NCBI RefSeq assembly: GCF_030996345.1
Contig: NZ_CP118747.1
Location: forward strand, 1,362,001 to 1,426,000
Length of the DNA: 64,000 nt
Direction of reading: 5' to 3'
Origin: Acidithiobacillus sp. AMEEHan
Lineage (GTDB): Bacteria > Pseudomonadota > Gammaproteobacteria > Acidithiobacillales > Acidithiobacillaceae
The translations under genes and the position numbers were made by a program. Of the stretch, positions 1 through 64,000 are shown piece by piece. Positions within the stretch are counted from its first letter, which is position 1, and each line of letters begins with the position of its first letter. The notes under the pieces were generated by a model, which did not search any database, was not told where the DNA came from, and saw only the letters and a program-made list of their open reading frames with translations.

Positions 1-1
1 T

Positions 2-40
2 GAGGCCAATTTGAAGGTGCTAGGGTTTGATGCCCCATAA
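2..40 (+). CDS. hsdM: HsdM C-terminal end (partial, runs off the left edge)
   Basis: The reading frame open at the left edge ends in ANLKVLGFDAP and a TAA at 38-40. The ANLK-LG ending is typical of the type I methyltransferase subunit HsdM, and hsdS and hsdR follow on the same strand. Only 12 codons are visible, so the assignment rests on this motif and on context. A second, diverged copy of the same tail ends at 1424 just before hsdS. Confidence 0.6.
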   Translation, partial: EANLKVLGFDAP

Positions 41-159
41 AGAACCCTAGGTTGTGCATGATAAAAGGCGCCTGCCATAGCAAACGCTGTGTTTCCCAGA
101 CAAGCGATACTGTCTCATAATAAACACAATAGATAGCAAGAGGTCGGAACCGCCCCACG

Positions 160-1332
160 ATGCAGACAAGTGAAAACAAGGAAGGCCGCGCTGGGCGCTA
201 CATCCGCCAGCCCAGTGGCTGCCGCGCCTTCATCCCCGCGCCGCTGCCGCCGCGCGACCCGCCGCTCGATCTCACCGGGGCGCTGCGTGACCAACTCTCC
301 GCCGCCGACTACGCCCTGGGCCGTCTCGATGGCGCGGTGCTCACGCTGCCCAATCCGGATCTCTTCGTCTTCATGTACGTGCGCAAGGAGGCGGTGCTCT
401 CCAGTCAGATCGAAGGCACCCAGTCCTCGCTGCAAAACCTGCTGGCCGCCGAAGCGCAGCTCTTGGACCCCGACACCCCGAAAGACGTGCATGAAGTCGC
501 CAACTACGTGCGGGCGATGAACCTGGGCCTGGCGCGCCTGAAGGAACTGCCCGTCTCGCTGCGGCTGATCCGCGAAATCCACGCCGCACTCATGCAGGGC
601 GTGCGTGGCGGGCGGCTCACCCCCGGCGAGCTGCGTACCAGCCAGAACTGGATCGGCCCTGCCGGCTGCACGCTCACCACCGCCAGCTTCGTGCCGCCGC
701 CCCCGCACGAAGTCCCGCAGGCGCTGGGCGAGTTGGAAAGGTTTCTGCATGACGGCGGCGGCCTGCCGCCCCTGGTGCAGGTGGGGCTGGCCCATGCCCA
801 GTTCGAAACCATCCACCCGTTTCTGGATGGCAACGGCCGCGTCGGGCGGCTGCTCATCACCTTCCTGCTCACCGAAAAAGGGCTGCTGTCGCGCCCCGTG
901 CTGTATCTGTCGCACCATTTCAAACGCCACCGCAGCGAATACTACGAACGGCTGCAAGCGGCGCGCGACGCGGGCGACTGGGAAGGCTGGCTTGCCTTCT
1001 TCCTGCACGGCGTGGCCGAGGTGAGCCGCGAGGCCACCCAGACCGCCGCCGCCATCCTCAAGATGCGCGAGGATTACCGCGCCCGCATCACCGAGCACCT
1101 GGGCCGCGCCGCCGCCAACGGCCAGCGCGTGATGGATCGGCTTTTCGACCACCCCATCGTCAGCGTCGCCACCGTGCGCGACTGGCTGGGCCTCACCCCC
1201 GCCGGTGCCAACCAGATCGTCGCCCGGCTGGAGGGCATCGGCCTGCTGCGCGAGATCACCGGCTACGCCCGCAACCGGCGCTTTCGCTTCGAGCCGTATC
1301 TGCGGCTGTTCGAGGAGGATGGGCAGGGATGA
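160..1332 (+). CDS. Fic family protein with C-terminal winged helix
   Basis: A 390-aa Fic protein, expected to transfer AMP or another nucleotide to a target hydroxyl group. The Fic motif HPFLDGNGRVGR is complete at about residues 219-230, including the catalytic His219. An N-terminal inhibitory motif, SSQIEG at about 81-86, matches the class II autoinhibition helix (S/T-x-x-x-E-G). The last 80 residues look like a winged helix and may bind DNA. It sits between the hsdM tail and hsdS, where Fic genes are often found in type I restriction operons. The ATG has a GAGG about 20 bases upstream, so the ribosome binding site is weak. A regulatory role in the restriction operon is inference. Confidence 0.9.
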   Translation: MQTSENKEGRAGRYIRQPSGCRAFIPAPLPPRDPPLDLTGALRDQLSAADYALGRLDGAVLTLPNPDLFVFMYVRKEAVLSSQIEGTQSSLQNLLAAEAQLLDPDTPKDVHEVANYVRAMNLGLARLKELPVSLRLIREIHAALMQGVRGGRLTPGELRTSQNWIGPAGCTLTTASFVPPPPHEVPQALGELERFLHDGGGLPPLVQVGLAHAQFETIHPFLDGNGRVGRLLITFLLTEKGLLSRPVLYLSHHFKRHRSEYYERLQAARDAGDWEGWLAFFLHGVAEVSREATQTAAAILKMREDYRARITEHLGRAAANGQRVMDRLFDHPIVSVATVRDWLGLTPAGANQIVARLEGIGLLREITGYARNRRFRFEPYLRLFEEDGQG

Positions 1333-1334
1333 GA

Positions 1335-1424
1335 ATGTCGGTTTTGGCGGGATGGCAGCGGTGGGCGGGACGGTTGGAGGCGGCGATCGGAGCCAATCTG
1401 AAGGAGCTGGGGTATGGCGGGTGA
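1335..1424 (+). pseudogene. Second HsdM C-terminal tail (29-codon remnant)
   Basis: A short frame starts at ATG 1335, two bases after the fic stop, and ends ANLKELGYGG followed by TGA at 1422-1424. The ending is the standard HsdM C-terminus and resembles the tail that ends at 40. The hsdS ATG (1414) lies inside it, so the normal HsdM-HsdS overlap is kept although the rest of the methyltransferase is absent here. The best reading is that fic entered the hsdM/hsdS junction and left a duplicated tail, or that two hsdM lineages recombined. It may be translated only to couple hsdS. Confidence 0.7.
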
Positions 1425-2691
1425 GTGGCGCACGACTTCGCTGGGTGATCTGACCGTTAACCACGATGGCAAGCGCAAGCCAGTAAAAGAATCAGACAGG
1501 CGACCCGGGCCTTATCCATATTACGGAGCCTCTGGGATTGTTGATTATGTGGACGGCTACCTGTTCGATGGCGACTACTTGTTGATTGCTGAAGATGGCG
1601 AGAATTTGCGCACTCGACAAACGCCTATTGCTTTCATGGCGTGTGGAAAATCGTGGGTCAACAATCACGCGCACATTGTTACGGGTAACGAGAAAGCGGA
1701 CACCAGATTTCTGATGTACGCCATTCAGGGGTCTGACATCAGCGGCTATCTCACCGGCGCTGTGATGCCGAAGTTAACGCAAGGCAATCTCAACAAAATT
1801 GAACTTGAATGCCCACCCATCGAAGAGCAACGCGCCATCGCCCATATCCTTGGCACGCTGGACGACAAGATCGAACTCAACCGCAAGCAGAACGAAACGC
1901 TGGAGGCGATGGCCCGCGCCTTGTTCAAGTCGTGGTTCGTGGACTTTGACCCCGTGCGCGCCAAGATGGAGGGCCGCGACCCCGGCCTGCCCAAGCCCCT
2001 CGCCGACCTCTTCCCCGCCCGCCTCATCGACTCCGAACTCGGCGAGATTCCGGAGGGGTGGGAGGTCAAGGCCTTCGCGGAAACTGTGGAGATCATTGGT
2101 GGCGGGACACCGAAGACATCCGTTGCCGAGTATTGGAACGGCGATGTCCCATGGTTCTCGGTCGCCGATGCCCCACCGCCGTCAGATGTCTGGACATTGG
2201 ACACTGAGAAGAAGATTACCCACGCCGGGGTCGAGAACTCATCGGCGCGGGTTCTTCCGGTCGGCACAACGATCATCTCCGCACGCGGGACAGTTGGCCG
2301 CGTTGCACTTGTGGGCGTTCCCATGACGATGAACCAGTCCTGCTACGGCTTGCGAGGGAAGCTGGGCGATCGCGGCTTCTTCAACTACTTCGCAACGCGT
2401 CAGCTGGTCTCGATTCTTCAGCAACGGACGCATGGCTCCGTATTCGACACAATCACTCGTGACACCCTCGCGGGAGTCCAAGTCGTAGCGCCTTCCCACG
2501 CTGTGATCAAAGCGTTTGAAGCACTCGTCAGCCCGATGCTAGATCGTATTCGCGAGGCTCTTGCCGAATCCCGCACCCTCGCCGCTCTGCGCGACACGCT
2601 GCTGCCCAAGCTCATCTCCGGCGAGCTACGCGTTGGGGCTGCCCAGCTAGAAAAGCAGAATTCACTGAAAACTGTTTTCTCTCACCCATGA
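1414..2691 (+). CDS. hsdS: Type I restriction-modification specificity subunit HsdS
   Basis: A 425-aa DNA-recognition subunit of a type I restriction-modification complex. It shows two target-recognition half-domains. The first (about 5-140) ends in the conserved segment EEQRAIAHILGTLDDKIELN. The second (about 210-390) follows the central helix with FKSWFVDFDPVRAKMEGRDPG and ends in LRDTLLPKLISGELRV. The start lies inside the HsdM-tail remnant (10-bp overlap), which implies translational coupling. Its TGA (2689-2691) overlaps the ATG of the Argonaute gene as ATGA. The partner hsdM is mostly outside the window, and hsdR follows 7 kb downstream. Confidence 0.93.
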   Translation: MAGEWRTTSLGDLTVNHDGKRKPVKESDRRPGPYPYYGASGIVDYVDGYLFDGDYLLIAEDGENLRTRQTPIAFMACGKSWVNNHAHIVTGNEKADTRFLMYAIQGSDISGYLTGAVMPKLTQGNLNKIELECPPIEEQRAIAHILGTLDDKIELNRKQNETLEAMARALFKSWFVDFDPVRAKMEGRDPGLPKPLADLFPARLIDSELGEIPEGWEVKAFAETVEIIGGGTPKTSVAEYWNGDVPWFSVADAPPPSDVWTLDTEKKITHAGVENSSARVLPVGTTIISARGTVGRVALVGVPMTMNQSCYGLRGKLGDRGFFNYFATRQLVSILQQRTHGSVFDTITRDTLAGVQVVAPSHAVIKAFEALVSPMLDRIREALAESRTLAALRDTLLPKLISGELRVGAAQLEKQNSLKTVFSHP

Positions 2692-4895
2692 GAGGACGAA
2701 CCTTGCCGGTATTTCTGAACGCATTCCCACTGATAGTTCCCGAGCTAGAGCTCGAAGCTTGCCAGATCCCCTACGACAAAGGGGTTCTGGACGAACTTCG
2801 CGCGAAGCACGGATCGACTCATGCGTTTCGCAGACAAGGCAATAGCATCCTAATTTTCTCGGGAAATGGCACGTTCCCCGTGCTTGGAACGCCGCAGGCG
2901 ATCGCGCTCAAAGACAATTTCGGCATCTTCTGCTCGCTGGTCAAGGACGGGCTGACGCGGCACTTTGTGGGGCTGGGTCGCAATCCCTCCGGCTTCAACC
3001 CTATCGAGTTGGTGAGCGCCCGGCCTGAAGACAATCTTCTCGTTCCCATACTTGGCGATGCTTACCCCTTCAAGGTCTGCGCCAAATACTCCATCGACAC
3101 GCGCACCATTCTAGGCAAACCGTGCCTTGTCATTGATTGCACAACGCGCAGGGTGGTCAAAGAGAATGGCCTGTTCTTCCTGAACGACGGGTTCGAACTC
3201 ACGGGCCGTTACGTGGTCACGCAGCAGGCGGACGGATGCAGAAGACTCCTGGGATCGGTGAATGGCCGCAAAGGCGAAACGCTCTCCATCACGCGGCCAG
3301 ACGGCCAGGTGGTTCAGGCCGAGGCGAAAGACGTTTATTTGGAGGCCAGCCGTGAGAACTTCGATGCCTACATTCTGCACACGCACGGCGCGGAAAAGGA
3401 TTCCATTGTCGAGGATATCCGGCAATCCGTCTCTATCTTCAATGGCGGCGAGAAAAAGAAAGCGCGCATCGACACCCTCAAGAAGTACATCCAGTCGAAG
3501 AGCATCACGTTGATCGACGGCACGCGCATCGAAATCAAGGATTCGCCCGATATCCAGAAGGATTGCGGGCAGATACCAAAGCCGGTGTTTGTCTTCAACG
3601 ACAACGGCGAAGCGGATTGGGCCGAGAGGGGTCTGACACAGTACGGCCCTTATACAAAGCGCACGTTTGACCGAAACGATCCGTCGATCTGCGTCATCTG
3701 CGCCCAGCATGACAAGGGCCGCGTCGAACAGTTCGTCCGCAAGCTCCTCAAAGGCATTACGAATAGCCGGTACTTCAGCAACGGGCTTGAAGGCAAGTTC
3801 ACGCTTGGCACCAGCCGCGTTGAAGTCTTCGCGACCGCCACCGACAGCGTGGAGGCATACAAGAATGCCATTGAGGCCGCGATCCGGAAGAAGGCAGATG
3901 ACAGCGGGCGATGGGACTTGGCCCTCGTGCAGGTCCGACAGTCTTTCAAGAAGCTCAGGGTCACGGAGAATCCGTACTATTTGGGCAAGAGCCTCTTCTT
4001 CCTGCATCAAGTTCCGGTGCAGGATTTCACCATCGAGCTTCTGGCGCAGTCCGATTACTCACTCGGCTACTCGCTCAACAACATGGCGCTTGCCTGCTAC
4101 GCCAAGATGGGCGGCGTTCCGTGGCTGCTCAAGTCCTCGCCGACGCTTTCCCATGAACTCGTAATCGGGATCGGTAGCGCCAATATCGGGCAGGAGCGCG
4201 GCGCGAACGATCAGCGGATTATGGGCATCACCACCGTCTTCTCCGGGGACGGTAGCTATATCGTCTCGAACACATCGAAGGCCGTCGTGCCGGAGGCGTA
4301 CTGCGAGGCTTTGACTTCCGTTCTTGCTGAAACCATCGAGAAGATTCAGAAGCGCATGAACTGGCAGAAAGGCGACACGATCCGCCTGATCTTTCATGCG
4401 CAGGTCAAGAAGTTCAACAAGGAAGAGATCGAAGCTGTCCGCGCCGTGATCGACAAGTACCGAGAATATCAGATCGAATACGCCTTCCTGAAAATCTCGG
4501 AAGATCACGGGCTGCATATGTTCGACTCCGCGACAGCGGGCGTGCAGAAGGGAAAACTGGCGCCGCAGCGAGGGAAGACCTTCAAGCTCTCCAAGCATGA
4601 AATGCTGATCTATCTGATCGGGCAGCGCGAGCTACGCCAGGACACGGACGGGCATCCGCGCGGCGTGATCCTCGATGTTCACAAGGACTCAACCTTCAAG
4701 GACATCAAGTATCTGAGCGCGCAGCTCTACAGTTTCGCCTCGCACTCCTGGCGTAGCTACTTCCCCAATCCCATGCCGGTGACGATCAGCTATTCCGACT
4801 TGATCGCCCGGAATCTCGGATGGCTGAACCAGCTTCCGCGCTGGAACGACTCGGTGATGATCGGGAAGATCGGGCAATCCCAATGGTTCCTGTAG
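2688..4895 (+). CDS. Long prokaryotic Argonaute with degraded PIWI active site
   Basis: A 735-aa protein with the layout of a long prokaryotic Argonaute: N-terminal and PAZ-like region (1-300), MID (about 320-470) and PIWI (about 480-735). The MID part carries a Y-x-x-x-K motif near NPYYLGK followed by a Gln, as expected for guide 5'-end binding. The PIWI first strand reads VIGIG, with Gly496 where active enzymes have Asp. The later H-x-D position reads HAQ (Gln572), so the DEDX tetrad appears broken and slicing is unlikely. The protein ends in SQWFL, typical of these families. The ATG overlaps the hsdS stop and the nuclease gene overlaps its 3' end by 13 bp. Long-B Argonautes of this kind use guides to trigger a partner effector. 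That role is inferred here from family knowledge and gene order. Confidence 0.85.
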   Translation: MRGRTLPVFLNAFPLIVPELELEACQIPYDKGVLDELRAKHGSTHAFRRQGNSILIFSGNGTFPVLGTPQAIALKDNFGIFCSLVKDGLTRHFVGLGRNPSGFNPIELVSARPEDNLLVPILGDAYPFKVCAKYSIDTRTILGKPCLVIDCTTRRVVKENGLFFLNDGFELTGRYVVTQQADGCRRLLGSVNGRKGETLSITRPDGQVVQAEAKDVYLEASRENFDAYILHTHGAEKDSIVEDIRQSVSIFNGGEKKKARIDTLKKYIQSKSITLIDGTRIEIKDSPDIQKDCGQIPKPVFVFNDNGEADWAERGLTQYGPYTKRTFDRNDPSICVICAQHDKGRVEQFVRKLLKGITNSRYFSNGLEGKFTLGTSRVEVFATATDSVEAYKNAIEAAIRKKADDSGRWDLALVQVRQSFKKLRVTENPYYLGKSLFFLHQVPVQDFTIELLAQSDYSLGYSLNNMALACYAKMGGVPWLLKSSPTLSHELVIGIGSANIGQERGANDQRIMGITTVFSGDGSYIVSNTSKAVVPEAYCEALTSVLAETIEKIQKRMNWQKGDTIRLIFHAQVKKFNKEEIEAVRAVIDKYREYQIEYAFLKISEDHGLHMFDSATAGVQKGKLAPQRGKTFKLSKHEMLIYLIGQRELRQDTDGHPRGVILDVHKDSTFKDIKYLSAQLYSFASHSWRSYFPNPMPVTISYSDLIARNLGWLNQLPRWNDSVMIGKIGQSQWFL

Positions 4896-6055
4896 AGAAG
4901 GACAATGCATACGCGCTGCGCGAATATCTGCACCGCAAGGTGATCGAGAGCGCGCACGCCGATCCATTCAAATCCTCCTTCCTGCATTTCCTGGGATTGT
5001 CGAAGGATGGCCTTCCGTCCTTCGACTTCGCGGCGCTCTCCTTGTATCAGCGGTGCGCGATTGCGGGTCTCGGTGTTTTGGACGAAACAGTTTCAAGCCA
5101 GGATGTCTCGCGCTTGCTCGGGCAGGCTGCCAAGATCGACTCCACGCCGCGCCCGTGGGTCTCCGACATGTTCGGCGTCATGGCCGTGAAGTGGCTAGTT
5201 GCGCAGATGAACGAAGCGCGGATCGCCCGCGAGTTCGAGAATTGGAGTTCAGAGTTCTTGGCGCAGCAGATTAGCGGCGACCATCTCAATCTCTTTGAGA
5301 AAGATATCGCGGCGTATGTCCTCAGCGGCGACTCCGCCGTCTATGCGAGCGCGTGCGTACCGCTTTTCCTTCACTACAGGAGGCTACGGCGGATCGAGGA
5401 TCACCAAAGCCGCATGTCCCTGATCGGACGCTTCATGGTTGAGTTCCGGGCGCAGGCGCAAGGGGACGCATCGACAGCGCTCTTAAGCCTGATGGTTCAC
5501 GTCTTCGATCAGGTCAATCAGGACTTGGCTATCGTGCCGCCGAAGGGCTGGAGCCTCGACGACCTTCTGGGATTTCTGGAGCATATCCCTGTCGGCCTCA
5601 AGCGGTGGACATGGGAAGATTCGGGCCGCACACGAGGCGCAGAACCCGCGAAGTGGCCCGTGGAAAACGAATACCACGTCCAGAACCTTCTCTATGTCCT
5701 GCTCGGGCCGATCTTCAACGACATCGCGGACGAAGTGAACCTCCAGCCTGTCGGGCAGAAGAATCCGCGCATTGATCTTTACCTGCCGTCGCTGCACACG
5801 GTCATCGAGGTCAAATACCGGAAGGACGTAAAGAAGTCCTTCCCGACGCTCATTGGGGAGATCGCCGAGGACGCCTCCCTCTATCGCGCCGACGCGAAAT
5901 ACAAGGATGCGCGGATTGTCAGTTTCCTGTGGGATTGCACGCGGGCAACGGAGGAACACACGAAGTTCAAGGAAGGTGTTTTGAAGATAGAGGGGATAAA
6001 TGGCTGTGTCGTGGTTAGCGCTCCCTCAACGATGAACCAGGGAGAGAACACATGA
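4883..6055 (+). CDS. Argonaute-associated PD-(D/E)XK nuclease (effector candidate)
   Basis: A 390-aa protein whose last third has a PD-(D/E)XK nuclease signature: Asp298 in RIDLYL, then Glu309 and Lys311 in VIEVKYRK. The first 280 residues are helical and unrecognised. The start chosen is ATG 4883, which overlaps the Argonaute stop by 13 bp. An upstream ATG at 4820 is possible but lies deep inside the Argonaute frame. The overlap argues for co-translation and a stable pair. Catalytically dead long Argonautes encoded with a nuclease are known to kill or arrest infected cells by degrading DNA. The same role is plausible here but not shown. An alternative is an independent type II-like restriction enzyme. 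Confidence 0.8.
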   Translation: MVPVEKDNAYALREYLHRKVIESAHADPFKSSFLHFLGLSKDGLPSFDFAALSLYQRCAIAGLGVLDETVSSQDVSRLLGQAAKIDSTPRPWVSDMFGVMAVKWLVAQMNEARIAREFENWSSEFLAQQISGDHLNLFEKDIAAYVLSGDSAVYASACVPLFLHYRRLRRIEDHQSRMSLIGRFMVEFRAQAQGDASTALLSLMVHVFDQVNQDLAIVPPKGWSLDDLLGFLEHIPVGLKRWTWEDSGRTRGAEPAKWPVENEYHVQNLLYVLLGPIFNDIADEVNLQPVGQKNPRIDLYLPSLHTVIEVKYRKDVKKSFPTLIGEIAEDASLYRADAKYKDARIVSFLWDCTRATEEHTKFKEGVLKIEGINGCVVVSAPSTMNQGENT

Positions 6056-6104
6056 TGGGCCATACAGAAACATGACTGTTTGTTAGCTTGGGAAAGCTTA
6101 AACA

Positions 6105-6190
6105 ATGCGTACATTCTCAGAGCCTGTCGTCGAACACGCCGCTCTCGCGTGGCTGGAAGCGTGCGGCTGCGCAATCGGACATGGTTCCGC
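6105..6190 (+). pseudogene. HsdR-like N-terminal stub
   Basis: From ATG 6105 the frame reads MRTFSEPVVEHAALAWLEA and continues for about 28 codons like the start of an HsdR subunit (F-S-E-x-x-V-E-x-A-A-L-x-W-L). After that the similarity stops and the frame runs on with no family features. It belongs to a different HsdR lineage from the intact hsdR at 9703. The surrounding 6056-6336 holds no other gene. It contains a small inverted repeat around AGCTT/AAGCT at about 6085-6100. Confidence 0.6.
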
Positions 6191-6305
6191 GAGCTCCAGT
6201 GGCCGTGAGTCGAATTGGCATTCAGCCGCCGCCCATACTCGTATTCAGCCGACTGCCGCCTCTCGGCGCAGGGCGACGCGCAGCCCGGCACGCCTCCTTG
6301 TGTTA

Positions 6306-6341
6306 CTCATGGCATTGAGTAAAAATACTCAGTGTCATGAG
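6306..6341. promoter_or_regulatory. Palindrome over the start codon of the DUF4143 ATPase gene
   Basis: Two 16-base arms, 6306-6321 and 6326-6341, are inverted repeats with 14 of 16 positions paired by eye and a four-base spacer (core TGAGTA/TACTCA). The right arm covers the ATG at 6337-6339. The symmetry and position fit an autoregulatory operator, or an RNA hairpin that hides the start. As I recall, similar palindromes precede other DUF4143 genes, but this was not checked. Confidence 0.55.
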
Positions 6342-7548
6342 CACTTCACGTTCGCCCTACCGCCGTCCGCAGGCGGCCGAACTGGCCCGCCGGCTCGCCG
6401 AAGCGCGGCGCTTCATTCAGGTGGTGGCCGGGCCGCGGCAGGTGGGCAAGTCCACGCTGGTGCAACAGGTCGCCGAAGACCTCGCCGCCGCTGTGCGCTA
6501 CGCCAGCGCGGACGAGCCGACGCTGCGCGGGACGGAGTGGATCGCGCAGCAGTGGGAGGCGGCGCGCCTGGCCGCGGGTCAAGCCGGCAAGGCGGGTGCA
6601 GTGCTCGTGCTCGACGAGATCCAGAAGATCCCCGGCTGGTCTGAGACGGTCAAGCGCCAGTGGGACGAGGACACGCGCCGGCGCGTGCTGCTCAAGGTGG
6701 TGCTGCTGGGATCGGCGCCGCTGCTGATCGCGCGCGGTATGAGCGAGAGCCTGGCGGGCCGCTTCGAGCTGCTGCACCTGCCGCACTGGTCGTTTGCCGA
6801 GATGCGCGCGGCGTTCGGCTTCGGGCTGGAGGAATTCCTGTACTTCGGCGGCTATCCGGGTGCAGCACCCTCGATCGGCGAGCCTGTACGCTGGCGCCGC
6901 TACATCGCCGACAGCCTGATCGAAACCTCGGTCTCGCGCGACGTGCTGCTGCTTGCGCGCGTGGACAAGCCGGCGCTGCTGCGGCGGCTGTTCGATCTCG
7001 CCTGCCGCTACTCGGGGCAGATCCTGTCGTACACGAAGATGCTGGGGCAGCTCCAGGATGCCGGCAACACGACCACGCTCGCGCACTATCTCGACCTGCT
7101 CGCGGGCGCGGGACTGGTCGTCGGCCTGCAGAAGGTCGCGGGTGACGTTGCCCGCAGCCGCGGGTCGAGCCCCAAGCTGCAGGTGCTGAACACGGCCCTC
7201 CTGAGCGCGACGAGCGGCCTCTCTTTCGATGAGGCGCGAGGCGATCGGGAGTTCTGGGGGCGGCTCGTCGAGTCGGCCGTCGGCGCGCATCTGGCCAACG
7301 CCGCCGCGGCCGGCGATTGCGCGCTCTACTACTGGCGCGAGCGCAACCGCGAAGTGGACTTCGTCGTGAAGACGGGACGCCGGCTTGTCGCCATCGAAGT
7401 CAAGAGCGGCCGCGTGCGGGAAATGCCGGCGGGCATGGCCGCCTTCGCCGAAGCGTTCAGGCCGAAGCGCACGCTGCTGGTCGGCGGCGACGGCATCGCG
7501 CTCGATGAGTTCCTCGCGCAGCCGGTCGCGCACTGGGTCGAGGGATGA
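6337..7548 (+). CDS. DUF4143-family ATPase (AAA_14 plus C-terminal nuclease-like domain)
   Basis: A 403-aa protein with an AAA_14 ATPase domain: Walker A GPRQVGKST at 32-40, Walker B VLVLDEIQ near 89-96, and an arginine-containing LAGRFE segment near 141. The C-terminal DUF4143 part has REVDFVV followed by AIEVKSG, the D and ExK pieces of a PD-(D/E)XK fold. Such proteins are common in genomic islands, and their biochemical role is largely unknown. It is preceded by a strong palindrome over its ATG. Its stop overlaps the ATG of an HsdR-like stub (7545) as ATGA, as if it had been inserted exactly in front of an hsdR start. A defence or toxin-antitoxin role is only suggested by context. Confidence 0.88.
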   Translation: MSTSRSPYRRPQAAELARRLAEARRFIQVVAGPRQVGKSTLVQQVAEDLAAAVRYASADEPTLRGTEWIAQQWEAARLAAGQAGKAGAVLVLDEIQKIPGWSETVKRQWDEDTRRRVLLKVVLLGSAPLLIARGMSESLAGRFELLHLPHWSFAEMRAAFGFGLEEFLYFGGYPGAAPSIGEPVRWRRYIADSLIETSVSRDVLLLARVDKPALLRRLFDLACRYSGQILSYTKMLGQLQDAGNTTTLAHYLDLLAGAGLVVGLQKVAGDVARSRGSSPKLQVLNTALLSATSGLSFDEARGDREFWGRLVESAVGAHLANAAAAGDCALYYWRERNREVDFVVKTGRRLVAIEVKSGRVREMPAGMAAFAEAFRPKRTLLVGGDGIALDEFLAQPVAHWVEG

Positions 7549-7590
7549 GCGCCTTTGCCGAATCCACCGTCGAAGAAGCCGCACTTGTCT
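7545..7590 (+). pseudogene. Second HsdR-like N-terminal stub
   Basis: The frame from ATG 7545 begins MSAFAESTVEEAAL, again the conserved opening of an HsdR subunit, and loses the pattern after about 15 codons. The ATG overlaps the stop of the DUF4143 gene. With the stub at 6105 and the intact hsdR at 9703, this makes three HsdR beginnings in 3.6 kb. Confidence 0.55.
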
Positions 7591-7676
7591 TGCAGGGAAC
7601 AAGTGTCCCGCGGGCCGCGTATGGCACCGAACCCGACGGCGCATCGCACCGGCGTGCGCATGGCGCAGTAGTTGCA

Positions 7677-7822
7677 AAATTTTCACATACTGCGGCCAAC
7701 GGTTACCGCGCTTCGAGAAAAACGCTGCCGAGCTGGAAGCGGCGCTGGCGCTGGTGCGCAAATCTGAGGCAAACTCGGCTGACGGCCAGCCGCTCGAGGC
7801 GATTTGGGGAGTAAATGGATGA
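7677..7822 (+). pseudogene. Unidentified gene tail before the AAA ATPase gene
   Basis: A frame with protein-like composition, including LPRFEKNAAELEAALALVRK, runs to a TGA at 7820-7822 that overlaps the next ATG. It has no matching 5' part. It looks like the C-terminal remnant of a lost gene. I do not recognise the family, and it may be noise. Confidence 0.3.
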
Positions 7823-9024
7823 GCGAGACACCTACGCCACCGCGTATCGAGAGCTTGCGTGTGAGAAATTTCCGCGCACTACAAGATGTTCGCTTGGAGC
7901 GCCTCACGCCGCTGACGGTGTTGTTGGGGCCCAATGGCAGCGGCAAATCTACGGTATTCGATGTCTTTGCGTTTTTGGCTGAGTGCTTCAGCGATGGCTT
8001 GCGCAAAGCATGGGATCGGCGTGGGCGATTTCGCGAGCTGCGCAGCCGTGATCGGGATGGCCCCATCGTGATTGAACTGCAATACCGCGAGCGCCCCGGC
8101 ACGCCGCTCATCACATACCACCTGGAAATCCAGGAGCAGGCCAGAGGGCCTGTGGTTTCGCGCGAATTTTTGCGTTGGAAGCGCGGGCATCCGGCAGCAC
8201 CTTTTCATTTCCTCGACTACCGCTACGGCGAGGGTGAGGTCATCACCGGCGAGATGCCTGAGGCCAGTGACAAGCGCGTCGACAAGCGCCTCTCCGGCCC
8301 GGACGTGTTGGCCGTGAACACCTTGGGCACCTTGGCTGAAAACCCGCGCGTGATTGCGCTGCGTAACTTCATCACCGGCTGGCACCTGTCGTATCTCTCG
8401 GCAGACGCCGCGCGCGGCAATCCGGAGGCTGGAGCCGAGGAGCGCCTTTCACCGACGGGCGATAACCTGCCCAACGTGATTCAGTATCTGCGCGAGCAGC
8501 ACCCTGAGCGCCTGGAACAGATCTTCGAGACGCTGCGGCGGCGCATCCCCCGAATCGAAAAAGTCGAAGCCCAGGTTTTGGAAGACAGCCGCTTGCTGCT
8601 TTTGGTCAAGGATGCACCGTTTTCCAAGCCGGTGCTGTCCCGTTTTGCCTCCGACGGCACGCTGAAGCTGCTGGCCTATCTGACCGTTCTCTACGACCCC
8701 GACCCGCCTCGACTCGTGGGCATCGAGGAGCCGGAAAACTACCTCCATCCGCGCCTGCTGCCGGAGCTGGCCGAGGAGTGCCAGCAGGCGGCGGATCGCA
8801 CGCAACTGATCGTCACCACCCATTCGCCCTTCTTCATCAACCCCCTGCGACCGGAAGAGGTGCGAGTGCTGTACCGCGCCGCCGATGGATATACCCGTGT
8901 GCGCCGGGTGGCCGACATGCCGGGGATACAGCACTTCATCCGGCAGGGAGCGACGCTTGGGGAGCTTTGGATGGAAGGGCATTTCGACGCCGGTGATCCG
9001 CTTGCAATGGGGGATGAGGCGTGA
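7819..9024 (+). CDS. OLD-like / AAA_21-type ATPase
   Basis: A 401-aa ABC-type ATPase of the SMC/OLD kind. Walker [10 protein letters not shown] is at 37-45. The signature-like [11 protein letters not shown] lies near 278, and the Walker B segment [10 protein letters not shown] at 302-311 is followed by an H-loop VTTHSPFF. It has no C-terminal TOPRIM nuclease domain. Start ATG 7819 was chosen because a GGGGAG lies 7 bases upstream. A TTG at 7804 is the alternative. Its stop overlaps the next gene as GTGA. ATPases of this type pair with nucleases or TOPRIM-like partners in phage defence (OLD, PARIS-like systems). The DUF4276 neighbour probably fills that place. Confidence 0.85.
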
Positions 9025-9635
9025 CGCAGATCGAGTTTCTGGTCGAAGAGCCTTCGGCAGAAGAAGCGCTTCGGCATGTGCTGCCGAAGCTGTTGCGTGG
9101 CCGTGCGCGATGGAAGCTGATCAATCTGGGGAGCAAACACAAGCTGCTCAAGGCACTGCCGGGCCGACTTGCAGCATACCGTGATCGCATCGACCGGGGC
9201 GAGCCGTTGCGCGTGGTCGTACTGGTAGACCAGGACAGCGACGATTGCGCGTCGCTCAAGCGCCAGCTCGAAGACATGGCGAGGACGGCGGGACTCGCAA
9301 CCAAGACCCACCCCGACGCCCAAAAACACTTCCACGTCGTCAACCGCATCGCAGTCGAGGAGTTGGAATCTTGGTTTATCGGTGACGCTGCGGCTCTACG
9401 TCAGGCGTTTAGCAGCCTGCCTACGGTCGATGTCGGCAAAGGCATTTTCCGCAATCCCGACAATGGCGGCTCCTGGGAAGCATTGCACCGCTTCCTCAAA
9501 AAGCACGGCATTTACAAGAGCAGTTATCCAAAAATCGACGCTGCGCGGCGCATCGCTCCCAAACTCGATCTGCAAGCCAACCGCTCGCGTAGCTTTCAGG
9601 TCTTCGTTCAAGGTGTGGAGGCATTGTTGACATGA
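9021..9635 (+). CDS. DUF4276 family protein, likely partner of the AAA ATPase
   Basis: A 204-aa protein starting at GTG 9021 inside the ATPase stop, so the two are translationally coupled. An N-terminal F-L-V-E-E-P-S opening, a central [11 protein letters not shown] segment and an [10 protein letters not shown] motif fit the DUF4276 family, which has a TOPRIM-like acidic arrangement. Together with the ATPase it resembles a split OLD-type defence module, with the motor and the nuclease-like part on separate chains. Nuclease activity is inference. No metal-binding role has been shown from sequence alone. Confidence 0.78.
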
Positions 9636-9702
9636 CCTGCTGCTTTGATGAACGCGCGTTGGTTCTCCTCTTTGCCGCCGCTGCGGAACGAGAAGAACCG
9701 TA

Positions 9703-12700
9703 ATGGCGTTTCTGTCGGAGGCCGCCGTGGAGCAAGCACTGCTGGAACAGCTTGCCGCGCTGGGCTACCAGATCGAACGAGAGGAGGACATCGGCCCCGA
9801 TGGGCACCGCCCGGAGCGCGAGAGTCACGATGAGGTCGTGCTCAAAAAACGGTTCGAGGACGCCGTCGCGCGCCTGAACCCCGGCCTTCCGTTGGAGGCA
9901 CGTCAAGATGCAATTCGGAAGTTGACGCAGTCCGAACTGCCGTCATTGCTCGAAGAAAACCGCCGCCTCCACAAGCTGATGACCGAAGGCGTGGATGTTG
10001 AGTACTATGCCGACGATGGCACCTTGACGGCGGGCAAGGTCGCGCTCATCGACTTCGAACACCCGGAGCAGAACGATTGGTTGGCGGTGAGCCAGTTCGT
10101 CGTGATCAACGGCCAGAATAACCGGCGCCCCGATGTGGTGGTGTTCGTGAACGGCTTGCCGCTGGGCGTGATCGAGCTGAAAGCGCCGGGGAGTGCGGGA
10201 GCGCATCTCGTGGCCGCATTCAACCAGTTGCAGACCTACAAGAAGCAGATTCCAGCGCTGTTCCACACCAACGCGCTGCTGGTCACCTCGGATGGCATTG
10301 CCGCCCGGGTGGGTTCGCTCTCGGCAGACCTCGAGCGCTTCATGCCATGGCGCACCACCGACGGCGAGGACATTGCCCCGAAAGGTGCGCCGGAACTTTC
10401 GACACTGATTGAAGGCGTATTCGAGCATCGCCGCCTACTCGATCTGCTGCGCGATTTCACGGTGTTCGGCGACACGGGCTCTGGTCTCATCAAGATCATC
10501 GCGGGCTACCACCAATTTCACGCGGTGCGGCACGCAGTGGCATCCACGATTCGCGCTTCTAGCCCTGTGCAAGGTGTGGCCGAAAACCCAACCGACTACG
10601 GTTTGCCGAGTGTGAAGACGCAAAGCCAGGGTGACAAGCGCGCGGGCGTCATCTGGCACACCCAAGGCTCCGGCAAAAGCCTGCTGATGGCGTTCTACGC
10701 AGGTCTTCTGGTCAAACACCCGGCCATGGCCAACCCGACGCTGGTGGTGCTGACCGACCGCAACGACCTCGACGATCAGCTCTTCTCGACCTTCACGATG
10801 TGTCGCGACCTGATCCGGCAGACGCCGGTGCAGGCCGAGAGCCGCGACGATCTGCAAAAGGTCTTGAGCCGGGCATCGGGCGGCGTGATTTTCACGACCT
10901 TGCAGAAATTCGGCGAGATCGCGGAGCCGCTCACCACGCGCCGCAATGTGGTGGTTATCGCGGATGAGGCACACCGCAGTCAGTACGGCTTCAAGGCCAA
11001 GGTGGACGTGAAAACCGGCGAAATCTCCTACGGCTTCGCCAAGTACATGCGTGATGCGTTGCCGAACGCATCCTTCATCGGCTTTACCGGCACGCCCATT
11101 GAGGCGGACGATGTGAACACACCGGCGGTGTTCGGCAACTACATCGATGTCTACGACATCAGCCGGGCTGTCGAGGATGGCGCGACCGTGCCGATCTACT
11201 ACGAGTCGCGGCTGGCGCGCATCGAACTCGACGAGGAGGCGAAGCCGAAGATCGACGCCGAGGTCGAGGAGATTCTAGAGGACGAGGAGGAGCCCTCGCG
11301 CGAGCGTGCCAAGCAGAAGTGGGCCACGGTAGAGGCACTGGTCGGTAGCAACAAGCGTCTGGCGCAGGTGGCAGCCGACATCGTGCAGCACTTCGAGGCC
11401 CGTTTGGCAGCACTGGATGGCAAGGCGATGATCGTCTGCATGAGCCGCCGCATCTGCGTGAAGCTCTACGATGAGATCGTCAAGCTACGCCCAGAGTGGC
11501 ACAGCGACGATGACAACGCGGGTGCGGTCAAGATCGTGATGACGGGCGCGGTAAGCGACCCGCAGGAATGGCAGCAGCACATCGGCAACAAGGCCCGGCG
11601 TGATCTGCTGGCCAAGCGTGCCCGCGATCCCAAAGACCCGCTCAAGCTGGTGATCGTGCGGGATATGTGGCTGACCGGCTTTGACGCGCCGTGTATGCAC
11701 ACCATGTACGTGGACAAGCCAATGCGCGGACACGGGCTGATGCAGGCCATTGCACGCGTGAACCGTGTGTTCCGTGATAAGCCTGCGGGGCTAATCGTGG
11801 ACTACATCGGCATTGCGCAAAACCTGAAATCGGCGCTGCAGCAGTACTCCAAAAACGACCAAGAAAACACTGGCGTTGACGAAACGCAGGCCATCGCGGT
11901 CATGATGGAGAAATACGAAGTCGTACGGGACATGTACCACGGCTTTGACTACGCATCGGCAATGAGCGGCACGCCGCAACAGCGCCTAGCGATGATGGCG
12001 GGGGCCATCGAATGGATTCTCGACCTGCAACAGAAGCTGGCAGCGGAAGAGAAAACCCAGGACGGCAAGAAGAGCGCTCACCGCCGGTACCAGGACGCCG
12101 TGCTGGCCTTGTCCAAGGCGTTCGCCCTGGCGTCCGCCTCCGACGAGGCCCGCGAAATCCGGGAAGAAGTCGGTTTTTTTCAGGCGATCCGCGCCGCGCT
12201 GGTCAAGAGCGCTACGGCTTCTGGCGTAACCCAGCAAGAACGCGAGTTGGCTATTCAGCAAATCGTCAGCCGCGCGGTGGTCTCGACCGAGATCGTGGAC
12301 ATTCTGGCTGCAGCGGGCATCAAGAGCCCGGACATCTCCATCCTATCCGATGAGTTTCTGGCTGAACTCCAGCACATCGAGAAGAAGAACCTAGCGCTGG
12401 AAGCTTTGCGCAAGCTGATCAACGACGGCATTCGCTCGCGCAGCAAGGCCAACGTGGTGCAGACCAAGGCCTTCTCGGAGCGATTGGAGGACGCAGTAGC
12501 GCGCTACCACGCCAACGCGATCACTACCGCCGAGGTGCTGCAGGAGCTGATCGAGCTGGCCAAGGATATCCGTGCAGCGTGCCAGCGTGGCGAAGAATCC
12601 GGGCTGTCAGACGAAGAGATCGCCTTCTACGACGCCTTGGCCGAGAACGAAAGCGCGGTGCAGGTGATGGGTGACGACAAGCTCCGTGTGATTGCCCACG

Positions 12701-12906
12701 AACTGCTGATAGGCCTGCGCGAGAACGTGTCGGTTGACTGGGCACACCGTGACTCGGCTCGCGCCAGGATGCGCGTGCTGGTCAAGCGCATCCTGCGGAA
12801 GTACGGCTATCCGCCTGATCTTCAGGACACTGCCGTACAAACCGTGTTGCAGCAAGCCGAGGCGTTGTCGTCTGGGTGGTCGGTGTCGCGTGGAGGGTCG
12901 CTCTGA
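9703..12906 (+). CDS. hsdR: Type I restriction enzyme R subunit HsdR
   Basis: A full-length 1067-aa ATP-dependent translocase and nuclease of the type I system. The N-terminal nuclease site has Asp144 (RRPDVVVF) and Glu158/Lys160 (VIELKAP). The helicase motor shows Walker A in WHTQGSGKS near 318-326, DEAH at 421-424, the motif III-like GFTGTP near 466, and a late motif [12 protein letters not shown]. The C-terminal part includes the helical region that docks on the methyltransferase. It is separated from hsdS by about 7 kb of Argonaute, ATPase and OLD-like genes, an unusual gap for this operon. The start has a GAAGAACCGTA leader with only a weak ribosome binding site. Confidence 0.95.
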
Positions 12907-12907
12907 C

Positions 12908-12982
12908 ATGGCTAATCGGGAAGTAGATCTGTTCGTTAAGGATTTTTTAAAGGAAATCCGTGAAGCCCTTAAATACCGATGA
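12908..12982 (+). pseudogene. SIR2-like N-terminal stub
   Basis: Starting 2 bases after the hsdR stop, the frame reads MANREVDLFVKDFLKEIRE and then ends early at TGA 12980-12982. This opening matches what I recall for the N-terminus of SIR2-family defence proteins, which normally continue into an AAIFAGAG NAD-binding motif. That motif is missing here. The gene therefore appears deleted after about 20 codons. Confidence 0.45.
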
Positions 12983-13052
12983 CCTAATTACCTGGGAGGA
13001 ATCCGAAAAATGGAAATTTGACGCATTGGATATGCTTTATGGGATAGTCTAG
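12966..13052 (+). pseudogene. Unidentified coding remnant interrupted by the IS1595-like element
   Basis: In the frame from 12966 the sequence reads PLNTDDLITWEESEKW and on to DALDMLYGIV, then a TAG at 13050-13052 at the edge of an IS-like end. The composition looks like real protein. It joins the SIR2-like stub out of frame, as expected for a deletion join. The family is unknown. Confidence 0.35.
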
Positions 13053-13331
13053 GTGTAGTGGACGCCGTTGTTTTAGAAATACATGCCTCTGAACTATTTT
13101 CAGCAGAAGCTCCTTGTATGCGAATAGAGTTGGAGGGTTGAAGATGAAGGCGGAAGCGGTGAATCTGGTGCAGTGGCGGGAGCGCTTTGGTACAGAGGCG
13201 GCCTGCATGGAAGCGCTGAAGCCGCAGCGCTGGCTAAACTGCTTCCGGTGCCCGATATGTGGGCATGACCACTTGAGGAGGGCGGTGCAACGTTGCTAGA
13301 ATCGGAAAATCTCCGTGCCCAGTACACCTTT
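13050..13331 (+). mobile_element. Internally deleted IS1595-like element (MITE-like)
   Basis: Imperfect inverted ends can be seen around 13050-13066 (AGGTGTAGTGGAC) and 13313-13331 (complement of AGGTGTACTGGGC). They enclose about 280 bp. Inside are the first 51 codons of an IS1595-type transposase and nothing of its catalytic part. No clear target duplication was seen. The exact ends are uncertain. Confidence 0.45.
13144..13299 (+). pseudogene. Truncated IS1595-family transposase
   Basis: A 51-aa remnant from ATG 13144. It has the typical start of IS1595/ISXO2-like transposases: a W-R-E-R-F-G-T-E segment, then the first half of a zinc ribbon (C-F-R-C-P-I-C-G). The second cysteine pair and the whole DDE domain are missing. 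The frame could begin at 13114, but 13144 has a GGAGG-like site about 10 bases upstream. Confidence 0.65.
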
Positions 13332-13683
13332 TAGTGCGTACCACGCTCGAAGGGCCTTGCGCAACGCGGAAACAAAACAGTTATTTCAACATAATCCGTG
13401 TCTGTTGTTGAAAAAATCTTATAAGGTATCCATAATCAATATGTTGCATGGATATTCCAAGGTTGATATCTATACGTATGTGCGCAACCGTTCTGACATG
13501 TACCTTTGATCTTTGCTCACCCTAGTCTCTTGTAGACTTGTTTTTGTTGAAAGTTGGAGTATTGTGGGAAAGCTCGCTGGAATCTCAGGGTTTACTGGCG
13601 GGCCTTTTTTGCTTGTAAGTTGATGAGAGTTGGGGCGAGCCTCTGCACAAAGGGGCATGTGGTAGGGGTGGGAGTTCCGTACA
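13332..13683. other. AT-rich intergenic stretch with no gene
   Basis: No frame here looks coding. The stretch 13370-13560 is clearly richer in A+T than its surroundings, as often seen at island edges. The only structure I can support is the promoter-like pair at 13408-13436. Confidence 0.5.
13408..13436 (+). promoter_or_regulatory. Putative sigma-70 promoter upstream of the c-di-GMP gene
   Basis: TTGAAA (13408-13413) and CATAAT (13431-13436) are 17 bases apart in an AT-rich stretch. The gene start lies about 250 bases downstream, so the leader would be long. Confidence 0.35.
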
Positions 13684-16024
13684 GTGCTCGGTTTGTCGTG
13701 TAATCCAGTGGTGCCCGAGGCGGCAGACGCCGCTTTTCCCTTGGTCGAATCCTTGTGTCTGCTTGGCGAGCGCATCGTTCCTGGAGCGCTGGCGACGGTG
13801 ATGCTTCTGGGATTGGAAGGGGAACTTCGATTGTACGCGGGACCCAGTCTCCCCGAAGGACTGCGGGAGCGCTTCGACGGCTTGCGCGTGATCGAAGGCA
13901 ACGGCTCCTGTGTCAGCGCCGTTCTGAGCGGTGAGAAAGTTTTGGTGCACAACGCAACCGAGGACGAGCGTTGGCTGCGGCTACGCGAACTTGCCCATTC
14001 GTTACAGATCCGCGCCTGCTGGTCGGCACCGATTCGGGATCCTCTTGGCCAGGCAGTTGGCAGCTTTGCACTCACCAGTTTTCGGGTGGGTACGCCGACA
14101 CCAGAGCAGGAGAGATTGCTGGAGGGAATTGCTGCAGTAGTCGCGCAAATCCTCTTCCAGACCCCAGTAGACGGACGTGATCGTAGCTTTGCCGCGGCAT
14201 TGCGTTCGATCAGTGAGGGCGTATTGCTGACGGATGCAGAGCAAAACATTCTGTATTTCAACAACGCATTTGCGCAGATGACGGGCTACGGTCTGGCCGA
14301 ATTGATCGGCAAGAATTGCCGCATATTACAGGGGCCCAAGACCTCAGCCGAAACCATTGCGCGTATACGCCAGCACCTGGATGCAGGGCAGTCTTACAGC
14401 GGAGAAATTCTCAATTATCGCAAAGATGGCAGTTCCTTCTGGAACCAACTGTCGATCAATCCAATACGCGACCATCAGGGGCAGGTGGTTCAGTTTGTGA
14501 GTGTGCAGCGGGATGTCAGCGTGGAGCGCCAGCAGCGCGAGGCGCTGCGCCTTTCCGCGCAAGTATTCGAGGCCCAGGAAGGCATCATGATCACTGATGC
14601 GCAACAGCGCATCGTGCGCGTGAACCAGGCATTTACGCGGCTGACCGGTTATGCCGAAAGCGATGTTTTGGGACTGACGCCGCAGATTCTGCACTCCGGG
14701 TTGCAGAACGGCAATTTCTATGAGCTGATGTGGGAAAAGCTGCAGCGGGATGGCGAGTGGCGAGGAGAAATCTGGAATCGTCGCAAAAATGGTGAATTGC
14801 TCCCCGAATTTCTCCAGATTCGAGCGGTACGTGACAATGCGGGAGAAGTAACCAACTATATTGGCTATTTCCATGATCTTACCCACCAGAAAGCACGTGA
14901 GGCGGAGCTGGAGAAAATGGCGCTGCACGATCCGTTGACCGGCCTGATGAACCGACGTGGGCTGGAAGAGGAATTACCCCGAGCGCGCGCCCGGGCAGAT
15001 CGCAGTGAACGCCTCTTGGCCTTGGTCGTGCTCGATCTGGACGACTTCAAGGAAGTCAACGATCGCATCGGACACGACCTGGGTGACGCCATGTTGCAGC
15101 GGCTCGCGCAGCGTTTGCAGGATTCGTTGCGGCACTCGGATTGCGTTGTCCGAATCGGTGGTGACGAGTTTATCCTGCTGCTCGAAGGGTTGCGCGATAT
15201 TGACCAGCTCGAGAGTGTGTTGCGCAAGGTCAATCTTGCGGTGGAAAAACCATTGGTTCTGGAATCAGGTGAGCAGATTCATCTTCAGGTGAGCATGGGA
15301 GTGAGTATTTACCCACTCTCTGCCAACAGTAACCTCGAGCTGCTGCTGCGAGAAGCCGACCAGGCGATGTTCGAATCCAAACGGAACAAGGGAATTCGGA
15401 ATGCACCGTGGGCATTCTGGAGCGCGGACGAAAGCGTCCAGAGCTTGTATCCGCTGCGGATGCTCTTTCGTGCCGGCGGGCTGCGAAGCTGGTACCAGCC
15501 GATTTGGGATCAACGACGTAAACAGATCGTTGGCTTGGAGGCACTGGCGCGCTTGGTGGACGAGGACGGCAAGGTCTGGGGGCCGGGTGACTTCCTGGGT
15601 CAGCTTACCGAAAGAGATGTCTTTTGTTTGACAGAGCAGATGCTGCGACAGGCGATCGTCGATTTGCAGGCCCTCGAGCGAGAGGGACGGGTATACTGGG
15701 TATCGGTCAACATCGATCCGCGGGTACTGGGTACTGCCTGCATGGGGGCGATAAAAAAGATTGTCGATGATTTCCGCGTCGATCCCGCGCGAATCACTTT
15801 GGAGATTTTGGAAAGTCACGACTTCATCGACCGCCAGATAGCGATGGATCACCTCCTCGATTTGAAGGTGATGGGTTTTCGCCTGGCGCTGGATGATATT
15901 GGCAGTGGATATTCTTCCCTCTTGCGTCTGAAAGAGTTGCCGGTCGATAAGGCAAAGCTGGATCAGGGCTTTGTGCGTTGTCTGGAGGATCGCCCCCAGG
16001 ATCTGCGTTTTGTGCAGTCGGTCT
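13684..16024 (+). pseudogene. GAF-PAS-PAS-GGDEF-EAL protein, 5' part (cut by IS66)
   Basis: The first 780 codons of a signalling protein that makes or degrades cyclic di-GMP. In order: GAF (about 20-160), PAS (170-280), PAS (290-400), GGDEF with an intact GGDEF at 492-496, and EAL starting near 590 with EAL at 619-621 and DDIGSGYSS near 737. The IS66 element enters the EAL domain after VQSV. The frame then runs 47 bases into the IS to a stop at 16071. Removing the IS and one target copy restores one 949-aa reading frame with the segment at 18423-18931. The diguanylate cyclase half could still be made. The EAL half lacks its last conserved blocks. GTG 13684 is the only plausible start after the in-frame stop at 13663, with GGAG 9 bases upstream. 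Confidence 0.88.
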
Positions 16025-16049
16025 GTAACCGGTCTCCCCGCGGCGTTCT

Positions 16050-17645
16050 TTATGCGGGCTTGCGGACGTGATACAGCGGAGAACGCAGGGGGTTGGCGGC
16101 GAAGTGCTCTTTCCAGAGTCTTGGGGTGAGCTGCGCCACGTCCTTGGCGGGGTGGGTGGCCACCCGTTGCAGGACATCGACGAGGTAGTCGTACGGGTCC
16201 ACCCCCTGAAGCCGGCAGGTACTGAGCAGGCTCTGGATGATCCCGAGATACTCGGCGCCCAACTCGGTCCAGCAAAAGAGCCAGTTCTTCCGGCCCAGGG
16301 GAATCGGTCGGATCTGTCGTTCGATGTGGTTGCTGTCTATGGGTACGTCGGGATCTTCCAGAAAGACTTGGAGCGGACCTTTGCGGCTATGGACATAGGC
16401 CAAGGCCTTGGTGAAGAGGTTGCTCGGTAGCAGGGCGATGTCCTGGAGCTGTTGCTCTACCCAGTGGAAGAAGGCTGTCACCAGCGGCAGGGTATGTCGT
16501 CTGCGGTATTCCCGCTTGGCCTGCCCGGTGAGTTGTTTCTCCTGGATTTCTTCCTCGATGCGATAGAACTCCCGGATCTGCCGGAGGGCTTCGGCCACCC
16601 GCTCGGGCTCATGGGCCTCGGCCTTGACGAATTCTCTGCGGCTATGCGCCCAGCACTGGGCATGGACTAGCCCTTCGTTCTCTTTCTGGAACCGGGCATA
16701 GGCGGCATAGCCATCGCTCAGGAGTACGGTGCCCGGCGGCAGCTTGCCGAGTAGCTCTTCGATGTGGACCGTGCCCCGGGTGGCGGCATAGGGAAAGCAG
16801 ATCTCCTGGGCATCGCCAAAGACGGGCCAGAAATACCCTCGGTGCATCTTGCCCTTCCCTGACAATCCGGCCTTGATGGGGGTTTCATCCATGGTCAGCA
16901 CCCGCGATTGGCGAATGCTCTCGAACTGCGCCGCATAAATCGGTGCAAGCAGGAAGATGGAGCGTTGCACCAAGTCCGTGAGCCAGGAGCGGCTCACCCG
17001 CAGCCCCTGCTGGGTCATGCGCTGATGTTGCCGATACAAGGGCAGATGGTAGAGGAATTTGTCGATCAGGATTCCCGCCAGGAGACTGACGTCAGCCCGA
17101 CCACCCTCCAAGACCGCGGCAGGCGCCGGGGCCTGGGTGATCTTTCCGGAGTCGCGCAGTTTCACTACGGGCCGCTCGTATTTGAGAACTACATAGCTGG
17201 CGGGCTCTTGGGCCAAGCGATAGCTGATCTTGGTGTCGATGATCTCATAGGCCGAAGGGTCCAGCCCCTGGGTCTCGGGAGCCGGCAGCACGATGGTTTC
17301 GACCGGCAGGCGCGATTCGTCGAAGAAGGGCAGGCTCTCTGCCTTCTCCTCGGGGCGCTTGGCCACCGTGCGGGTATGGGCAGCGACGGTACGGGTAGGA
17401 ACCGGCTGTTTTTCCTGCGCCTCGAAGATCTCGCCGAGACTGAGCTGCTCTATGGGAGGAGGCGGAAGACGGCGCTCGCTCTTGGGTCCGAAGAGCTGGC
17501 GGCGAAACCAATCCAGCTGGGCTTGAAGACCTTGGATCTGTGCCTGAAATTCTTCCCGCAGGGACTGGTTGAGGAGCACCTGCAATTGCCAAGCGGCGAG
17601 GGCTTCGGGGTAGTTGCGTGGGAGCGAGGAAGTCTCTGTTTCCAT
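16050..17645 (-). CDS. tnpC: IS66 transposase TnpC (DDE)
   Basis: A 531-aa IS66 transposase. It has the N-terminal coiled-coil and leucine-rich region with LDWFRRQLFGPKSER, a zinc-binding linker (about 90-190), and the catalytic core with TMDETPIK and LLSDGYAAY carrying the first two Asp residues. The C-terminal IS66 domain has HIERQIRPIPLGRKNWLF. Length and order are normal, so it is probably active. Confidence 0.95.
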   Translation of the reverse strand: METETSSLPRNYPEALAAWQLQVLLNQSLREEFQAQIQGLQAQLDWFRRQLFGPKSERRLPPPPIEQLSLGEIFEAQEKQPVPTRTVAAHTRTVAKRPEEKAESLPFFDESRLPVETIVLPAPETQGLDPSAYEIIDTKISYRLAQEPASYVVLKYERPVVKLRDSGKITQAPAPAAVLEGGRADVSLLAGILIDKFLYHLPLYRQHQRMTQQGLRVSRSWLTDLVQRSIFLLAPIYAAQFESIRQSRVLTMDETPIKAGLSGKGKMHRGYFWPVFGDAQEICFPYAATRGTVHIEELLGKLPPGTVLLSDGYAAYARFQKENEGLVHAQCWAHSRREFVKAEAHEPERVAEALRQIREFYRIEEEIQEKQLTGQAKREYRRRHTLPLVTAFFHWVEQQLQDIALLPSNLFTKALAYVHSRKGPLQVFLEDPDVPIDSNHIERQIRPIPLGRKNWLFCWTELGAEYLGIIQSLLSTCRLQGVDPYDYLVDVLQRVATHPAKDVAQLTPRLWKEHFAANPLRSPLYHVRKPA

Positions 17646-17660
17646 TGCAGAATCATAGCG

Positions 17661-18026
17661 CTAACTCCCAGTTTCCGCCAGTTTTTCGGGGACTTGGCGC
17701 TGATAGCGACGGCGTGTTTTGGCCACTTCGAGGCCCTCGAGCAGGAGTTTCAAACCGGTCCAATCCAACTCCCCCGCTGGAGGTCGCTGCCAGCTCCAGA
17801 ATTGGCCGCGCTCCAGGCGCTTGGCCCAGAGGCAATACCCTGTGCGATCCCAGTAGATCACCTTCATCTGCGTGGCGCGGCGGTTCACGAAGACGAAACA
17901 GTGCCCAGACAAGGGATCCTGCCCCAGGAACTGCCGCACCAAAGCCGACAGCCCGTCAAAAGACTTGCGCATGTCTACCGGTACCCGGCAGACGAAGACC
18001 CGGATGCGCCCCTCGGGAAAAAACAT
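17661..18026 (-). CDS. tnpB: IS66 Orf2 accessory protein TnpB
   Basis: A 121-aa IS66 Orf2 protein. It shows the conserved VDMRKSFDGL near 17-26, a middle FVFVNRRATQMKVIYWDRTG and WAKRLERGQF. It is needed for IS66 transposition, although its biochemical role is unclear. It starts one base after tnpA ends and lies 15 bases before tnpC. Confidence 0.94.
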   Translation of the reverse strand: MFFPEGRIRVFVCRVPVDMRKSFDGLSALVRQFLGQDPLSGHCFVFVNRRATQMKVIYWDRTGYCLWAKRLERGQFWSWQRPPAGELDWTGLKLLLEGLEVAKTRRRYQRQVPEKLAETGS

Positions 18027-18027
18027 C

Positions 18028-18363
18028 TCAGCCGCGGCGAATGGTAAGGGTGCAGCCGGCGCCCAAGTCCAGACGAATCTCCAAGGAAGAAATCCCTGTC
18101 TCCCGCTCGCTTGGCAATCCCAGCTTCAGGAACTCGGGCAAGGGGGCAACGCTGGAAGATGCCGCCGTCTTTTGGCTGGCCCCACCCCGCAGCCGCTGCC
18201 GCCAGTAGTAAAATTGCGAAAGAACCAGACCCTGCCCTTGGCAAAACTGCGGCGTTGACAGCCCGCTGGTCTCTTGTGCCGTCACCATCTCCTGCCAATA
18301 CCGCGTCTTTTCTTCCGAGCTGCGCATGATCTTACTTCTCCAAGCGTCCCAAGGAGCCATCAT
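18028..18363 (-). CDS. tnpA: IS66 accessory protein TnpA
   Basis: A 111-aa IS66 Orf1 protein with a helix-turn-helix-like region: YWQEMVTAQETSGLST, then FCQGQGLVLSQFYYWRQRL. The true start may be the internal ATG at 18327 (MRSSEEKTRYW), giving 99 aa. It is the first gene of the IS. Confidence 0.88.
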   Translation of the reverse strand: MMAPWDAWRSKIMRSSEEKTRYWQEMVTAQETSGLSTPQFCQGQGLVLSQFYYWRQRLRGGASQKTAASSSVAPLPEFLKLGLPSERETGISSLEIRLDLGAGCTLTIRRG

Positions 18364-18422
18364 GCTGGCAACACAATACCCTCAACGAAAGAACGCCGCG
18401 GAGCGATCGCTTACGTCGGTCT

Positions 18423-18931
18423 TGGGCTTGACCAAGGGTTTGCACATCGATCTCGTGGCCGAAGGGGTGGAAAGTGATGCGATTCGCGATGCCTTGATGG
18501 AGATGGGGGTACGGTATTTTCAGGGGTATGCCATCGCTCGTCCGATGCCGATGCCTATATTGCAGGAGTTTCTGGATCGAAGCCTGCAGGATAGGGGCAG
18601 TATTCCAGCAAGTTTTCTGGGGCTATACGCTCAGCACATCTCTCATTTCGATATTCTCGAAAAGACGCTGGGGCTGCATCCCGAAATCGTTGATTTCCAG
18701 GCAATGGCGAACGCGCACGCCTGTCCCGAGGAGCGTCGACTGGAACAGTTGGGGCTTGCTCCGGATGCCACGTTGATGACTTTGCACCAAGAGTATCATG
18801 CCTTGATTGGCTGTTTGCGGACAGAAAATGGAAGAGTGCGAGATGCCGACTGGGCGGCCGTGGAGGACTGCCATCGGCGTTTCTCTACGGCCCTGCTCGA
18901 CGCTGTCTGCTTGCATGCACAACCGGCCTGA
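18423..18931 (+). pseudogene. GGDEF-EAL protein, 3' part (after IS66)
   Basis: The last 169 codons of the interrupted gene. It begins LGLTKGLHIDLVAEGVES, the EAL block with the VAEGVE motif, and continues with YFQGYAIARPMP, the end of the EAL domain. About 110 helical residues of unknown family follow. It joins the 5' part in frame when the IS and one GTCGGTCT copy are removed. It has no start signal of its own. Confidence 0.88.
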
Positions 18932-18945
18932 CCGGCCCGGTGTGT

Positions 18946-20301
18946 CTAGTGTCCAAAGGCCGATTGTACCGCGTCGGCCAGGGAGCGGGCGGAATGCAGG
19001 CGAATGGCGCTGGAGGGTATCTTGCCTTGGGGCAGGACGGCGTGCTCGAATCCGAGTTTCTCGCTCTCGCGCAGGCGGCTCTCGGCGTGGGCCACGGGAC
19101 GCAACTCCCCCGCCAGACCCAATTCGCCAAAGGCCACCAAGCCTTCTTCTACCGGTTCGTTGCGAAAGGCGCTGAGTACCGCTAGAGCGACGGCCAGATC
19201 GGCGGCCGGTTCCAGTACGCGCACTCCACCGGCAATGTTGACGAAGACATCCTGGTCAAACAAGAAACTTCCACCATGGCGATGCAGGATGGCGAGCAGT
19301 AGGGACAATCGATTGGGATCGAGCCCCAGCGCGACCCGGCGCGGATTGGCCAGGGGGCTGGGAGTGACCAGCGCCTGTACCTCCACCAGCAGGCTGCGGC
19401 TGCCTTCCTGAGTGGGGAGCACGATGCTGCCGGGAACCGGCCTTTGGTGTTGACTCAGAAAAAGACGAGAGGGATTGCTGATTTCCTCCAGGCCCTTTTC
19501 CTGCATTTCGAAGACGCCGAGTTCATTGGCGGCGCCGAAGCGATTCTTGATGGCCCGCACGATACGATAGGGGCTACCGGCTTCCCCTTCAAAATACAGT
19601 ACCGTATCGACCATGTGTTCCAGTACCCGAGGGCCGGCAATCGCCCCCTCCTTGGTCACGTGTCCCACCATCCACAGGCTGATATCCTGGGTTTTCGCGA
19701 GACGTACCAGGCGCGCCGCGCATTCTCGTACCTGGGCGACGGAGCCCGGCGCCGACTGGAGATTTTCGCTGAACAGGGTCTGGATGGAGTCGATCAACAA
19801 TACCCGTGGTCTTTGCTGGGCAGTCTGTGCCTCGATGCTTTCCAGATGATTTTCGGCTAGGACCTCGATGGCGAGATCGCCGATTCCCAGTCGCTGGGCA
19901 CGCAGGGCAAGCTGCGCGGCCGATTCTTCGCCGGTCACGTATAACACCGAGTCGTTTTGCGCCATGCCGGCGGCGCCCTGCAACAATAAGGTCGATTTGC
20001 CGATGCCGGGTTCTCCCCCCAAGAGGATCGCTGCCCCGGGCACGATACCGCCGCCCAGGACGCGATCGAGCTCCTGCAGGCCGGTACTTTGTCGGCGGAT
20101 GGTGGTAATGGGCACGGCAGCCAGGCGTTGCGGCGGGCTGGCCACGGCGTAGGCACTGCTGCCGCGGCTACCTTTGGATGCCGGCGCTGCCCGCTCTTCC
20201 ACCAGGCTGTTCCAGGCGCCACATTCCCCACAGCGTCCCATCCATTTCGGGCTGCTGGCGCCGCAGGTCTGGCAGACGTAGAGACTGCGCTCTCGACTCA
20301 C
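18946..20301 (-). CDS. radA: DNA repair protein RadA
   Basis: A 451-aa RadA/Sms, a hexameric ATPase that helps branch migration in homologous recombination. The N-terminal C4 zinc finger uses Cys10, 13, 24 and 27. Walker A is at 95-103 (GGEPGIGKS). The RadA-specific KNRFG motif is present, and the C-terminal part is Lon-protease-like without its catalytic role. The start overlaps the alr stop as ATGA, so the two are co-translated. Confidence 0.97.
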   Translation of the reverse strand: MSRERSLYVCQTCGASSPKWMGRCGECGAWNSLVEERAAPASKGSRGSSAYAVASPPQRLAAVPITTIRRQSTGLQELDRVLGGGIVPGAAILLGGEPGIGKSTLLLQGAAGMAQNDSVLYVTGEESAAQLALRAQRLGIGDLAIEVLAENHLESIEAQTAQQRPRVLLIDSIQTLFSENLQSAPGSVAQVRECAARLVRLAKTQDISLWMVGHVTKEGAIAGPRVLEHMVDTVLYFEGEAGSPYRIVRAIKNRFGAANELGVFEMQEKGLEEISNPSRLFLSQHQRPVPGSIVLPTQEGSRSLLVEVQALVTPSPLANPRRVALGLDPNRLSLLLAILHRHGGSFLFDQDVFVNIAGGVRVLEPAADLAVALAVLSAFRNEPVEEGLVAFGELGLAGELRPVAHAESRLRESEKLGFEHAVLPQGKIPSSAIRLHSARSLADAVQSAFGH

Positions 20302-21401
20302 GGCACGCGCAGCCTGGGTACCCGCTGGGCGATGCGGGTTCCGATTTCATAAGGGATGGTGCCAAGGCGTTCGGCGCAGTCTTCCAGAGGGAGTTCTGGC
20401 CCGCCAAGGATTTGCACTGGATCGCCGATATCGGCAGTGATTCCATCCAGCGCGACAAAGGCGAGATCCATGCTGATCCGGCCGAGCAAATGACTCCACT
20501 GCCCGTTCACCAGAATGGGGGCCTCTTGCAGTCCCAGGCGGCGGTCCAATCCATCGCCGTAGCCGCAGGCAATCACTCCCACGCGGCAGTCCCGCGGGCT
20601 TTGCCAGCTCGGGCCATAGCCCAGCCAGTCCCCGGCGCGCAACTGGCGAACGGCGATGATCTCGCTCTGCCAACGTAAGACGGGCTGCAGATCCAGGTCG
20701 GCGGCGCTACGTCCGTGGATGGGTGCCAAGCCATAGAGCAGCAAGCCCGGCCGAATCCAGGGAGTGATCGCCGCCGGCATGGCGAGTATGGCCGCCGAGT
20801 TGGGCAGAGAGTGCTGCCCGGCAGTGTGCAGACCGAAGTCCGCGCAAGCCGCATGGAAGGCACGGATCTGTTCGGCATTGTAGGGATCTTCTGGGGTATC
20901 GGCGCGGGCCAGATGACTCAGCAGGCCCAGAATCCGCAGAGGTCCGCCGACCCCGCCGAGCAGTTGGAAAAATACCTGCGCCAGCTCGTCCCGGGAAAAG
21001 CCGAGCCGATGCATACCGCTGTCGAATTTGACGAAAAGCTCCAGCGGCTCCTGCCAGCGCTTCTCCCGCAACCAGGCGACTTGGGCAAAATTTTGCAATA
21101 CCAAGCGGTGACCATGCGCTGCTGCCAGGGGAATCTCCCCTGCAGAAAAGGGACCGGCCAGGGCGGTGCAACGGGGGCGGAGCTGCAAGTTCCGGAGTTC
21201 CTCGGCCTCTTCGATACTGGCCACGGCAAAGGCGTCGATGCCGGCTTCCGCCAGAAGCGTGGCGACCAGAGCCGCGCCGTGACCGTAGGCATTGGCCTTG
21301 ATGGCGCCCATTACCCGAGCGTGGGGCGCGGCACGGCGCGCCACAGCCAGATTGTGGGCCAGCGCAGAGACAGAGATTTCTACTTGGTTGGGGCGACTCA
21401 T
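20298..21401 (-). CDS. alr: Alanine racemase
   Basis: A 367-aa PLP enzyme that converts L-alanine to D-alanine for peptidoglycan. The PLP lysine is Lys35 in KANAYGHG, and the second catalytic region with the conserved Tyr lies near ISMDLA. Start ATG 21401 (MSRPNQVEI) matches the family N-terminus. The frame is open further upstream, but that part has no family similarity. It ends within the radA start. Confidence 0.95.
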   Translation of the reverse strand: MSRPNQVEISVSALAHNLAVARRAAPHARVMGAIKANAYGHGAALVATLLAEAGIDAFAVASIEEAEELRNLQLRPRCTALAGPFSAGEIPLAAAHGHRLVLQNFAQVAWLREKRWQEPLELFVKFDSGMHRLGFSRDELAQVFFQLLGGVGGPLRILGLLSHLARADTPEDPYNAEQIRAFHAACADFGLHTAGQHSLPNSAAILAMPAAITPWIRPGLLLYGLAPIHGRSAADLDLQPVLRWQSEIIAVRQLRAGDWLGYGPSWQSPRDCRVGVIACGYGDGLDRRLGLQEAPILVNGQWSHLLGRISMDLAFVALDGITADIGDPVQILGGPELPLEDCAERLGTIPYEIGTRIAQRVPRLRVP

Positions 21402-21441
21402 GCGGCAATGATAGCAAGGGGAGCCTTGTCCGTCTTGGGAG

Positions 21442-22455
21442 TTATACGCTTTTCCGTTGATGTTTGCCGGGATGCTCTTTGCCCCAGCCCCACTCATAAA
21501 AGAACCACGGCATGCCGAGAAAGAGATACCAGTAATAGGTGAAAAGACGCCAACCGAGGAGACTAAAAGCAATATCGGCCTGGGACAGGCTGGCGCCGAA
21601 GAGCAGACCGTAGGCTGCACCGACGCTGCCTGCACCACCGGGCAGGAAACTCAGCTGCGAGGTCAGGTTGAGTAAAGTCTGACTGACCACGATGTACGGC
21701 ACACTGACCTGACCACCAACATACTGCATCAACGCCCAGAGGACCAGATAGCGTGGTGTCCAGTAGCCGGCGGCACTCAGAAAGATTTTCCCCCGTTGTC
21801 GCCAAGGGAGTGCGCGCAGCAACTCCAGGGCCTTCAGAAAACGCGAAAAGAACAGCGCAATGCGTTGCCGGTAGCGTTGATACCAGGAGAAGCGCAAAAA
21901 TCGGCGATCGATGCCGCGAATGATACGTCGACGCTGGAAATGCCAGATCGCAAATAAGAGAGCTGTGGTGCCAAAGCTGAGCGATGCCAGCCAGAGAATG
22001 ATGCGCACGTCAGGCAAAGAGTTCTGGAAACAGAGAAGATACAGCAAGGAAAAAAGAAAGATGGCAATCAGGAAGAGAAGATCAGTGATGGCGATAGCGA
22101 GCAGAACTGCCGCTGCCGTACCAATGTTGAGGCCGCGCCGGTAGAGAAAGACAAGGTAGGCGGCCCCCATGCCGGAGGCTGCCGGCGTTGCCGCCCCAGC
22201 AAATTCGGCAGCCATGACCAGCGGCAGGGCACTCCGTAGAGGGATGCGCAGCGCCACGCCGGCGCAGATCAGATGCAGGCGCAGAGCCTCGGCCAGCCAG
22301 CTCAAAAGCATCAGGGCCGTCAGTCCCAGGAGTAGCTGCAGATGTATCTCGCTGATCAGGTGGATGGCCTGGCCATTCATGAAATACCAAATCGGCAGCA
22401 GGGAGATAGCGATGGCGAGGAGGAGAAGCAGCCAGAAACGCAGGTTGATGTTCAT
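21442..22455 (-). CDS. UPF0104 / lysylphosphatidylglycerol synthase-like membrane protein
   Basis: A 337-aa integral membrane protein with about eight transmembrane helices. The family segment AGAATPAASGMGAAYLVFLY and a late FLPGGAGSVGAAYGL are typical of the flippase-like membrane domain (UPF0104). It lacks the cytoplasmic aminoacyl-transfer domain of MprF, so a lipid flippase or transport role is more likely than lipid lysylation. Start ATG 22455 lies one base after the stop of the GNAT gene, so the two are probably co-transcribed. The longer frame upstream only shadows that gene. Confidence 0.75.
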   Translation of the reverse strand: MNINLRFWLLLLLAIAISLLPIWYFMNGQAIHLISEIHLQLLLGLTALMLLSWLAEALRLHLICAGVALRIPLRSALPLVMAAEFAGAATPAASGMGAAYLVFLYRRGLNIGTAAAVLLAIAITDLLFLIAIFLFSLLYLLCFQNSLPDVRIILWLASLSFGTTALLFAIWHFQRRRIIRGIDRRFLRFSWYQRYRQRIALFFSRFLKALELLRALPWRQRGKIFLSAAGYWTPRYLVLWALMQYVGGQVSVPYIVVSQTLLNLTSQLSFLPGGAGSVGAAYGLLFGASLSQADIAFSLLGWRLFTYYWYLFLGMPWFFYEWGWGKEHPGKHQRKSV

Positions 22456-22456
22456 C

Positions 22457-23167
22457 TCAATCCAGACGTTTGTACACGCAGATATTCTCCACTTCCAGAT
22501 CGCTCGCATAGTCGAAAAGGCTGCTCGGCACGCGATCGAAGACTTGCAGACCATAGCGTCGGTAGGGGCGCTCTGGACGATGTCCTGGCCAGGAAAAGAG
22601 TTCTCCGTAGTAGTGCAGAACGCTGCGCGCGCGCAACAGCGCCTCAAACTGTTGCCAGAGATGCAGACCCAGAAAGTGACCCCGCTCGGGACTGCGCACA
22701 TTGAAATGCATGTGCGCGGCATGGGCTGGTCGCAATGGGCGCTCGCGATAGCTGCGGAACAGCAGCCAGTTGAGGAAGTGCAGGGTTTGCGGCTGCTCAC
22801 GATAGCTTCCGGCGGCCGCCCGCCCGAGCATCTTCAGAGTTGCCTGCGCGGCCACGCGAAAGACTGAAGCGTCGAAGTCTGGTGGAGCACCCAGGAGATA
22901 AGCGACGACCTGACCGTTCCGTTCGGCGACGAGGCCCCAATCCAGGGCGTACTCTAGGTAAGGATTTACCATGAGCGCCGCGAAAAGTTCCCGGTCACCG
23001 CAGAGAGGCTCGATAGGCTCTCCCAGGAATCCGGTTTCGCAGCAGATCTGTCGTACTGCGGCCGCATCGCTGATGCGTAGCGGACGAAACTGGTATTGAC
23101 AATCCCTGCCCTGGAGCTTGACAGCCTCCGTTGCGGGCAGCGGGCCTTCGCGTAACGGACTTGCCAT
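22457..23167 (-). CDS. GNAT-family N-acetyltransferase
   Basis: A 236-aa protein with a GNAT-like fold. FRPLRISDAAAVRQIC near 27-42 is the usual first strand and helix. VAERNGQVVAYLLGAP near 80-95 is the central strand pair, and a later VRSPERGHFLGLHLWQQF block is in the acetyl-CoA region. The substrate is unknown. It overlaps nothing and lies 6 bases from pqiC and 1 base from the membrane protein gene, so it belongs to the same transcript. Confidence 0.7.
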   Translation of the reverse strand: MASPLREGPLPATEAVKLQGRDCQYQFRPLRISDAAAVRQICCETGFLGEPIEPLCGDRELFAALMVNPYLEYALDWGLVAERNGQVVAYLLGAPPDFDASVFRVAAQATLKMLGRAAAGSYREQPQTLHFLNWLLFRSYRERPLRPAHAAHMHFNVRSPERGHFLGLHLWQQFEALLRARSVLHYYGELFSWPGHRPERPYRRYGLQVFDRVPSSLFDYASDLEVENICVYKRLD

Positions 23168-23173
23168 GCTGAG

Positions 23174-23779
23174 CTAAAGGCTATTCGCGCGGTATTCTGC
23201 TGGGAGGTGTCGCGCGATGTCCTGTGCCAATTCTGCGATACAGGTGCTCATGGCCTGTGCCTGCGCAGTTGCGGACGAATCAGCGTGAACGCGGTGATGA
23301 AAATGTCCAGCATATTCGACATGGCCAGCGGCATTGAGCAGGAAGTAATCGGCATCGAGCAGAACGTGACCGTTGCCCGTCGGCAGAAATTCCTGGACCT
23401 GCACCCGTAGATGCGTGGGTTGCGCATCGTCGGGTACCGGAGAACCGGCAAGCAGCACGGTAACATCGCTTAGGCGCCGGCGCAGATCTTCCGTCAACAC
23501 GCGCTGCGTCATGCCTCCCAAGGGGGCAATCCAGCGCACATGCCCGGATACCTCCATGCCATTGTCGCCGCTACGGCGGGTAAGGTAGAGGCGATCGATA
23601 CTGGCAGGCATCTGTACGTGATCGACGATCAACAGGCGGTGCCTCTCTACCAGTGGCTGATTGGGTAGGGGCGAACCTTGCGCACGCAAGCTCAGGTACT
23701 GCGTTGGGGTGCTGGCGCAGGCACTGAGGAGTAGCGTGAAAACAAGAAGAAAACAGAGACGGATCCAGGCCATGGTCAT
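23174..23779 (-). CDS. pqiC: PqiC-like outer-membrane lipoprotein (DUF330)
   Basis: A 201-aa lipoprotein with a signal peptide and lipobox LLLSAC (Cys21). It follows pqiB, with which its start overlaps as ATGA. PqiC anchors the PqiB needle at the outer membrane in an MCE-type lipid transport pathway. The family match is judged from length, the lipobox, YLSLRAQG after the signal, and gene order. Confidence 0.85.
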   Translation of the reverse strand: MTMAWIRLCFLLVFTLLLSACASTPTQYLSLRAQGSPLPNQPLVERHRLLIVDHVQMPASIDRLYLTRRSGDNGMEVSGHVRWIAPLGGMTQRVLTEDLRRRLSDVTVLLAGSPVPDDAQPTHLRVQVQEFLPTGNGHVLLDADYFLLNAAGHVEYAGHFHHRVHADSSATAQAQAMSTCIAELAQDIARHLPAEYRANSL

Positions 23780-25434
23780 TTCCCGATCAATAGGGCGTTG
23801 GGGTGGCTGTTGAGATAGTTAGTCAGGGAACGCAGCGAGGCAGCGGCGCGACTGAGTTCGTACAGCGCACGCGGCAGGGTGGTGGATTCCGGTGCATTAC
23901 CGGCGCTGCCATCGGCTGCCAATAGACCGTCTGCAGCCTGTAGGGCCTGCTCAGCCTGCGCACTCGCGGCGCGCAAATGCTGCAGTGTTTCGGGTAACTG
24001 CTGTTGGCCGGACGCCAGAATGGCATTCAGGTGCTGAGTCGCCGCGGCAAGATGGCGGAGCGTCTCCTGCGTTTTTTCCGATTGGCTGAGGGTGGCGATT
24101 TTATGGGTCGTGATCTCCAAGTTCCGGGCAATTTCCGGTAGGGGTAGCGCATGGATTTCCCGCAGGATGCCATCGACCTGAGCCAGCGTACCGGCCAGAC
24201 TCCCGCCTTCCACGAAAGGAATCCGAGGTGGATTGCCAGCGGCTAAAGTCGCCGCTTTCGGGTGCTGGAGCATGACCAGGGAGATCTCTGGAGTGCCGAC
24301 GAGGGGTGGATTCTGCTGCAGTTCGGCCCGCAGCCCATGAGTGATCAGGGCGCGCAGCATCGCGTCCATCTGGGGCCGCGGATTCTGTTCATCCCACTGG
24401 GCGTCAGCCAGGGGGATGCTCTGTGGCTCGAGCGCCAATTGCACATAGGTCTGCAGAGCCTGATGCTGCGGGTCGTAGCGCATGTCGACAGCGGTAACCG
24501 TGCCCACCCGAGCACCTTCCAGGCGCACGGCGGCCCCGCTGGTCAGACCCTTTGGTCCTTCTGGCATCACCAGTTGGTAAGACACGGCATTGCTGCGCGG
24601 TGCCCAGCGCGCAGCCTGCGCGCTGGGATAGAGCTGGAATTGCATGTTTTCCGTAGCCGGCTTTCCCGACTCCGGCGTGAATACCGAAATGGCGCCAGAG
24701 AGAATGGCGTTGCTGGGCGGTAGATGCAGGCCAGAATCTTTGCCAAAGAGATCGAAGCGAATGTTGCCCGAGTTCCAGAAACGACTGCGGGCATTGATCA
24801 GATGCAGATATTTTTGCGAGATGAAGGCATAAATCCGAAAGCCATGCCCATCCGGGGCCTGCGCCTTACCGCGCACCTCACCGATCTGCATTCCCCGATA
24901 AAAAATGGGGGCTGCCCGTTGTACGACATCGAAATGATCAGTTTGCAGAATGAGCGTCAGACCTTTCGGCTCACTCTTGAGCACCGGCTCCTGGCTCAAT
25001 CCCACCACCTCGTGCACCGTCGGGCCGGGGTGTGGGTCCACGCCAATATAGGGTCCGGCGATGAGCGACTTGAGGGAGCTCAGATCGCTGAAACTGACCT
25101 CCTTGCCGGCGATCCAGTAGCGCGTCCCCTTGCCCAGGTGCCCGGCCATGTAGGGGTCGAAGCGGATGGTTACGAACATCTCCTCCAAAGACTTGGCCAG
25201 TCGTGTACCGGTGACCTGACCAACCGTCACTCCGCGAAATTTTACCGATGTATGATCGGCCTTGATCCCGCCAGTGGTAGGAAACTTCACGGTAACCGAC
25301 GGCCCTTGGTCGAGATAACTACGTAAGGCGAGCCAAGCGACAATCGCCAGTGCGGCGACCGGCACGGCCCAGATCAGACCTGGCCAGCGAGGTTTACGAT
25401 TCTGCGCTTGCGGTGTTGACGAAGACTGACTCAT
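23776..25434 (-). CDS. pqiB: MCE-domain intermembrane transport protein PqiB
   Basis: A 552-aa protein with one N-terminal transmembrane helix (about 20-40), three MCE domains in tandem (about 45-140, 160-250 and 290-390) and a long helical C-terminus. Such proteins form a hydrophobic tube that carries lipids between the inner and outer membranes. Start ATG 25434 (MSQSSSTPQ) was chosen because the N-terminal helix follows directly. It overlaps pqiA by 41 bp. A start at 25497 is possible but would add a low-complexity tail. Confidence 0.92.
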   Translation of the reverse strand: MSQSSSTPQAQNRKPRWPGLIWAVPVAALAIVAWLALRSYLDQGPSVTVKFPTTGGIKADHTSVKFRGVTVGQVTGTRLAKSLEEMFVTIRFDPYMAGHLGKGTRYWIAGKEVSFSDLSSLKSLIAGPYIGVDPHPGPTVHEVVGLSQEPVLKSEPKGLTLILQTDHFDVVQRAAPIFYRGMQIGEVRGKAQAPDGHGFRIYAFISQKYLHLINARSRFWNSGNIRFDLFGKDSGLHLPPSNAILSGAISVFTPESGKPATENMQFQLYPSAQAARWAPRSNAVSYQLVMPEGPKGLTSGAAVRLEGARVGTVTAVDMRYDPQHQALQTYVQLALEPQSIPLADAQWDEQNPRPQMDAMLRALITHGLRAELQQNPPLVGTPEISLVMLQHPKAATLAAGNPPRIPFVEGGSLAGTLAQVDGILREIHALPLPEIARNLEITTHKIATLSQSEKTQETLRHLAAATQHLNAILASGQQQLPETLQHLRAASAQAEQALQAADGLLAADGSAGNAPESTTLPRALYELSRAAASLRSLTNYLNSHPNALLIGK

Positions 25435-26713
25435 CTTGTTCCTGTTGTTCATCGACCTTTTGCCAGAGGAGGCGGGGATCGAAAATCTCGGTGGCAAACA
25501 TGGTGATTATGACAACGGCAAGGAAGAAGGGTAATGCCTTCCCCACGTATACCGCCAGCAAGCCGGAGAGGTGCATGAGGGGCAGAAAGACGGCGACGGT
25601 AAAGACATCGATATGAGACCAGCGACCGATCTGGCGAATCACACGGAAGAGTGTGGTCTTGTTACGCAGCCAGCGCTGCGATTGGCCATGTATGGAGACG
25701 AGGAACCAGCTTAGCCCGAACAGCTTCAGAAAGGGAGTGAGTACGCTGGCAAGAAAGATGATGGCCGCAAATAGGTAAAAATTCGCCTGGATCAGCTTGT
25801 CCACCCCGGTCATGATGGTGTAGCCCTGCAGACTGCCGAGTTGGTAGTTGCTCTCCATGGGGTAGAGATAGGCAAAGGGATAACAGAAGAAACCCGCAAG
25901 GGTCAGTGCGAGGACGCGCATTTCGGTGTCCGGCCGATAGCGCCAGACCCGTTCGCCACAACGGTGGCACTGTTGACCCTCTGCCTCCGCCTTGGGGTGC
26001 GGCAGACCACAGAAGGGGCAACCGACGTATTCCACCCCTTCTTCGATTTCCTGGCAGCAGGGACCGATGCGCCGCCAGATTTCGCGTCGATCGAGGCTCG
26101 CACGGGTCAGCAAGGTGAGAAAAGAGACGGCGAGCACGCAATAACCGCCTATTCCGATGCTGATGGGCAGAAACGGGGCGACCCGGCCATAGCCGATGAC
26201 CGAGCCAATGAGAAAGACATCAGGCATGGACCATTGATCGAGGCGCTCCGACCAGCGAAAAAGCCGTCCCAGATGGGGATGATGATAGTCGTGATAGACA
26301 CCGAGCAGGACAGCGGCCAAAAAGCCGAAGCGGAAAAACGGTAGGATGATGAGTTCCAGTGCCAAGATCACGGCGACCACTGGCCAGCCCTGGGCCGCTA
26401 TCCCGGCAATGCCGGAATAGATGATGCTGGTGTGGTGGACCCCGAAAATATCTACCGTCAAAAACGGGAGAAGATTCATCGGCAGCAGGAGGAACAGGGC
26501 GCTCAGACACATGGCCAAGGCGGCATTGATGCTGCGCCCACGGGTGCGTTCCAGCGTAGCACCACAGCGTCCACAGTAGGTGTTCAGTCCGCGGATACCG
26601 ATTCGTGGCAATTTTTGCAGCAGGCCGCAGTCGGGACAGCAAAGGTACCCGTGCTCGGAATGCGGATCGACATCGGCGCTGCCCATGAGCACAGTGCTCA
26701 TCGACTCACTCAC
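25394..26713 (-). CDS. pqiA: PqiA inner-membrane protein
   Basis: A 439-aa protein made of two repeated halves. Each starts with zinc-ribbon cysteines (CCPDCGLLQ and CGRC near 25-55, then GCPFCGLP and CHRCG near 245-270), followed by four transmembrane helices. It is the inner-membrane partner of PqiB. The order pqiA-pqiB-pqiC is complete, with overlapping genes. Confidence 0.94.
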   Translation of the reverse strand: MSESMSTVLMGSADVDPHSEHGYLCCPDCGLLQKLPRIGIRGLNTYCGRCGATLERTRGRSINAALAMCLSALFLLLPMNLLPFLTVDIFGVHHTSIIYSGIAGIAAQGWPVVAVILALELIILPFFRFGFLAAVLLGVYHDYHHPHLGRLFRWSERLDQWSMPDVFLIGSVIGYGRVAPFLPISIGIGGYCVLAVSFLTLLTRASLDRREIWRRIGPCCQEIEEGVEYVGCPFCGLPHPKAEAEGQQCHRCGERVWRYRPDTEMRVLALTLAGFFCYPFAYLYPMESNYQLGSLQGYTIMTGVDKLIQANFYLFAAIIFLASVLTPFLKLFGLSWFLVSIHGQSQRWLRNKTTLFRVIRQIGRWSHIDVFTVAVFLPLMHLSGLLAVYVGKALPFFLAVVIITMFATEIFDPRLLWQKVDEQQEQDESVFVNTASAES

Positions 26714-26772
26714 TTTTCTTGATCACAATTCCTTTGAGCATAGCAGAGGATTGCTGGGACTGCCCGCCGGAG

Positions 26773-28134
26773 TCAGGAATCGCCATCCAGCGGGGCGTAG
26801 TTCTCGAAGCGCGTGTACTCGCCAAAGAAGCTCATGCGCACGGTACCGATGGGTCCGTTACGCTGTTTGCCGATGATGACCTCGGCCATACCCTTCACCT
26901 CTTCCTTGTCCTTGTGATAAACCTCGTCCCGGTAGAGGAAGAGGATCAGATCGGCATCCTGTTCGATGGCGCCGGACTCGCGCAGGTCTGACATCTGCGG
27001 ACGTTTTTCGGTGCGATTCTCCAGGCTGCGGTTGAGCTGGGAGAGGGCGATGATGGGTAGGGCCAGCTCCTTGGCCAGCGCCTTCAGTGAACGACTGATT
27101 TCAGAGATTTCGGCCACCCGGTTGTCGCCGCGTCCGGGCACCTGCATCAGCTGCAGGTAATCGACAACGATCAGGGCGATGTCATGCTCGCGTTTGAGGC
27201 GCCGGGCGCGGGAGCGCAGCTCGGCGGGCGAGAGGGCGGCCGAGTCGTCGGCAAAGAGTGGAGCGGTGTTCAGTTCGCCGACGGCTTGGGCAATACGGGG
27301 CCAGTCGTCGCGATTGAGGCTGCCATTGCGCAGCCGGTGTTGATCGACCCGTCCGCGCGAGGAGAGTGCGCGCAGAACGATCTCTTCCGTCGGCATCTCC
27401 ATACTGAACACCGCCACCGCCCGTTTTTCCACACAGGCAACGTGCTCGGCAATGTTCATGGCAAAGGCCGTCTTGCCCATACTGGGGCGGCCGGCAACGA
27501 TCACCAGTTGCCCTGGGTGTAGACCGGAGGTCTTTTCGTCGAGGTCGACAAAGCCGGTGGGCAGTCCCGTGATCTGTTTGCGCTCCTTGGCGATCTGCTC
27601 GATCCGATCGATGACCGCGGGCAAGACTTCCTTGATCTGCTGAAAATGGGCGCCGCCGCGATCCTCGCCTTGCGCCAGCTCGAAAATCTTACGCTCTGCC
27701 TCGTCGAGCAGCAGACGCGCCTCCCGGCCTTCGGGGCGATAGGCCAGGTCGGCGATCTCGCGGCCGGCACGGAGCAGAGAACGCAGAACCGAGCGTTCGC
27801 GTACGATCCGCGCGTAGGCCAGGATATTGGCGGCACTGGGGGTGAGGTTGGCGAGTTCGATCAGGTAGGTGAGACCGCCCACCTCGGCAAGGAGGTCGCG
27901 CGCCTCGAGATGCTCGCCAAGGGTGATGGCGTCGAGTTCGCTGCCGGCATTGCAGATTTCGGCAGACGCCGCGAAGATGGTTTGATGACGACGCTCGTAA
28001 AAATCGTGGACCGCAAGGGTCTCACTGACCGTTTCCCAAGCTTCCGGGTCGATCAACAAGCCCCCGAGGACCGATTGCTCGGCCTCCCGGGAGAAGGGGA
28101 TTGCCTTGACTTCCTGGTCCAGATGGGCCGCCAT
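26773..28134 (-). CDS. dnaB: Replicative DNA helicase DnaB
   Basis: A 453-aa hexameric helicase that unwinds DNA at the fork. It has the N-terminal primase-binding domain (1-110), a linker, and a RecA-like domain with Walker A GRPSMGKT at 215-222, VVDYLQLM (Walker B) and QLNRSLENR. No intein is present. It closes the rpsF-rpsR-rplI-dnaB cluster, a common order in proteobacteria. Confidence 0.98.
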   Translation of the reverse strand: MAAHLDQEVKAIPFSREAEQSVLGGLLIDPEAWETVSETLAVHDFYERRHQTIFAASAEICNAGSELDAITLGEHLEARDLLAEVGGLTYLIELANLTPSAANILAYARIVRERSVLRSLLRAGREIADLAYRPEGREARLLLDEAERKIFELAQGEDRGGAHFQQIKEVLPAVIDRIEQIAKERKQITGLPTGFVDLDEKTSGLHPGQLVIVAGRPSMGKTAFAMNIAEHVACVEKRAVAVFSMEMPTEEIVLRALSSRGRVDQHRLRNGSLNRDDWPRIAQAVGELNTAPLFADDSAALSPAELRSRARRLKREHDIALIVVDYLQLMQVPGRGDNRVAEISEISRSLKALAKELALPIIALSQLNRSLENRTEKRPQMSDLRESGAIEQDADLILFLYRDEVYHKDKEEVKGMAEVIIGKQRNGPIGTVRMSFFGEYTRFENYAPLDGDS

Positions 28135-28158
28135 TGCTCTGCCTCTGGACTCGCGAAA

Positions 28159-28605
28159 TCAGGCGCGTTCGACGACGACCTGGATGTCGATCTCGACTTC
28201 CGGATGCAGATGCAGACGTACCGGATACTCGCCGGTGCGCTTGATGGGACCCTCCTGCATACGCACCTCGCCGTGACTGATCTGGTGTCCCATGTCCTCG
28301 AGCATCCGCGCCACGTCATGGTGACCCACGGAGCCAAAGAGGCGGCCGTCTTCTCCCGCTTGCAGGGCGATACGCAGAATGGTGTCAGCCAGCGCTTCCG
28401 CCCGTACCCGCGCCGCCTGCAGGCGCTCGGCCTCGGCTGCTTCCAGCTGCGCCTTACGCGCGGCAAAATCGGCCAGGTTGTTGGGTGTGGCGACCACCGC
28501 TTTGCCCTGGGGAACCAGAAAATTGCGTCCGTAGCCTGGGCGAACCTCGACGACATCCCCCAAGCGCCCCAGTTTGTTGATGCGTTCCAATAGAATGACT
28601 TTCAT
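28159..28605 (-). CDS. rplI: 50S ribosomal protein bL9
   Basis: A 148-aa bL9 with the N-terminal RNA-binding domain (MKVILLERINKLGRLGDVVE and GYGRNFLVP), the long connecting helix and the C-terminal domain with GSVGHHDVARML. It is 24 bases from both rpsR and dnaB, in one operon. Confidence 0.98.
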   Translation of the reverse strand: MKVILLERINKLGRLGDVVEVRPGYGRNFLVPQGKAVVATPNNLADFAARKAQLEAAEAERLQAARVRAEALADTILRIALQAGEDGRLFGSVGHHDVARMLEDMGHQISHGEVRMQEGPIKRTGEYPVRLHLHPEVEIDIQVVVERA

Positions 28606-28629
28606 GATCTTGTCCTTGTCGTCAGCGGA

Positions 28630-28902
28630 TTAGCGGATGACGTAGGGCAACAATGCCAGGAAGCGTGCGCGCTTGATGGCAGTGGCCAGTTGCCGCTGGT
28701 AGAGGGCGCTGGTGCCGGTGATGCGGCTGGGCACGATCTTGCCCGTCTCGCCGACGAAAGCCTGCAAGGTTTTCAGATCCTTATAGTCAATTTCCTTGAC
28801 GCCCTCGGCCTTGAAGCGGCAGGTCTTGCGCCGCCGGGAAAAGCCACCGCCGCCACGGCGATCGCCATCGTTGTCTCTATCTCTTTCTTTATGAAATGCC
28901 AT
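28630..28902 (-). CDS. rpsR: 30S ribosomal protein bS18
   Basis: A 90-aa bS18. The glycine- and arginine-rich N-terminus ([13 protein letters not shown]) is somewhat longer than in E. coli. The conserved [19 protein letters not shown] and [16 protein letters not shown] follow. Start ATG 28902 (MAFHKERD) was chosen; the frame is open further but has no family similarity there. It lies 10 bases after rpsF. Confidence 0.97.
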
Positions 28903-28912
28903 TGTCGGTTCC

Positions 28913-29296
28913 TTATTCCACGCTTTCCGGAATGCTATCCGTCCGCTCTTCATCGCCGCTCCGCTCGTGGCGATCGCTTTCGTCGCGCGCCAGGGGCGAC
29001 GCCTCGGTGATGGCTTCGTCGCGCGCCAGGGTCAGGTGGCGCAATACGGCATCGCTGAAGCGGAAGGCATCTTCCAACTCGGCCAGGGCGGCTGCGCTGC
29101 ACTCCACATTCATGAGAACGTAGTGCGCTTTGTGGGCCTTTTTGATGGGATACGCGAGCTGGCGGCGACCCCAGTCTTCCAGACGATGAATCTGCCCGCC
29201 ATCGCCCTCGATCATGCCCCGGTAGCGCTCGATCATCTGGGGTACCAGCTCACTCTGGTCAGGGTGGACCAGAAACACGATTTCATAATGCCGCAA
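28913..29296 (-). CDS. rpsF: 30S ribosomal protein bS6 (TTG start)
   Basis: A 127-aa bS6 with the canonical [15 protein letters not shown] opening and a charged C-terminal tail ([15 protein letters not shown]). I place the start at TTG 29296 because a perfect AAGGAG lies six bases upstream and the homologous N-terminus begins there. The in-frame ATG at 29317 would add seven residues and lacks a ribosome binding site. A rare start codon on an abundant protein could be a way to limit expression. First gene of rpsF-rpsR-rplI-dnaB. Confidence 0.93.
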
Positions 29297-29321
29297 TGCA
29301 TTCTCCTTACGGATCATAGAG

Positions 29322-29342
29322 TCCGGACGCCCATCGTCCGAA
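29322..29342 (-). promoter_or_regulatory. Leader hairpin upstream of rpsF
   Basis: On the minus strand an 8-bp stem (arms 29335-29342 and 29322-29329, one G-U pair) with a 5-base loop sits in the 5' leader of rpsF, about 25 bases before the TTG. It could be part of a bS6:bS18 autoregulatory leader. That is a guess from position; I could not check the motif. Confidence 0.35.
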
Positions 29343-29375
29343 CAAGGAGTTGACCACCACAAAGGGGGAACGCGT

Positions 29376-29403
29376 ATTCTACGCGTTGGCAGAGGAATTA
29401 CAA
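29376..29403 (-). promoter_or_regulatory. Putative rpsF operon promoter with a palindrome over the -10 box
   Basis: On the minus strand TTGTAA (29398-29403) and TAGAAT (29376-29381) are 16 bases apart, about 80 bases before rpsF. A perfect inverted repeat, AACGCGTA-TTC-TACGCGTT (29369-29387), is centred on the -10 box. The -35 box overlaps the nagZ stop codon. Confidence 0.5.
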
Positions 29404-30435
29404 GGGATTGGAGAAGTGCTCCCGGAGCTTGTCGATCTCGTCACGGTAGGCGGCGCAGCGATTGGCATCGAGCTGGCCTTCCTGACCGCGCAAACTGCCG
29501 AAGCGTGATGCTGGTAAATTGCGCGTCAGACAGTGTTGCATGGCCTGATTGGCGGCGGCCGCATCGTTGCAGATAAGCAGCATCTCGCAACCGGCGGCGA
29601 GGGCGGTATCGACGCGCTCGCTGATCGCACCGACGCCCAGCGCACCCGCCATGCTCAGGTCGTCGCTGACAATGACCCCGGTAAAACCAAGTTCGCCGCG
29701 CAGTACTTGGCGCAGCCAGTACGGCGAATACCCGGCCGGGGCTTCATCCACCGCAGAATACTTCACATGCGCTGGCATAACGGCTGGAATGCCCGCCGCG
29801 ACCAAGCGCCGGAAAGGACGCAGATCGGTTGCCAACGCCTCTCGCGGGCGCGGGTCGATGGGCAGCTCATGATGGGAATCTGCTGCCACACCACCGTGAC
29901 CGGGAAAATGTTTGGCTACCCCCGTCAGGCCCTGACGGTCCATCCCCTGCCAGAGATGGCTTGCCAGTTCACCAACAATACGCGGATCGCTGTGCAAGGC
30001 ACGATCTCCGATCACTGCAGAGACACCGGAGGCAAGATCGATGCACGGCGTAAAATCCATGTCGATGCCCAGCTGCCGAAGCTCATAGCCCAACAGTTCG
30101 CCCCAGATTTCCGCAAGGGTACGGGCACGATCCAGTCCCTCGCGATCAGCTACGCGTCCGAGGCTGGCCTGGGGCGGAAAACGCGTGACGCCGTCGCGCA
30201 GGCGTTGCACGCGACCCCCTTCCTGATCGATGGCGATGAGGAGCGCCGGCTGGCGTAGGGCGTGGATTTCGCCACAGAGTTCCTGCACCTGGCCATGACT
30301 GACACAGTTGCGCGCAAAGAGGATCACGCCACCCACCGTTGGGTGCAGCAGCCGCTCGCGATCCTCCGCTCCAAGGGTTGGATCGGAGATGTCGATCATC
30401 AGCGGGCCGAGAGGGAGTTCAACTGGATTTGGCAT
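29398..30435 (-). CDS. nagZ: Beta-N-acetylhexosaminidase NagZ
   Basis: A 345-aa cytoplasmic glycoside hydrolase family 3 enzyme. It removes GlcNAc from anhydro-muropeptides in cell-wall recycling. It shows [10 protein letters not shown] near 70 and the family motif [18 protein letters not shown] near 173, including the catalytic His on a flexible loop. A nucleophile Asp lies in [12 protein letters not shown]. Start ATG 30435 overlaps the upstream permease gene by 17 bp; 30444 is an alternative. Confidence 0.95.
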
Positions 30436-32491
30436 TTTCCTCATTCTTCTTTTCCGGTTGTATCAGTTCCATGTCCGGCGGCATATCGATAGGTAAGGAA
30501 ATGGAGGGGAGTTTGTTGGGCATGCCATGCACATGGACGGGGACGATCATCATGCTGAAACCATCTTTTTGCAGACGGTCCTGGATGATGAAAGACACTT
30601 CATCGTGCAGGATGCTCCACAATGTACTGTTCTGACTGGAGTCGATGACCCGCCCGGCAAAAAAGATGCTGTTGGGGAAATAGCGGATAGCCGCACTGGC
30701 GAGGTCTTCCATGGCCTGAATGCGGTCGGTGCCATAGGTGGCAAACCAGGTGGCCGCCATACCCTGCGCGCGACAATAGGCGATGTACTGATTGGCTTCC
30801 GCTTCGGTGTATACCTTGAGTTGTTCGACTGCCTCCATGCCTTTGAACTCGCCCTGACCGACGATGCCCGCCAGCAGGAATACATAGTTTTTGACAAAGC
30901 CCTTCACCATGCGGTGTGCGGTGAGGAGGGTATGCAGGCCGACGCCATCGAATTTGCTCACGAAGAATACTGCCGTACTGGCGCGCGGGTCGAGGGGCAG
31001 CGCCGGCCCGGGTTCCATGTTTTCCGGGACGACGTCGAGCATGGTTTCGTCCAGCTCGCGGGTCCGCTTGCTGATGGAACGGTAATGACGATAAATGAAA
31101 TAACCGAGCAAAATCACAACGCTGGTGATGAGCAGGGTGAACCAGCCGCCAGCATCGAATTTCTCGAAGACAGTGATGATCAGAATGGAGCCGGTGACGA
31201 TCAGGCCGAGTATGCTGATGATCAGTTTGCCCAGCCATGGCTTGTCGCCCTTGCGTTGGGCAAACCAATGGCGGCTGAGGCCTGCCATGGTCAGGGTGAA
31301 GGTAATGAACACGTTGATGCTGTAGAGCACCACCAAGATGCGCACATGGCCTTGGGTAGCCAAAAGAATAGCGATCGACGCGAAGCCGACGAGCAGGATG
31401 CCATTGCGCGAAACGAACTGGTCGGATAGATAGGAAAATCGCTCCGGTAGCCAGCGATCGACGGCCATGTTGGCCATGACGATGGGTGCGGTGATGATAC
31501 CGGTATTGGCAGCAATGAAGAGAAGCAGCCCCTCGGTCAGCAGGGCGAGCAGGGTGGCCCAACTGCCCCAATGGATGCCAAAGCCCTGCCAGTTGGCGGT
31601 GATGCTGTGGAAGAGCGCGGCATTCAGCGTTTCGCCGGCGCGGGCTTCGGCATGATAGAGCAGGTAGAGGAAGATCAGGCTGCCGGCAACCAGAGAGAGT
31701 GAAGTTGCCAGCAGGGTCATGGTCCGTTGGCCGGTCTGCACCCGCGGTTCCCGCATGATGTGCACACCATTGGCTACAGCTTCCAAGCCGGTATAAGTAC
31801 CGCCACCGAGGCTGAATGCGCGCAGTATCAGAGCGATGATAAAGATCCAGCCGTAGGTCATGCTGTCCTGCTGCACGCCGTGGACGGTCGCCACGGCAAT
31901 GTGCGGAAAATCTCCGGCATGGCTGAGCAGGCCCCAGGCAAGGATGATCCCGTTGCTGATCAGGAAGCCGACAAAGATCGGCAAAAGGATCTTGATGGAC
32001 TCCTTCATGCCGCGCAAATTGAGAAAGATCAGAAAGAGCAGGACCAGCAAATCGAGTAAGATGCGCTCTTGGTACCAGCTCGCCGGCAGGATGCTGAGCA
32101 CTGCCTCCGTACCGGAGGCCACTGAGATGGCCGCGGTGAGGATATAGTCGACAATCAGAGCGGCGCCGCTGACCAAACCGGCCAGAGGCCCGAGCAGAGT
32201 GGTTGCCGTGTGGTACCCGCCTCCCCCCTCTGGAAAGAGGGCGATCACCTGCTTGTAGCCGGCGGCAATGATGAATACCGTGATCGGAATGGCGATCGCC
32301 AAGATTACAGACAAATATTCATGGCCGTGCAGGGCGTAATAAATTTCGGGAGGACCGTAGGCCGAAGAGGAGAGGGCGTCGGAACCGAGGCCCACCCAGG
32401 CGAGAAAGGCGGCGAGAGAGAGATTTTCGAAGAGGTGCGGATTGAAGACATTGACCGTGCGCTGAAAGTGGGGAAAGCGAAAGCGTGCCAT
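30419..32491 (-). CDS. APC-superfamily permease, KimA-like
   Basis: A 690-aa membrane protein with 12 or so transmembrane helices (about 20-470) and a cytoplasmic C-terminal domain of about 200 residues. VGLGSDALSSSAYGPPE near 33-49 and FPEGGGGYHTA near 90 are typical of the amino-acid/polyamine/organocation superfamily and resemble the potassium transporter KimA. The cargo cannot be told from sequence; potassium or an amino acid are the main options. It lies directly after an L,D-transpeptidase gene and overlaps nagZ. Confidence 0.8.
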   Translation of the reverse strand: MARFRFPHFQRTVNVFNPHLFENLSLAAFLAWVGLGSDALSSSAYGPPEIYYALHGHEYLSVILAIAIPITVFIIAAGYKQVIALFPEGGGGYHTATTLLGPLAGLVSGAALIVDYILTAAISVASGTEAVLSILPASWYQERILLDLLVLLFLIFLNLRGMKESIKILLPIFVGFLISNGIILAWGLLSHAGDFPHIAVATVHGVQQDSMTYGWIFIIALILRAFSLGGGTYTGLEAVANGVHIMREPRVQTGQRTMTLLATSLSLVAGSLIFLYLLYHAEARAGETLNAALFHSITANWQGFGIHWGSWATLLALLTEGLLLFIAANTGIITAPIVMANMAVDRWLPERFSYLSDQFVSRNGILLVGFASIAILLATQGHVRILVVLYSINVFITFTLTMAGLSRHWFAQRKGDKPWLGKLIISILGLIVTGSILIITVFEKFDAGGWFTLLITSVVILLGYFIYRHYRSISKRTRELDETMLDVVPENMEPGPALPLDPRASTAVFFVSKFDGVGLHTLLTAHRMVKGFVKNYVFLLAGIVGQGEFKGMEAVEQLKVYTEAEANQYIAYCRAQGMAATWFATYGTDRIQAMEDLASAAIRYFPNSIFFAGRVIDSSQNSTLWSILHDEVSFIIQDRLQKDGFSMMIVPVHVHGMPNKLPSISLPIDMPPDMELIQPEKKNEENAKSS

Positions 32492-33034
32492 TCAGGTTCT
32501 CCTGTTCGGCCGGGGATAGGACGCGAAGGTGTCGGCAATGAGCACGGGCAGGCCCGCGGGGGAACGAGAAAATAAATCGATGATGGCAGCGGGATCGAGA
32601 CGGATGCAGCCAGCCGAAACGGGTTGGCCCAGATGTTCGACGTCTGCCGTGCCATGCAAGTAGATATAGCGGCGAAAAGTATCGACTTGACCGCCCCGGT
32701 TGCGCCCCGGCTCCAGGCCGCAGAGCCAGAGCAGGCGGGCAAGAATCGGGTCGATCAGAACGGCGCCGGGTTGCCAGCGCTCGCCCCGCCAGCGCCGGCC
32801 GCGCAGCACGGCGTCCGCCGGCAGGCCATCGCCCACGCGGGCGCGCACATAATGCCAACCGCGCGGGGTCTTGCCGCTGCCGAGCTCCTCGCCAAGGCCG
32901 GCGCGAGCGGTGGATACTGGCCACTCTAGCGTTGCTGCACCACCCCACATCTCCAGCAGGCGTTGCCGGGCGGGTTGCACCCAGAGCCAGTGGTCAGGAG
33001 CCTCAGCGGGTAAAGAGGGCGACGGACTCGACAT
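32492..33034 (-). CDS. L,D-transpeptidase (YkuD family)
   Basis: A 180-aa protein with the YkuD catalytic signature: [12 protein letters not shown] followed by SAGCIRL, where the Cys is the nucleophile. It would make 3-3 cross-links in peptidoglycan or attach proteins to it. No signal peptide is visible from ATG 33034, so export is unclear. Longer starts fall inside rlmD in another frame. It overlaps the rlmD 3' end by 32 bp. Confidence 0.82.
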
Positions 33035-34325
33035 GAGCGGTATGCGGGAACATGTTGACGATGCCCGCGCTGCGGAAACGAAAGCCGAGCTGCTGCACCA
33101 GATACCCGGCGTCGCGTGCGAGGGTATCCGGGTTGCAGGACACATAGACCAAGCGCTCGATGCCGGCGCCAATACCCTTGAGGATCTCGATTGCGCCACT
33201 GCGCGGGGGATCGATGAGGAGCTTGCGCACGGGATGCCCGGCCAGCACTTCATCGAGACTCTCCTGGGTGAGATCGGCGCAGCGAAACTCCACTTGCTCC
33301 GTCAGGCCATTGGCTGCGGCGTTGGCGCTGCCCAAGGCCGTCAGGCGACGCTCTCCTTCGATCCCCAAAACCTTGGCCCCGGCGCGCGCAATGGGGAGCG
33401 TGAAATTGCCCAGACCACAGAAAAGATCGGCAATCCGTTCCCCTAGCTGCGGATCGAGCAGGGCCAGGGCGCGGCGGACGAGGACGGGATTGATGCTGGC
33501 GTTGACCTGGGTGAAGACGAGAGGCGAGAAGGTGAGGCGGACGTCATATTCGGGCAAGACGTAGAACAAGGCCTGGGGATCGCTCTCGCTGAGGCAACGC
33601 AGGCTATCGGGACCGGCACTTTGCAACCAGATTTGCAGCCCATGGGTCTGTCCAAAGAGTCGCAGTAATTCCTCATCCGCGGGGGTCAGAGCCTCCAGGT
33701 GGCGGAACACCAGTGCCGCGACCTGATCACTGCAGGCCACCTCGATCTGGGGAATGATGCGCGGATTATGCAGACGCGCGATCAGCGCCCGCAGGTCGAG
33801 AATCCGCTCGCCCACGCGCGGGTCGAGTACCGCGCAGCTCTCCATATCTGCCACGTAGCTGGAATGGTATTCGCGAAAGCCCACCAATACTCCGCGAGTG
33901 GCTGGTACCCGGACCGAGAGACGAGCCTTGCGGCGATAGCCGAAGCTCGGCCCGGCAATGGGCGGCAGAATGCGCTCCGGCCGCACCTTGCCGATCTGCC
34001 AGAGTTGTTCTTCCAGATGTCGTTGTTTGACCGCTATCTGTGCCGACGCTTCCAGGTGTTGCAGACTGCAACCGCCGCAGACCCCGGCATGAGGGCAGCG
34101 TGGCGTCACCCGTTGCGACGAGGCCCGCTGCACGTCCAGCAAGCGGGCACGATCGTAACGCGGAGTACCTTCGTAGACCTGCGCTACGACCTGCTCCCCC
34201 GGCAGGGCGCCGGCGACGAAAGTGACTTTGCCGTCGGCCCGGCCAACCCCCACACCCTCCCCATCCAGGGAATCGATCCGCAGAGTACAGGGTGCTGTGC
34301 CGCGTATGGGCTTGGGACGAGTCAT
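33003..34325 (-). CDS. rlmD: 23S rRNA (uracil-1939-C5)-methyltransferase RlmD
   Basis: A 440-aa SAM-dependent RNA methyltransferase. A TRAM domain (about 10-65) precedes a [4Fe-4S] cysteine set beginning [10 protein letters not shown] (Cys77, 83, 86). The Rossmann core has [14 protein letters not shown], the DPPRSG motif, and [12 protein letters not shown] with the catalytic Cys. Length and order are normal for RlmD (formerly RumA). Confidence 0.95.
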
Positions 34326-34343
34326 GAGCGGAAAGAGATGGCG

Positions 34344-35021
34344 TTACTTGCGTTGCCACTGGCCACTAGGGCTTTGGTACCAGTAGCCTGCGGGGGCCTT
34401 CGCGATCCAGGCACGGGCAAAACTCTCCTGAATCTGACCAGCCCATTCGGGGTGGCCGTTGGCATCAGCAATCTGCGCATAGAGATTTTGCAGGGCAGCG
34501 TTGTAGCCTGCTACCAAACCCGCCAGCGCGCCGCGCTGAGCAAGTGGGACTGCCGCTGCATCGTGGATCGCGACGAGGCCATTGCTGGTGTAGCCAATGG
34601 CGCCACTGGCAAAGTAAGACCCCAACTTGGTGGCCTGGTTTTCGACGTTGGTCTTGGCTGCAATTACAGCAGGGCTGGAGGCATCCAGATTGGCGGCAGC
34701 CTGCGCTGTACTGCTTACAGAACGGAACGCCGCGTTGGTCAAATACCCCAAAATTTGGCTGGGATGCAGTTCTTGCGGCCGATGCCAGGCACTGGGTGCC
34801 GCCGAAGCCGCTGGCGCGGTGGTCTTGGCCTCGGGCTCGGCTTGAATGTCCACCCGTCCTTGCTGTGCGGCGTGATAGACCTGATCAACTACTTGATCGG
34901 CCAGCTTTTGTGCAGCAGCAGCCGGAAAATAGATGTTGACCGTGACGCAAGCCGCCAAGGTCAGAGAAAGACCCAAAAGGAGAAGGACCCGAAGGCCGTG
35001 TCGAAATCGATAAGCGTTCAC
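34344..35021 (-). CDS. YdbL/DUF1318-family lipoprotein
   Basis: A 225-aa lipoprotein with signal peptide and lipobox TLAAC (Cys25). It is followed by VTVNIYFPAAAAQKLADQVVDQVY, the start of the DUF1318 (YdbL) family. After an Ala-rich linker the C-terminal half has the YdbL-like domain. It lies 3 bases after a YdbH-like gene, the usual partner in the AsmA-like lipid-transport group. Its exact role is not known. Confidence 0.78.
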   Translation of the reverse strand: MNAYRFRHGLRVLLLLGLSLTLAACVTVNIYFPAAAAQKLADQVVDQVYHAAQQGRVDIQAEPEAKTTAPAASAAPSAWHRPQELHPSQILGYLTNAAFRSVSSTAQAAANLDASSPAVIAAKTNVENQATKLGSYFASGAIGYTSNGLVAIHDAAAVPLAQRGALAGLVAGYNAALQNLYAQIADANGHPEWAGQIQESFARAWIAKAPAGYWYQSPSGQWQRK

Positions 35022-35024
35022 CCG

Positions 35025-37007
35025 TTAGTCTCCTGTGGCAACCTGGGCCTTGCCTTCCATGACGGCGTGCAGGCGGCCGAGCAGCTCCTGCCAATTACTG
35101 CGCCGATTGTAGCCGATGATGTTCACCTGCGGCAGTCCCTGGCCGCGGAGCAGATAAAATCCACCATCTTTGGTACTGGCTACCCCCGATAAGGTCGCGA
35201 CTCCATCCCGCAAGTCTACCCCGAAGCCCAGTTTGGCATAAGAAAACGTATGAAAAAACCGCAGAAAGATATTCTGGAAAAAGCCGCTGATGCCGCCGCC
35301 TCCCAGCTTGGTCAGCTTTTCGATGGCGGCAGCGCTGATTTTTTGCGGGATACCGCGAACGCGATGGGTCTCCATGTGCGCATCGAAGGCCACCGGCTGC
35401 CAATCCAGTAGCGTGAGATGCTGGACGCTGCCATCGAGCACGCCGCTGATGTAGCCAACCGGGAAGACATCGGTAAGCGGTTTGAGTTGCAGATTCTGCA
35501 GGCGAACGCTGGTCTGCAATAGGGGAGCGGGGGTAAAGAGTTCGGTCAGGGAGAGTCCGTCGATGCTGATCTCGCCGCCAAAGGCGTGGGCGCGCATCAC
35601 GCTGCTGGTCTGCAGATCCCCTTGATGGTAGCGCAACTGTGGGATCTCGGCATCGAGTGTGCCGGTGAAGTGCGGCCAGCCAAAAGTGCGAGTGAGAGAA
35701 CCCAGCTGAATGTGATCGACCCCGCCGCCGAGAACGACGCTGGGCGAACCGCTCTGCCAGTTGGCCTGCAAGCGCTGGATATGAAGGCGACCGCCCAACA
35801 CGGAAAGTGCGGTCGGCGCGCGCAGCTCGGCGACCTGGCGGCGCAGCAGAAACTGCGCATCGAGGGGCCCGAAAGGGATGCCGTAAAAGCCACCATAGAG
35901 CCACTGCAGTTCGGCTTTGGACTCGCCTCCCTGTCGTTGCCAAGTGCCGCTGGAGCGCAGGTCCTGCAGCGTAAATTGTCCCTGCGGATCGCGCAGGCTG
36001 CCATCTTCGAGCTGCCAGCGGAGCTTGTCGAGACGGCCGACATAATCGCCAGAAATCTTCAGCTGGCCACTTGCCGCAAGTCGATGCGCGAGGCCGTTGG
36101 TCGGCAATATCGGCCGCAGCCAGGTTTGCCATAACGGCTGCATCGCCAAAATAGCTTCCTGCAGATGAATCTCCGGTGCTGCAGATCTACCTCTGGAAGC
36201 CGCAGAAAAACGTGCCTGCCCCATTTCTGGCCAGTGCAGCGTGGCTGCCGTTATCCGCCAGCCCTGCGCCCCATATTGCCAGTTTCCCCGCAGCGTGACT
36301 CCTGCGACGGGAGCGCTGACGTACCATGGGCTCCAGAGTGCCGCGCCACTGCGCCACTGCAGAGTCGATTGGCCTTGCCAGATGCCCTGCCGCAGCTCGA
36401 CCTGGGTATGCAGATGCAAGACGCCGTTTTGCGCCGCTTGCAGACCGCTGGGGCTGCTAAACTGTAACTTGTCGAGCGAGGCCTGCAGTGCTGCGCCTTG
36501 TAGGCTGGTCCAGTTCGTGCCCCGCGCAGTGAGTCGTGCGCGTAGCGTTCCCTGGGGATGCCAGGTTTTCGGTAGCACCGTGTGCATGAGGTACGCAGCA
36601 TTGCCCTCGCCCGAAAGGCGGGCCGACCAGCTACCCTGGCCGGCGCTTCGCCACCAGCCCTGCCAGGCGCCGATCTGCTGGCTACGGAGTTGCAGGCGCA
36701 GTTGCCCACCGTTTTTGCCGACCTTCCCCTGGCTGCGTACCTCCAGGTTTCCCAAGGGACTGGCCTGGACGGTTGCCTGCACCTGCAGTTCGTCGACCCC
36801 AGCGTGGGAATGCAGTTGCCCCTGCGCCTGCAGGGTTTGCCAGCGCAGGGTGCCGGCCCCCCGCGCGGCACCGGCTTGAACCTGCCAGTGCAGATCGCGC
36901 GGGCTCGTTCCCTGCGCCTGGATCTGCAGATTGTGCAACTGCAAGTGCGGGCCGCTGAGGCTCGCCGCACGGATCTCCAGGACCGTGGCTGGCGCCGGAC
37001 CGATCAT
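35025..37007 (-). CDS. YdbH-like AsmA-related protein
   Basis: A 660-aa beta-rich protein of the YdbH/AsmA-like group. The C-terminal block has VGYISGVLDGSVQHL and NIIGYNRRSNWQELLGRL. The E. coli member helps move phospholipids to the outer membrane. From ATG 37007 no N-terminal membrane anchor is visible, and the protein is shorter than the E. coli relative. The 5' end may have been lost at the cysM junction, or the real start lies upstream inside cysM. It starts just after the cysM stop. Confidence 0.75.
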   Translation of the reverse strand: MIGPAPATVLEIRAASLSGPHLQLHNLQIQAQGTSPRDLHWQVQAGAARGAGTLRWQTLQAQGQLHSHAGVDELQVQATVQASPLGNLEVRSQGKVGKNGGQLRLQLRSQQIGAWQGWWRSAGQGSWSARLSGEGNAAYLMHTVLPKTWHPQGTLRARLTARGTNWTSLQGAALQASLDKLQFSSPSGLQAAQNGVLHLHTQVELRQGIWQGQSTLQWRSGAALWSPWYVSAPVAGVTLRGNWQYGAQGWRITAATLHWPEMGQARFSAASRGRSAAPEIHLQEAILAMQPLWQTWLRPILPTNGLAHRLAASGQLKISGDYVGRLDKLRWQLEDGSLRDPQGQFTLQDLRSSGTWQRQGGESKAELQWLYGGFYGIPFGPLDAQFLLRRQVAELRAPTALSVLGGRLHIQRLQANWQSGSPSVVLGGGVDHIQLGSLTRTFGWPHFTGTLDAEIPQLRYHQGDLQTSSVMRAHAFGGEISIDGLSLTELFTPAPLLQTSVRLQNLQLKPLTDVFPVGYISGVLDGSVQHLTLLDWQPVAFDAHMETHRVRGIPQKISAAAIEKLTKLGGGGISGFFQNIFLRFFHTFSYAKLGFGVDLRDGVATLSGVASTKDGGFYLLRGQGLPQVNIIGYNRRSNWQELLGRLHAVMEGKAQVATGD

Positions 37008-37009
37008 CT

Positions 37010-37894
37010 CTAGGCGGGAAAGACCCCGGTAGACAGATAACGGTCGCCGCGGTCGCAGATGATCGCCACCAGAAAGCCCTGGTCCAGGGTTTCGGCCACG
37101 CGCAAGGCGGCAGCAACTGCGCCGCCAGAGGAGATGCCCGCCAAAATACCCTCTTCACGTGCCAGTCGGCGGGTCATTTCCTCTGCCTCCTCCGTGCCGA
37201 CGTCGATGACCCGATCGACCAACTCCGGTTGGTAGATCTTGGGCACGTATTCCTTCGGCCAACGACGGATTCCCGGGATTTTGGCACCGGCGGCAGGCTG
37301 CACGCCAACGATCTGGATAGCGGGGTGGACCTGACGCAGGTAGCGACTGGTGCCCATGATGGTACCTGTCGTACCCATTGCCGAGACGAAGTGCGTGACC
37401 TGCCCACGGCTGTCGCGCCAGATTTCCGGGCCAGTAGTCCGAGTATGTGCCTCAGGATTGTCGGGGTTGGAAAATTGGTCAAGCATGATCGCCTCGCCGG
37501 CGTCGACCATTGCACGGGCGCGGTCGATAGCGCCTTCCATGCTGGCATCGGCGGGGGTCAGCTCGATATCCGCGCCGAAAGCACGCATCACCTGGCGCCG
37601 CTCGAGACTCATGTTTTCGGGCATGATCAGGGTGATTTTCAGGCCCTCGACGGAGGCGGCCATGGCCAGGGCGATGCCGGTATTGCCACTGGTGGCTTCC
37701 ACCAAACGATCTCCCGGCCGGATCGTCCCCCGCTCCAGCGCGCGGCGGATCATATGCAAGGCTGGACGATCCTTCACCGAACCGGCGGGGTTGTTTCCCT
37801 CCAGCTTACCAAACAGCCGCACCCGTGGATTGGGGCTCAGGCGCCGCAATTCGCACAGCGGGGTATTCCCAACGAAATCTGCAAGGCCGCTCAT
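37010..37894 (-). CDS. cysM: Cysteine synthase B
   Basis: A 294-aa PLP enzyme that makes cysteine from O-acetylserine and sulfide or thiosulfate. The PLP lysine is Lys41 in EGNNPAGSVKDR. The phosphate-binding GTTGTIMG lies near 173. The asparagine-rich EGNNP and the overall length point to CysM rather than CysK. It is divergent from the transporter gene at 38001, with about 106 bases between them. Confidence 0.93.
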   Translation of the reverse strand: MSGLADFVGNTPLCELRRLSPNPRVRLFGKLEGNNPAGSVKDRPALHMIRRALERGTIRPGDRLVEATSGNTGIALAMAASVEGLKITLIMPENMSLERRQVMRAFGADIELTPADASMEGAIDRARAMVDAGEAIMLDQFSNPDNPEAHTRTTGPEIWRDSRGQVTHFVSAMGTTGTIMGTSRYLRQVHPAIQIVGVQPAAGAKIPGIRRWPKEYVPKIYQPELVDRVIDVGTEEAEEMTRRLAREEGILAGISSGGAVAAALRVAETLDQGFLVAIICDRGDRYLSTGVFPA

Positions 37895-38000
37895 CGCTTT
37901 TTCTCCTTTCTGCAGGGCTTAGGCTAGCACTGCCTGCCCGTAGACCCAAGCGCTGCGTCTGACTATGATGACTAAAACATCCAGTGAGGAATCCACATTG

Positions 38001-38720
38001 ATGATTACCAATGCTGCGGTGCAACCGGTGCATCACCATGAGCATCACCACCACACCCAGATCGGCTGGTTACGCGCCAGTGTGTTGGGTGCCAACGATG
38101 GCCTGTTGTCCACCGCGGCCCTGCTGACCGGGGTCGCTGCTGGCCAGGCAGGCACGCACGCTCTGCTGCTGGCGGGAGTTGCCGCCTGGGTGGCTGGGGC
38201 ATTCTCCATGGCGGCTGGGGAGTACGTCTCCGTCAGTTCCCAAGCCGATACCCAGGCCGCCGATCTCGCTATCGAGGCGCGGGAGATTCACAAAAATCCC
38301 GAGCTGGAACTGCAGGAGCTCACTCATATCTATATGCAGCGCGGACTGGACGAGGTTTTGGCGCGTCAGGTAGCGGCGCAGTTGATGCAGCATGATGCCT
38401 TGGCCGCCCATGCCCGTGACGAACTGGGCCTGACGGAAGTGGCTGCCGCCCGGCCGGTACAAGCCGCTGCGGCTTCTGCGCTCTCTTTTTCCCTGGGTGC
38501 CATCTTTCCGATTTTGGCGATCCTCTTTGCGCCGGGGGCCGCACTCCTGCCGGTCCTGTATGTCCTGACTTTGCTGTTACTTGCCAGTTTGGGAGGCCTT
38601 GCCGCTTGGGCCGGCGGTGCATCGATTTGGCGCGGGGCCATCCGCGTGTTGATTTGGGGCGCGCTTTCTCTGCTTGCCACGACCCTGATCGGTCACATGC
38701 TGGGCACCGCGGTCGCATGA
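38001..38720 (+). CDS. VIT1/CCC1-family iron or manganese transporter
   Basis: A 239-aa membrane protein with five transmembrane helices. The His-rich N-terminus (HHHEHHHH near 11-18) is followed by LRASVLGANDGLLS, the family signature, and MAAGEYVSVSSQ. Proteins of this family export Fe2+ or Mn2+ from the cytosol, relevant in metal-rich acidic habitats. I chose ATG 38001 because a GAGGA lies about ten bases upstream. The in-frame ATG at 37965 adds 12 residues. It overlaps pgl as ATGA. Confidence 0.88.
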   Translation: MITNAAVQPVHHHEHHHHTQIGWLRASVLGANDGLLSTAALLTGVAAGQAGTHALLLAGVAAWVAGAFSMAAGEYVSVSSQADTQAADLAIEAREIHKNPELELQELTHIYMQRGLDEVLARQVAAQLMQHDALAAHARDELGLTEVAAARPVQAAAASALSFSLGAIFPILAILFAPGAALLPVLYVLTLLLLASLGGLAAWAGGASIWRGAIRVLIWGALSLLATTLIGHMLGTAVA

Positions 38721-39397
38721 GCGTCCCAGTCTGGCATCTGTATCCCGATGCAGAGCGTCTCGCCGAGCGCCTTGCAGCGGCCATTTCCCGGCTGGCGGCC
38801 GAAGCGATTGCCGCGCGGGGAGCCTTCCACTGGGTATTGGCCGGTGGGCATACGCCCAGGGCCGTTTACGACCTTCTGCCTCGCTACGCTGGGCAGTGGC
38901 AGCATTGGCATCTCTACTACGGTGACGAGCGCTGTCTATCCCCCAGTGATGACGAGCGCAATTCCCAGTTGGTAGCAAAATCGGCCTTGGGTTCCGCTCC
39001 CATCCCGCGTGCCCAGCATCACATCATTCCCGCAGAGCAGGGGGCGGAAGCGGCGGCGAGGGCCTACACGGCCATTTTACCCCTGCATCGCTTCGATCTG
39101 GTTTTGTTGGGAATGGGCGAAGATGGCCACTGTGCCAGCCTTTTCCCTGGCCAGGAGGCAGGCTTTGCGCCCGATGCGCCCGCTGCCCTCGCGGTACACG
39201 ACAGCCCCAAGCCACCGTCAGATCGGGTTAGCCTGAGCGCCGCCCGCCTGTTACAGACGCGCGCCATGTTTTTTGTGGTCACCGGCGTAGCCAAGGCCCC
39301 CGCCATCGAAGCCTGGCGCGCTGGCGCCGATCTTCCCGCCGCCCGCCTGGGCGCCAATGCCGATGTCTGGCTCGATGCCGCGGCCTGGGGTCGCTGA
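38717..39397 (+). CDS. pgl: 6-phosphogluconolactonase
   Basis: A 226-aa enzyme of the pentose phosphate pathway. It shows VLAGGHTPRAVYDLL near 38, YYGDERCLSPSD near 68, and GMGEDGHCASLFPG near 134, the standard motifs with the catalytic His. ATG 38717 overlaps the transporter stop, so the two are coupled. The last 76 bp reappear, diverged, at 39957-40032. Confidence 0.93.
   Translation: MSVPVWHLYPDAERLAERLAAAISRLAAEAIAARGAFHWVLAGGHTPRAVYDLLPRYAGQWQHWHLYYGDERCLSPSDDERNSQLVAKSALGSAPIPRAQHHIIPAEQGAEAAARAYTAILPLHRFDLVLLGMGEDGHCASLFPGQEAGFAPDAPAALAVHDSPKPPSDRVSLSAARLLQTRAMFFVVTGVAKAPAIEAWRAGADLPAARLGANADVWLDAAAWGR
39320..39395 (+). repeat. Direct repeat copy 1: true pgl 3' end
   Basis: The end of pgl matches 39957-40032 at 69 of 76 positions by eye. 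The two encoded stretches differ at only two of 25 residues, so most differences are synonymous. Confidence 0.8.
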
Positions 39398-39600
39398 ACG
39401 TCATGAGGGTGTCTGAGACCGTCGGACTAGCGCTAACCTGCCCCCTGTTTCTGGCACCGAACACCGGCTGATCGTCACCCCTGTCCGAACCAAACCTTAC
39501 GGCAGAACCAATCGCGGAGATTGGGTTGCAGGCACTTCTGGCACGTGCCACGGAGCCTTGCTACATTCCGTAAGTAATGCAGTCTTACTGAGGTGACGCA

Positions 39601-39831
39601 ATGAGCGTACTCGCCAAGATCACGAGCAAAGGACAAACGACAATTCCTGCTACTGTCCGAGAGGCGCTACGGGTCAGTCCTGGCGACCTCATGTCGTGGG
39701 AATTGGAGCCCGACGGTACTGCCCGGGTACGACGGGTCATGCCCTTGGATCTGGAATATCCTCAGGCGGTAGAGGCCCTGCTATCCGAATGGACCAGCCC
39801 AGCCGACGAGGAAGCCTATCGTGATCTATGA
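39601..39831 (+). CDS. AbrB/MazE-like antitoxin, PrlF type (orphan)
   Basis: A 76-aa swapped-hairpin DNA-binding protein with the AbrB signature ITSKGQTTIPATVREAL near 7-23, as in PrlF/SohA or MazE-type antitoxins. It should repress its own promoter; GTAAG and CTTAC arms lie just upstream at about 39570-39590. GAGGTG precedes the ATG. Its stop overlaps the start of a toxin gene that is internally deleted, so the antitoxin now stands alone. Confidence 0.82.
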   Translation: MSVLAKITSKGQTTIPATVREALRVSPGDLMSWELEPDGTARVRRVMPLDLEYPQAVEALLSEWTSPADEEAYRDL

Positions 39832-39930
39832 GCCTGGTCAGGTGTTGCGGGTACCCTCGATGCTCGCTTGATCCGTGGGCTCTTGGGCCACTTGTCACCC
39901 ACTGACAAAGAGCGCCTGAAAACAACCTGA
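39821..39930 (+). pseudogene. PemK/MazF-like toxin, internally deleted
   Basis: From GTG 39821, overlapping the antitoxin stop, the frame reads VIYEPGQVLRVPS, the usual start of a PemK/MazF ribonuclease. It stops at 39871. In another frame LIRGLLGHLSPTDKERLKTT ends at 39928-39930 and resembles the family's C-terminal helix. About 60-70 residues of the middle are missing, including the catalytic region, so no active toxin can be made. Confidence 0.7.
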
Positions 39931-39956
39931 AACGACTTTGGGGGGGCCTGTAGGGT

Positions 39957-40032
39957 GCTGGCGCCAATCCCCCCGCGGCTCGCCTGGGCGCCAATGCCGA
40001 TGTCTGGCTCGATGCCGCTGCCTGGGGACGCT
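39957..40032 (+). repeat. Direct repeat copy 2: second pgl 3' end
   Basis: A diverged copy of the last 76 bp of pgl, without the stop codon and not attached to any pgl upstream. It bounds the toxin-antitoxin remnant on its right side. The layout resembles an attachment-site duplication left by an element that integrates at a gene 3' end. Confidence 0.8.
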
Positions 40033-40062
40033 ATTCTCCGACCAACAGGTGGCGCGTGTTCG

Positions 40063-40530
40063 CTATTCACCAGCTTTTACGCCAGGGGTAGTCTCCGAAT
40101 CGTTAATACGAATCGTGATGTTCGCATTGTGACCAAATGGTGTCGGTGGAAGGGGAGAAGCGTCGTGAATTGCCTTTACTAAGACTTTACCGAGTGCATC
40201 GGATGAACATTGGGCAAGATCCGCGCGCAGAACGGTCCCGTTGGCCTGGACTACCGCTACGGCGCCACAGATTCCCGTGGGCAGCACAACGGGATGCCCA
40301 GTCTTCTTAATGGCAGACTGTTCCTGTTTTCTGAGCAAGGCCTCAACATGACCGGCGATAATTTGTCGAACTTGGATTACATAGGAGTACTGCGCACGTT
40401 CTTGCGGTGAAATGACTGCCGCGTTGCGGACGGGTTGTGTCGGCATCCCCGAGGGAGTGGTCACGCTATTCACTGCACAACCAGAGAGAAGCGCAACAAG
40501 ACTGATTGAGGCTGTAGTTTTGCAAGACAT
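40063..40530 (-). CDS. Lipoprotein with a TonB-C-like domain
   Basis: A 155-aa protein with a lipoprotein signal (lipobox ALLSGC, Cys18) and a C-terminal half that resembles the TonB C-terminal fold, with a GAVAVVQANGTVL strand pair. Such proteins are often of unknown role. AGGA is about nine bases before the ATG, and a good promoter lies at 40579-40607. Not part of an obvious operon. Confidence 0.6.
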   Translation of the reverse strand: MSCKTTASISLVALLSGCAVNSVTTPSGMPTQPVRNAAVISPQERAQYSYVIQVRQIIAGHVEALLRKQEQSAIKKTGHPVVLPTGICGAVAVVQANGTVLRADLAQCSSDALGKVLVKAIHDASPLPPTPFGHNANITIRINDSETTPGVKAGE

Positions 40531-40578
40531 TGAGGCGTATTCCTTTTTCGCGAGTGCAGCTCTTTGTTTATTTTTTAC

Positions 40579-40607
40579 ACAATAAACTGCTGTCCTAATG
40601 TGTTCAA
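40579..40607 (-). promoter_or_regulatory. Putative sigma-70 promoter of the lipoprotein gene
   Basis: On the minus strand TTGAAC (40602-40607) and TATTGT (40579-40584) are 17 bases apart, about 50 bases before the ATG at 40530. Confidence 0.6.
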
Positions 40608-40625
40608 GATGGCTTCCCTCTACTG

Positions 40626-40698
40626 CTAGGCTGCCGGCGCAGACCCGTTTTTCTGCATGATGGCGAGTGCCGTGGAGACGAGGGCCCCTACGTTGCCG
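40626..40698 (-). repeat. Second copy of the qmcA 3' end
   Basis: In the minus frame this reads GNVGALVSTALAIMQKNG and then SAPAA with a TAG stop at 40626-40628. It matches the last codons of qmcA (46765-46836), about 61 of 69 bases by eye, with only a few residue changes. It stands alone, next to the outermost attC site, so the integron lies between two copies of the qmcA end. Confidence 0.8.
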
Positions 40699-40732
40699 CG
40701 AGCGAGATGGGTCGGTCGTATGGATTCATGAG

Positions 40733-40810
40733 GCATAACGCCCGGCATCACCTGCCGGCGGAGGCGGGCGAAGCCCGCTGTAGCCGGTCAGATGCATGCG
40801 GTTGTTAGCC
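40733..40810 (-). other. attC: attC site of cassette 4 (outermost)
   Basis: A 78-bp site on the minus strand. It begins GCTAACAACC and ends GGGCGTTATGC, with imperfect inverted repeats in between (GACCGGC / GCCGGC and CAGCGGGCTTCGCCCGC). The 7-bp core sites, the symmetric arms and its place 10 bases after a cassette gene are typical of integron recombination sites. Confidence 0.88.
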
Positions 40811-40819
40811 GTCGCTCGG

Positions 40820-42052
40820 TTACGCCGTCGGCACATCGAAAAGCATGATGCAAATTTGGATCTCACGTCCCGGATCCGTGGTCTTCACGAAGATGTAGCG
40901 GGATCTACCGGCGGGGTCGTGCTCGAGCGTCTTGCGGTACTCCGGCCTAGACGTCATGATCTCGCGCATCTTCTGCCGTACCGCGGTCGAGTCTCTCGTC
41001 TGGTTAAAGATCAGCAACGCGGACTTAGAATCTCGCCACGAGAGATACCCTAGGAGTTGATCCACAGCATCGGTGAACGACTTAGGCCCGTGCCAAAACT
41101 TACACTCCGCAATGAAGATGTTCCGGTTCTCGGCGCGAATCAGGATGTCAGTCTTTCCCGCAGCATTGAGTGTCTCACCAGTTGCTGTCCCTTCGTAGTG
41201 CCCGTTGAGCTGCAGAAGAAAGTGCGTTCGAATCGCTTCTTCATCCAACGACGCAAAGGCGCCCGGGTTACGCTCGATTACGAGAGACATGCTCTTGAGC
41301 ACGCCGAGAATGTGCTCGTATTCGTTTTGATCGAGAGCAGGCTCGGGAGCATATTTCTCGGTGGCGGCCAGCGGGCGCTTGACGGGTGACTCGCGCCTCT
41401 TGGTTGGGACAGTGAAGGTCAACGGTTGGCTACGCTTCTTAATTGGTATCCCGAGTGCCGCAACTGCCCCGACCGCCGATTGCGCCTTGGTTCGCTTCTG
41501 GGCTAGGGCGGAGCGAATCGTCTGGGACGCGGTTCGGTTGTGGTTATCGACGTCACGTCGAAGGTTTGCGACTGCATCAGCCAAGTATCTGATGTTGTTC
41601 TGAATCTCGGCTTTCAGCCGCTCCGGATTGGCAGAGTCGTCCGGGAACGTGCAGGTGAAAACGACGACATCGTCTCTGATTTCCAGCTCGGGGTAACCGG
41701 AGAGGCTGAATGTCGACGGCCGTATGCGCCAAAGGTTCGGGTCCCCAGAGTAGAGAATGGCGATGTGGAGAGTCGTACCCTTAACGATTGCCCGCTCGCC
41801 GGGAAACACTACCCGATCGACATGGTGGCTCACGTCGAGCTGAGTGCCTTTCTGTCCCTTGATGTAGTGGTTGTCGGCATCCAGAGAAAGGGGTGTAACC
41901 GTGACCTTAGAGACGTAGTAGTCCTCAAGCTCAGTGGGCGATGCCTTGAGGACGTACTCGTTCTCAAGTGAGTCAATCTCCCGAACTGTGTTTTCAAGGA
42001 GAGCACGGAATGTAGCGAACGTGTCGCCCTCCCGGAATGGTCGTGTTCTCAT
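40820..42052 (-). CDS. Cassette 4: PD-(D/E)XK nuclease-like protein
   Basis: A 410-aa protein with a C-terminal restriction-endonuclease-like motif: GKTDILIRAENRNIFIAECKFW near 290-312, providing Asp, then Glu-x-Lys. It is followed by DAVDQLLGYLSWRDSKSALLIF. The N-terminal 200 residues are beta-rich, with a helical linker, and are unrecognised. The gene lies between attC sites and points the same way as the other cassettes, so it is a captured cassette. A defence role is plausible but not shown. Confidence 0.7.
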   Translation of the reverse strand: MRTRPFREGDTFATFRALLENTVREIDSLENEYVLKASPTELEDYYVSKVTVTPLSLDADNHYIKGQKGTQLDVSHHVDRVVFPGERAIVKGTTLHIAILYSGDPNLWRIRPSTFSLSGYPELEIRDDVVVFTCTFPDDSANPERLKAEIQNNIRYLADAVANLRRDVDNHNRTASQTIRSALAQKRTKAQSAVGAVAALGIPIKKRSQPLTFTVPTKRRESPVKRPLAATEKYAPEPALDQNEYEHILGVLKSMSLVIERNPGAFASLDEEAIRTHFLLQLNGHYEGTATGETLNAAGKTDILIRAENRNIFIAECKFWHGPKSFTDAVDQLLGYLSWRDSKSALLIFNQTRDSTAVRQKMREIMTSRPEYRKTLEHDPAGRSRYIFVKTTDPGREIQICIMLFDVPTA

Positions 42053-42081
42053 GCGCGTTTGCTTGGAACCTCCGGTCGACG

Positions 42082-42147
42082 GCTAACGTCTGAATTCACC
42101 GGCCTGCGCGGCTTTTCGCGCAGGTCCGGTGGAATGATTTGTTAGCC
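42082..42147 (-). other. attC: attC site of cassette 3
   Basis: A 66-bp site on the minus strand from GGCTAACAAA to GACGTTAGC, with a long imperfect stem CACCGGACCTGCGCG / CGCGCAGGCCGGTG. The stop codon of the upstream gene (TAA at 42142-42144) lies inside its first core site. It closely resembles the attC at 45347-45411. Confidence 0.93.
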
Positions 42148-43353
42148 CCCAAGGTGCACACGAAAGTCGGGATGGAATGTCGTTATCGGATTGTCGACCG
42201 AGTCTGGGTCTTCAAGTGCCCGCCGCACTTGGCTTCCGACCTCGGCGCGGTATGTGTCGATCTTGGGAACAAGTGCATAGATGTCGGAGGTGTCGATCTT
42301 GATTGTGCGTACCTGATTCAGGTCAAACGGTACTCTGTCGCATGCGCGGATTAATTGAACAACCGGTAGCCTAGCTGCATGGCGGATCGCAAGTTCATAA
42401 AAGACGTTGGGATTGTGGAAAGAGAGATCTGCAATGACCAATCGAGACTTGAGTAGATACTCAATGATCTGCCGCGTGATTGTTCCGGGTTTGTCGATCG
42501 CATCGGCTCTAATGACTCTAAGGCCCAATTGTTCAAGCGCTGGCTCAACAATCGATCCAAGGAATAGATCGGAGTGCTTTCGTTGTTCGCTTCCATCTTC
42601 ACCAATCGGTGTGACGTAAAAGCAAGTCGCCTCGAACTGAGCATGTTCTGCCGTAATTAATCCTGTCCCTACCTTGGCAGAAGAAGACGCACTCTGGATC
42701 TGCGGAGTGGCTGCAATTGAAGTGTTACGAATCGGCGATGCAGGCAGTGAGTCAAGCAAATGCTCTCTCGTAACGATTCGTTCAGCACCCGAGAGGGTTT
42801 GCAGCAGCCCAAGAAACCGAAGGTTTACGACAAACGTATCAGCGGCTTCTTCAGCGAGTTCACTAGGGACATCGAAGTCCTTGATTGCATCTATGAGAGC
42901 GGCGCGAGCGGGGAGCTTGTTTCCCGCAAACCGTTCGTACAGTTTCGCGAAGGGTTCAATCTGATCAACTGCCAACTGAATTCGGGCCTTCACCTGTTCT
43001 CGTCGCGGAAGTTCCTCGTCAAGGGCTTTGATGCCTTCTGGCGTTAGCTCCAACTGCTCAGCGGCGTAGCCACCTTTGATAAGTCCATACTTGTTGGAGT
43101 TGGTAATTAACATCCTGCTCGGACCACTTTCCGGTGACTTCTGCAGATGATCGAACAGGCTAAGTCGTCGCACGGGTTTCCCGCTACCGTAATCGAAAAG
43201 TTCTTTGGCAAAAGCAAGAGCCTCCTCGAACCCGCAAGCAGGGAAGGGACGCTGAGCACGCTTCCGTTTTACGGCAGCTTCAACGCGAGCATTGACCTCA
43301 TGTTCCGGCGAGGGCGTCTGCTTTTTGTTCATTTGTAATCTCCCAATTTGCAA
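42142..43353 (-). CDS. Cassette 3: TIR-like / deoxyribosyltransferase-like protein
   Basis: A 403-aa protein. The N-terminal 230 residues are helical, with a winged-helix-like segment (KYGLIKGGYAAEQLELTPEG near 88-107). The C-terminal domain starts CFYVTPIGEDGSEQRKHSD near 243 and continues with RVIRADAIDKPGTITRQIIEYL and LVIADLSFHNPNVFYELAIRH. This pattern belongs to the TIR-like/nucleoside deoxyribosyltransferase-like fold, often found in defence effectors that cleave NAD or nucleotides. The glutamate in FYELAIRH is a candidate catalytic residue. ATG 43332 is an alternative start. Between two attC sites. Confidence 0.68.
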   Translation of the reverse strand: MQIGRLQMNKKQTPSPEHEVNARVEAAVKRKRAQRPFPACGFEEALAFAKELFDYGSGKPVRRLSLFDHLQKSPESGPSRMLITNSNKYGLIKGGYAAEQLELTPEGIKALDEELPRREQVKARIQLAVDQIEPFAKLYERFAGNKLPARAALIDAIKDFDVPSELAEEAADTFVVNLRFLGLLQTLSGAERIVTREHLLDSLPASPIRNTSIAATPQIQSASSSAKVGTGLITAEHAQFEATCFYVTPIGEDGSEQRKHSDLFLGSIVEPALEQLGLRVIRADAIDKPGTITRQIIEYLLKSRLVIADLSFHNPNVFYELAIRHAARLPVVQLIRACDRVPFDLNQVRTIKIDTSDIYALVPKIDTYRAEVGSQVRRALEDPDSVDNPITTFHPDFRVHLGG

Positions 43354-43373
43354 ATGTGCTTCAGGTTCAAGGG

Positions 43374-43451
43374 GCTAACGCCCAAGCTCATGGGCGGCGC
43401 AAAAAATGCAGCGCATTTTTTGTGACGTCCCACTGCAGCACCTGGTTAGGC
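43374..43451 (-). other. attC: attC site of cassette 2
   Basis: A 78-bp site on the minus strand from GCCTAACCAG to GGGCGTTAGC, with a central stem GCGCAAAAAATGC/GCATTTTTTGTG-like arms. The stop codon of the cassette-2 gene (43446-43448) is inside the first core site. Confidence 0.9.
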
Positions 43452-43846
43452 CCCGGGGTGGCCACAGATGACCTCGGTTGCCGTGCGCCAATGTTCCAAC
43501 CGCTCGTGCAAAACACGCATGCCGTCTCCGAGAACTTCAACATTGATAACTCCTAACCCGATTAGATGTTTGTTTCCTTTAATGTCTTCGGGATATCGAA
43601 AAACTTGGCCGCTTGGATCGATGTTGCAGAAGTCGTCGATGATGTCCTTGGCAATGGACAGTTCAAGATGATCAAAGGCTGAACTACCTGTTGCTCGCGC
43701 TTGCACCTCGAATGTTTTCCAGTTGTCCTGAAGGGTATGAGTTTTCTGGTAGGTCGTACTTCCTGACTGCGCGGCGAACAGGCGCACCATATGTTTTAGG
43801 TACAGCTCTATTCCATGTCGGAATGAAAATGTAGCGGGATAGATGA
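43446..43846 (-). pseudogene. Cassette 2 gene, 3' part (cut by ISL3 element)
   Basis: The last part of a cassette gene. With the ISL3 element and one GGAGATCA copy removed, this joins the piece at 45159-45336 in frame to give 192 aa. Around the join it reads WTIDLLIYPATFSFRHGIELYLKH, a helix with an R-H pair that resembles HEPN-type or related RNase-like proteins. I do not recognise the family with certainty. The remaining frame alone starts at internal Met 43790. Confidence 0.75.
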
Positions 43847-43854
43847 GGAGATCA

Positions 43855-45158
43855 GGCTCCTCGACACATTGAGTGGGTAAGGCGGTATGATTGCTTTATG
43901 GGAAGGGCAGCGAGCTGAGGATAAGGATGGACCAAGGTAATCAACTGTTCACTCTGGCGTTGGGGTTGGTTCCGCCGTGGATGGTGGACGATGTGCGGTT
44001 CACGGTGGAGGAAAAGCGCCTGGACCTGCATGTGAACTTCCCAAGGGGTAGTCAGTTTCCCTGTCCGGTCTGCGGCCAGGACTGCCCGGTCTATGACACC
44101 CAGGAGAAGGTCTGGCGTCACCTCGACTTCTTCCAGCATGCGGCTTATCTCCATGCCCGCGTACCACGGGTCCATTGCCCGGAACACGGCGTGCATTTGG
44201 TATCCGTCCCTTGGGCGCGGGAAGGCTCGGGATTCACGCTGCTCTTTGAGGCTCTAGTCATGGCCATGGTCCGGGAGATGCCCGTGTTGACGGTCTCCCG
44301 CCTAGTGCGGGAGACGGACCAGCGACTCTGGCGGGTGCTCGATCATTACGTCGCCAAGGCCCGCGAGGCCGCGGACATGTCAGAGGTCCATTCCGTCGGT
44401 ATCGATGAGACGAGCAGCCGGCGCGGCCATGATTACATCACCCTGTTTGTGGACCTCGTGGCGAAGCGCCTGCTGTTTGCCACACCCGGCAAGGATGCCG
44501 AGACTTTTGCGCAGTTCGCCGAAGATCTGCAGGCCCATGGCGGCAGCGCCGAGGCCATTACGGAGGTCAGCATGGACCTCTCGCCAGCCTTCCAAAAAGG
44601 GGCCGCAGAACACCTGCCCAACGCCCAGGTCACCTTCGATCGCTTTCACCTCATGAAGCTCGTCAATGAGGCCGTAGATGCCGTACGCAAGGGGGAAGCC
44701 CTCTCCCAACCAGACCTGAAAAAGAGCCGCTGGCTTTGGCTCAAGAACCCGGGAAAGCTCTCCGCCAAGCAAAGCGCCAGGCTCCGGGAGATCCTCAAGA
44801 ACCAGAACCTCAAGACAGCACAGGCTTATCAGCTTCGCCTGACCTTCCAAGAAATCTTCACCGTCCAGAATCGCCACCAGGGCGCCACCCTGCTCAAGGC
44901 CTGGGTGGAAAACGTCAAGGACAGCGGATTACCGCCAATGGTCAAGGTCGCCTACACCGTCATGAATCACTGGGATGGTGTGCTCCGCTGGTTCGAGAGC
45001 CAGATCACCAACGGGATTCTGGAAGGCTTCAATAGCCTCCTCCAGTCCGCCAAGGCAAAAGCCCGTGGCTACCGTACCCACAAGAACTTTATCAACATGG
45101 CCTACCTGATCCTCGGTAAACTGGATCTCAGGCTACCCACATGAAACATCGAAGAACC
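43855..45158 (+). mobile_element. ISL3-family insertion sequence with 8-bp target duplication
   Basis: A 1304-bp element with imperfect terminal inverted repeats (GGCTCCTCGACACATTG at the left, complement of GGTTCTTCGATGTTTC at the right). It is flanked by the perfect direct repeat GGAGATCA at 43847-43854 and 45159-45166. It holds one transposase gene and interrupts the second integron cassette. Confidence 0.95.
43927..45144 (+). CDS. ISL3-family transposase
   Basis: A 405-aa transposase with the N-terminal zinc finger (CPVCGQDCPVYD near 40-51 and a further C-x-x-H near 79) and an HTH. The DDE core has GIDETSSRRGHDY, VSMDLSPAFQKG and a late EGFNSLLQSAKAKARGY. ATG 43927 matches the family start; a start at 43891 is possible. 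It appears intact and probably active. Confidence 0.95.
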   Translation: MDQGNQLFTLALGLVPPWMVDDVRFTVEEKRLDLHVNFPRGSQFPCPVCGQDCPVYDTQEKVWRHLDFFQHAAYLHARVPRVHCPEHGVHLVSVPWAREGSGFTLLFEALVMAMVREMPVLTVSRLVRETDQRLWRVLDHYVAKAREAADMSEVHSVGIDETSSRRGHDYITLFVDLVAKRLLFATPGKDAETFAQFAEDLQAHGGSAEAITEVSMDLSPAFQKGAAEHLPNAQVTFDRFHLMKLVNEAVDAVRKGEALSQPDLKKSRWLWLKNPGKLSAKQSARLREILKNQNLKTAQAYQLRLTFQEIFTVQNRHQGATLLKAWVENVKDSGLPPMVKVAYTVMNHWDGVLRWFESQITNGILEGFNSLLQSAKAKARGYRTHKNFINMAYLILGKLDLRLPT

Positions 45159-45336
45159 GGAGATCAATTGTCCATTCGTCTCGCTTTATTGCGGCCACGA
45201 TCTGAAAGCCGCCCTCGAAAAAGCCTTCACCATAAGCGCCGAAGTCATACGGCCCGCCATTTGTTCCCACGCACGCGTTCAAGTCAGGGCGCGGTCCTGC
45301 TCGGAACAATGAATTTGGTTGATATGTAGTCGTCAT
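45159..45336 (-). pseudogene. Cassette 2 gene, 5' part (cut by ISL3 element)
   Basis: The first 59 codons, MTTTYQPNSLFRAGPRPDL and on to WTIDL. The ATG lies 12 bases after the TTAGGC cassette edge. It continues in frame at 43846 once the IS is removed. Confidence 0.75.
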
Positions 45337-45346
45337 AAATGAGGGG

Positions 45347-45411
45347 CCTAACGTGAAAGTGAGCGGCCTGTGCGGCTTTTTGCGCAGGTCCGCTCGACTG
45401 TAGTGTTAGCT
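45347..45411 (-). other. attC: attC site of cassette 1
   Basis: A 65-bp site on the minus strand from GCTAACACTA to CACGTTAGG, with arms GAGCGGACCTGCGCA / TGCGCAGG-like complement around GCCTGTGCGGC. The stop of the cassette-1 gene (45406-45408) overlaps its first core site. Strongly similar to the cassette-3 attC. Confidence 0.92.
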
Positions 45412-45903
45412 GCCATCACGACCACTTTCCTTGAAGATTCTGATGCGCTCCTTTTCAGACTGGGCGAAGAAGAACCACGCGAAGTATCCGAGAAGTACCA
45501 GAAACAACATGCCACCCGTTCGAGCCCAGAAGCTGGGCGTGTTGGAAAGAACTAGTAGTGCAACAACGGCAAGCGCAAAGCAGGTAAAAGAGAAAGCGGC
45601 CAGATAACCGTTAATCATGAACACGATGGCGAAGAACCTTGCCAGCCTTGGATAAGGCTCGGGGAGTTCGAGATTTTTCGCAGCTTCCTTGGCAACAGTC
45701 TTGCCAATTTCTCCAGTCTTCTTAGCAGCTACACCGATGAGCCGATAAAACTCCTTGAACTGCTTGCTGAAAAGAGTCCTCAGGATTGCCCACAGCAAAA
45801 TCAGAAAGACAAGAATCCAGAATGTAGTTTCCAAGTACTGACGGAGATTCTCCGGCGCATGTTGAATGAGGGATAGCCAGCTATTCAATTCGGAAGGGTC
45901 CAT
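45406..45903 (-). CDS. Cassette 1: three-TM membrane protein
   Basis: A 165-aa protein with three predicted transmembrane segments (about 27-43, 88-115 and 125-150) and charged ends. The soluble loop between the first and second segments (about 45-85) is amphipathic, with FKEFYRLIGVAAKKTGEIGKTVAKEAA. The family is unknown. It is the cassette next to attI and so would have been the most recent or best-expressed one. Confidence 0.65.
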   Translation of the reverse strand: MDPSELNSWLSLIQHAPENLRQYLETTFWILVFLILLWAILRTLFSKQFKEFYRLIGVAAKKTGEIGKTVAKEAAKNLELPEPYPRLARFFAIVFMINGYLAAFSFTCFALAVVALLVLSNTPSFWARTGGMLFLVLLGYFAWFFFAQSEKERIRIFKESGRDGS

Positions 45904-45917
45904 TTTATCTCCCGACA

Positions 45918-45966
45918 GCTAACATAAATTAGATGGCACCACCCTAGCACAAGATAGATGGCTAAC
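45918..45966 (-). other. attI: attI-like region with two core sites
   Basis: Two GTTAGC cores on the minus strand (45918-45923 and 45961-45966) lie between the integrase start and the first cassette, where attI is expected. The inner one is the junction to cassette 1, which starts TTAGCTG. The spacing of 43 bases between cores could reflect attI or a residual empty cassette. Confidence 0.55.
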
Positions 45967-46013
45967 GCAACACAGAGCAACGCCAATATACTGTATCTGC
46001 AGCATAATTACCC

Positions 46014-46042
46014 TTGCTCAAAAATTTAGGACTGCCTAATAT
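46014..46042 (+). promoter_or_regulatory. Putative intI promoter
   Basis: TTGCTC (46014-46019) and TAATAT (46037-46042) are 17 bases apart. The -10 box ends only 7 bases before the ATG at 46050, so a transcript would be leaderless or nearly so. Confidence 0.45.
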
Positions 46043-46049
46043 TTGCCTG

Positions 46050-46644
46050 ATGAAAATCAGTCAGCCAACCCCTAATTCCCTACCCAAACTCCTGGACCAA
46101 ATGCGCGCCAGGATCAGGGCGTTGCACTACAGCATCCGTACCGAAGAGGCCTATACGGACTGGTCGCGGCACCCCAAGGAGATGGGAGCCACAGAGATCG
46201 AGGCATTCCTCAGTTATCTAGCGGTAGAGCGCAAGGTGTCGTCCTCTACGCAAAATCAGGCTAAGGCGGCGTTGCTTTTTCTCTATAAGCAAGTGCTTGA
46301 TATTGACCTGCCCTGGCTGGACGATATCACCAGCGCCAAGCTTTCCCAACACTTGCCTACGGTGCTGACCTCCGGCGAAGCGCGGGCGTTGCTGCATGAG
46401 CTTTCAGGGACCATGTGGTAGGTGGCCAATCTGCCGTGCGCACGGGGGCGCAACGGCGACACCATATTCATGAGGCTTCCGTACAGCGCGCCATCCGCAC
46501 GGCGGCGAGCCGTGCGGGCATCGTCAAGCCCGTGACGCCGTCTATGACTATATTAGAGTGTTACGCGTACTGCACGCGGCCTGACAATGGCCGCCGGTCG
46601 AGAGATGACGCCCTGCATCTAGTGCTCACCGCAGATTGGTCCTG
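46050..46644 (+). pseudogene. intI: Decayed integron integrase IntI
   Basis: The N-terminal part (ATG 46050) matches integron integrases: RIRALHYSIRTEEAYTDW, HPKEMGATEIEAFLSYLA and STQNQAKAALLFLYKQVL. About ten residues are missing after DW. After LSGTMW a stop ends the frame at 46421. In another frame RRHHIHEASVQRAIRTAASR and GIVKPVTP follow, the block before box II, with the whole box I region lost. The H-x-x-R box and the active-site Tyr region are gone or garbled. A degraded DNGRRSRDDAL end can be seen. The gene is divergent from the cassettes, as in normal integrons, and is dead. Confidence 0.9.
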
Positions 46645-46755
46645 AGCTACGTTTGACAACATGAGAAATTTTCTCGGAATATGCCGGAAACGCGTCCAGC
46701 TGGGGCTAGCAGAGAACTGGCTGCCGGATGATTCGGCCGTTTTTGCGTCGCAATC

Positions 46756-47694
46756 TCAGCCCTTGGCTGCTGGCCCCGACCCGTTTTTCTGCACGATGGC
46801 GAGCGCCGTGGAAACGAGGGCGCCCACGTTGCCGAGTTCAGCGGGAATGACCAGACTGGTACCGGCCTTGGCGAGGTTCCCCCATTTTTCGATGTAATCC
46901 TTGGCAATCTGCATCTGCAGAGCCTCGATCCCGCCAGGTTCGCGGGCAGCGGCGCCGATGGTGCTGATGGCCTTGGCCGTGGCCTCGGCGACCAGGGCAA
47001 TTGCCTGCGCCTCGCCTTCGGCACGTAGGATCTCCGCCTGCTTGCGACCATCGGCGATGTTGATTTCCTGCTGCCGCTGTCCTTCGGAGGTGTTGATCTG
47101 CTGCTGCCGTTGCCCTTCGGACTTGGCGATGATGGCGCGTTTTTCGCGTTCGGCGGTGATCTGCAGCTCCATGGCGCGGATGATCTCACCCGGCGGGGTA
47201 ATATCCTTGATTTCGTAGCGCAGCACTTTCACCCCCCAGTTCAGGGCGGCTTCGTCTACGGCCTCAGCCACCGCCGCGTTCAGGAGCTGCCGCGACGACA
47301 GGGCGGCGTCGAGATGCAGTTTACCGATTTCCGAACGCATGCTGGTTTGCGCGAGCTGGATGACGGCATTGAACGGGTTGCTCGAGCCATAGGCCGCCTT
47401 GACCGCATCGGTGATCTGTACGTAGAGCACGCCATCGACAGTCATGGTGGTGTTGTCGAGGGAGATGCAAACCTGGGCGGGCACCTCCATGGGCAATTCG
47501 CGCATGTCGAAGCGGTAAGCGACGCGATCGATGAAGGGGACGATGAGATTCAGACCCGGTTGCAGGGTCACATGATAGCGACCGAGGCGTTCCACCACCC
47601 AGGCGCGCTGCTGGGGCACCACGCGGATGGTAGCGCGCAGCACGAAAAAGACGACGATCAGGACGACGACGATGCTGATGAGGGTGGTAGGCAT
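46756..47694 (-). CDS. qmcA: SPFH/stomatin-family protein QmcA
   Basis: A 312-aa membrane protein with one N-terminal transmembrane helix (about 5-21) and an SPFH domain, including VVERLGRYHVTLQPGLN near 33 and a coiled coil near 190-245 (EGQRQQQINTSEGQRQQEIN). Such proteins form membrane assemblies that act with NfeD partners and proteases. ATG 47694 overlaps nfeD by 37 bp. Its last 69 coding bases have a second copy at 40626-40698. Confidence 0.93.
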   Translation of the reverse strand: MPTTLISIVVVLIVVFFVLRATIRVVPQQRAWVVERLGRYHVTLQPGLNLIVPFIDRVAYRFDMRELPMEVPAQVCISLDNTTMTVDGVLYVQITDAVKAAYGSSNPFNAVIQLAQTSMRSEIGKLHLDAALSSRQLLNAAVAEAVDEAALNWGVKVLRYEIKDITPPGEIIRAMELQITAEREKRAIIAKSEGQRQQQINTSEGQRQQEINIADGRKQAEILRAEGEAQAIALVAEATAKAISTIGAAAREPGGIEALQMQIAKDYIEKWGNLAKAGTSLVIPAELGNVGALVSTALAIVQKNGSGPAAKG

Positions 47695-48125
47695 AGCGAC
47701 TCCCCGGACGATGGCGGAACGACGGCAATGTGCAAGAGATTTCCCTCGTGCGCGACGATGACCGCGGCGGCGCCAGGACAGGCAGTATCGCCTTCTTCCA
47801 GCACCGCCGGCCACTCACTGCCACGATAACGGACCCGGTAGCGCCCTTGGGCGTCGGGACCACGGAGCACCTCCACCGCTTGGCCCAGATCGAGGTCGTC
47901 GACGCCGCTGGCTTTGCGTGCCAGCCGATGGCGCAGCCAAGCACTGACGAGAATGAGGACCACGCTGCTGGCGAGAAAGACCCAGTGCAGAGTGAGATGC
48001 GGTAGGAAAAGCCCGGCGAGGAGGGCGATCAGGGCAGCGATGGCAACCGCGGCGAGGTAGAAGGTACCGGTGAAGAGCTCTGCCAGACCTGCGACAACGG
48101 CAATGATCAGGTAGAGCAGGAGCAC
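47658..48125 (-). CDS. NfeD-like membrane protein
   Basis: A 155-aa protein with three transmembrane helices (about 3-20, 22-42 and 48-66) and a C-terminal OB-fold (VGQAVEVLRG-like segment, then RYRVRYRGSEWPAVLEEGD). It overlaps the qmcA start by 37 bp, the usual partner arrangement. Confidence 0.9.
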   Translation of the reverse strand: MLLLYLIIAVVAGLAELFTGTFYLAAVAIAALIALLAGLFLPHLTLHWVFLASSVVLILVSAWLRHRLARKASGVDDLDLGQAVEVLRGPDAQGRYRVRYRGSEWPAVLEEGDTACPGAAAVIVAHEGNLLHIAVVPPSSGESLCLPPSSASSSS

Positions 48126-48128
48126 GGT

Positions 48129-50315
48129 TCAGTCACTCCAGCGCAGGTAGATCGCCGCCAGCGGTGGCAGGGTCAGCGACAGGCTGGCCGGCAGACCGGA
48201 CCAGGACACTGCCTCGCTGGGTCGGGCGGGGTTACCGACATTGCTACCTCGGTAGACAGCAGCGTCACTGTTGAAGATTTCCCGGTAGGTTCCGGCGCGG
48301 GGCACGCCAATGCGATACTGTTCGCGTGGCACGGGCGTAAAGTTGCAGACGACGACCACAAAATCGCCGTGGCGATCCCAGCGCAAAAAGCTCAGCACCG
48401 ACTGTCCAGAGTCGTGGCAATCGATCCACTGAAACCCTTCGTGCTGAAAGTCCTGTTCATGCAAGGCGGCGATGTCTTGATGCAGTCGATTCAGATCGCG
48501 AAACATCTGCCGTAAGCCGCGGTGCCAATCGACATCCAATAGTCCCCAGTCCAAGGCAGAACCGCTATCCCATTCCCGTCCCTGGCCGAATTCGTTGCCC
48601 ATGAAATTGAGTTTCTTGCCGGGATGGGCGAACTGGTAGCTGAACAGCAGGCGCAGATTGGCGAAACGCTGCCAGGTGTCTCCGGGCATCTTGTCGAGAA
48701 GGGAGCCTTTGCCATGCACCACTTCGTCGTGGGAGAGCGGCAGGACAAAGTTCTCCGTGTAGGCATAGAGCTGGCTGAAGGTCAGGGCATCGTGATGATA
48801 CTGCCGATGGATGGGGTCGAGTTGCAGATAGCTCAGGGTGTCGTGCATCCAGCCCATGTTCCATTTCATGGAAAATCCCAGGCCGCCAAGATAGGTGGGT
48901 CGAGAGACCATGGGCCAGGCGGTGGATTCTTCGGCAATGCTCAGGATTCCCGGATGCCGTTCGTGTAGGGCGACGTGCAGTTCGCGCAGAAAATCGATCG
49001 CCTCCAGATTTTCCCGCCCGCCATATTGGTTGGGGATCCATTCACCCTCCTTGCGGGAATAATCGCGGTAGAGCAGGGAGGCAACGGCATCGACGCGAAA
49101 GCCGTCGATGTGGAATTCTTCGGCCCAGTAAAGGGCATTGCTGAGGAGGAAATTGCGCACCTCGTTGCGCCCAAAATTGAAGATGTAGGTGCCCCAATCC
49201 TTGTGCTCGCCCTCGCGCGGGTCGGCGTGTTCGTAGAGGGCGGTGCCGTCGAAGCGTGCCAGCCCCCAGTCGTCGCGCGGAAAATGCCCGGGCACCCAAT
49301 CGAGCAGGACACCGATGCCCTGCTGATGGCAATGATCGACGAAGGCGCGGAACTCGTCGGGGCTGCCAAAACGACTGGTGGGGGCAAAGTAACCGCTGAC
49401 CTGATAGCCCCAGGATTCATCCAAGGGGTGCTCCATGACAGGCAGCAACTCCAGATGGGTAAAGCCCATTTCCTTGCAGTAGGCCACCAGTTCTTCGGCG
49501 AGTTCGGTGTAGCTGCAAAAGCTGTTGTCGGCACGGCGCCGCCAGGAGCCAAGATGTACCTCATAAATGCTCATGGGCGCTGCCTGCCAATCTGCCCCGG
49601 CGCGCCCTTGCAGCCACGCGTCGTCCTGCCACTGATGCTGTGCTTCGACTACGCGGGCAGCGGTTTCCGGGCGTAGTTCAAAGCTCTGGGCATACGGATC
49701 GGTCTTCACGAAGACGTTGCCGGATTCGCGATGACGGATCTCGAACTTGTAAAGGGCGCCCGCGCCGAGTCCTGGTAGGAAAAGCTCCCAGAGACCACTC
49801 TGGCCGCGTGCGCGCATGGGGTGTATCCGACCATCCCAGGCATTGAAATCGCCAACCACGCTGACGCGTTCGGCATTCGGCGCCCAGACGGCGAAGAGCA
49901 CCCCCTCGACTCCTTCGTACTTGCGCAGATGTGCGCCCAGGCTGCGGTACGCATCCAGCCAGCGACCCTCGCCGAAGAGGTAGATGTCCATCTCGCCGAG
50001 CACCGGCTGAAAGGTGTACGGGTCATGCTGTTCGTGCCAGTTTCCCACGCCATCCTGCCAACGCAAACGGTAGGGCTGCGCCAGTCGTGTGTTCGATTCG
50101 CAGAAGAAGATCCCATCCTCGGCCACGCAATGCATGGGCCGAGCCTTACCGCGTTTGGGCAATAGCTCGGCCTGTTTGGCATGGGGCAGGTAGGCCCGTT
50201 GTACCCAACCGTTGCCCACGGGATGCTGGCCGAGGAAGGCAAAGGGATCGTGATGACGCGCAGCAAGAATGGCGTCTACGTCACTGGTGTTCATGCTCAG
50301 CATCTCGGCCACCAT
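48129..50315 (-). CDS. glgB: 1,4-alpha-glucan branching enzyme
   Basis: A 728-aa GH13 enzyme that forms alpha-1,6 branches in glycogen. Carbohydrate-binding N-terminal domains (about 10-220) precede the catalytic barrel. [21 protein letters not shown] carries the nucleophile Asp, [10 protein letters not shown] the acid Glu, and [12 protein letters not shown] the third Asp. No other glg gene is adjacent, so it is isolated between tatC and nfeD. Start ATG 50315; 50303 and 50294 are also possible. Confidence 0.95.
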
Positions 50316-50375
50316 CGATCACCTCCCTTGGGCATCCTTCGGTGAGCATAGCACAGGGGAAAGAAAAGTCCCGCG

Positions 50376-51200
50376 CTAGTCGTCGCGGAAGCTATCTTCG
50401 GCAGCGTCCATGGCACGCTCGGGGTCGGTCTCTTCTGCGGGCACGCTGTCGGCCATGCGCTTCCGTCTGCGTTCGAAGTAGGCGGAAAATAACAGCCCCA
50501 TTTCAAACAGCATATACATGGGGATCATCAGCAGGACCATCGACATGACATCCGGCGGACTGAGAATCGCCGCGGCAATGGCGCAGACGAGGAAGGCATA
50601 GCGTCGTCCCCGGCGCAGGGTATCGAGCTGCAGAACGCCGATCTGCACCAGCACCACCACCAGGATCGGAATTTGGAAGGCCAGCCCAAAGGCCAGGGAA
50701 AACTTGACGATCAGCGCGAGATAATTGCTGACCTTGGGCATGGCGGTGATGTCGTTGCCAGAGAAGCTGGCAAAGAAGCGAAAGGCGTTGGGAAAGACGA
50801 CGAAATACGCGAAGACGATGCCCGCCACGAATAACGCGAGGGAAGTGAACAGAATCGGAAAAAATACCCGCCGTTCGTGGGTATATAGACCTGGTGCGAC
50901 AAAGGCCCAGAACTGGTACAGAATCACCGGCAGGGCGAGGATGAAGCCGGAAATGAGCGATAGCTGCACGTAGGTCAGAAAGACCTCGGGCAAGCTGGTG
51001 TAAATCAGGTGGCTGCCTTTGGGCAGGACCGAGATCAATGGCTGGGCAAGAATGCCATAGATCTGCTGGGCGAAGGGATAGGAGACAAGAAAACCCACGA
51101 AGAGCGCGATGACCGCAAAGAGGACTCTGCGACGTAGCTCCAAGAGATGGCCGATGAAGGTATTTTCTGCGGACCCGCTCAGTTTGTCTGCACTCGCCAT
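50376..51200 (-). CDS. tatC: Sec-independent protein translocase TatC
   Basis: A 274-aa membrane protein with six transmembrane helices and the typical FIGHLLELRRRVLF start. PLISVLPKGSHLIYTSLPEVFLTY and FLVCAIAAAILSPPDVMSM are conserved. It binds the twin-arginine signal. The C-terminal charged tail (DSVPAEETDPERAMDAAE) is longer than in E. coli. Last of tatABC. Confidence 0.97.
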   Translation of the reverse strand: MASADKLSGSAENTFIGHLLELRRRVLFAVIALFVGFLVSYPFAQQIYGILAQPLISVLPKGSHLIYTSLPEVFLTYVQLSLISGFILALPVILYQFWAFVAPGLYTHERRVFFPILFTSLALFVAGIVFAYFVVFPNAFRFFASFSGNDITAMPKVSNYLALIVKFSLAFGLAFQIPILVVVLVQIGVLQLDTLRRGRRYAFLVCAIAAAILSPPDVMSMVLLMIPMYMLFEMGLLFSAYFERRRKRMADSVPAEETDPERAMDAAEDSFRDD

Positions 51201-51257
51201 GAAATTCCAGGAGCTATCAGGGTGTCGGCAGGGGTGGCACTACCCCGGAGTAGTTCA

Positions 51258-51650
51258 TCAGTGCAGCGTTTGATCCTGGGGGCGGGAGGGGCTGCTGCTC
51301 GGGGGCGGCAGTGTGACTTCCGGCTCGCCTCCTGATCCGCTGGAACCAAGCTGTGTCCCCGTCTCGATGGGATTCCCTTCGGCCAACAGAGGCTCCTCGA
51401 TACTCGCCTTGAATTTCTCCACTTCCTGCAGTGGCTCATTGGCAAAGCCTTTGAGTTTCTCTGCCTCTTTCCGCATCTCGTCGAGCAGCAACTGTTGTTC
51501 CACTTCTGAGCGCACGTTATTCACCGTGCGCCGGAAGTAGCCCACCCATTTCCCCGCAGTACGCGCCAACTCGGGCAATTTTTCCGGCCCGACTACCAAT
51601 AAGGCAATGACCGCGAGGAGGGCGAGTTCGCCAAAGCTGAAATCAAACAT
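51258..51650 (-). CDS. tatB: Sec-independent protein translocase TatB
   Basis: A 130-aa protein with the N-terminal MFDFSFGELALLAVIALLVV helix and an amphipathic helix (GPEKLPELARTAGKWVGYF) typical of TatB. It starts 3 bases after tatA. Confidence 0.95.
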   Translation of the reverse strand: MFDFSFGELALLAVIALLVVGPEKLPELARTAGKWVGYFRRTVNNVRSEVEQQLLLDEMRKEAEKLKGFANEPLQEVEKFKASIEEPLLAEGNPIETGTQLGSSGSGGEPEVTLPPPSSSPSRPQDQTLH

Positions 51651-51653
51651 GGC

Positions 51654-51884
51654 TTAGCTGCGGTGAATGCTTTCCTGTTCGGTCTTCGGGCTGACTTCGG
51701 CTTCAATGGTATGCCCGATGGCAGCCTCTTTTTCCTTCTTTTCCTCTTCTTCCTTGACCGCGGAGCGGAAGCCCTTGATGGCCGAGCCCAGATCGGAGCC
51801 GACGTTACGCAGCTTGGCGGTGCCAAAGAGGGCCACCACGATCAACAGGATGATAATCAAATGCCAAATACTGAAAGCGCCCAT
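51654..51884 (-). CDS. tatA: Sec-independent protein translocase TatA
   Basis: A 76-aa pore-forming Tat subunit: [20 protein letters not shown], then [20 protein letters not shown], and a charged tail. First gene of tatABC, after hisIE. Confidence 0.96.
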
Positions 51885-51953
51885 GTGAATCTCCTTCCCT
51901 TACGGGATGATGCGCCAATGCACTCCTGACCATAGTCAAGAAGGATAACAGCG

Positions 51954-52637
51954 TCAAGCCGACTTGCGAGATGCCTTTTCGACCAATCCGGACAATCCCT
52001 CGCGGCGTTGCAACTCGCCCAATACGTCATCGATATGCAAGTCTCGTTCCTCCAGCGCCACCATGAGGTGGAAGAGCAAGTCTGCGGCCTCGGCAAGCAC
52101 CGGTTGCGTCTCGGGATTCTTGCAGGCGATCAGAAACTCTGTGGCCTCCTCTCCCACTTTCTTGAGGATCCGATCACGGCCGCCTTGGAGCAATTTGGCC
52201 ACATAGGACTGTGCCGGGTCGGCCTGCCGTCGTTGCTGGATGACCGCCTGGAGATCATCGAGAACGCTGCCACCCGGAGGCACGGAATCTTCCCAGTTCT
52301 GCTCTCCAGCCGCGTGGAAAAAGCAGGTGTCGGCGCCGGTATGGCAGGCGGGGCCCTCCTGCAGCACACGTAAGAGCAAAGTGTCGCCATCACAGTCCAG
52401 GTGAACGCTTTGTAAATGCTGCACATGCCCAGAACTTTCGCCCTTGCGCCAGAGGGCTTGACGCGAGCGCGACCAGTAAATGCCCCGACGTTCCGCCAGA
52501 CTCAGGCGCAGGGCCTCGGCATTCATCCACGCCAGCATCAATACCTGTCCACTCCGTGCATCCTGAGCAATCGCCGGAACCAGGCCCTGCGCATTCCAGT
52601 GCACCGCAGCGAGCAGCTTGTCGTACTGACTATCCAT
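51954..52637 (-). CDS. hisIE: Bifunctional phosphoribosyl-AMP cyclohydrolase / phosphoribosyl-ATP pyrophosphatase
   Basis: A 227-aa fusion for histidine steps 2 and 3. The HisI half has [11 protein letters not shown], the YWSRSR segment, and Cys residues in HLDCDGD and [11 protein letters not shown] for metal binding. The HisE half has [15 protein letters not shown] and [13 protein letters not shown] with the acidic metal ligands. It is last in the his run. Confidence 0.96.
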
Positions 52638-52673
52638 GTTTTTCTCTACGCAAACGGGCGGCCTGCGGATGCA

Positions 52674-53435
52674 TCAGGCATCCAGACGCATAGGAATGCC
52701 CTGCAGCGCCAGGGCACTTTTCACTTCCGCGATGCGGAATTGGCCAAAATGGAAGACACTGGCGGCCAGGACGGCATCGGCATGGCCCTGCACGATGCCA
52801 GCGGCGAAATCTTCGAGCTTGCCCACTCCACCCGAGGCGATGACCGGCACGGGCACGGCATCAGCCACGGCGCGGGTCAGTTCGATGTCAAAGCCTTTCC
52901 CGGTGCCATCGCGATCCATGCTGGTCAGGAGAATCTCGCCAGCGCCGAGGGCGGCCATACGCTGTGCCCAGGCCACGGCATCCAGACCCGTGGCCCGGCG
53001 GCCACCATGGGTAAATACCTCCCAGTGCTCGCCACTACGGCGCGCATCGATAGCCACCACGATGCAGGAATTGCCGAAGCGCTGCGCCGCTTGCTGCACC
53101 AGCTCAGGCTTGGCGACCGCTGCGCTGTTGATGCTGACCTTGTCGGCCCCGGCCAGAAGCAGGGTGCGGACGTCTTCCACGCTGCGCACGCCACCACCCA
53201 CCGTCAGGGGAATGAAGACCTCGGCGGCCACCGCTGCGACTACATCGGCCATGGTCTGCCGCCCTTCATGGCTAGCCGAGATGTCGAGAAAGGTGAGCTC
53301 GTCGGCACCCTCGGCATTATAGCGGGCGGCGGTTTCCACCGGATCGCCGGCATCGCGCAGGGAGAGAAACTGCACCCCTTTGACTACCCGCCCCTGGTCG
53401 ATGTCGAGGCAGGGAATGATGCGCTTACTGAGCAT
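52674..53435 (-). CDS. hisF: Imidazole glycerol phosphate synthase cyclase subunit HisF
   Basis: A 253-aa TIM barrel with the catalytic Asp11 in [15 protein letters not shown] and the second Asp in [14 protein letters not shown]. It cyclises PRFAR with ammonia from HisH. ATG 53435 overlaps hisA by 11 bp; the longer upstream frame shadows hisA. Confidence 0.97.
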
Positions 53436-54165
53436 CGCGTTCGTCCAGACGGCGTTGCGCTGCGGCAAAATCGAGGGTGCCTTCGTAGATGGCGCGACCG
53501 CTGATGGCACCTAGGATCCCGTCTTCTTCGTGGGCCTGCAAGGCCAGCACTTGCTCCAGGTTGGCGATGCCCCCGGAGGCGATTACCGGTATTGGAATGC
53601 TGCGGGCCAGGGCAACTGTGGCGTCGATGTTGGGACCGCTGAGCATGCCATCGCGACTGATGTCGGTGTAGATGATGGCTTCTACGCCATCGTTGGCAAA
53701 GTGCTGCGCCAGATCGATGGGATCGTGTCGAGAGAGCTTGGACCAACCCTCCGTGGCCACCTTGCCATCGCGGGCATCGATGCCGACGATGATATGTCCG
53801 GGGAAGGCCAGCGTCGCCTCGGCAACAAAGCCCGGCGCCTTGACCGCCTGGGTACCGATAATGACGAAATTCACCCCAGCGAGAATGTAGCGTTCGATTT
53901 GCTCGTCGGTGCGGATGCCCCCACCCACCTGAATTTCCAGGTCGGGGAAAGTGCGGCAGATTTCCCCGATGATCTCGGCATGCACCGGTTCCCCACTGAC
54001 CGCACCGTCGAGATCGACAATGTGCAGGCGCCGCGCCCCGGCCTCCACCCAGCGCCGGGCGGTGGCCAGAGGATCCTTAGAAAAGGTGGTACCGTCATCC
54101 ATGCGCCCTTGCCGCAGTCGCACGCAATGCCCCTCCTTGAGGTCGATGGCGGGTATCAACAACAT
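53425..54165 (-). CDS. hisA: Phosphoribosylformimino-5-aminoimidazole carboxamide ribotide isomerase HisA
   Basis: A 246-aa TIM barrel with the catalytic Asp8 in [10 protein letters not shown] and a second Asp in [17 protein letters not shown] 54165 matches the family start. Sits between hisH (16 bases away) and hisF (overlap). Confidence 0.97.
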
Positions 54166-54181
54166 GCTCTTTTCTCCATGT

Positions 54182-54853
54182 TCACGCAATCTCGCAGCCG
54201 TTGCCGCAATCGCCAGACCATTCCAGAAAATTGCCCAGCAAGCGTAGGCCCGCACTGCCACTCTTTTCCGGATGGCACTGCAGGGCAAAGAGGTTGTCGG
54301 CAGCAATCGCCGCACAGAAAGGAAAGCCGTAGTCGGCAAAGGCGGCGAGCAGATCGGGATGTGCCGGCTCGACATAGAAGGAATGCACGAAATAGAAATG
54401 AGCATCCTGCGGGACGCCGGCAAAGAGGGGATGCGCTACGAGCTGGTGGAGCTGATTCCAGCCCATATGTGGCACCTTCAGGGGCTGTCCTTGCGGAGTG
54501 TGCAGCGCCTCTTCAGGAAAGGGCAAGACCCGGCCTGGCAAAATACCCAGCCCGGCGTGTTCGCCATGCTCGACGCTGGATTCCATCAACGCCTGCATAC
54601 CCAGACAGATGCCGAGAAAGGGACGATTCTGCGCCGCAACGCGAAGAAACTCATCCAGTTCGCGTTCCTGCAGGGCCGCCATGCAATCGCCAAAGGCGCC
54701 GACGCCGGGGAAAATCAGGCGATCGCAGGCGGCCAGCTCGGCGGGTTTGGCGCTGATCACTGCCTTGCCCCCCAGATGCTCGATCGCCTTGGCTACGGAA
54801 TACAGGTTGCCCATGCCATAGTCAACGATGCCAACGGAACTGCGATAACTCAT
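54182..54853 (-). CDS. hisH: Imidazole glycerol phosphate synthase glutaminase subunit HisH
   Basis: A 223-aa class I glutamine amidotransferase with the nucleophile Cys83 in GICLGMQ and the His/Glu pair in LQCHPEKSG. It feeds ammonia to HisF. Its ATG overlaps the hisB stop as ATGA. Confidence 0.97.
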
Positions 54854-55446
54854 CGATTCAGTGTCCCTTTGGTGCTGGGGATGCTGCTGCCAGCCCGTGG
54901 ATCCGCGCTGACCGCCATGCGTAGCGCTCGGCCACAAGCCTTGAAGAGGGTCTCGGCAATGTGGTGGGCGTTGTTACCACGCAGGGCATCGAGATGCAGG
55001 GTGACCTGAGCATGATTGACGAAGCCCTGGAAGAATTCGTGCAGCAGATCGACGTCGAAAGTACCGATCTGCGCCCGCGGGAACTCGACCGCGTAGACCA
55101 GGCCGGGTCGCCCGGATAGATCTACCACTACCCGCGATAGTGCCTCGTCGAGGGGAACATAGGCATGGCCGTAGCGGGTCAGTCCAGCCTTGTCGCCCAC
55201 GGCCCGGGCAAAGGCCTGACCGAGAGTTATGCCGATATCCTCGACGGTGTGGTGGGCGTCGATCTCGAGATCGCCCTGGGCCTCGATCTCGAGGTCGAAG
55301 AGACCGTGGCGGGCAATCTGGTGCAGCATGTGTTCGAGAAAGGGCAGACCGGTTCGCAGCTGCACCTGGCCGCTACCGTCCAGCTCCAGCCGCACGCTGA
55401 TCTGGGTTTCGAGGGTATCACGACGGACGTCCGCAACGCGACTCAT
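54850..55446 (-). CDS. hisB: Imidazoleglycerol-phosphate dehydratase
   Basis: A 198-aa monofunctional His[17 protein letters not shown] and [19 protein letters not shown] supply the His ligands for two Mn ions, and the C-terminal [20 protein letters not shown] is conserved. No phosphatase domain is fused, unlike E. coli. ATGA overlap with hisC and hisH. Confidence 0.97.
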
Positions 55447-56513
55447 AGCAACTCTTCCAAGGCAGCAAGAAAGGCGCGATTTTCGGCAGGTGTACCGATG
55501 CTCACGCGCAAATAGTCACCGAGGCGAGGATGTCCTGTAAAGGCCTTGATGAGTATCCCGGCCCTTTTCAGTCCAGCGTGGATGGCAGCGGCACGACCGG
55601 GTAGGGCAAAGAGCAGGAAATTGGCGCGGCTGGGCCAGACTCGCACCCCCAGTTCTTGCAAGCGTTGGAGGACGACTTCCCGCTGAGCGCGGATCTCCGC
55701 CGCTTGCAAAGCCAATACCTCGGCGTGCTGTAGAGCGAAAGCGATGCTCTTTTGGGTGAGGATGTTGATGTTGTAGGGCAAACGTAGCTTGTCGAGTTCC
55801 TGAATCCAGGCACTTGGTCCGGCCAGATAGCCGAGGCGTAGCCCCGCTAGGCCCTCCTTGGAGAGGGTCCGCAGCAGCAGGAGATTCGGCCAGCGTCCCA
55901 ACTGCCCGGCAAAGCTCTCCTCGCTGAAGGCATGATAGGCCTCATCGATTACCACCAGACCGGGTGCAGCGGCGCAGATCGCCTCCAGACTTTCCACCGG
56001 GTGCATCTGACCGCTGGGATTGTTGGGCCAGTCAAGGAAAACGATGGCTGGGTTGCAGCGCTCCATCTCCGCCAGAAAGGCGGGAAGATCCAACTGAAAA
56101 TTATCATCCAGAGGCACGGAATGGTAGGCCAGACCCTGCTGTTCGGCGATGACACGATACATGACGAAGCACGGATCGACCGCCAGGATCGGTCGTCCGG
56201 CACCCGCCACCGCAGTAATCAGGATCTGGATCAGTTCGTCGGAACCGTTGCCGAGCATGAGCTCCATGCCGGCGGGGATGCCGCCGTGCTGGGCGAGAGC
56301 ATCCAGCAATGCCGTGGGGCGCGGCGTGGGATAACGGTTGAGCTCGGCCTCACGCAGCTTTTCCAGCCAAGCACTGCGCAGACTGTCGGGCAATCCATAG
56401 GGATTTTCCATGGCATCGAGCTTGATCAAGCCCGCGCTCTCGGCAACCGCATAGGCGTGGCTGGCCAACACGGCTGGGCGTAGAAGTTCCTGCTGTAGGG
56501 TCTTGCCGCTCAT
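55443..56513 (-). CDS. hisC: Histidinol-phosphate aminotransferase
   Basis: A 356-aa PLP aminotransferase. It has [12 protein letters not shown] near 83, [11 protein letters not shown] near 155, the DEAYHAF segment, and the PLP lysine in [16 protein letters not shown]. Overlaps hisD and hisB by 4 bp each. Confidence 0.96.
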
Positions 56514-57804
56514 TGCCCGCCAGACACCCGTGCCGCAGCCGAACGCGCATGGGCCGTCAACCCCTCGGCCTCCGCCAACGTCTTGGCAAGCCTCCCCAAC
56601 TGGGCCGCTCCCGCAGGACTGGCTTCGATCAAGCTGCTACGCTTGATGAAGTCATAGACCCCGAGAGGCGAGGAGAATCGCGCACTACCGCCGGTGGGCA
56701 GCACGTGATTGGGTCCGGCCACGTAGTCCCCGAGGGCTTCGCAGGTGTGGATACCGAGAAAGATCGCACCGGCATTGTGTATCTGCGGCAACAGGGCACG
56801 CGGTTCCTGCACGGCAAGCTCGAGATGCTCTGGTGCCACCTGATTGGCCAAAGCGCAGGCCTCGACGGCATCACGGGCGAGGATGAGGGCACCGCGATTG
56901 GCCCAGCTTTCGCGGGCGATGGGAGCACGGTCGAGTTCCGTCAGGGCCTTGTCGACGGCACTGGCAACCGCCTCCAAGTGGGTGGCGTCCCAAGTGATGA
57001 AGATGCTCTGGGCAATTTCGTCATGCTCGGCTTGGGAGAGTAGGTCCCAGGCGAGCCATTCGGCGGGCGCCGAGCCGTCGCTGAGGACGAGGATTTCGCT
57101 CGGGCCGGCGATCATGTCGATGCCGACCTTGCCAAAGACCATGCGTTTGGCGGTGGCGACATAGATGTTGCCCGGGCCGACGATCTTGTCGACCGCTGGC
57201 ACTGACTCGGTACCGTAGGCCAGGGCAGCGACGGCCTGGGCGCCACCGACGCGAAAGACGCGATCGACACCCGCAACAGCGGCGGCAGCCAAGACCCAGG
57301 GATTGACCTCGCCGTTGGGAGTAGGCACGGTCATGATGATCTCTTCAACCCCCGCCACGTTGGCGGGCAAGGCATTCATCAGTACCGAACTGGGGTAGGC
57401 GGCCTTGCCACCCGGAACATAGATCCCCACCCGCTGCAGGGGCAGGACCCGCTGCCCGAGGCGATTACCGGCAGCATCGGTGATTTCCCAGCTCTGCACG
57501 AGCTGCTGTTGGTGATAATCCCGAATCCGTTCAGCGGCGGCTTCCAGGGCACTGCGACCTTGCGCAGGCAGGCTGGCAAGAGCCTTTTCGCAGTCGCGCA
57601 AGGGGACTTCCAGAGCAGAGCTGTCGGCTAGCACCAAGCGATCGAAACGGGCGCCGTATTCGAGCAGGGCAGCGTCGCCGCGCGTGCGCACGGCATGCAG
57701 GATCTCGCGCACGCGCTCTTCCACCTGCAGGTCCCCGCTCGCTTCCCAGCCGTGCAGGGCAGAAAAAGCGGCAGCAAAATCTTCTTGTCGGGTGTCGAGA
57801 CGCT

Positions 57805-57808
<4 letters not shown>
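56510..57808 (-). CDS. hisD: Histidinol dehydrogenase
   Basis: A 432-aa NAD-dependent Zn enzyme for the last two steps of histidine synthesis. It has [34 protein letters not shown], and [11 protein letters not shown] with conserved residues, and [22 protein letters not shown] overlap with hisG. Confidence 0.97.
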
Positions 57809-59732
<1,924 letters not shown>

Positions 59733-60053
59733 TCAGCCCTGCGCTTTACTGACCAATTTCTGCAGTTCGCCCTGCTGGAAAAGGTCCGCCATGATATCGG
59801 AGCCGCCTACGAATTCGCCATTGATATAGAGCTGCGGGATGGTCGGCCAGTTGGAGAATTTCTTGATGCCGTCGCGAATCTGCGGGTCGGCGAGCACGTC
59901 GACGGTGAAGAGCTCTTTCACGCCCGCCTGCTGCAGGAGCTGCACTGCGCGGGCGGAGAAGCCACATTGCGGCGCCCGCGGATTACCCTTCATGTAGAGG
60001 GTGATGGGGTGCTTGGTTACCTGATCCCGGATGATGTCTTGAATGTCGGCCAT
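59733..60053 (-). CDS. grxD: Monothiol glutaredoxin GrxD
   Basis: A 106-aa monothiol glutaredoxin with the CGFS active site (Cys30) and TIPQLYINGEFVGGSD. It carries a [2Fe-2S] cluster, usually shared with a BolA-type partner. That partner, ibaG, lies 30 bases upstream. Confidence 0.95.
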   Translation of the reverse strand: MADIQDIIRDQVTKHPITLYMKGNPRAPQCGFSARAVQLLQQAGVKELFTVDVLADPQIRDGIKKFSNWPTIPQLYINGEFVGGSDIMADLFQQGELQKLVSKAQG

Positions 60054-60082
60054 GACTGTACCTCGAATGGGAAGGAAAAAAG

Positions 60083-60325
60083 TTAGGAACGAGCCGTAGC
60101 TTCGTCCGGGCTCAAAGTGCGTAGCTGCAAGGCGTGGATTTCTTCGCGCATGCGGTCGCCCAGGCAGGCGTACACCAGCTGGTGCCGTTTGACGAGGCTC
60201 TGGCCCTGAAACTGCTCGGCGATGACAACGGCCTCGAAATGGGCGCCATCGTCACCGAATACTTGCACCTGAGCGCCGGGAAGACCGGACTCGATGAGGG
60301 AACGGATCGTATTTGCTTGCATCAT
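60083..60325 (-). CDS. ibaG: BolA-family protein IbaG
   Basis: An 80-aa BolA-like protein with VFGDDGAHFEAVVIAEQF near 22 and LVKRHQLVYACLGDRM with the invariant His. Its place next to murA and grxD matches ibaG (formerly yrbA) in other proteobacteria. Confidence 0.9.
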   Translation of the reverse strand: MMQANTIRSLIESGLPGAQVQVFGDDGAHFEAVVIAEQFQGQSLVKRHQLVYACLGDRMREEIHALQLRTLSPDEATARS

Positions 60326-60368
60326 CGTTTCATCTTACCTGAAATTGTCGTGTCTGTGATCCCGTTGC

Positions 60369-61205
60369 TCAGGGACGCAGCTTGTAACCGCTGGCCAACA
60401 GGCGCCAGGCCACCGTCGAGCTGAGCAGAAAAAAGATCAGAGCGACGGCGAGGGAAGTCCAGACCGAGACGTCCGCATCGCTGAAGAACCCATAACGGAA
60501 ACCATCGACGATGTAGAGGAAAGGATTGACCATAGACAGGTGACGCCAGGTCCCCGGCAACGACTGCACGGAATAGAACACTCCGGCGAGAAAGGTCAAC
60601 GGCATGATCAGGAAGTTTTGAAAGCCGGCGATCTGGTCGAATTTTTCTGCCCAGAGTCCGGCGACGATACCCAGCGCACCCATTCCTCCCGCACCGAGAA
60701 CGGTAAACAGCAAGATCCACACCGGATGTTGCAAGGGCAAGCGCAGGAATAGCAGAGCCAGCAGCAAGATGGCCAAACCCACGGCAATGCCGCGGACAAT
60801 GGATGCTGCGGTCATCGCCAGAAAGATCTCTGTTGGGCGCAGGGGACTCAGCAGAAGAAAAATGATGTTGCCCGTCACTTTGGCCTGAATCAGGCTGGAA
60901 GAGCTGTTGGCAAAGGCATTCTGCAGCACCGACATCATCATCAGGCCGGGAACGATGAAGGCGATGTAGGAGACCCCGGGATAAATGTGGATATGTCCGC
61001 CCAGGGCATGGCCGAAAACCAGCAGATACAGCAGGGTAGTGACCAGGGGCGCGGCAATCGTTTGCAACCAGACGCGGGCGAAGCGCAATACCTCTTTGCG
61101 AAACAGGGTCCAGGCAGGTGTCCAGGCGATGGCGGGTAAAAACCTGTGCCCCAGGAGCGACTCTGGACTCTGTTGTGGCTTTCCAGTCGAAATGGAGCTA
61201 TTCAT
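60369..61205 (-). CDS. ABC-2 type transporter permease
   Basis: A 278-aa membrane protein with six transmembrane helices of the ABC-2 family (YadH-like). Conserved are the segment VPGLMMMSVLQNAFANSSSS, then FLLLSPLRPTEIFLA and a C-terminal NPFLYIVDGFRYGFF. No ATPase gene is adjacent, so its motor must be elsewhere. The neighbours are surA and ibaG. Start ATG 61205 is 1 base after the surA stop; the longer frame lies inside surA. Confidence 0.85.
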   Translation of the reverse strand: MNSSISTGKPQQSPESLLGHRFLPAIAWTPAWTLFRKEVLRFARVWLQTIAAPLVTTLLYLLVFGHALGGHIHIYPGVSYIAFIVPGLMMMSVLQNAFANSSSSLIQAKVTGNIIFLLLSPLRPTEIFLAMTAASIVRGIAVGLAILLLALLFLRLPLQHPVWILLFTVLGAGGMGALGIVAGLWAEKFDQIAGFQNFLIMPLTFLAGVFYSVQSLPGTWRHLSMVNPFLYIVDGFRYGFFSDADVSVWTSLAVALIFFLLSSTVAWRLLASGYKLRP

Positions 61206-61206
61206 C

Positions 61207-62613
61207 TCAGGCGTTGCGCAGGCGCAGATCCGGGTCGAGAATTTCGACATAGGCGCCATCGCGAATGCGCCGCTGCCACTCCTCCATACGCTCGCGTACC
61301 GTACGGTTGAAAAGCTGCATGCGGGCGACAGATTCCAGCTGCGCATCACTCAGGGCAGCCTCGCGATGGCCTTGCGACTGCACGATATAGATGGCGTCGC
61401 CGATCTGGATGGGGGCACTCACGTTGCCCACCGGCAAGCTCATCAGTGCGCGTTCCAGCTCGTCGGGCAGACTTCCCGGTGCTACCCAGCCCAATTCGCC
61501 GCCATTGGCTGCCGTGGCACGATCCTGACTGTAGCGTCGGGCCAGCTCGCTGAAATTCACCCCGGATTGCAGGCTGGTCTCGATGTCCTTGGCCTGGGAC
61601 TGTGCCTCCTGCTCCTGGATACCCTTGCCGGCGTGCAACAAGATCATCGCCGCCTTGACCTCAGTCACCGATGGCTCTTGATGCTTGACATTGAGGAGCT
61701 TGAAAATGTGGTAACCGGTGGCGCTGGGGATCACCGGGCTGATATCGCCGGGTTGCAGTTTGAGCAGAGCCTGCGTGACAGCGCTGGGCAGCTCGGCGGC
61801 CTTGATCCAGCCCAGGCGACCGCCCTGCAGAGCGTCGCGGGCAGCGCTGACCTCGGTGGCCAGACGGGTGAAGCTGGCGCCATCAACCAATTGCTGGTGC
61901 ACCTGCTCGATATCCCGGCGCACCTGACTCACGGCATCTGGGCTGGGGTCGCCAGGCAAGGGTAGGAATATCTGCTGCAATTCAAAACTCACTCCCGCAG
62001 TTTGTTTGAGCTGGCGGGCAAAGGTCTGGATCTCATCCTTGCCGAGGTGCACCCGCGCCTCTACTTCCTGCTGCTGTAGACGATCCACCAGGATCCGCTC
62101 ACGGAGATTGTCCTCGAATTCCGACCAGGACTGCCCTTGCTGGTTCAGTGCTTCGCGCAGCTGGTCCGCGGTCAGATTGTTGCTGTGGGCGATATTGGCA
62201 ATGGCCTGGTCCAGCGTGGCCTGATCGACGTTGATGTCCATGCGTTTGGCCATCTGCACCTCGATGTCCTGCAGGATCATCTGTTGCAGTACCTGACGGC
62301 GCAGGATCGCCTCCGGTGGCAACTGGCCGGGATCCTGTTGCTGTAGTTGTGCCTTGATGGCGCTGACCTTCTGGTCGAGTTGTAGTGAAGTGATGATTTG
62401 ATCATTTACCACCGCCACTACCTTGTTGAGGGTGTCGAGGTTCTGCGGCAGGGGTGCGGCCTGCGGTACCTCCGTGGAGCGGGCGGAAAAGACTCGCGAC
62501 TGCGGCGGTGGTGCAGCCAGGAGTGTCTCGCGGTTGACGAAAGGGGTTGCGGCCCAGGCAGAGCAACTGCTAGCCAAAGCAGCGAGGAAAAGGGCAGAGC
62601 GGTATCGGGACAT
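61207..62613 (-). CDS. surA: Periplasmic chaperone and peptidyl-prolyl isomerase SurA
   Basis: A 468-aa protein with a signal peptide (MSRYRSALFLAALASSCSAWA), an N-terminal chaperone domain (about 60-200) and two PpiC-type domains (about 210-310 and 325-425). It folds outer-membrane proteins. Its ATG overlaps the lptD stop, a usual pairing. Confidence 0.95.
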   Translation of the reverse strand: MSRYRSALFLAALASSCSAWAATPFVNRETLLAAPPPQSRVFSARSTEVPQAAPLPQNLDTLNKVVAVVNDQIITSLQLDQKVSAIKAQLQQQDPGQLPPEAILRRQVLQQMILQDIEVQMAKRMDINVDQATLDQAIANIAHSNNLTADQLREALNQQGQSWSEFEDNLRERILVDRLQQQEVEARVHLGKDEIQTFARQLKQTAGVSFELQQIFLPLPGDPSPDAVSQVRRDIEQVHQQLVDGASFTRLATEVSAARDALQGGRLGWIKAAELPSAVTQALLKLQPGDISPVIPSATGYHIFKLLNVKHQEPSVTEVKAAMILLHAGKGIQEQEAQSQAKDIETSLQSGVNFSELARRYSQDRATAANGGELGWVAPGSLPDELERALMSLPVGNVSAPIQIGDAIYIVQSQGHREAALSDAQLESVARMQLFNRTVRERMEEWQRRIRDGAYVEILDPDLRLRNA

Positions 62614-64000
62614 CAGAACTCCATGCTGGCGCCGGGCACATATTGATCGAGGAAACCGTTGGAACTGTTGCCAATGCTGGTCAAACCGCGCAACACGATT
62701 TCCAGGTAGACGGCGTTGTTCGTCTGTCCCCCCAGTAGAATCTGGTGAAACATCATCAGTTGAGCCGTCCAGCAGCCGCCATCATAGCCGATCCCGAGCA
62801 ACTGCTCCAAGGGTTTGTCATCCTGCACATCATATTGATAGGCACCGAGGACGCGCCATCGTTTACCGATGGGTAGAGCTGCAGAGACGCCCGCCTGATC
62901 GACGTAGTTGCGCGTGTAACGGTAATCAAGATTGAGCACCGTACCGTTGTGGGCCAACCATTGCGCGCGAAAATCCATGCGCTCGAAACGCTGCCAGTTG
63001 GAGTCGGTTTCGGAACTGGCGAGGAAATTGAGATTGGCCAGGGGGGCGTACTGGGCCTGCCAGAAATAATTGGACCGACTGTTTTGCGCCACGATATTGC
63101 CGGCAAGGTCGATCTGCTGACGGTTAAAGTAGTGGATCTGACCGATGGCGGCGCTCCAGACTTCCCGTCCATTCGGGTTGTAGCCCGATCCTTCCAGGCC
63201 ATAGGCCAACTGGTTGGCGGCATTGATGCGATCGCTCCCATCGAATAGGGAGTTGTCGGTGAATATCGAGTCGTAGTTCTGGAAGGGCAGGCTGGAATCG
63301 AAGTTCGGGATCTGGTCCTGTGCCTGCAGAGGAATGAAAAGGTATTTGAACATGGGATGCAGGACAATACTGCTGCCGTCCTTGGCATCGCGAACAAAGT
63401 TGAGACCGCCGCGCAGGCTCAGAGCCGGCAGGCTGCGGTTGCTCACGCGGGCATAGGGACCATTGCGCTGGATCTGGTAATGACTGAAATAGAGCCGCGC
63501 CTGCGGTTCCAGGTAGCCCCAAGCGCGACTCCATTTCCAACCGACAGTGGGTGTGAGGTCGAGGCGCTGGCCGATGGGACCGGTGCTAGCATAGAAGTAA
63601 TTGAAGTTGCTGCGCCAGTCGAAATAGCCGGTTTTGCCCAGGCGCCAATAGCCATTGGCGTAAACATAGGGTAATTGCGCGTAGGGCGCGGCGCCGCCCT
63701 GCAGCAGCTCCTGATAGCCCTGCACCATGACACCTGCCTGCAGATGGCGATTGCCATAGCTGATGGCGCCGGTGGAGGTCAGATACGGCGCATTGCCGAC
63801 CCCGCCGATGTAACCGCCGTTGAAGCCGGTAACCCCGGAGAGATCGGCGAGAAAATTCCGATAGCTGACACGATTGTAATTGACCGAGAGCGCAAAACCA
63901 TCTCCCAGATTTTGCTGGTGCTGCCAGGATACGGCCCAGACATTGCTGCCGGTGAGCTTGTCGTGGGGCAGCAAAGCGAGGAGCAACTGTCCACTATAGT
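62613..64000 (-). CDS. lptD: LPS assembly protein LptD, C-terminal part (runs off the right edge)
   Basis: The last 462 codons of the outer-membrane barrel that inserts lipopolysaccharide. It is beta-rich, with alternating strands and aromatic belts. Visible features include the PQARLYFSHYQIQ strand, GGLNFVRDAKDGSSIVLHPMFKY and QLAYGLEGSGYNPNG. The N-terminal part and start lie outside the window. It ends overlapping surA. Confidence 0.88.
   Translation of the reverse strand, partial: YSGQLLLALLPHDKLTGSNVWAVSWQHQQNLGDGFALSVNYNRVSYRNFLADLSGVTGFNGGYIGGVGNAPYLTSTGAISYGNRHLQAGVMVQGYQELLQGGAAPYAQLPYVYANGYWRLGKTGYFDWRSNFNYFYASTGPIGQRLDLTPTVGWKWSRAWGYLEPQARLYFSHYQIQRNGPYARVSNRSLPALSLRGGLNFVRDAKDGSSIVLHPMFKYLFIPLQAQDQIPNFDSSLPFQNYDSIFTDNSLFDGSDRINAANQLAYGLEGSGYNPNGREVWSAAIGQIHYFNRQQIDLAGNIVAQNSRSNYFWQAQYAPLANLNFLASSETDSNWQRFERMDFRAQWLAHNGTVLNLDYRYTRNYVDQAGVSAALPIGKRWRVLGAYQYDVQDDKPLEQLLGIGYDGGCWTAQLMMFHQILLGGQTNNAVYLEIVLRGLTSIGNSSNGFLDQYVPGASMEF

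Follow-up and report, generated by a model that had tools for sequence, protein, structure and literature searches.

Remnants of hsdR starts in an Acidithiobacillus type I restriction operon as candidate scars of successive one-sided imports

The type I restriction operon of Acidithiobacillus sp. AMEEHan contains, between hsdS and hsdR, two hsdR beginnings without bodies, and we read these stubs as scars of successive one-sided recombination events, with a probability of roughly 0.6. The analysed stretch of DNA, called the window, comprises 64,000 nucleotides (NZ_CP118747.1, positions 1,362,001 to 1,426,000), and its own numbering is used here. That type I restriction operons can harbour embedded defence genes is already known; of the route by which cargo enters, we saw no account. 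Comparable scars in further genomes suggest a stepwise gain of defences by such operons, of which a readable record is kept.

At this locus, hsdM, hsdS and hsdR are all present, stop-free and on one strand (+, as are all features given below), and together with the cargo embedded among them they make up a type I restriction operon. The gene order is hsdM, Fic, hsdS, pAgo/Aga, stub 1, DUF4143, stub 2, a RhuM piece, HEC-01A/B and hsdR. The end of hsdM opens the window (1..40), with the remainder upstream (L043:18381-19940; N6_Mtase and HsdM_N domains), and a Fic gene of the SoFic type (160..1332) lies between hsdM and hsdS (1414..2691; Methylase_S). The whole non-hsd genes inside the hsdS-hsdR gap are a prokaryotic Argonaute (2688..4895; PADLOC pAgo_II), its partner Aga, a Helical-REase with the DpnII-MboI fold (4820..6055), a DUF4143/AAA_14 ATPase (6337..7548; PADLOC PDC-S01; GC about 70%), and the AAA ATPase HEC-01A (7804..9024; probable start ATG 7819) with HEC-01B (DUF4276; 9021..9635). 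Judged from their sequences, these cargo genes are putative defence genes. The intact hsdR (9703..12906) encodes 1067 aa and is apparently mosaic. A direct repeat (D1, 2315/6018), a possible hsdS duplicate, is 83% identical over just 23 nt.

The original prediction had placed HsdR-like beginnings at 6105 and 7545, and short HsdR profiles show both to be real, at about 27 and 14 codons. Stub 1 (6105..6185), the first 27 codons of an hsdR, starts with the ATG at 6105, 49 nt after a complete gene, and reads MRTFSEPVVEHAALAWLEACGCAIGHG, after which similarity to HsdR is lost; past about codon 27, the score of an extension cannot be told from that of shuffled DNA (p 0.4). A longer version of stub 1, reaching to 6296 (tblastn E 4e-4), was rejected for this reason. 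Stub 2 (7545..7586) keeps the 14 initial codons of another hsdR, from the same foreign subfamily as stub 1; its ATG at 7545 lies in a 4-nt overlap with the DUF4143 stop, and it reads MSAFAESTVEEAAL and then diverges from HsdR. At intact cargo/hsdR joins, no single spacing is commoner than this 4-nt overlap (23/88), and gaps of >100 nt occur in 24/88.

Pfam, NCBIfam and PADLOC profiles returned nothing at E <= 1 against the whole 179- and 89-codon stub ORFs, as expected because merely 27 and 14 residues are HsdR-related; the predicted similarity thus escaped the whole-ORF library searches and emerged with profiles suited to 14-27 residues. A 34-residue HsdR N-terminal profile, built from 48 sequences with the window excluded, gave 5.6e-15 for the intact hsdR, 4.9e-5 for stub 1, 0.052 for stub 2 and 1.1 for the next match. 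With a profile of the nearest subfamily, made from 5 sequences chosen for resemblance to the stubs, a six-frame search of the window gave 5.4e-11 for stub 1, 1.6e-4 for stub 2, 9e-4 for its own hsdR and 0.71 for the next non-HsdR match; among ATG-started 15-mers of both strands (n=1416), this profile ranked stub 2 first and stub 1 second. The support for stub 2 consists of 14 residues and its position, the tile search described below giving it a value of just 5e-3. Both stubs carry HsdR N-terminal sequence at an in-frame start codon, and the nuclease, helicase and C-terminal domains are absent from both by Pfam, NCBIfam and PADLOC, so they are remnants and not members of the HsdR family. They are genuine 5' ends of hsdR alleles, nearer another HsdR subfamily than the resident hsdR (scores of 83 vs 36 for stub 1 and 51 vs 29 for stub 2).

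The SIR2-like beginning expected at 12908 is also real. This third stub (12908..12965) preserves a SIR2(-STALD) gene up to codon 19, starts 1 nt past the hsdR stop and reads MANREVDLFVKDFLKEIRE. Its counterpart is found in L066, where an intact SIR2_2-STALD gene follows an hsdR 88% identical to that of the window: 14/19 residues of the stub are identical to the SIR2 start there, and the DNA join of hsdR end and stub start is 81% identical over 116 nt, with similarity ending at 12965. Start sequence and position behind hsdR thus match the intact relative, and the stub's frame closes after 24 codons, with the SIR2 and STALD domains of L066 missing. Unrelated sequence adjoins the stub downstream, followed by the relic of a repeated element (13081..13272; 84% to another site in the same genome). 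All three stubs are therefore gene beginnings without bodies that adjoin complete genes, as had been proposed. The accompanying idea of one process for all of them fits both hsdR stubs and fails for stub 3, which, because it is located after hsdR in a former downstream gene's place, is a separate truncation: the resident gene downstream of hsdR would have been cut after 19 codons in an independent loss.

In the mechanism that we propose for the hsdR stubs, donor DNA consisting of part of an upstream gene, a cargo and hsdR would be taken into the cell. A homologous crossover would then take place inside hsdR, the long stretch common to donor and resident, or beyond it, and the left end of the donor, without a partner, would undergo illegitimate joining close to where the resident hsdR begins. 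The 5' end of the resident hsdR would be left as a stub after the older cargo, with the new cargo before a complete, partly new hsdR. Repeated events would stack the cargo by arrival, with pAgo/Aga the oldest, DUF4143 the second and HEC-01A/B the youngest. As each hsdR stub marks where hsdR once came after that cargo, cargo would have been added, not swapped, at these points. The original prediction had seen in the stubs a record of earlier occupants, left by a process that swaps cargo at gene starts and ends; the record survives our analysis, with an earlier hsdR allele of this very operon and not a cargo as the lost occupant, and gene tails do lie at such joins in other genomes (L182, L161 and L045). 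We found neither a donor nor a strain of the window species from before either event, and we therefore infer both window events by analogy. Homology-facilitated illegitimate recombination is known from natural transformation, where one donor end is joined by homology and the other without it, and its expected product is a 5' piece of a resident gene fused to a donor gene's middle or end. The window case differs from it in being read from operon scars, with no event observed.

The proposed mechanism predicts part of a donor gene behind each stub. In the window, an internal piece of a RhuM gene lies behind stub 2 (7709..7780; 71% over 24 residues, matching residues 124-147 of 330 in L054), and in L044, which is arranged as hsdS tail-RhuM-HEC-01A/B-hsdR, an intact RhuM gene precedes HEC-01A. 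Elsewhere, an hsdS tail lies behind an hsdR-like start (L182; profile E 3e-12), an hsdS-like tail recognised by eye lies behind an hsdR start with at most a few letters shared at the joint (L161), and the end of an AlbA_2 gene lies behind an hsdR piece (L045; 52% over 21 residues, E 6e-4). Such gene parts could stem from genes that preceded the cargo in a donor. The left limit of the DUF4143 unit is set by its upstream region (6296..6336), which is 83% identical over 36 nt to L007, a locus in which no hsd gene was recognised. As the unit shares its own upstream region with such a locus, it may have arrived without hsdR; the overlap of the DUF4143 stop with stub 2 speaks against this. For the pAgo/Aga pair, no hsd gene was recognised adjacent in the 11 other loci found.

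The intact window hsdR is L044-like at 57% of 345 sites up to 11490 and at 27% of 241 sites beyond, being nearer the RhuM/HEC-01-side allele (L044) before this point and nearer the SIR2-side allele (L066) past it. None of the permutations (0/2000) was as extreme, in a test that treats sites as unlinked and takes L044 and L066 as stand-in parents. The left part is no more than mildly L044-like, and the result is unchanged when the block in which L044 hsdR is interrupted near its own end is omitted. A comparison of L044 with L045 has another switch near 10401, which makes the hsdR history more complex.

We surveyed 125 loci including the window, chosen by the presence of the N-terminus and available upstream DNA and thus neither a random sample nor all matches. 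They were drawn from 13 stretches, of which six entered with the window's own (L052 is without an hsdR start), from 86 minus L139 and from 40 minus L179. An hsdS match lay upstream in 109, with a gap of >= 400 nt in 91/109; the 94 gaps of >= 60 nt (201 kb) were searched with tiles from 118 proteins, about 18 tiles each, so that E values stand per single query. L182 and L097 enter these counts with a gap bounded by a later hsdS piece. At E <= 1e-6 there were 8 hsdR-like matches, and 6/8 fell in residues 1-60 (L054 twice, L123, L142, L161 and window stub 1), giving a binomial p of about 1e-6 for a first tile that was picked post hoc. Of the remaining two, one covers residues 66-99 (L045) and the other is the terminal part of a complete FRG-domain cargo gene (L158). 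Matches between 1e-6 and 1e-2 were spread over many tiles and both strands; one of these, a weak hsdR-like region in the L045 gap (2433-2489, E 8e-3), was taken as chance. Further stubs lie outside the gap counts in L170 (residues 1-28) and L182 (about 12 codons), and downstream matches in L044, L083, L100, L102, L108 and L124 were left uncounted as the rest of each locus's own interrupted or cut hsdR. No hsdM piece (91 proteins) was found in hsdS-hsdR gaps at E <= 1e-3, and hsdS tail motifs elsewhere in the gaps were found in L164 alone, likely from its own hsdS.

Comparison of stub and intact hsdR within a locus gave dN/dS values of 0.17/1.14 and 0.12/1.19 (L054), 0.11/0.63 (L123) and 0.20/0.87 (L161), and a dS 4-10 times dN in these four stubs marks them as remnants of other working alleles that diverged under purifying selection; this was not seen in the L142 stub (0.19/0.29, 22 codons). 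Gaps with stubs have a median length of 4382 nt vs 1808 nt in 85 other cargo-bearing gaps (p 0.003), a comparison weakened by the room that longer gaps give for any match. Related loci elsewhere have unbroken versions of such joins. L143 (hsdS-cargo-hsdR) and L142 (hsdS-related cargo-stub-second cargo-hsdR) have a join 84% alike over 122 nt, and L129 (hsdS/hsdR) and L123 (hsdS/stub) have an 8-nt overlap in common; DarT and macro-domain genes lie between the stub and hsdR in L123. L143 and L129 thus keep unbroken the join seen with a stub in L142 and L123. Fragments in two loci fail to fit: L096 has a 71-residue hsdR start downstream of an intact hsdR, and L079 an hsdR tail (81 residues) upstream of hsdM.

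An identical final order with identical 5' stubs would result if tandem cargo-hsdR units had formed first and the inner hsdR copies had later been deleted from near their start to the next cargo, and the neighbouring relics (the RhuM piece and the truncated SIR2 gene) show that deletions occurred here. This history also predicts 3' and middle pieces, of which the L045 and L158 matches are the sole cases at E <= 1e-6, and the hsdS tails fused to hsdR-like starts in L161 and L182 would require extra deletions of hsdM and hsdS; we consider it unlikely. A quite improbable proposal, though compatible with one-sided import, is that stubs were retained as short leader peptides coupling translation between cargos. 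The 4-nt overlaps of stub 2 with the DUF4143 stop and of the L161 stub ORF end with the next cargo start would suit such a role, against which stand the 179-codon stub 1 ORF, extending deep into DUF4143 in another frame, the differing stub lengths, and the stops in the L123 stub (two) and one L054 stub.

A reading in which the present hsdR start was duplicated in place and then decayed neutrally would account for stubs that are non-coding past a short similarity and for the stop codons in L123, but it is contradicted by the subfamily mismatch of the window stubs and by the dS far above dN in four stubs elsewhere, and has very little probability. The same holds for a site-specific mobile element that hits the hsdR 5' end and supplies a new start in exchange, in the manner of some islands at gene ends: the strong 5' matches do all lie within the first eighth of hsdR, but stub lengths vary from codon 14 to about 120, which argues against a fixed site. 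The scanned window ORFs between hsdS and hsdR include no recognisable integrase or recombinase, and the window locus shows neither the fixed attachment point nor the integrase gene of an integrase-borne island. That the short ORFs resemble HsdR and SIR2 by chance, a reading favoured by the negative whole-ORF profiles of stubs 1 and 2, is scarcely credible given the significant short profiles, the exact start register and the DNA-level match of the SIR2 join.

Taken further, one-sided import would make type I restriction operons ratchets that collect defences, each import being anchored in hsdR because this is the long sequence common to such operons, and leaving a start behind and a module before a renewed hsdR. 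We offer this generalisation tentatively, at somewhat under even odds. If true, a row of stubs would be a time-ordered record, oldest beside hsdS and readable in single genomes, from which the sequence of arrival of defence systems could be derived, and the hsdS-hsdR location of embedded defences would be explained. The scars offer a concrete, testable route that specifies hsdR as the anchor, places the illegitimate joint on the left, close to where hsdR begins, and gives the arrival order; they also provide a sequence marker by which earlier imports can be traced in other genomes.

In Campylobacter, the restriction-linked ORFs (rlo genes) are likewise variable additions to hsd loci, which the window locus resembles in carrying extra genes. 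Known embedded defences include PrrC in EcoprrI, DarTG2 between hsdS and hsdR in E. coli E2348/69, and the PDC/HEC guilt-by-embedding candidates. The window likewise has complete defence or toxin genes within an hsd operon, with HEC-01 and PDC-S01 named by PADLOC; unlike these cases, it has three successive cargo modules, each followed by an hsdR start. The available part of PMC12255303 (2025) describes the hsdS-hsdR gap as a potential recombination hotspot, and gives there neither a mechanism of cargo entry nor hsdR start scars.

In E. coli, the L123 hsdR query had no match, and the L127 and L171 queries matched only in part, in 53 and 848 of the 5426 genomes. Three 250-nt queries taken from the 5' ends of E. 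coli hsdR genes gave matches at 131, 57 and 318 places in 125, 53 and 316 genomes of these 5426, and among the matches listed, 2/75 records had two places (H30 and H70). H30 has no second hsdR start within 12 kb. In strain 21335 (H70), an IS3-type element splits the hsdR start, with 87 nt before it and the rest from nt 80 after it; such an insertion can thus also truncate an hsdR start, here without a second complete hsdR start downstream. Strains B27 and PSJ-22, whose hsdR genes are 88.6% identical with one start each by the query used, differ in the absence vs presence of a DUF4268 cargo before hsdR, and clean exchange of cargo may happen too.

Within the window, the restriction operon begins with the end of hsdM (1-40; N6_Mtase, HsdM_N), whose remainder lies in the upstream DNA (L043:18381-19940); next come Fic, hsdS, an Argonaute (pAgo_II) and its partner, the Aga Helical-REase, a DUF4143 ATPase (PDC-S01), HEC-01A/HEC-01B, and an intact hsdR of 1067 residues. 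Stub 1 (6105) is an HsdR-type start of 27 codons located 49 nt past the Aga stop, and stub 2 (7545) is an HsdR-type start of 14 codons that overlaps the DUF4143 stop by 4 nt. Searched as whole ORFs, neither gives a match at E <= 1 in three family libraries. When the six-frame window was searched with a profile built from 48 related HsdR proteins (first 34 residues, the window's own left out), the best match was the intact hsdR (5.6e-15), followed by stub 1 (4.9e-5), stub 2 (0.052), and the next candidate (1.1). The HsdR starts most like the stubs come from five loci fetched for comparison (L075, L146, L099, L070, and L076), and the window's intact hsdR only ranks 26 and 10 of 125 in likeness to the two. 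A subfamily profile built from these five starts returns stub 1 at 5.4e-11, stub 2 at 1.6e-4, the intact hsdR at 9e-4, and the next match at 0.71, placing the stubs as the top two of 1416 ATG-started 15-mers. The original prediction that HsdR-like starts without bodies lie at 6105 and 7545 is borne out by both N-terminal profiles, but not by the whole-ORF library search.

Such stubs recur elsewhere. We searched partly overlapping sets of 115 relatives, 369 class-level genomes, and 398 phylum-level genomes, and fetched a selection of matches having an hsdR start and upstream DNA. An hsdS match lies upstream in 109 of 125 loci (window included); the hsdS-hsdR gap is <200 nt in 18 of these and >=400 nt in 91, the window's being the longest at 7011 nt. 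Comparison of 118 hsdR proteins, cut into 60-residue tiles, with the 94 gaps measuring 60 nt or more gave eight matches at E <= 1e-6. Six involve residues 1-60 (L054 twice, L123, L142, L161, and window stub 1; the L123 match extends into the second tile and was entered as one), a concentration in one of 17 tiles with p about 1e-6 if matches are independent and for a tile picked post hoc. The other two are residues 66-99 in L045 and a near-C-terminal tile in L158, where the sequence matched forms the end of a complete FRG-domain cargo gene. Matches from 1e-6 to 1e-2, stub 2 among them (5e-3), are spread across tiles and strands, and hsdM tiles (91 proteins) gave none against the gaps at 1e-3. 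Outside the counted gaps, hsdR residues 1-28 follow a RhuM piece in L170, and L182 has an ORF whose first ~12 residues are hsdR-like, ranking first among 417 ATG starts there against a reference set that included stub 1. RhuM is the commonest window-related cargo family in the compared gaps (L045, L054, L070, L075, L083, L104, L122, L164, and others), frequently last before hsdR.

Against the complete hsdR of their own locus, the stubs of L054 (two), L123, and L161 show dN of 0.11-0.20 and dS of 0.63-1.19, a sign of purifying selection in all four. Since dS greatly exceeds dN, they must have evolved apart as functional genes of other lineages, not as decaying copies of the present hsdR; in the L142 stub (22 codons), the dN/dS values of 0.19/0.29 give no sign of such selection. 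Two related loci have unbroken joins. L143 reads hsdS, a single cargo gene, hsdR, and in L142 hsdS is followed by related cargo (42% over 255 residues), ~24 codons of an hsdR start, one more cargo, and hsdR, with the cargo/hsdR join 84% identical over 122 nt. Similarly, hsdS and hsdR overlap by 8 nt in L129, and in L123 the same overlap joins hsdS to a stub of ~120 codons, past which lie two DarT-type ORFs, a macro-domain ORF, and hsdR. L143 and L129 may picture the state before import.

The simplest account of the hsdR stubs is recombination homologous on one side only, known as homology-facilitated illegitimate recombination. Donor and resident would share hsdR, with the right-hand crossover inside it, and the donor's left end would be joined without homology close to the resident hsdR start. 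An hsdR start would then stay after the older cargo, with a donor gene part behind it, and the new cargo would precede a complete hsdR. A break close to the start also spares most of the resident hsdR to serve as the homologous arm, which would account for the short length of the stubs.

Gene parts do lie behind several stubs: a piece from inside RhuM behind stub 2, an AlbA_2 protein end behind the L045 hsdR piece (52% over 21 residues, E 6e-4; AlbA_2 domain in relatives), and, in L182, an hsdS tail (profile E 3e-12) followed by an internally deleted RhuM, HEC-01A/B, and hsdR. The L161 stub continues in frame into an hsdS-like tail (by eye, SGEL motif) whose stop overlaps the next cargo; blastx of this short piece gave no match, and no gene part was recognised behind the remaining stubs. 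Because L044 reads hsdS tail, RhuM, HEC-01A, HEC-01B, hsdR, the window's last module resembles the right part of an L044-type operon cut within RhuM. The window hsdR is more L044-like up to ~11490 and nearer L066 beyond (586 sites; 0/2000 permutations as extreme, linkage being disregarded), and a second comparison puts a switch near 10401; its neighbours are L044-like on the left and L066-like (SIR2) on the right. What the stubs are, where they lie, and that they recur is observed, as are the purifying selection on four stubs elsewhere and the unbroken joins of two related loci; the entry route, the order of events, and a probable origin of both window stubs by one-sided recombination we infer by analogy, no donor or pre-event strain of the window species having been found. 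L182:5708-15946 nearly parallels the window locus (Fic, 83% identical to the window's, hsdS, two cargo genes, hsdS tail, deleted RhuM, HEC-01A/B, hsdR), and at L047:7458-9586 a HEC-01A/B pair in whose surroundings no hsd gene was recognised is preceded by an hsdS-like tail (LLPKLISGELRI), as though taken out of a restriction operon.

Clean exchange of cargo may also occur, judging from E. coli B27 and PSJ-22, whose hsdR genes are 88.6% identical without and with DUF4268 cargo, respectively. Insertion is a second route to a 5' hsdR piece: in E. coli 21335 (L191:7668-9171) an IS3-type element lies within the hsdR start, with 87 nt before it and sequence from nt 80 onward after it, and no complete hsdR start follows. 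One-sided recombination does not explain L096, where a 71-residue hsdR start lies 3' of an intact hsdR (1825-2076 from the hsdR end) after a transposase-like ORF and a broken RhuM, nor does it fit L079, with an hsdR tail in front of hsdM. (Coordinates of compared loci are in hsdR-forward orientation.)

The predicted SIR2-like start, stub 3 (12908; 19 codons, 1 nt past the hsdR stop), also held up, sharing 14/19 residues with the SIR2 start of L066. In that locus, a 486-codon ORF, intact and carrying both SIR2_2 and STALD domains, lies 3' of an hsdR 88% identical to the window's, and the hsdR end plus SIR2 start match at 81% over 116 nt. Stub 3, behind which lies a repeated-element relic, marks a lost gene downstream of hsdR and lends no support to serial addition of cargo with one hsdR start left per import. 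Further on, an IS66-type transposase region on the minus strand (16050-17645), whose 27-nt inverted arms lie at 16025-16051 and 18388-18414, apparently interrupts what we take to be a GGDEF/EAL-type gene (13684-16071 and 18326-18931).

Embedded genes have already been described for hsd operons: PrrC in the EcoprrI operon (PMC3874165, PMC12707154), DarTG2 in E. coli, located between hsdS and hsdR (PMC12255303), and guilt-by-embedding candidates (a preprint, as cited in PMC12255303 and PMC12988326). The open-licence papers searched yielded no account of hsdR start scars. Between hsdS and hsdR, the FRG-domain cargo at L158:10893-12200 carries a copy of the HsdR C-terminal domain (PF11867, E 5e-13), with weaker matches in cargo at L071:6926-8086 and FRG cargo at L050:7449-8723; such proteins may dock on the methylase complex like HsdR.
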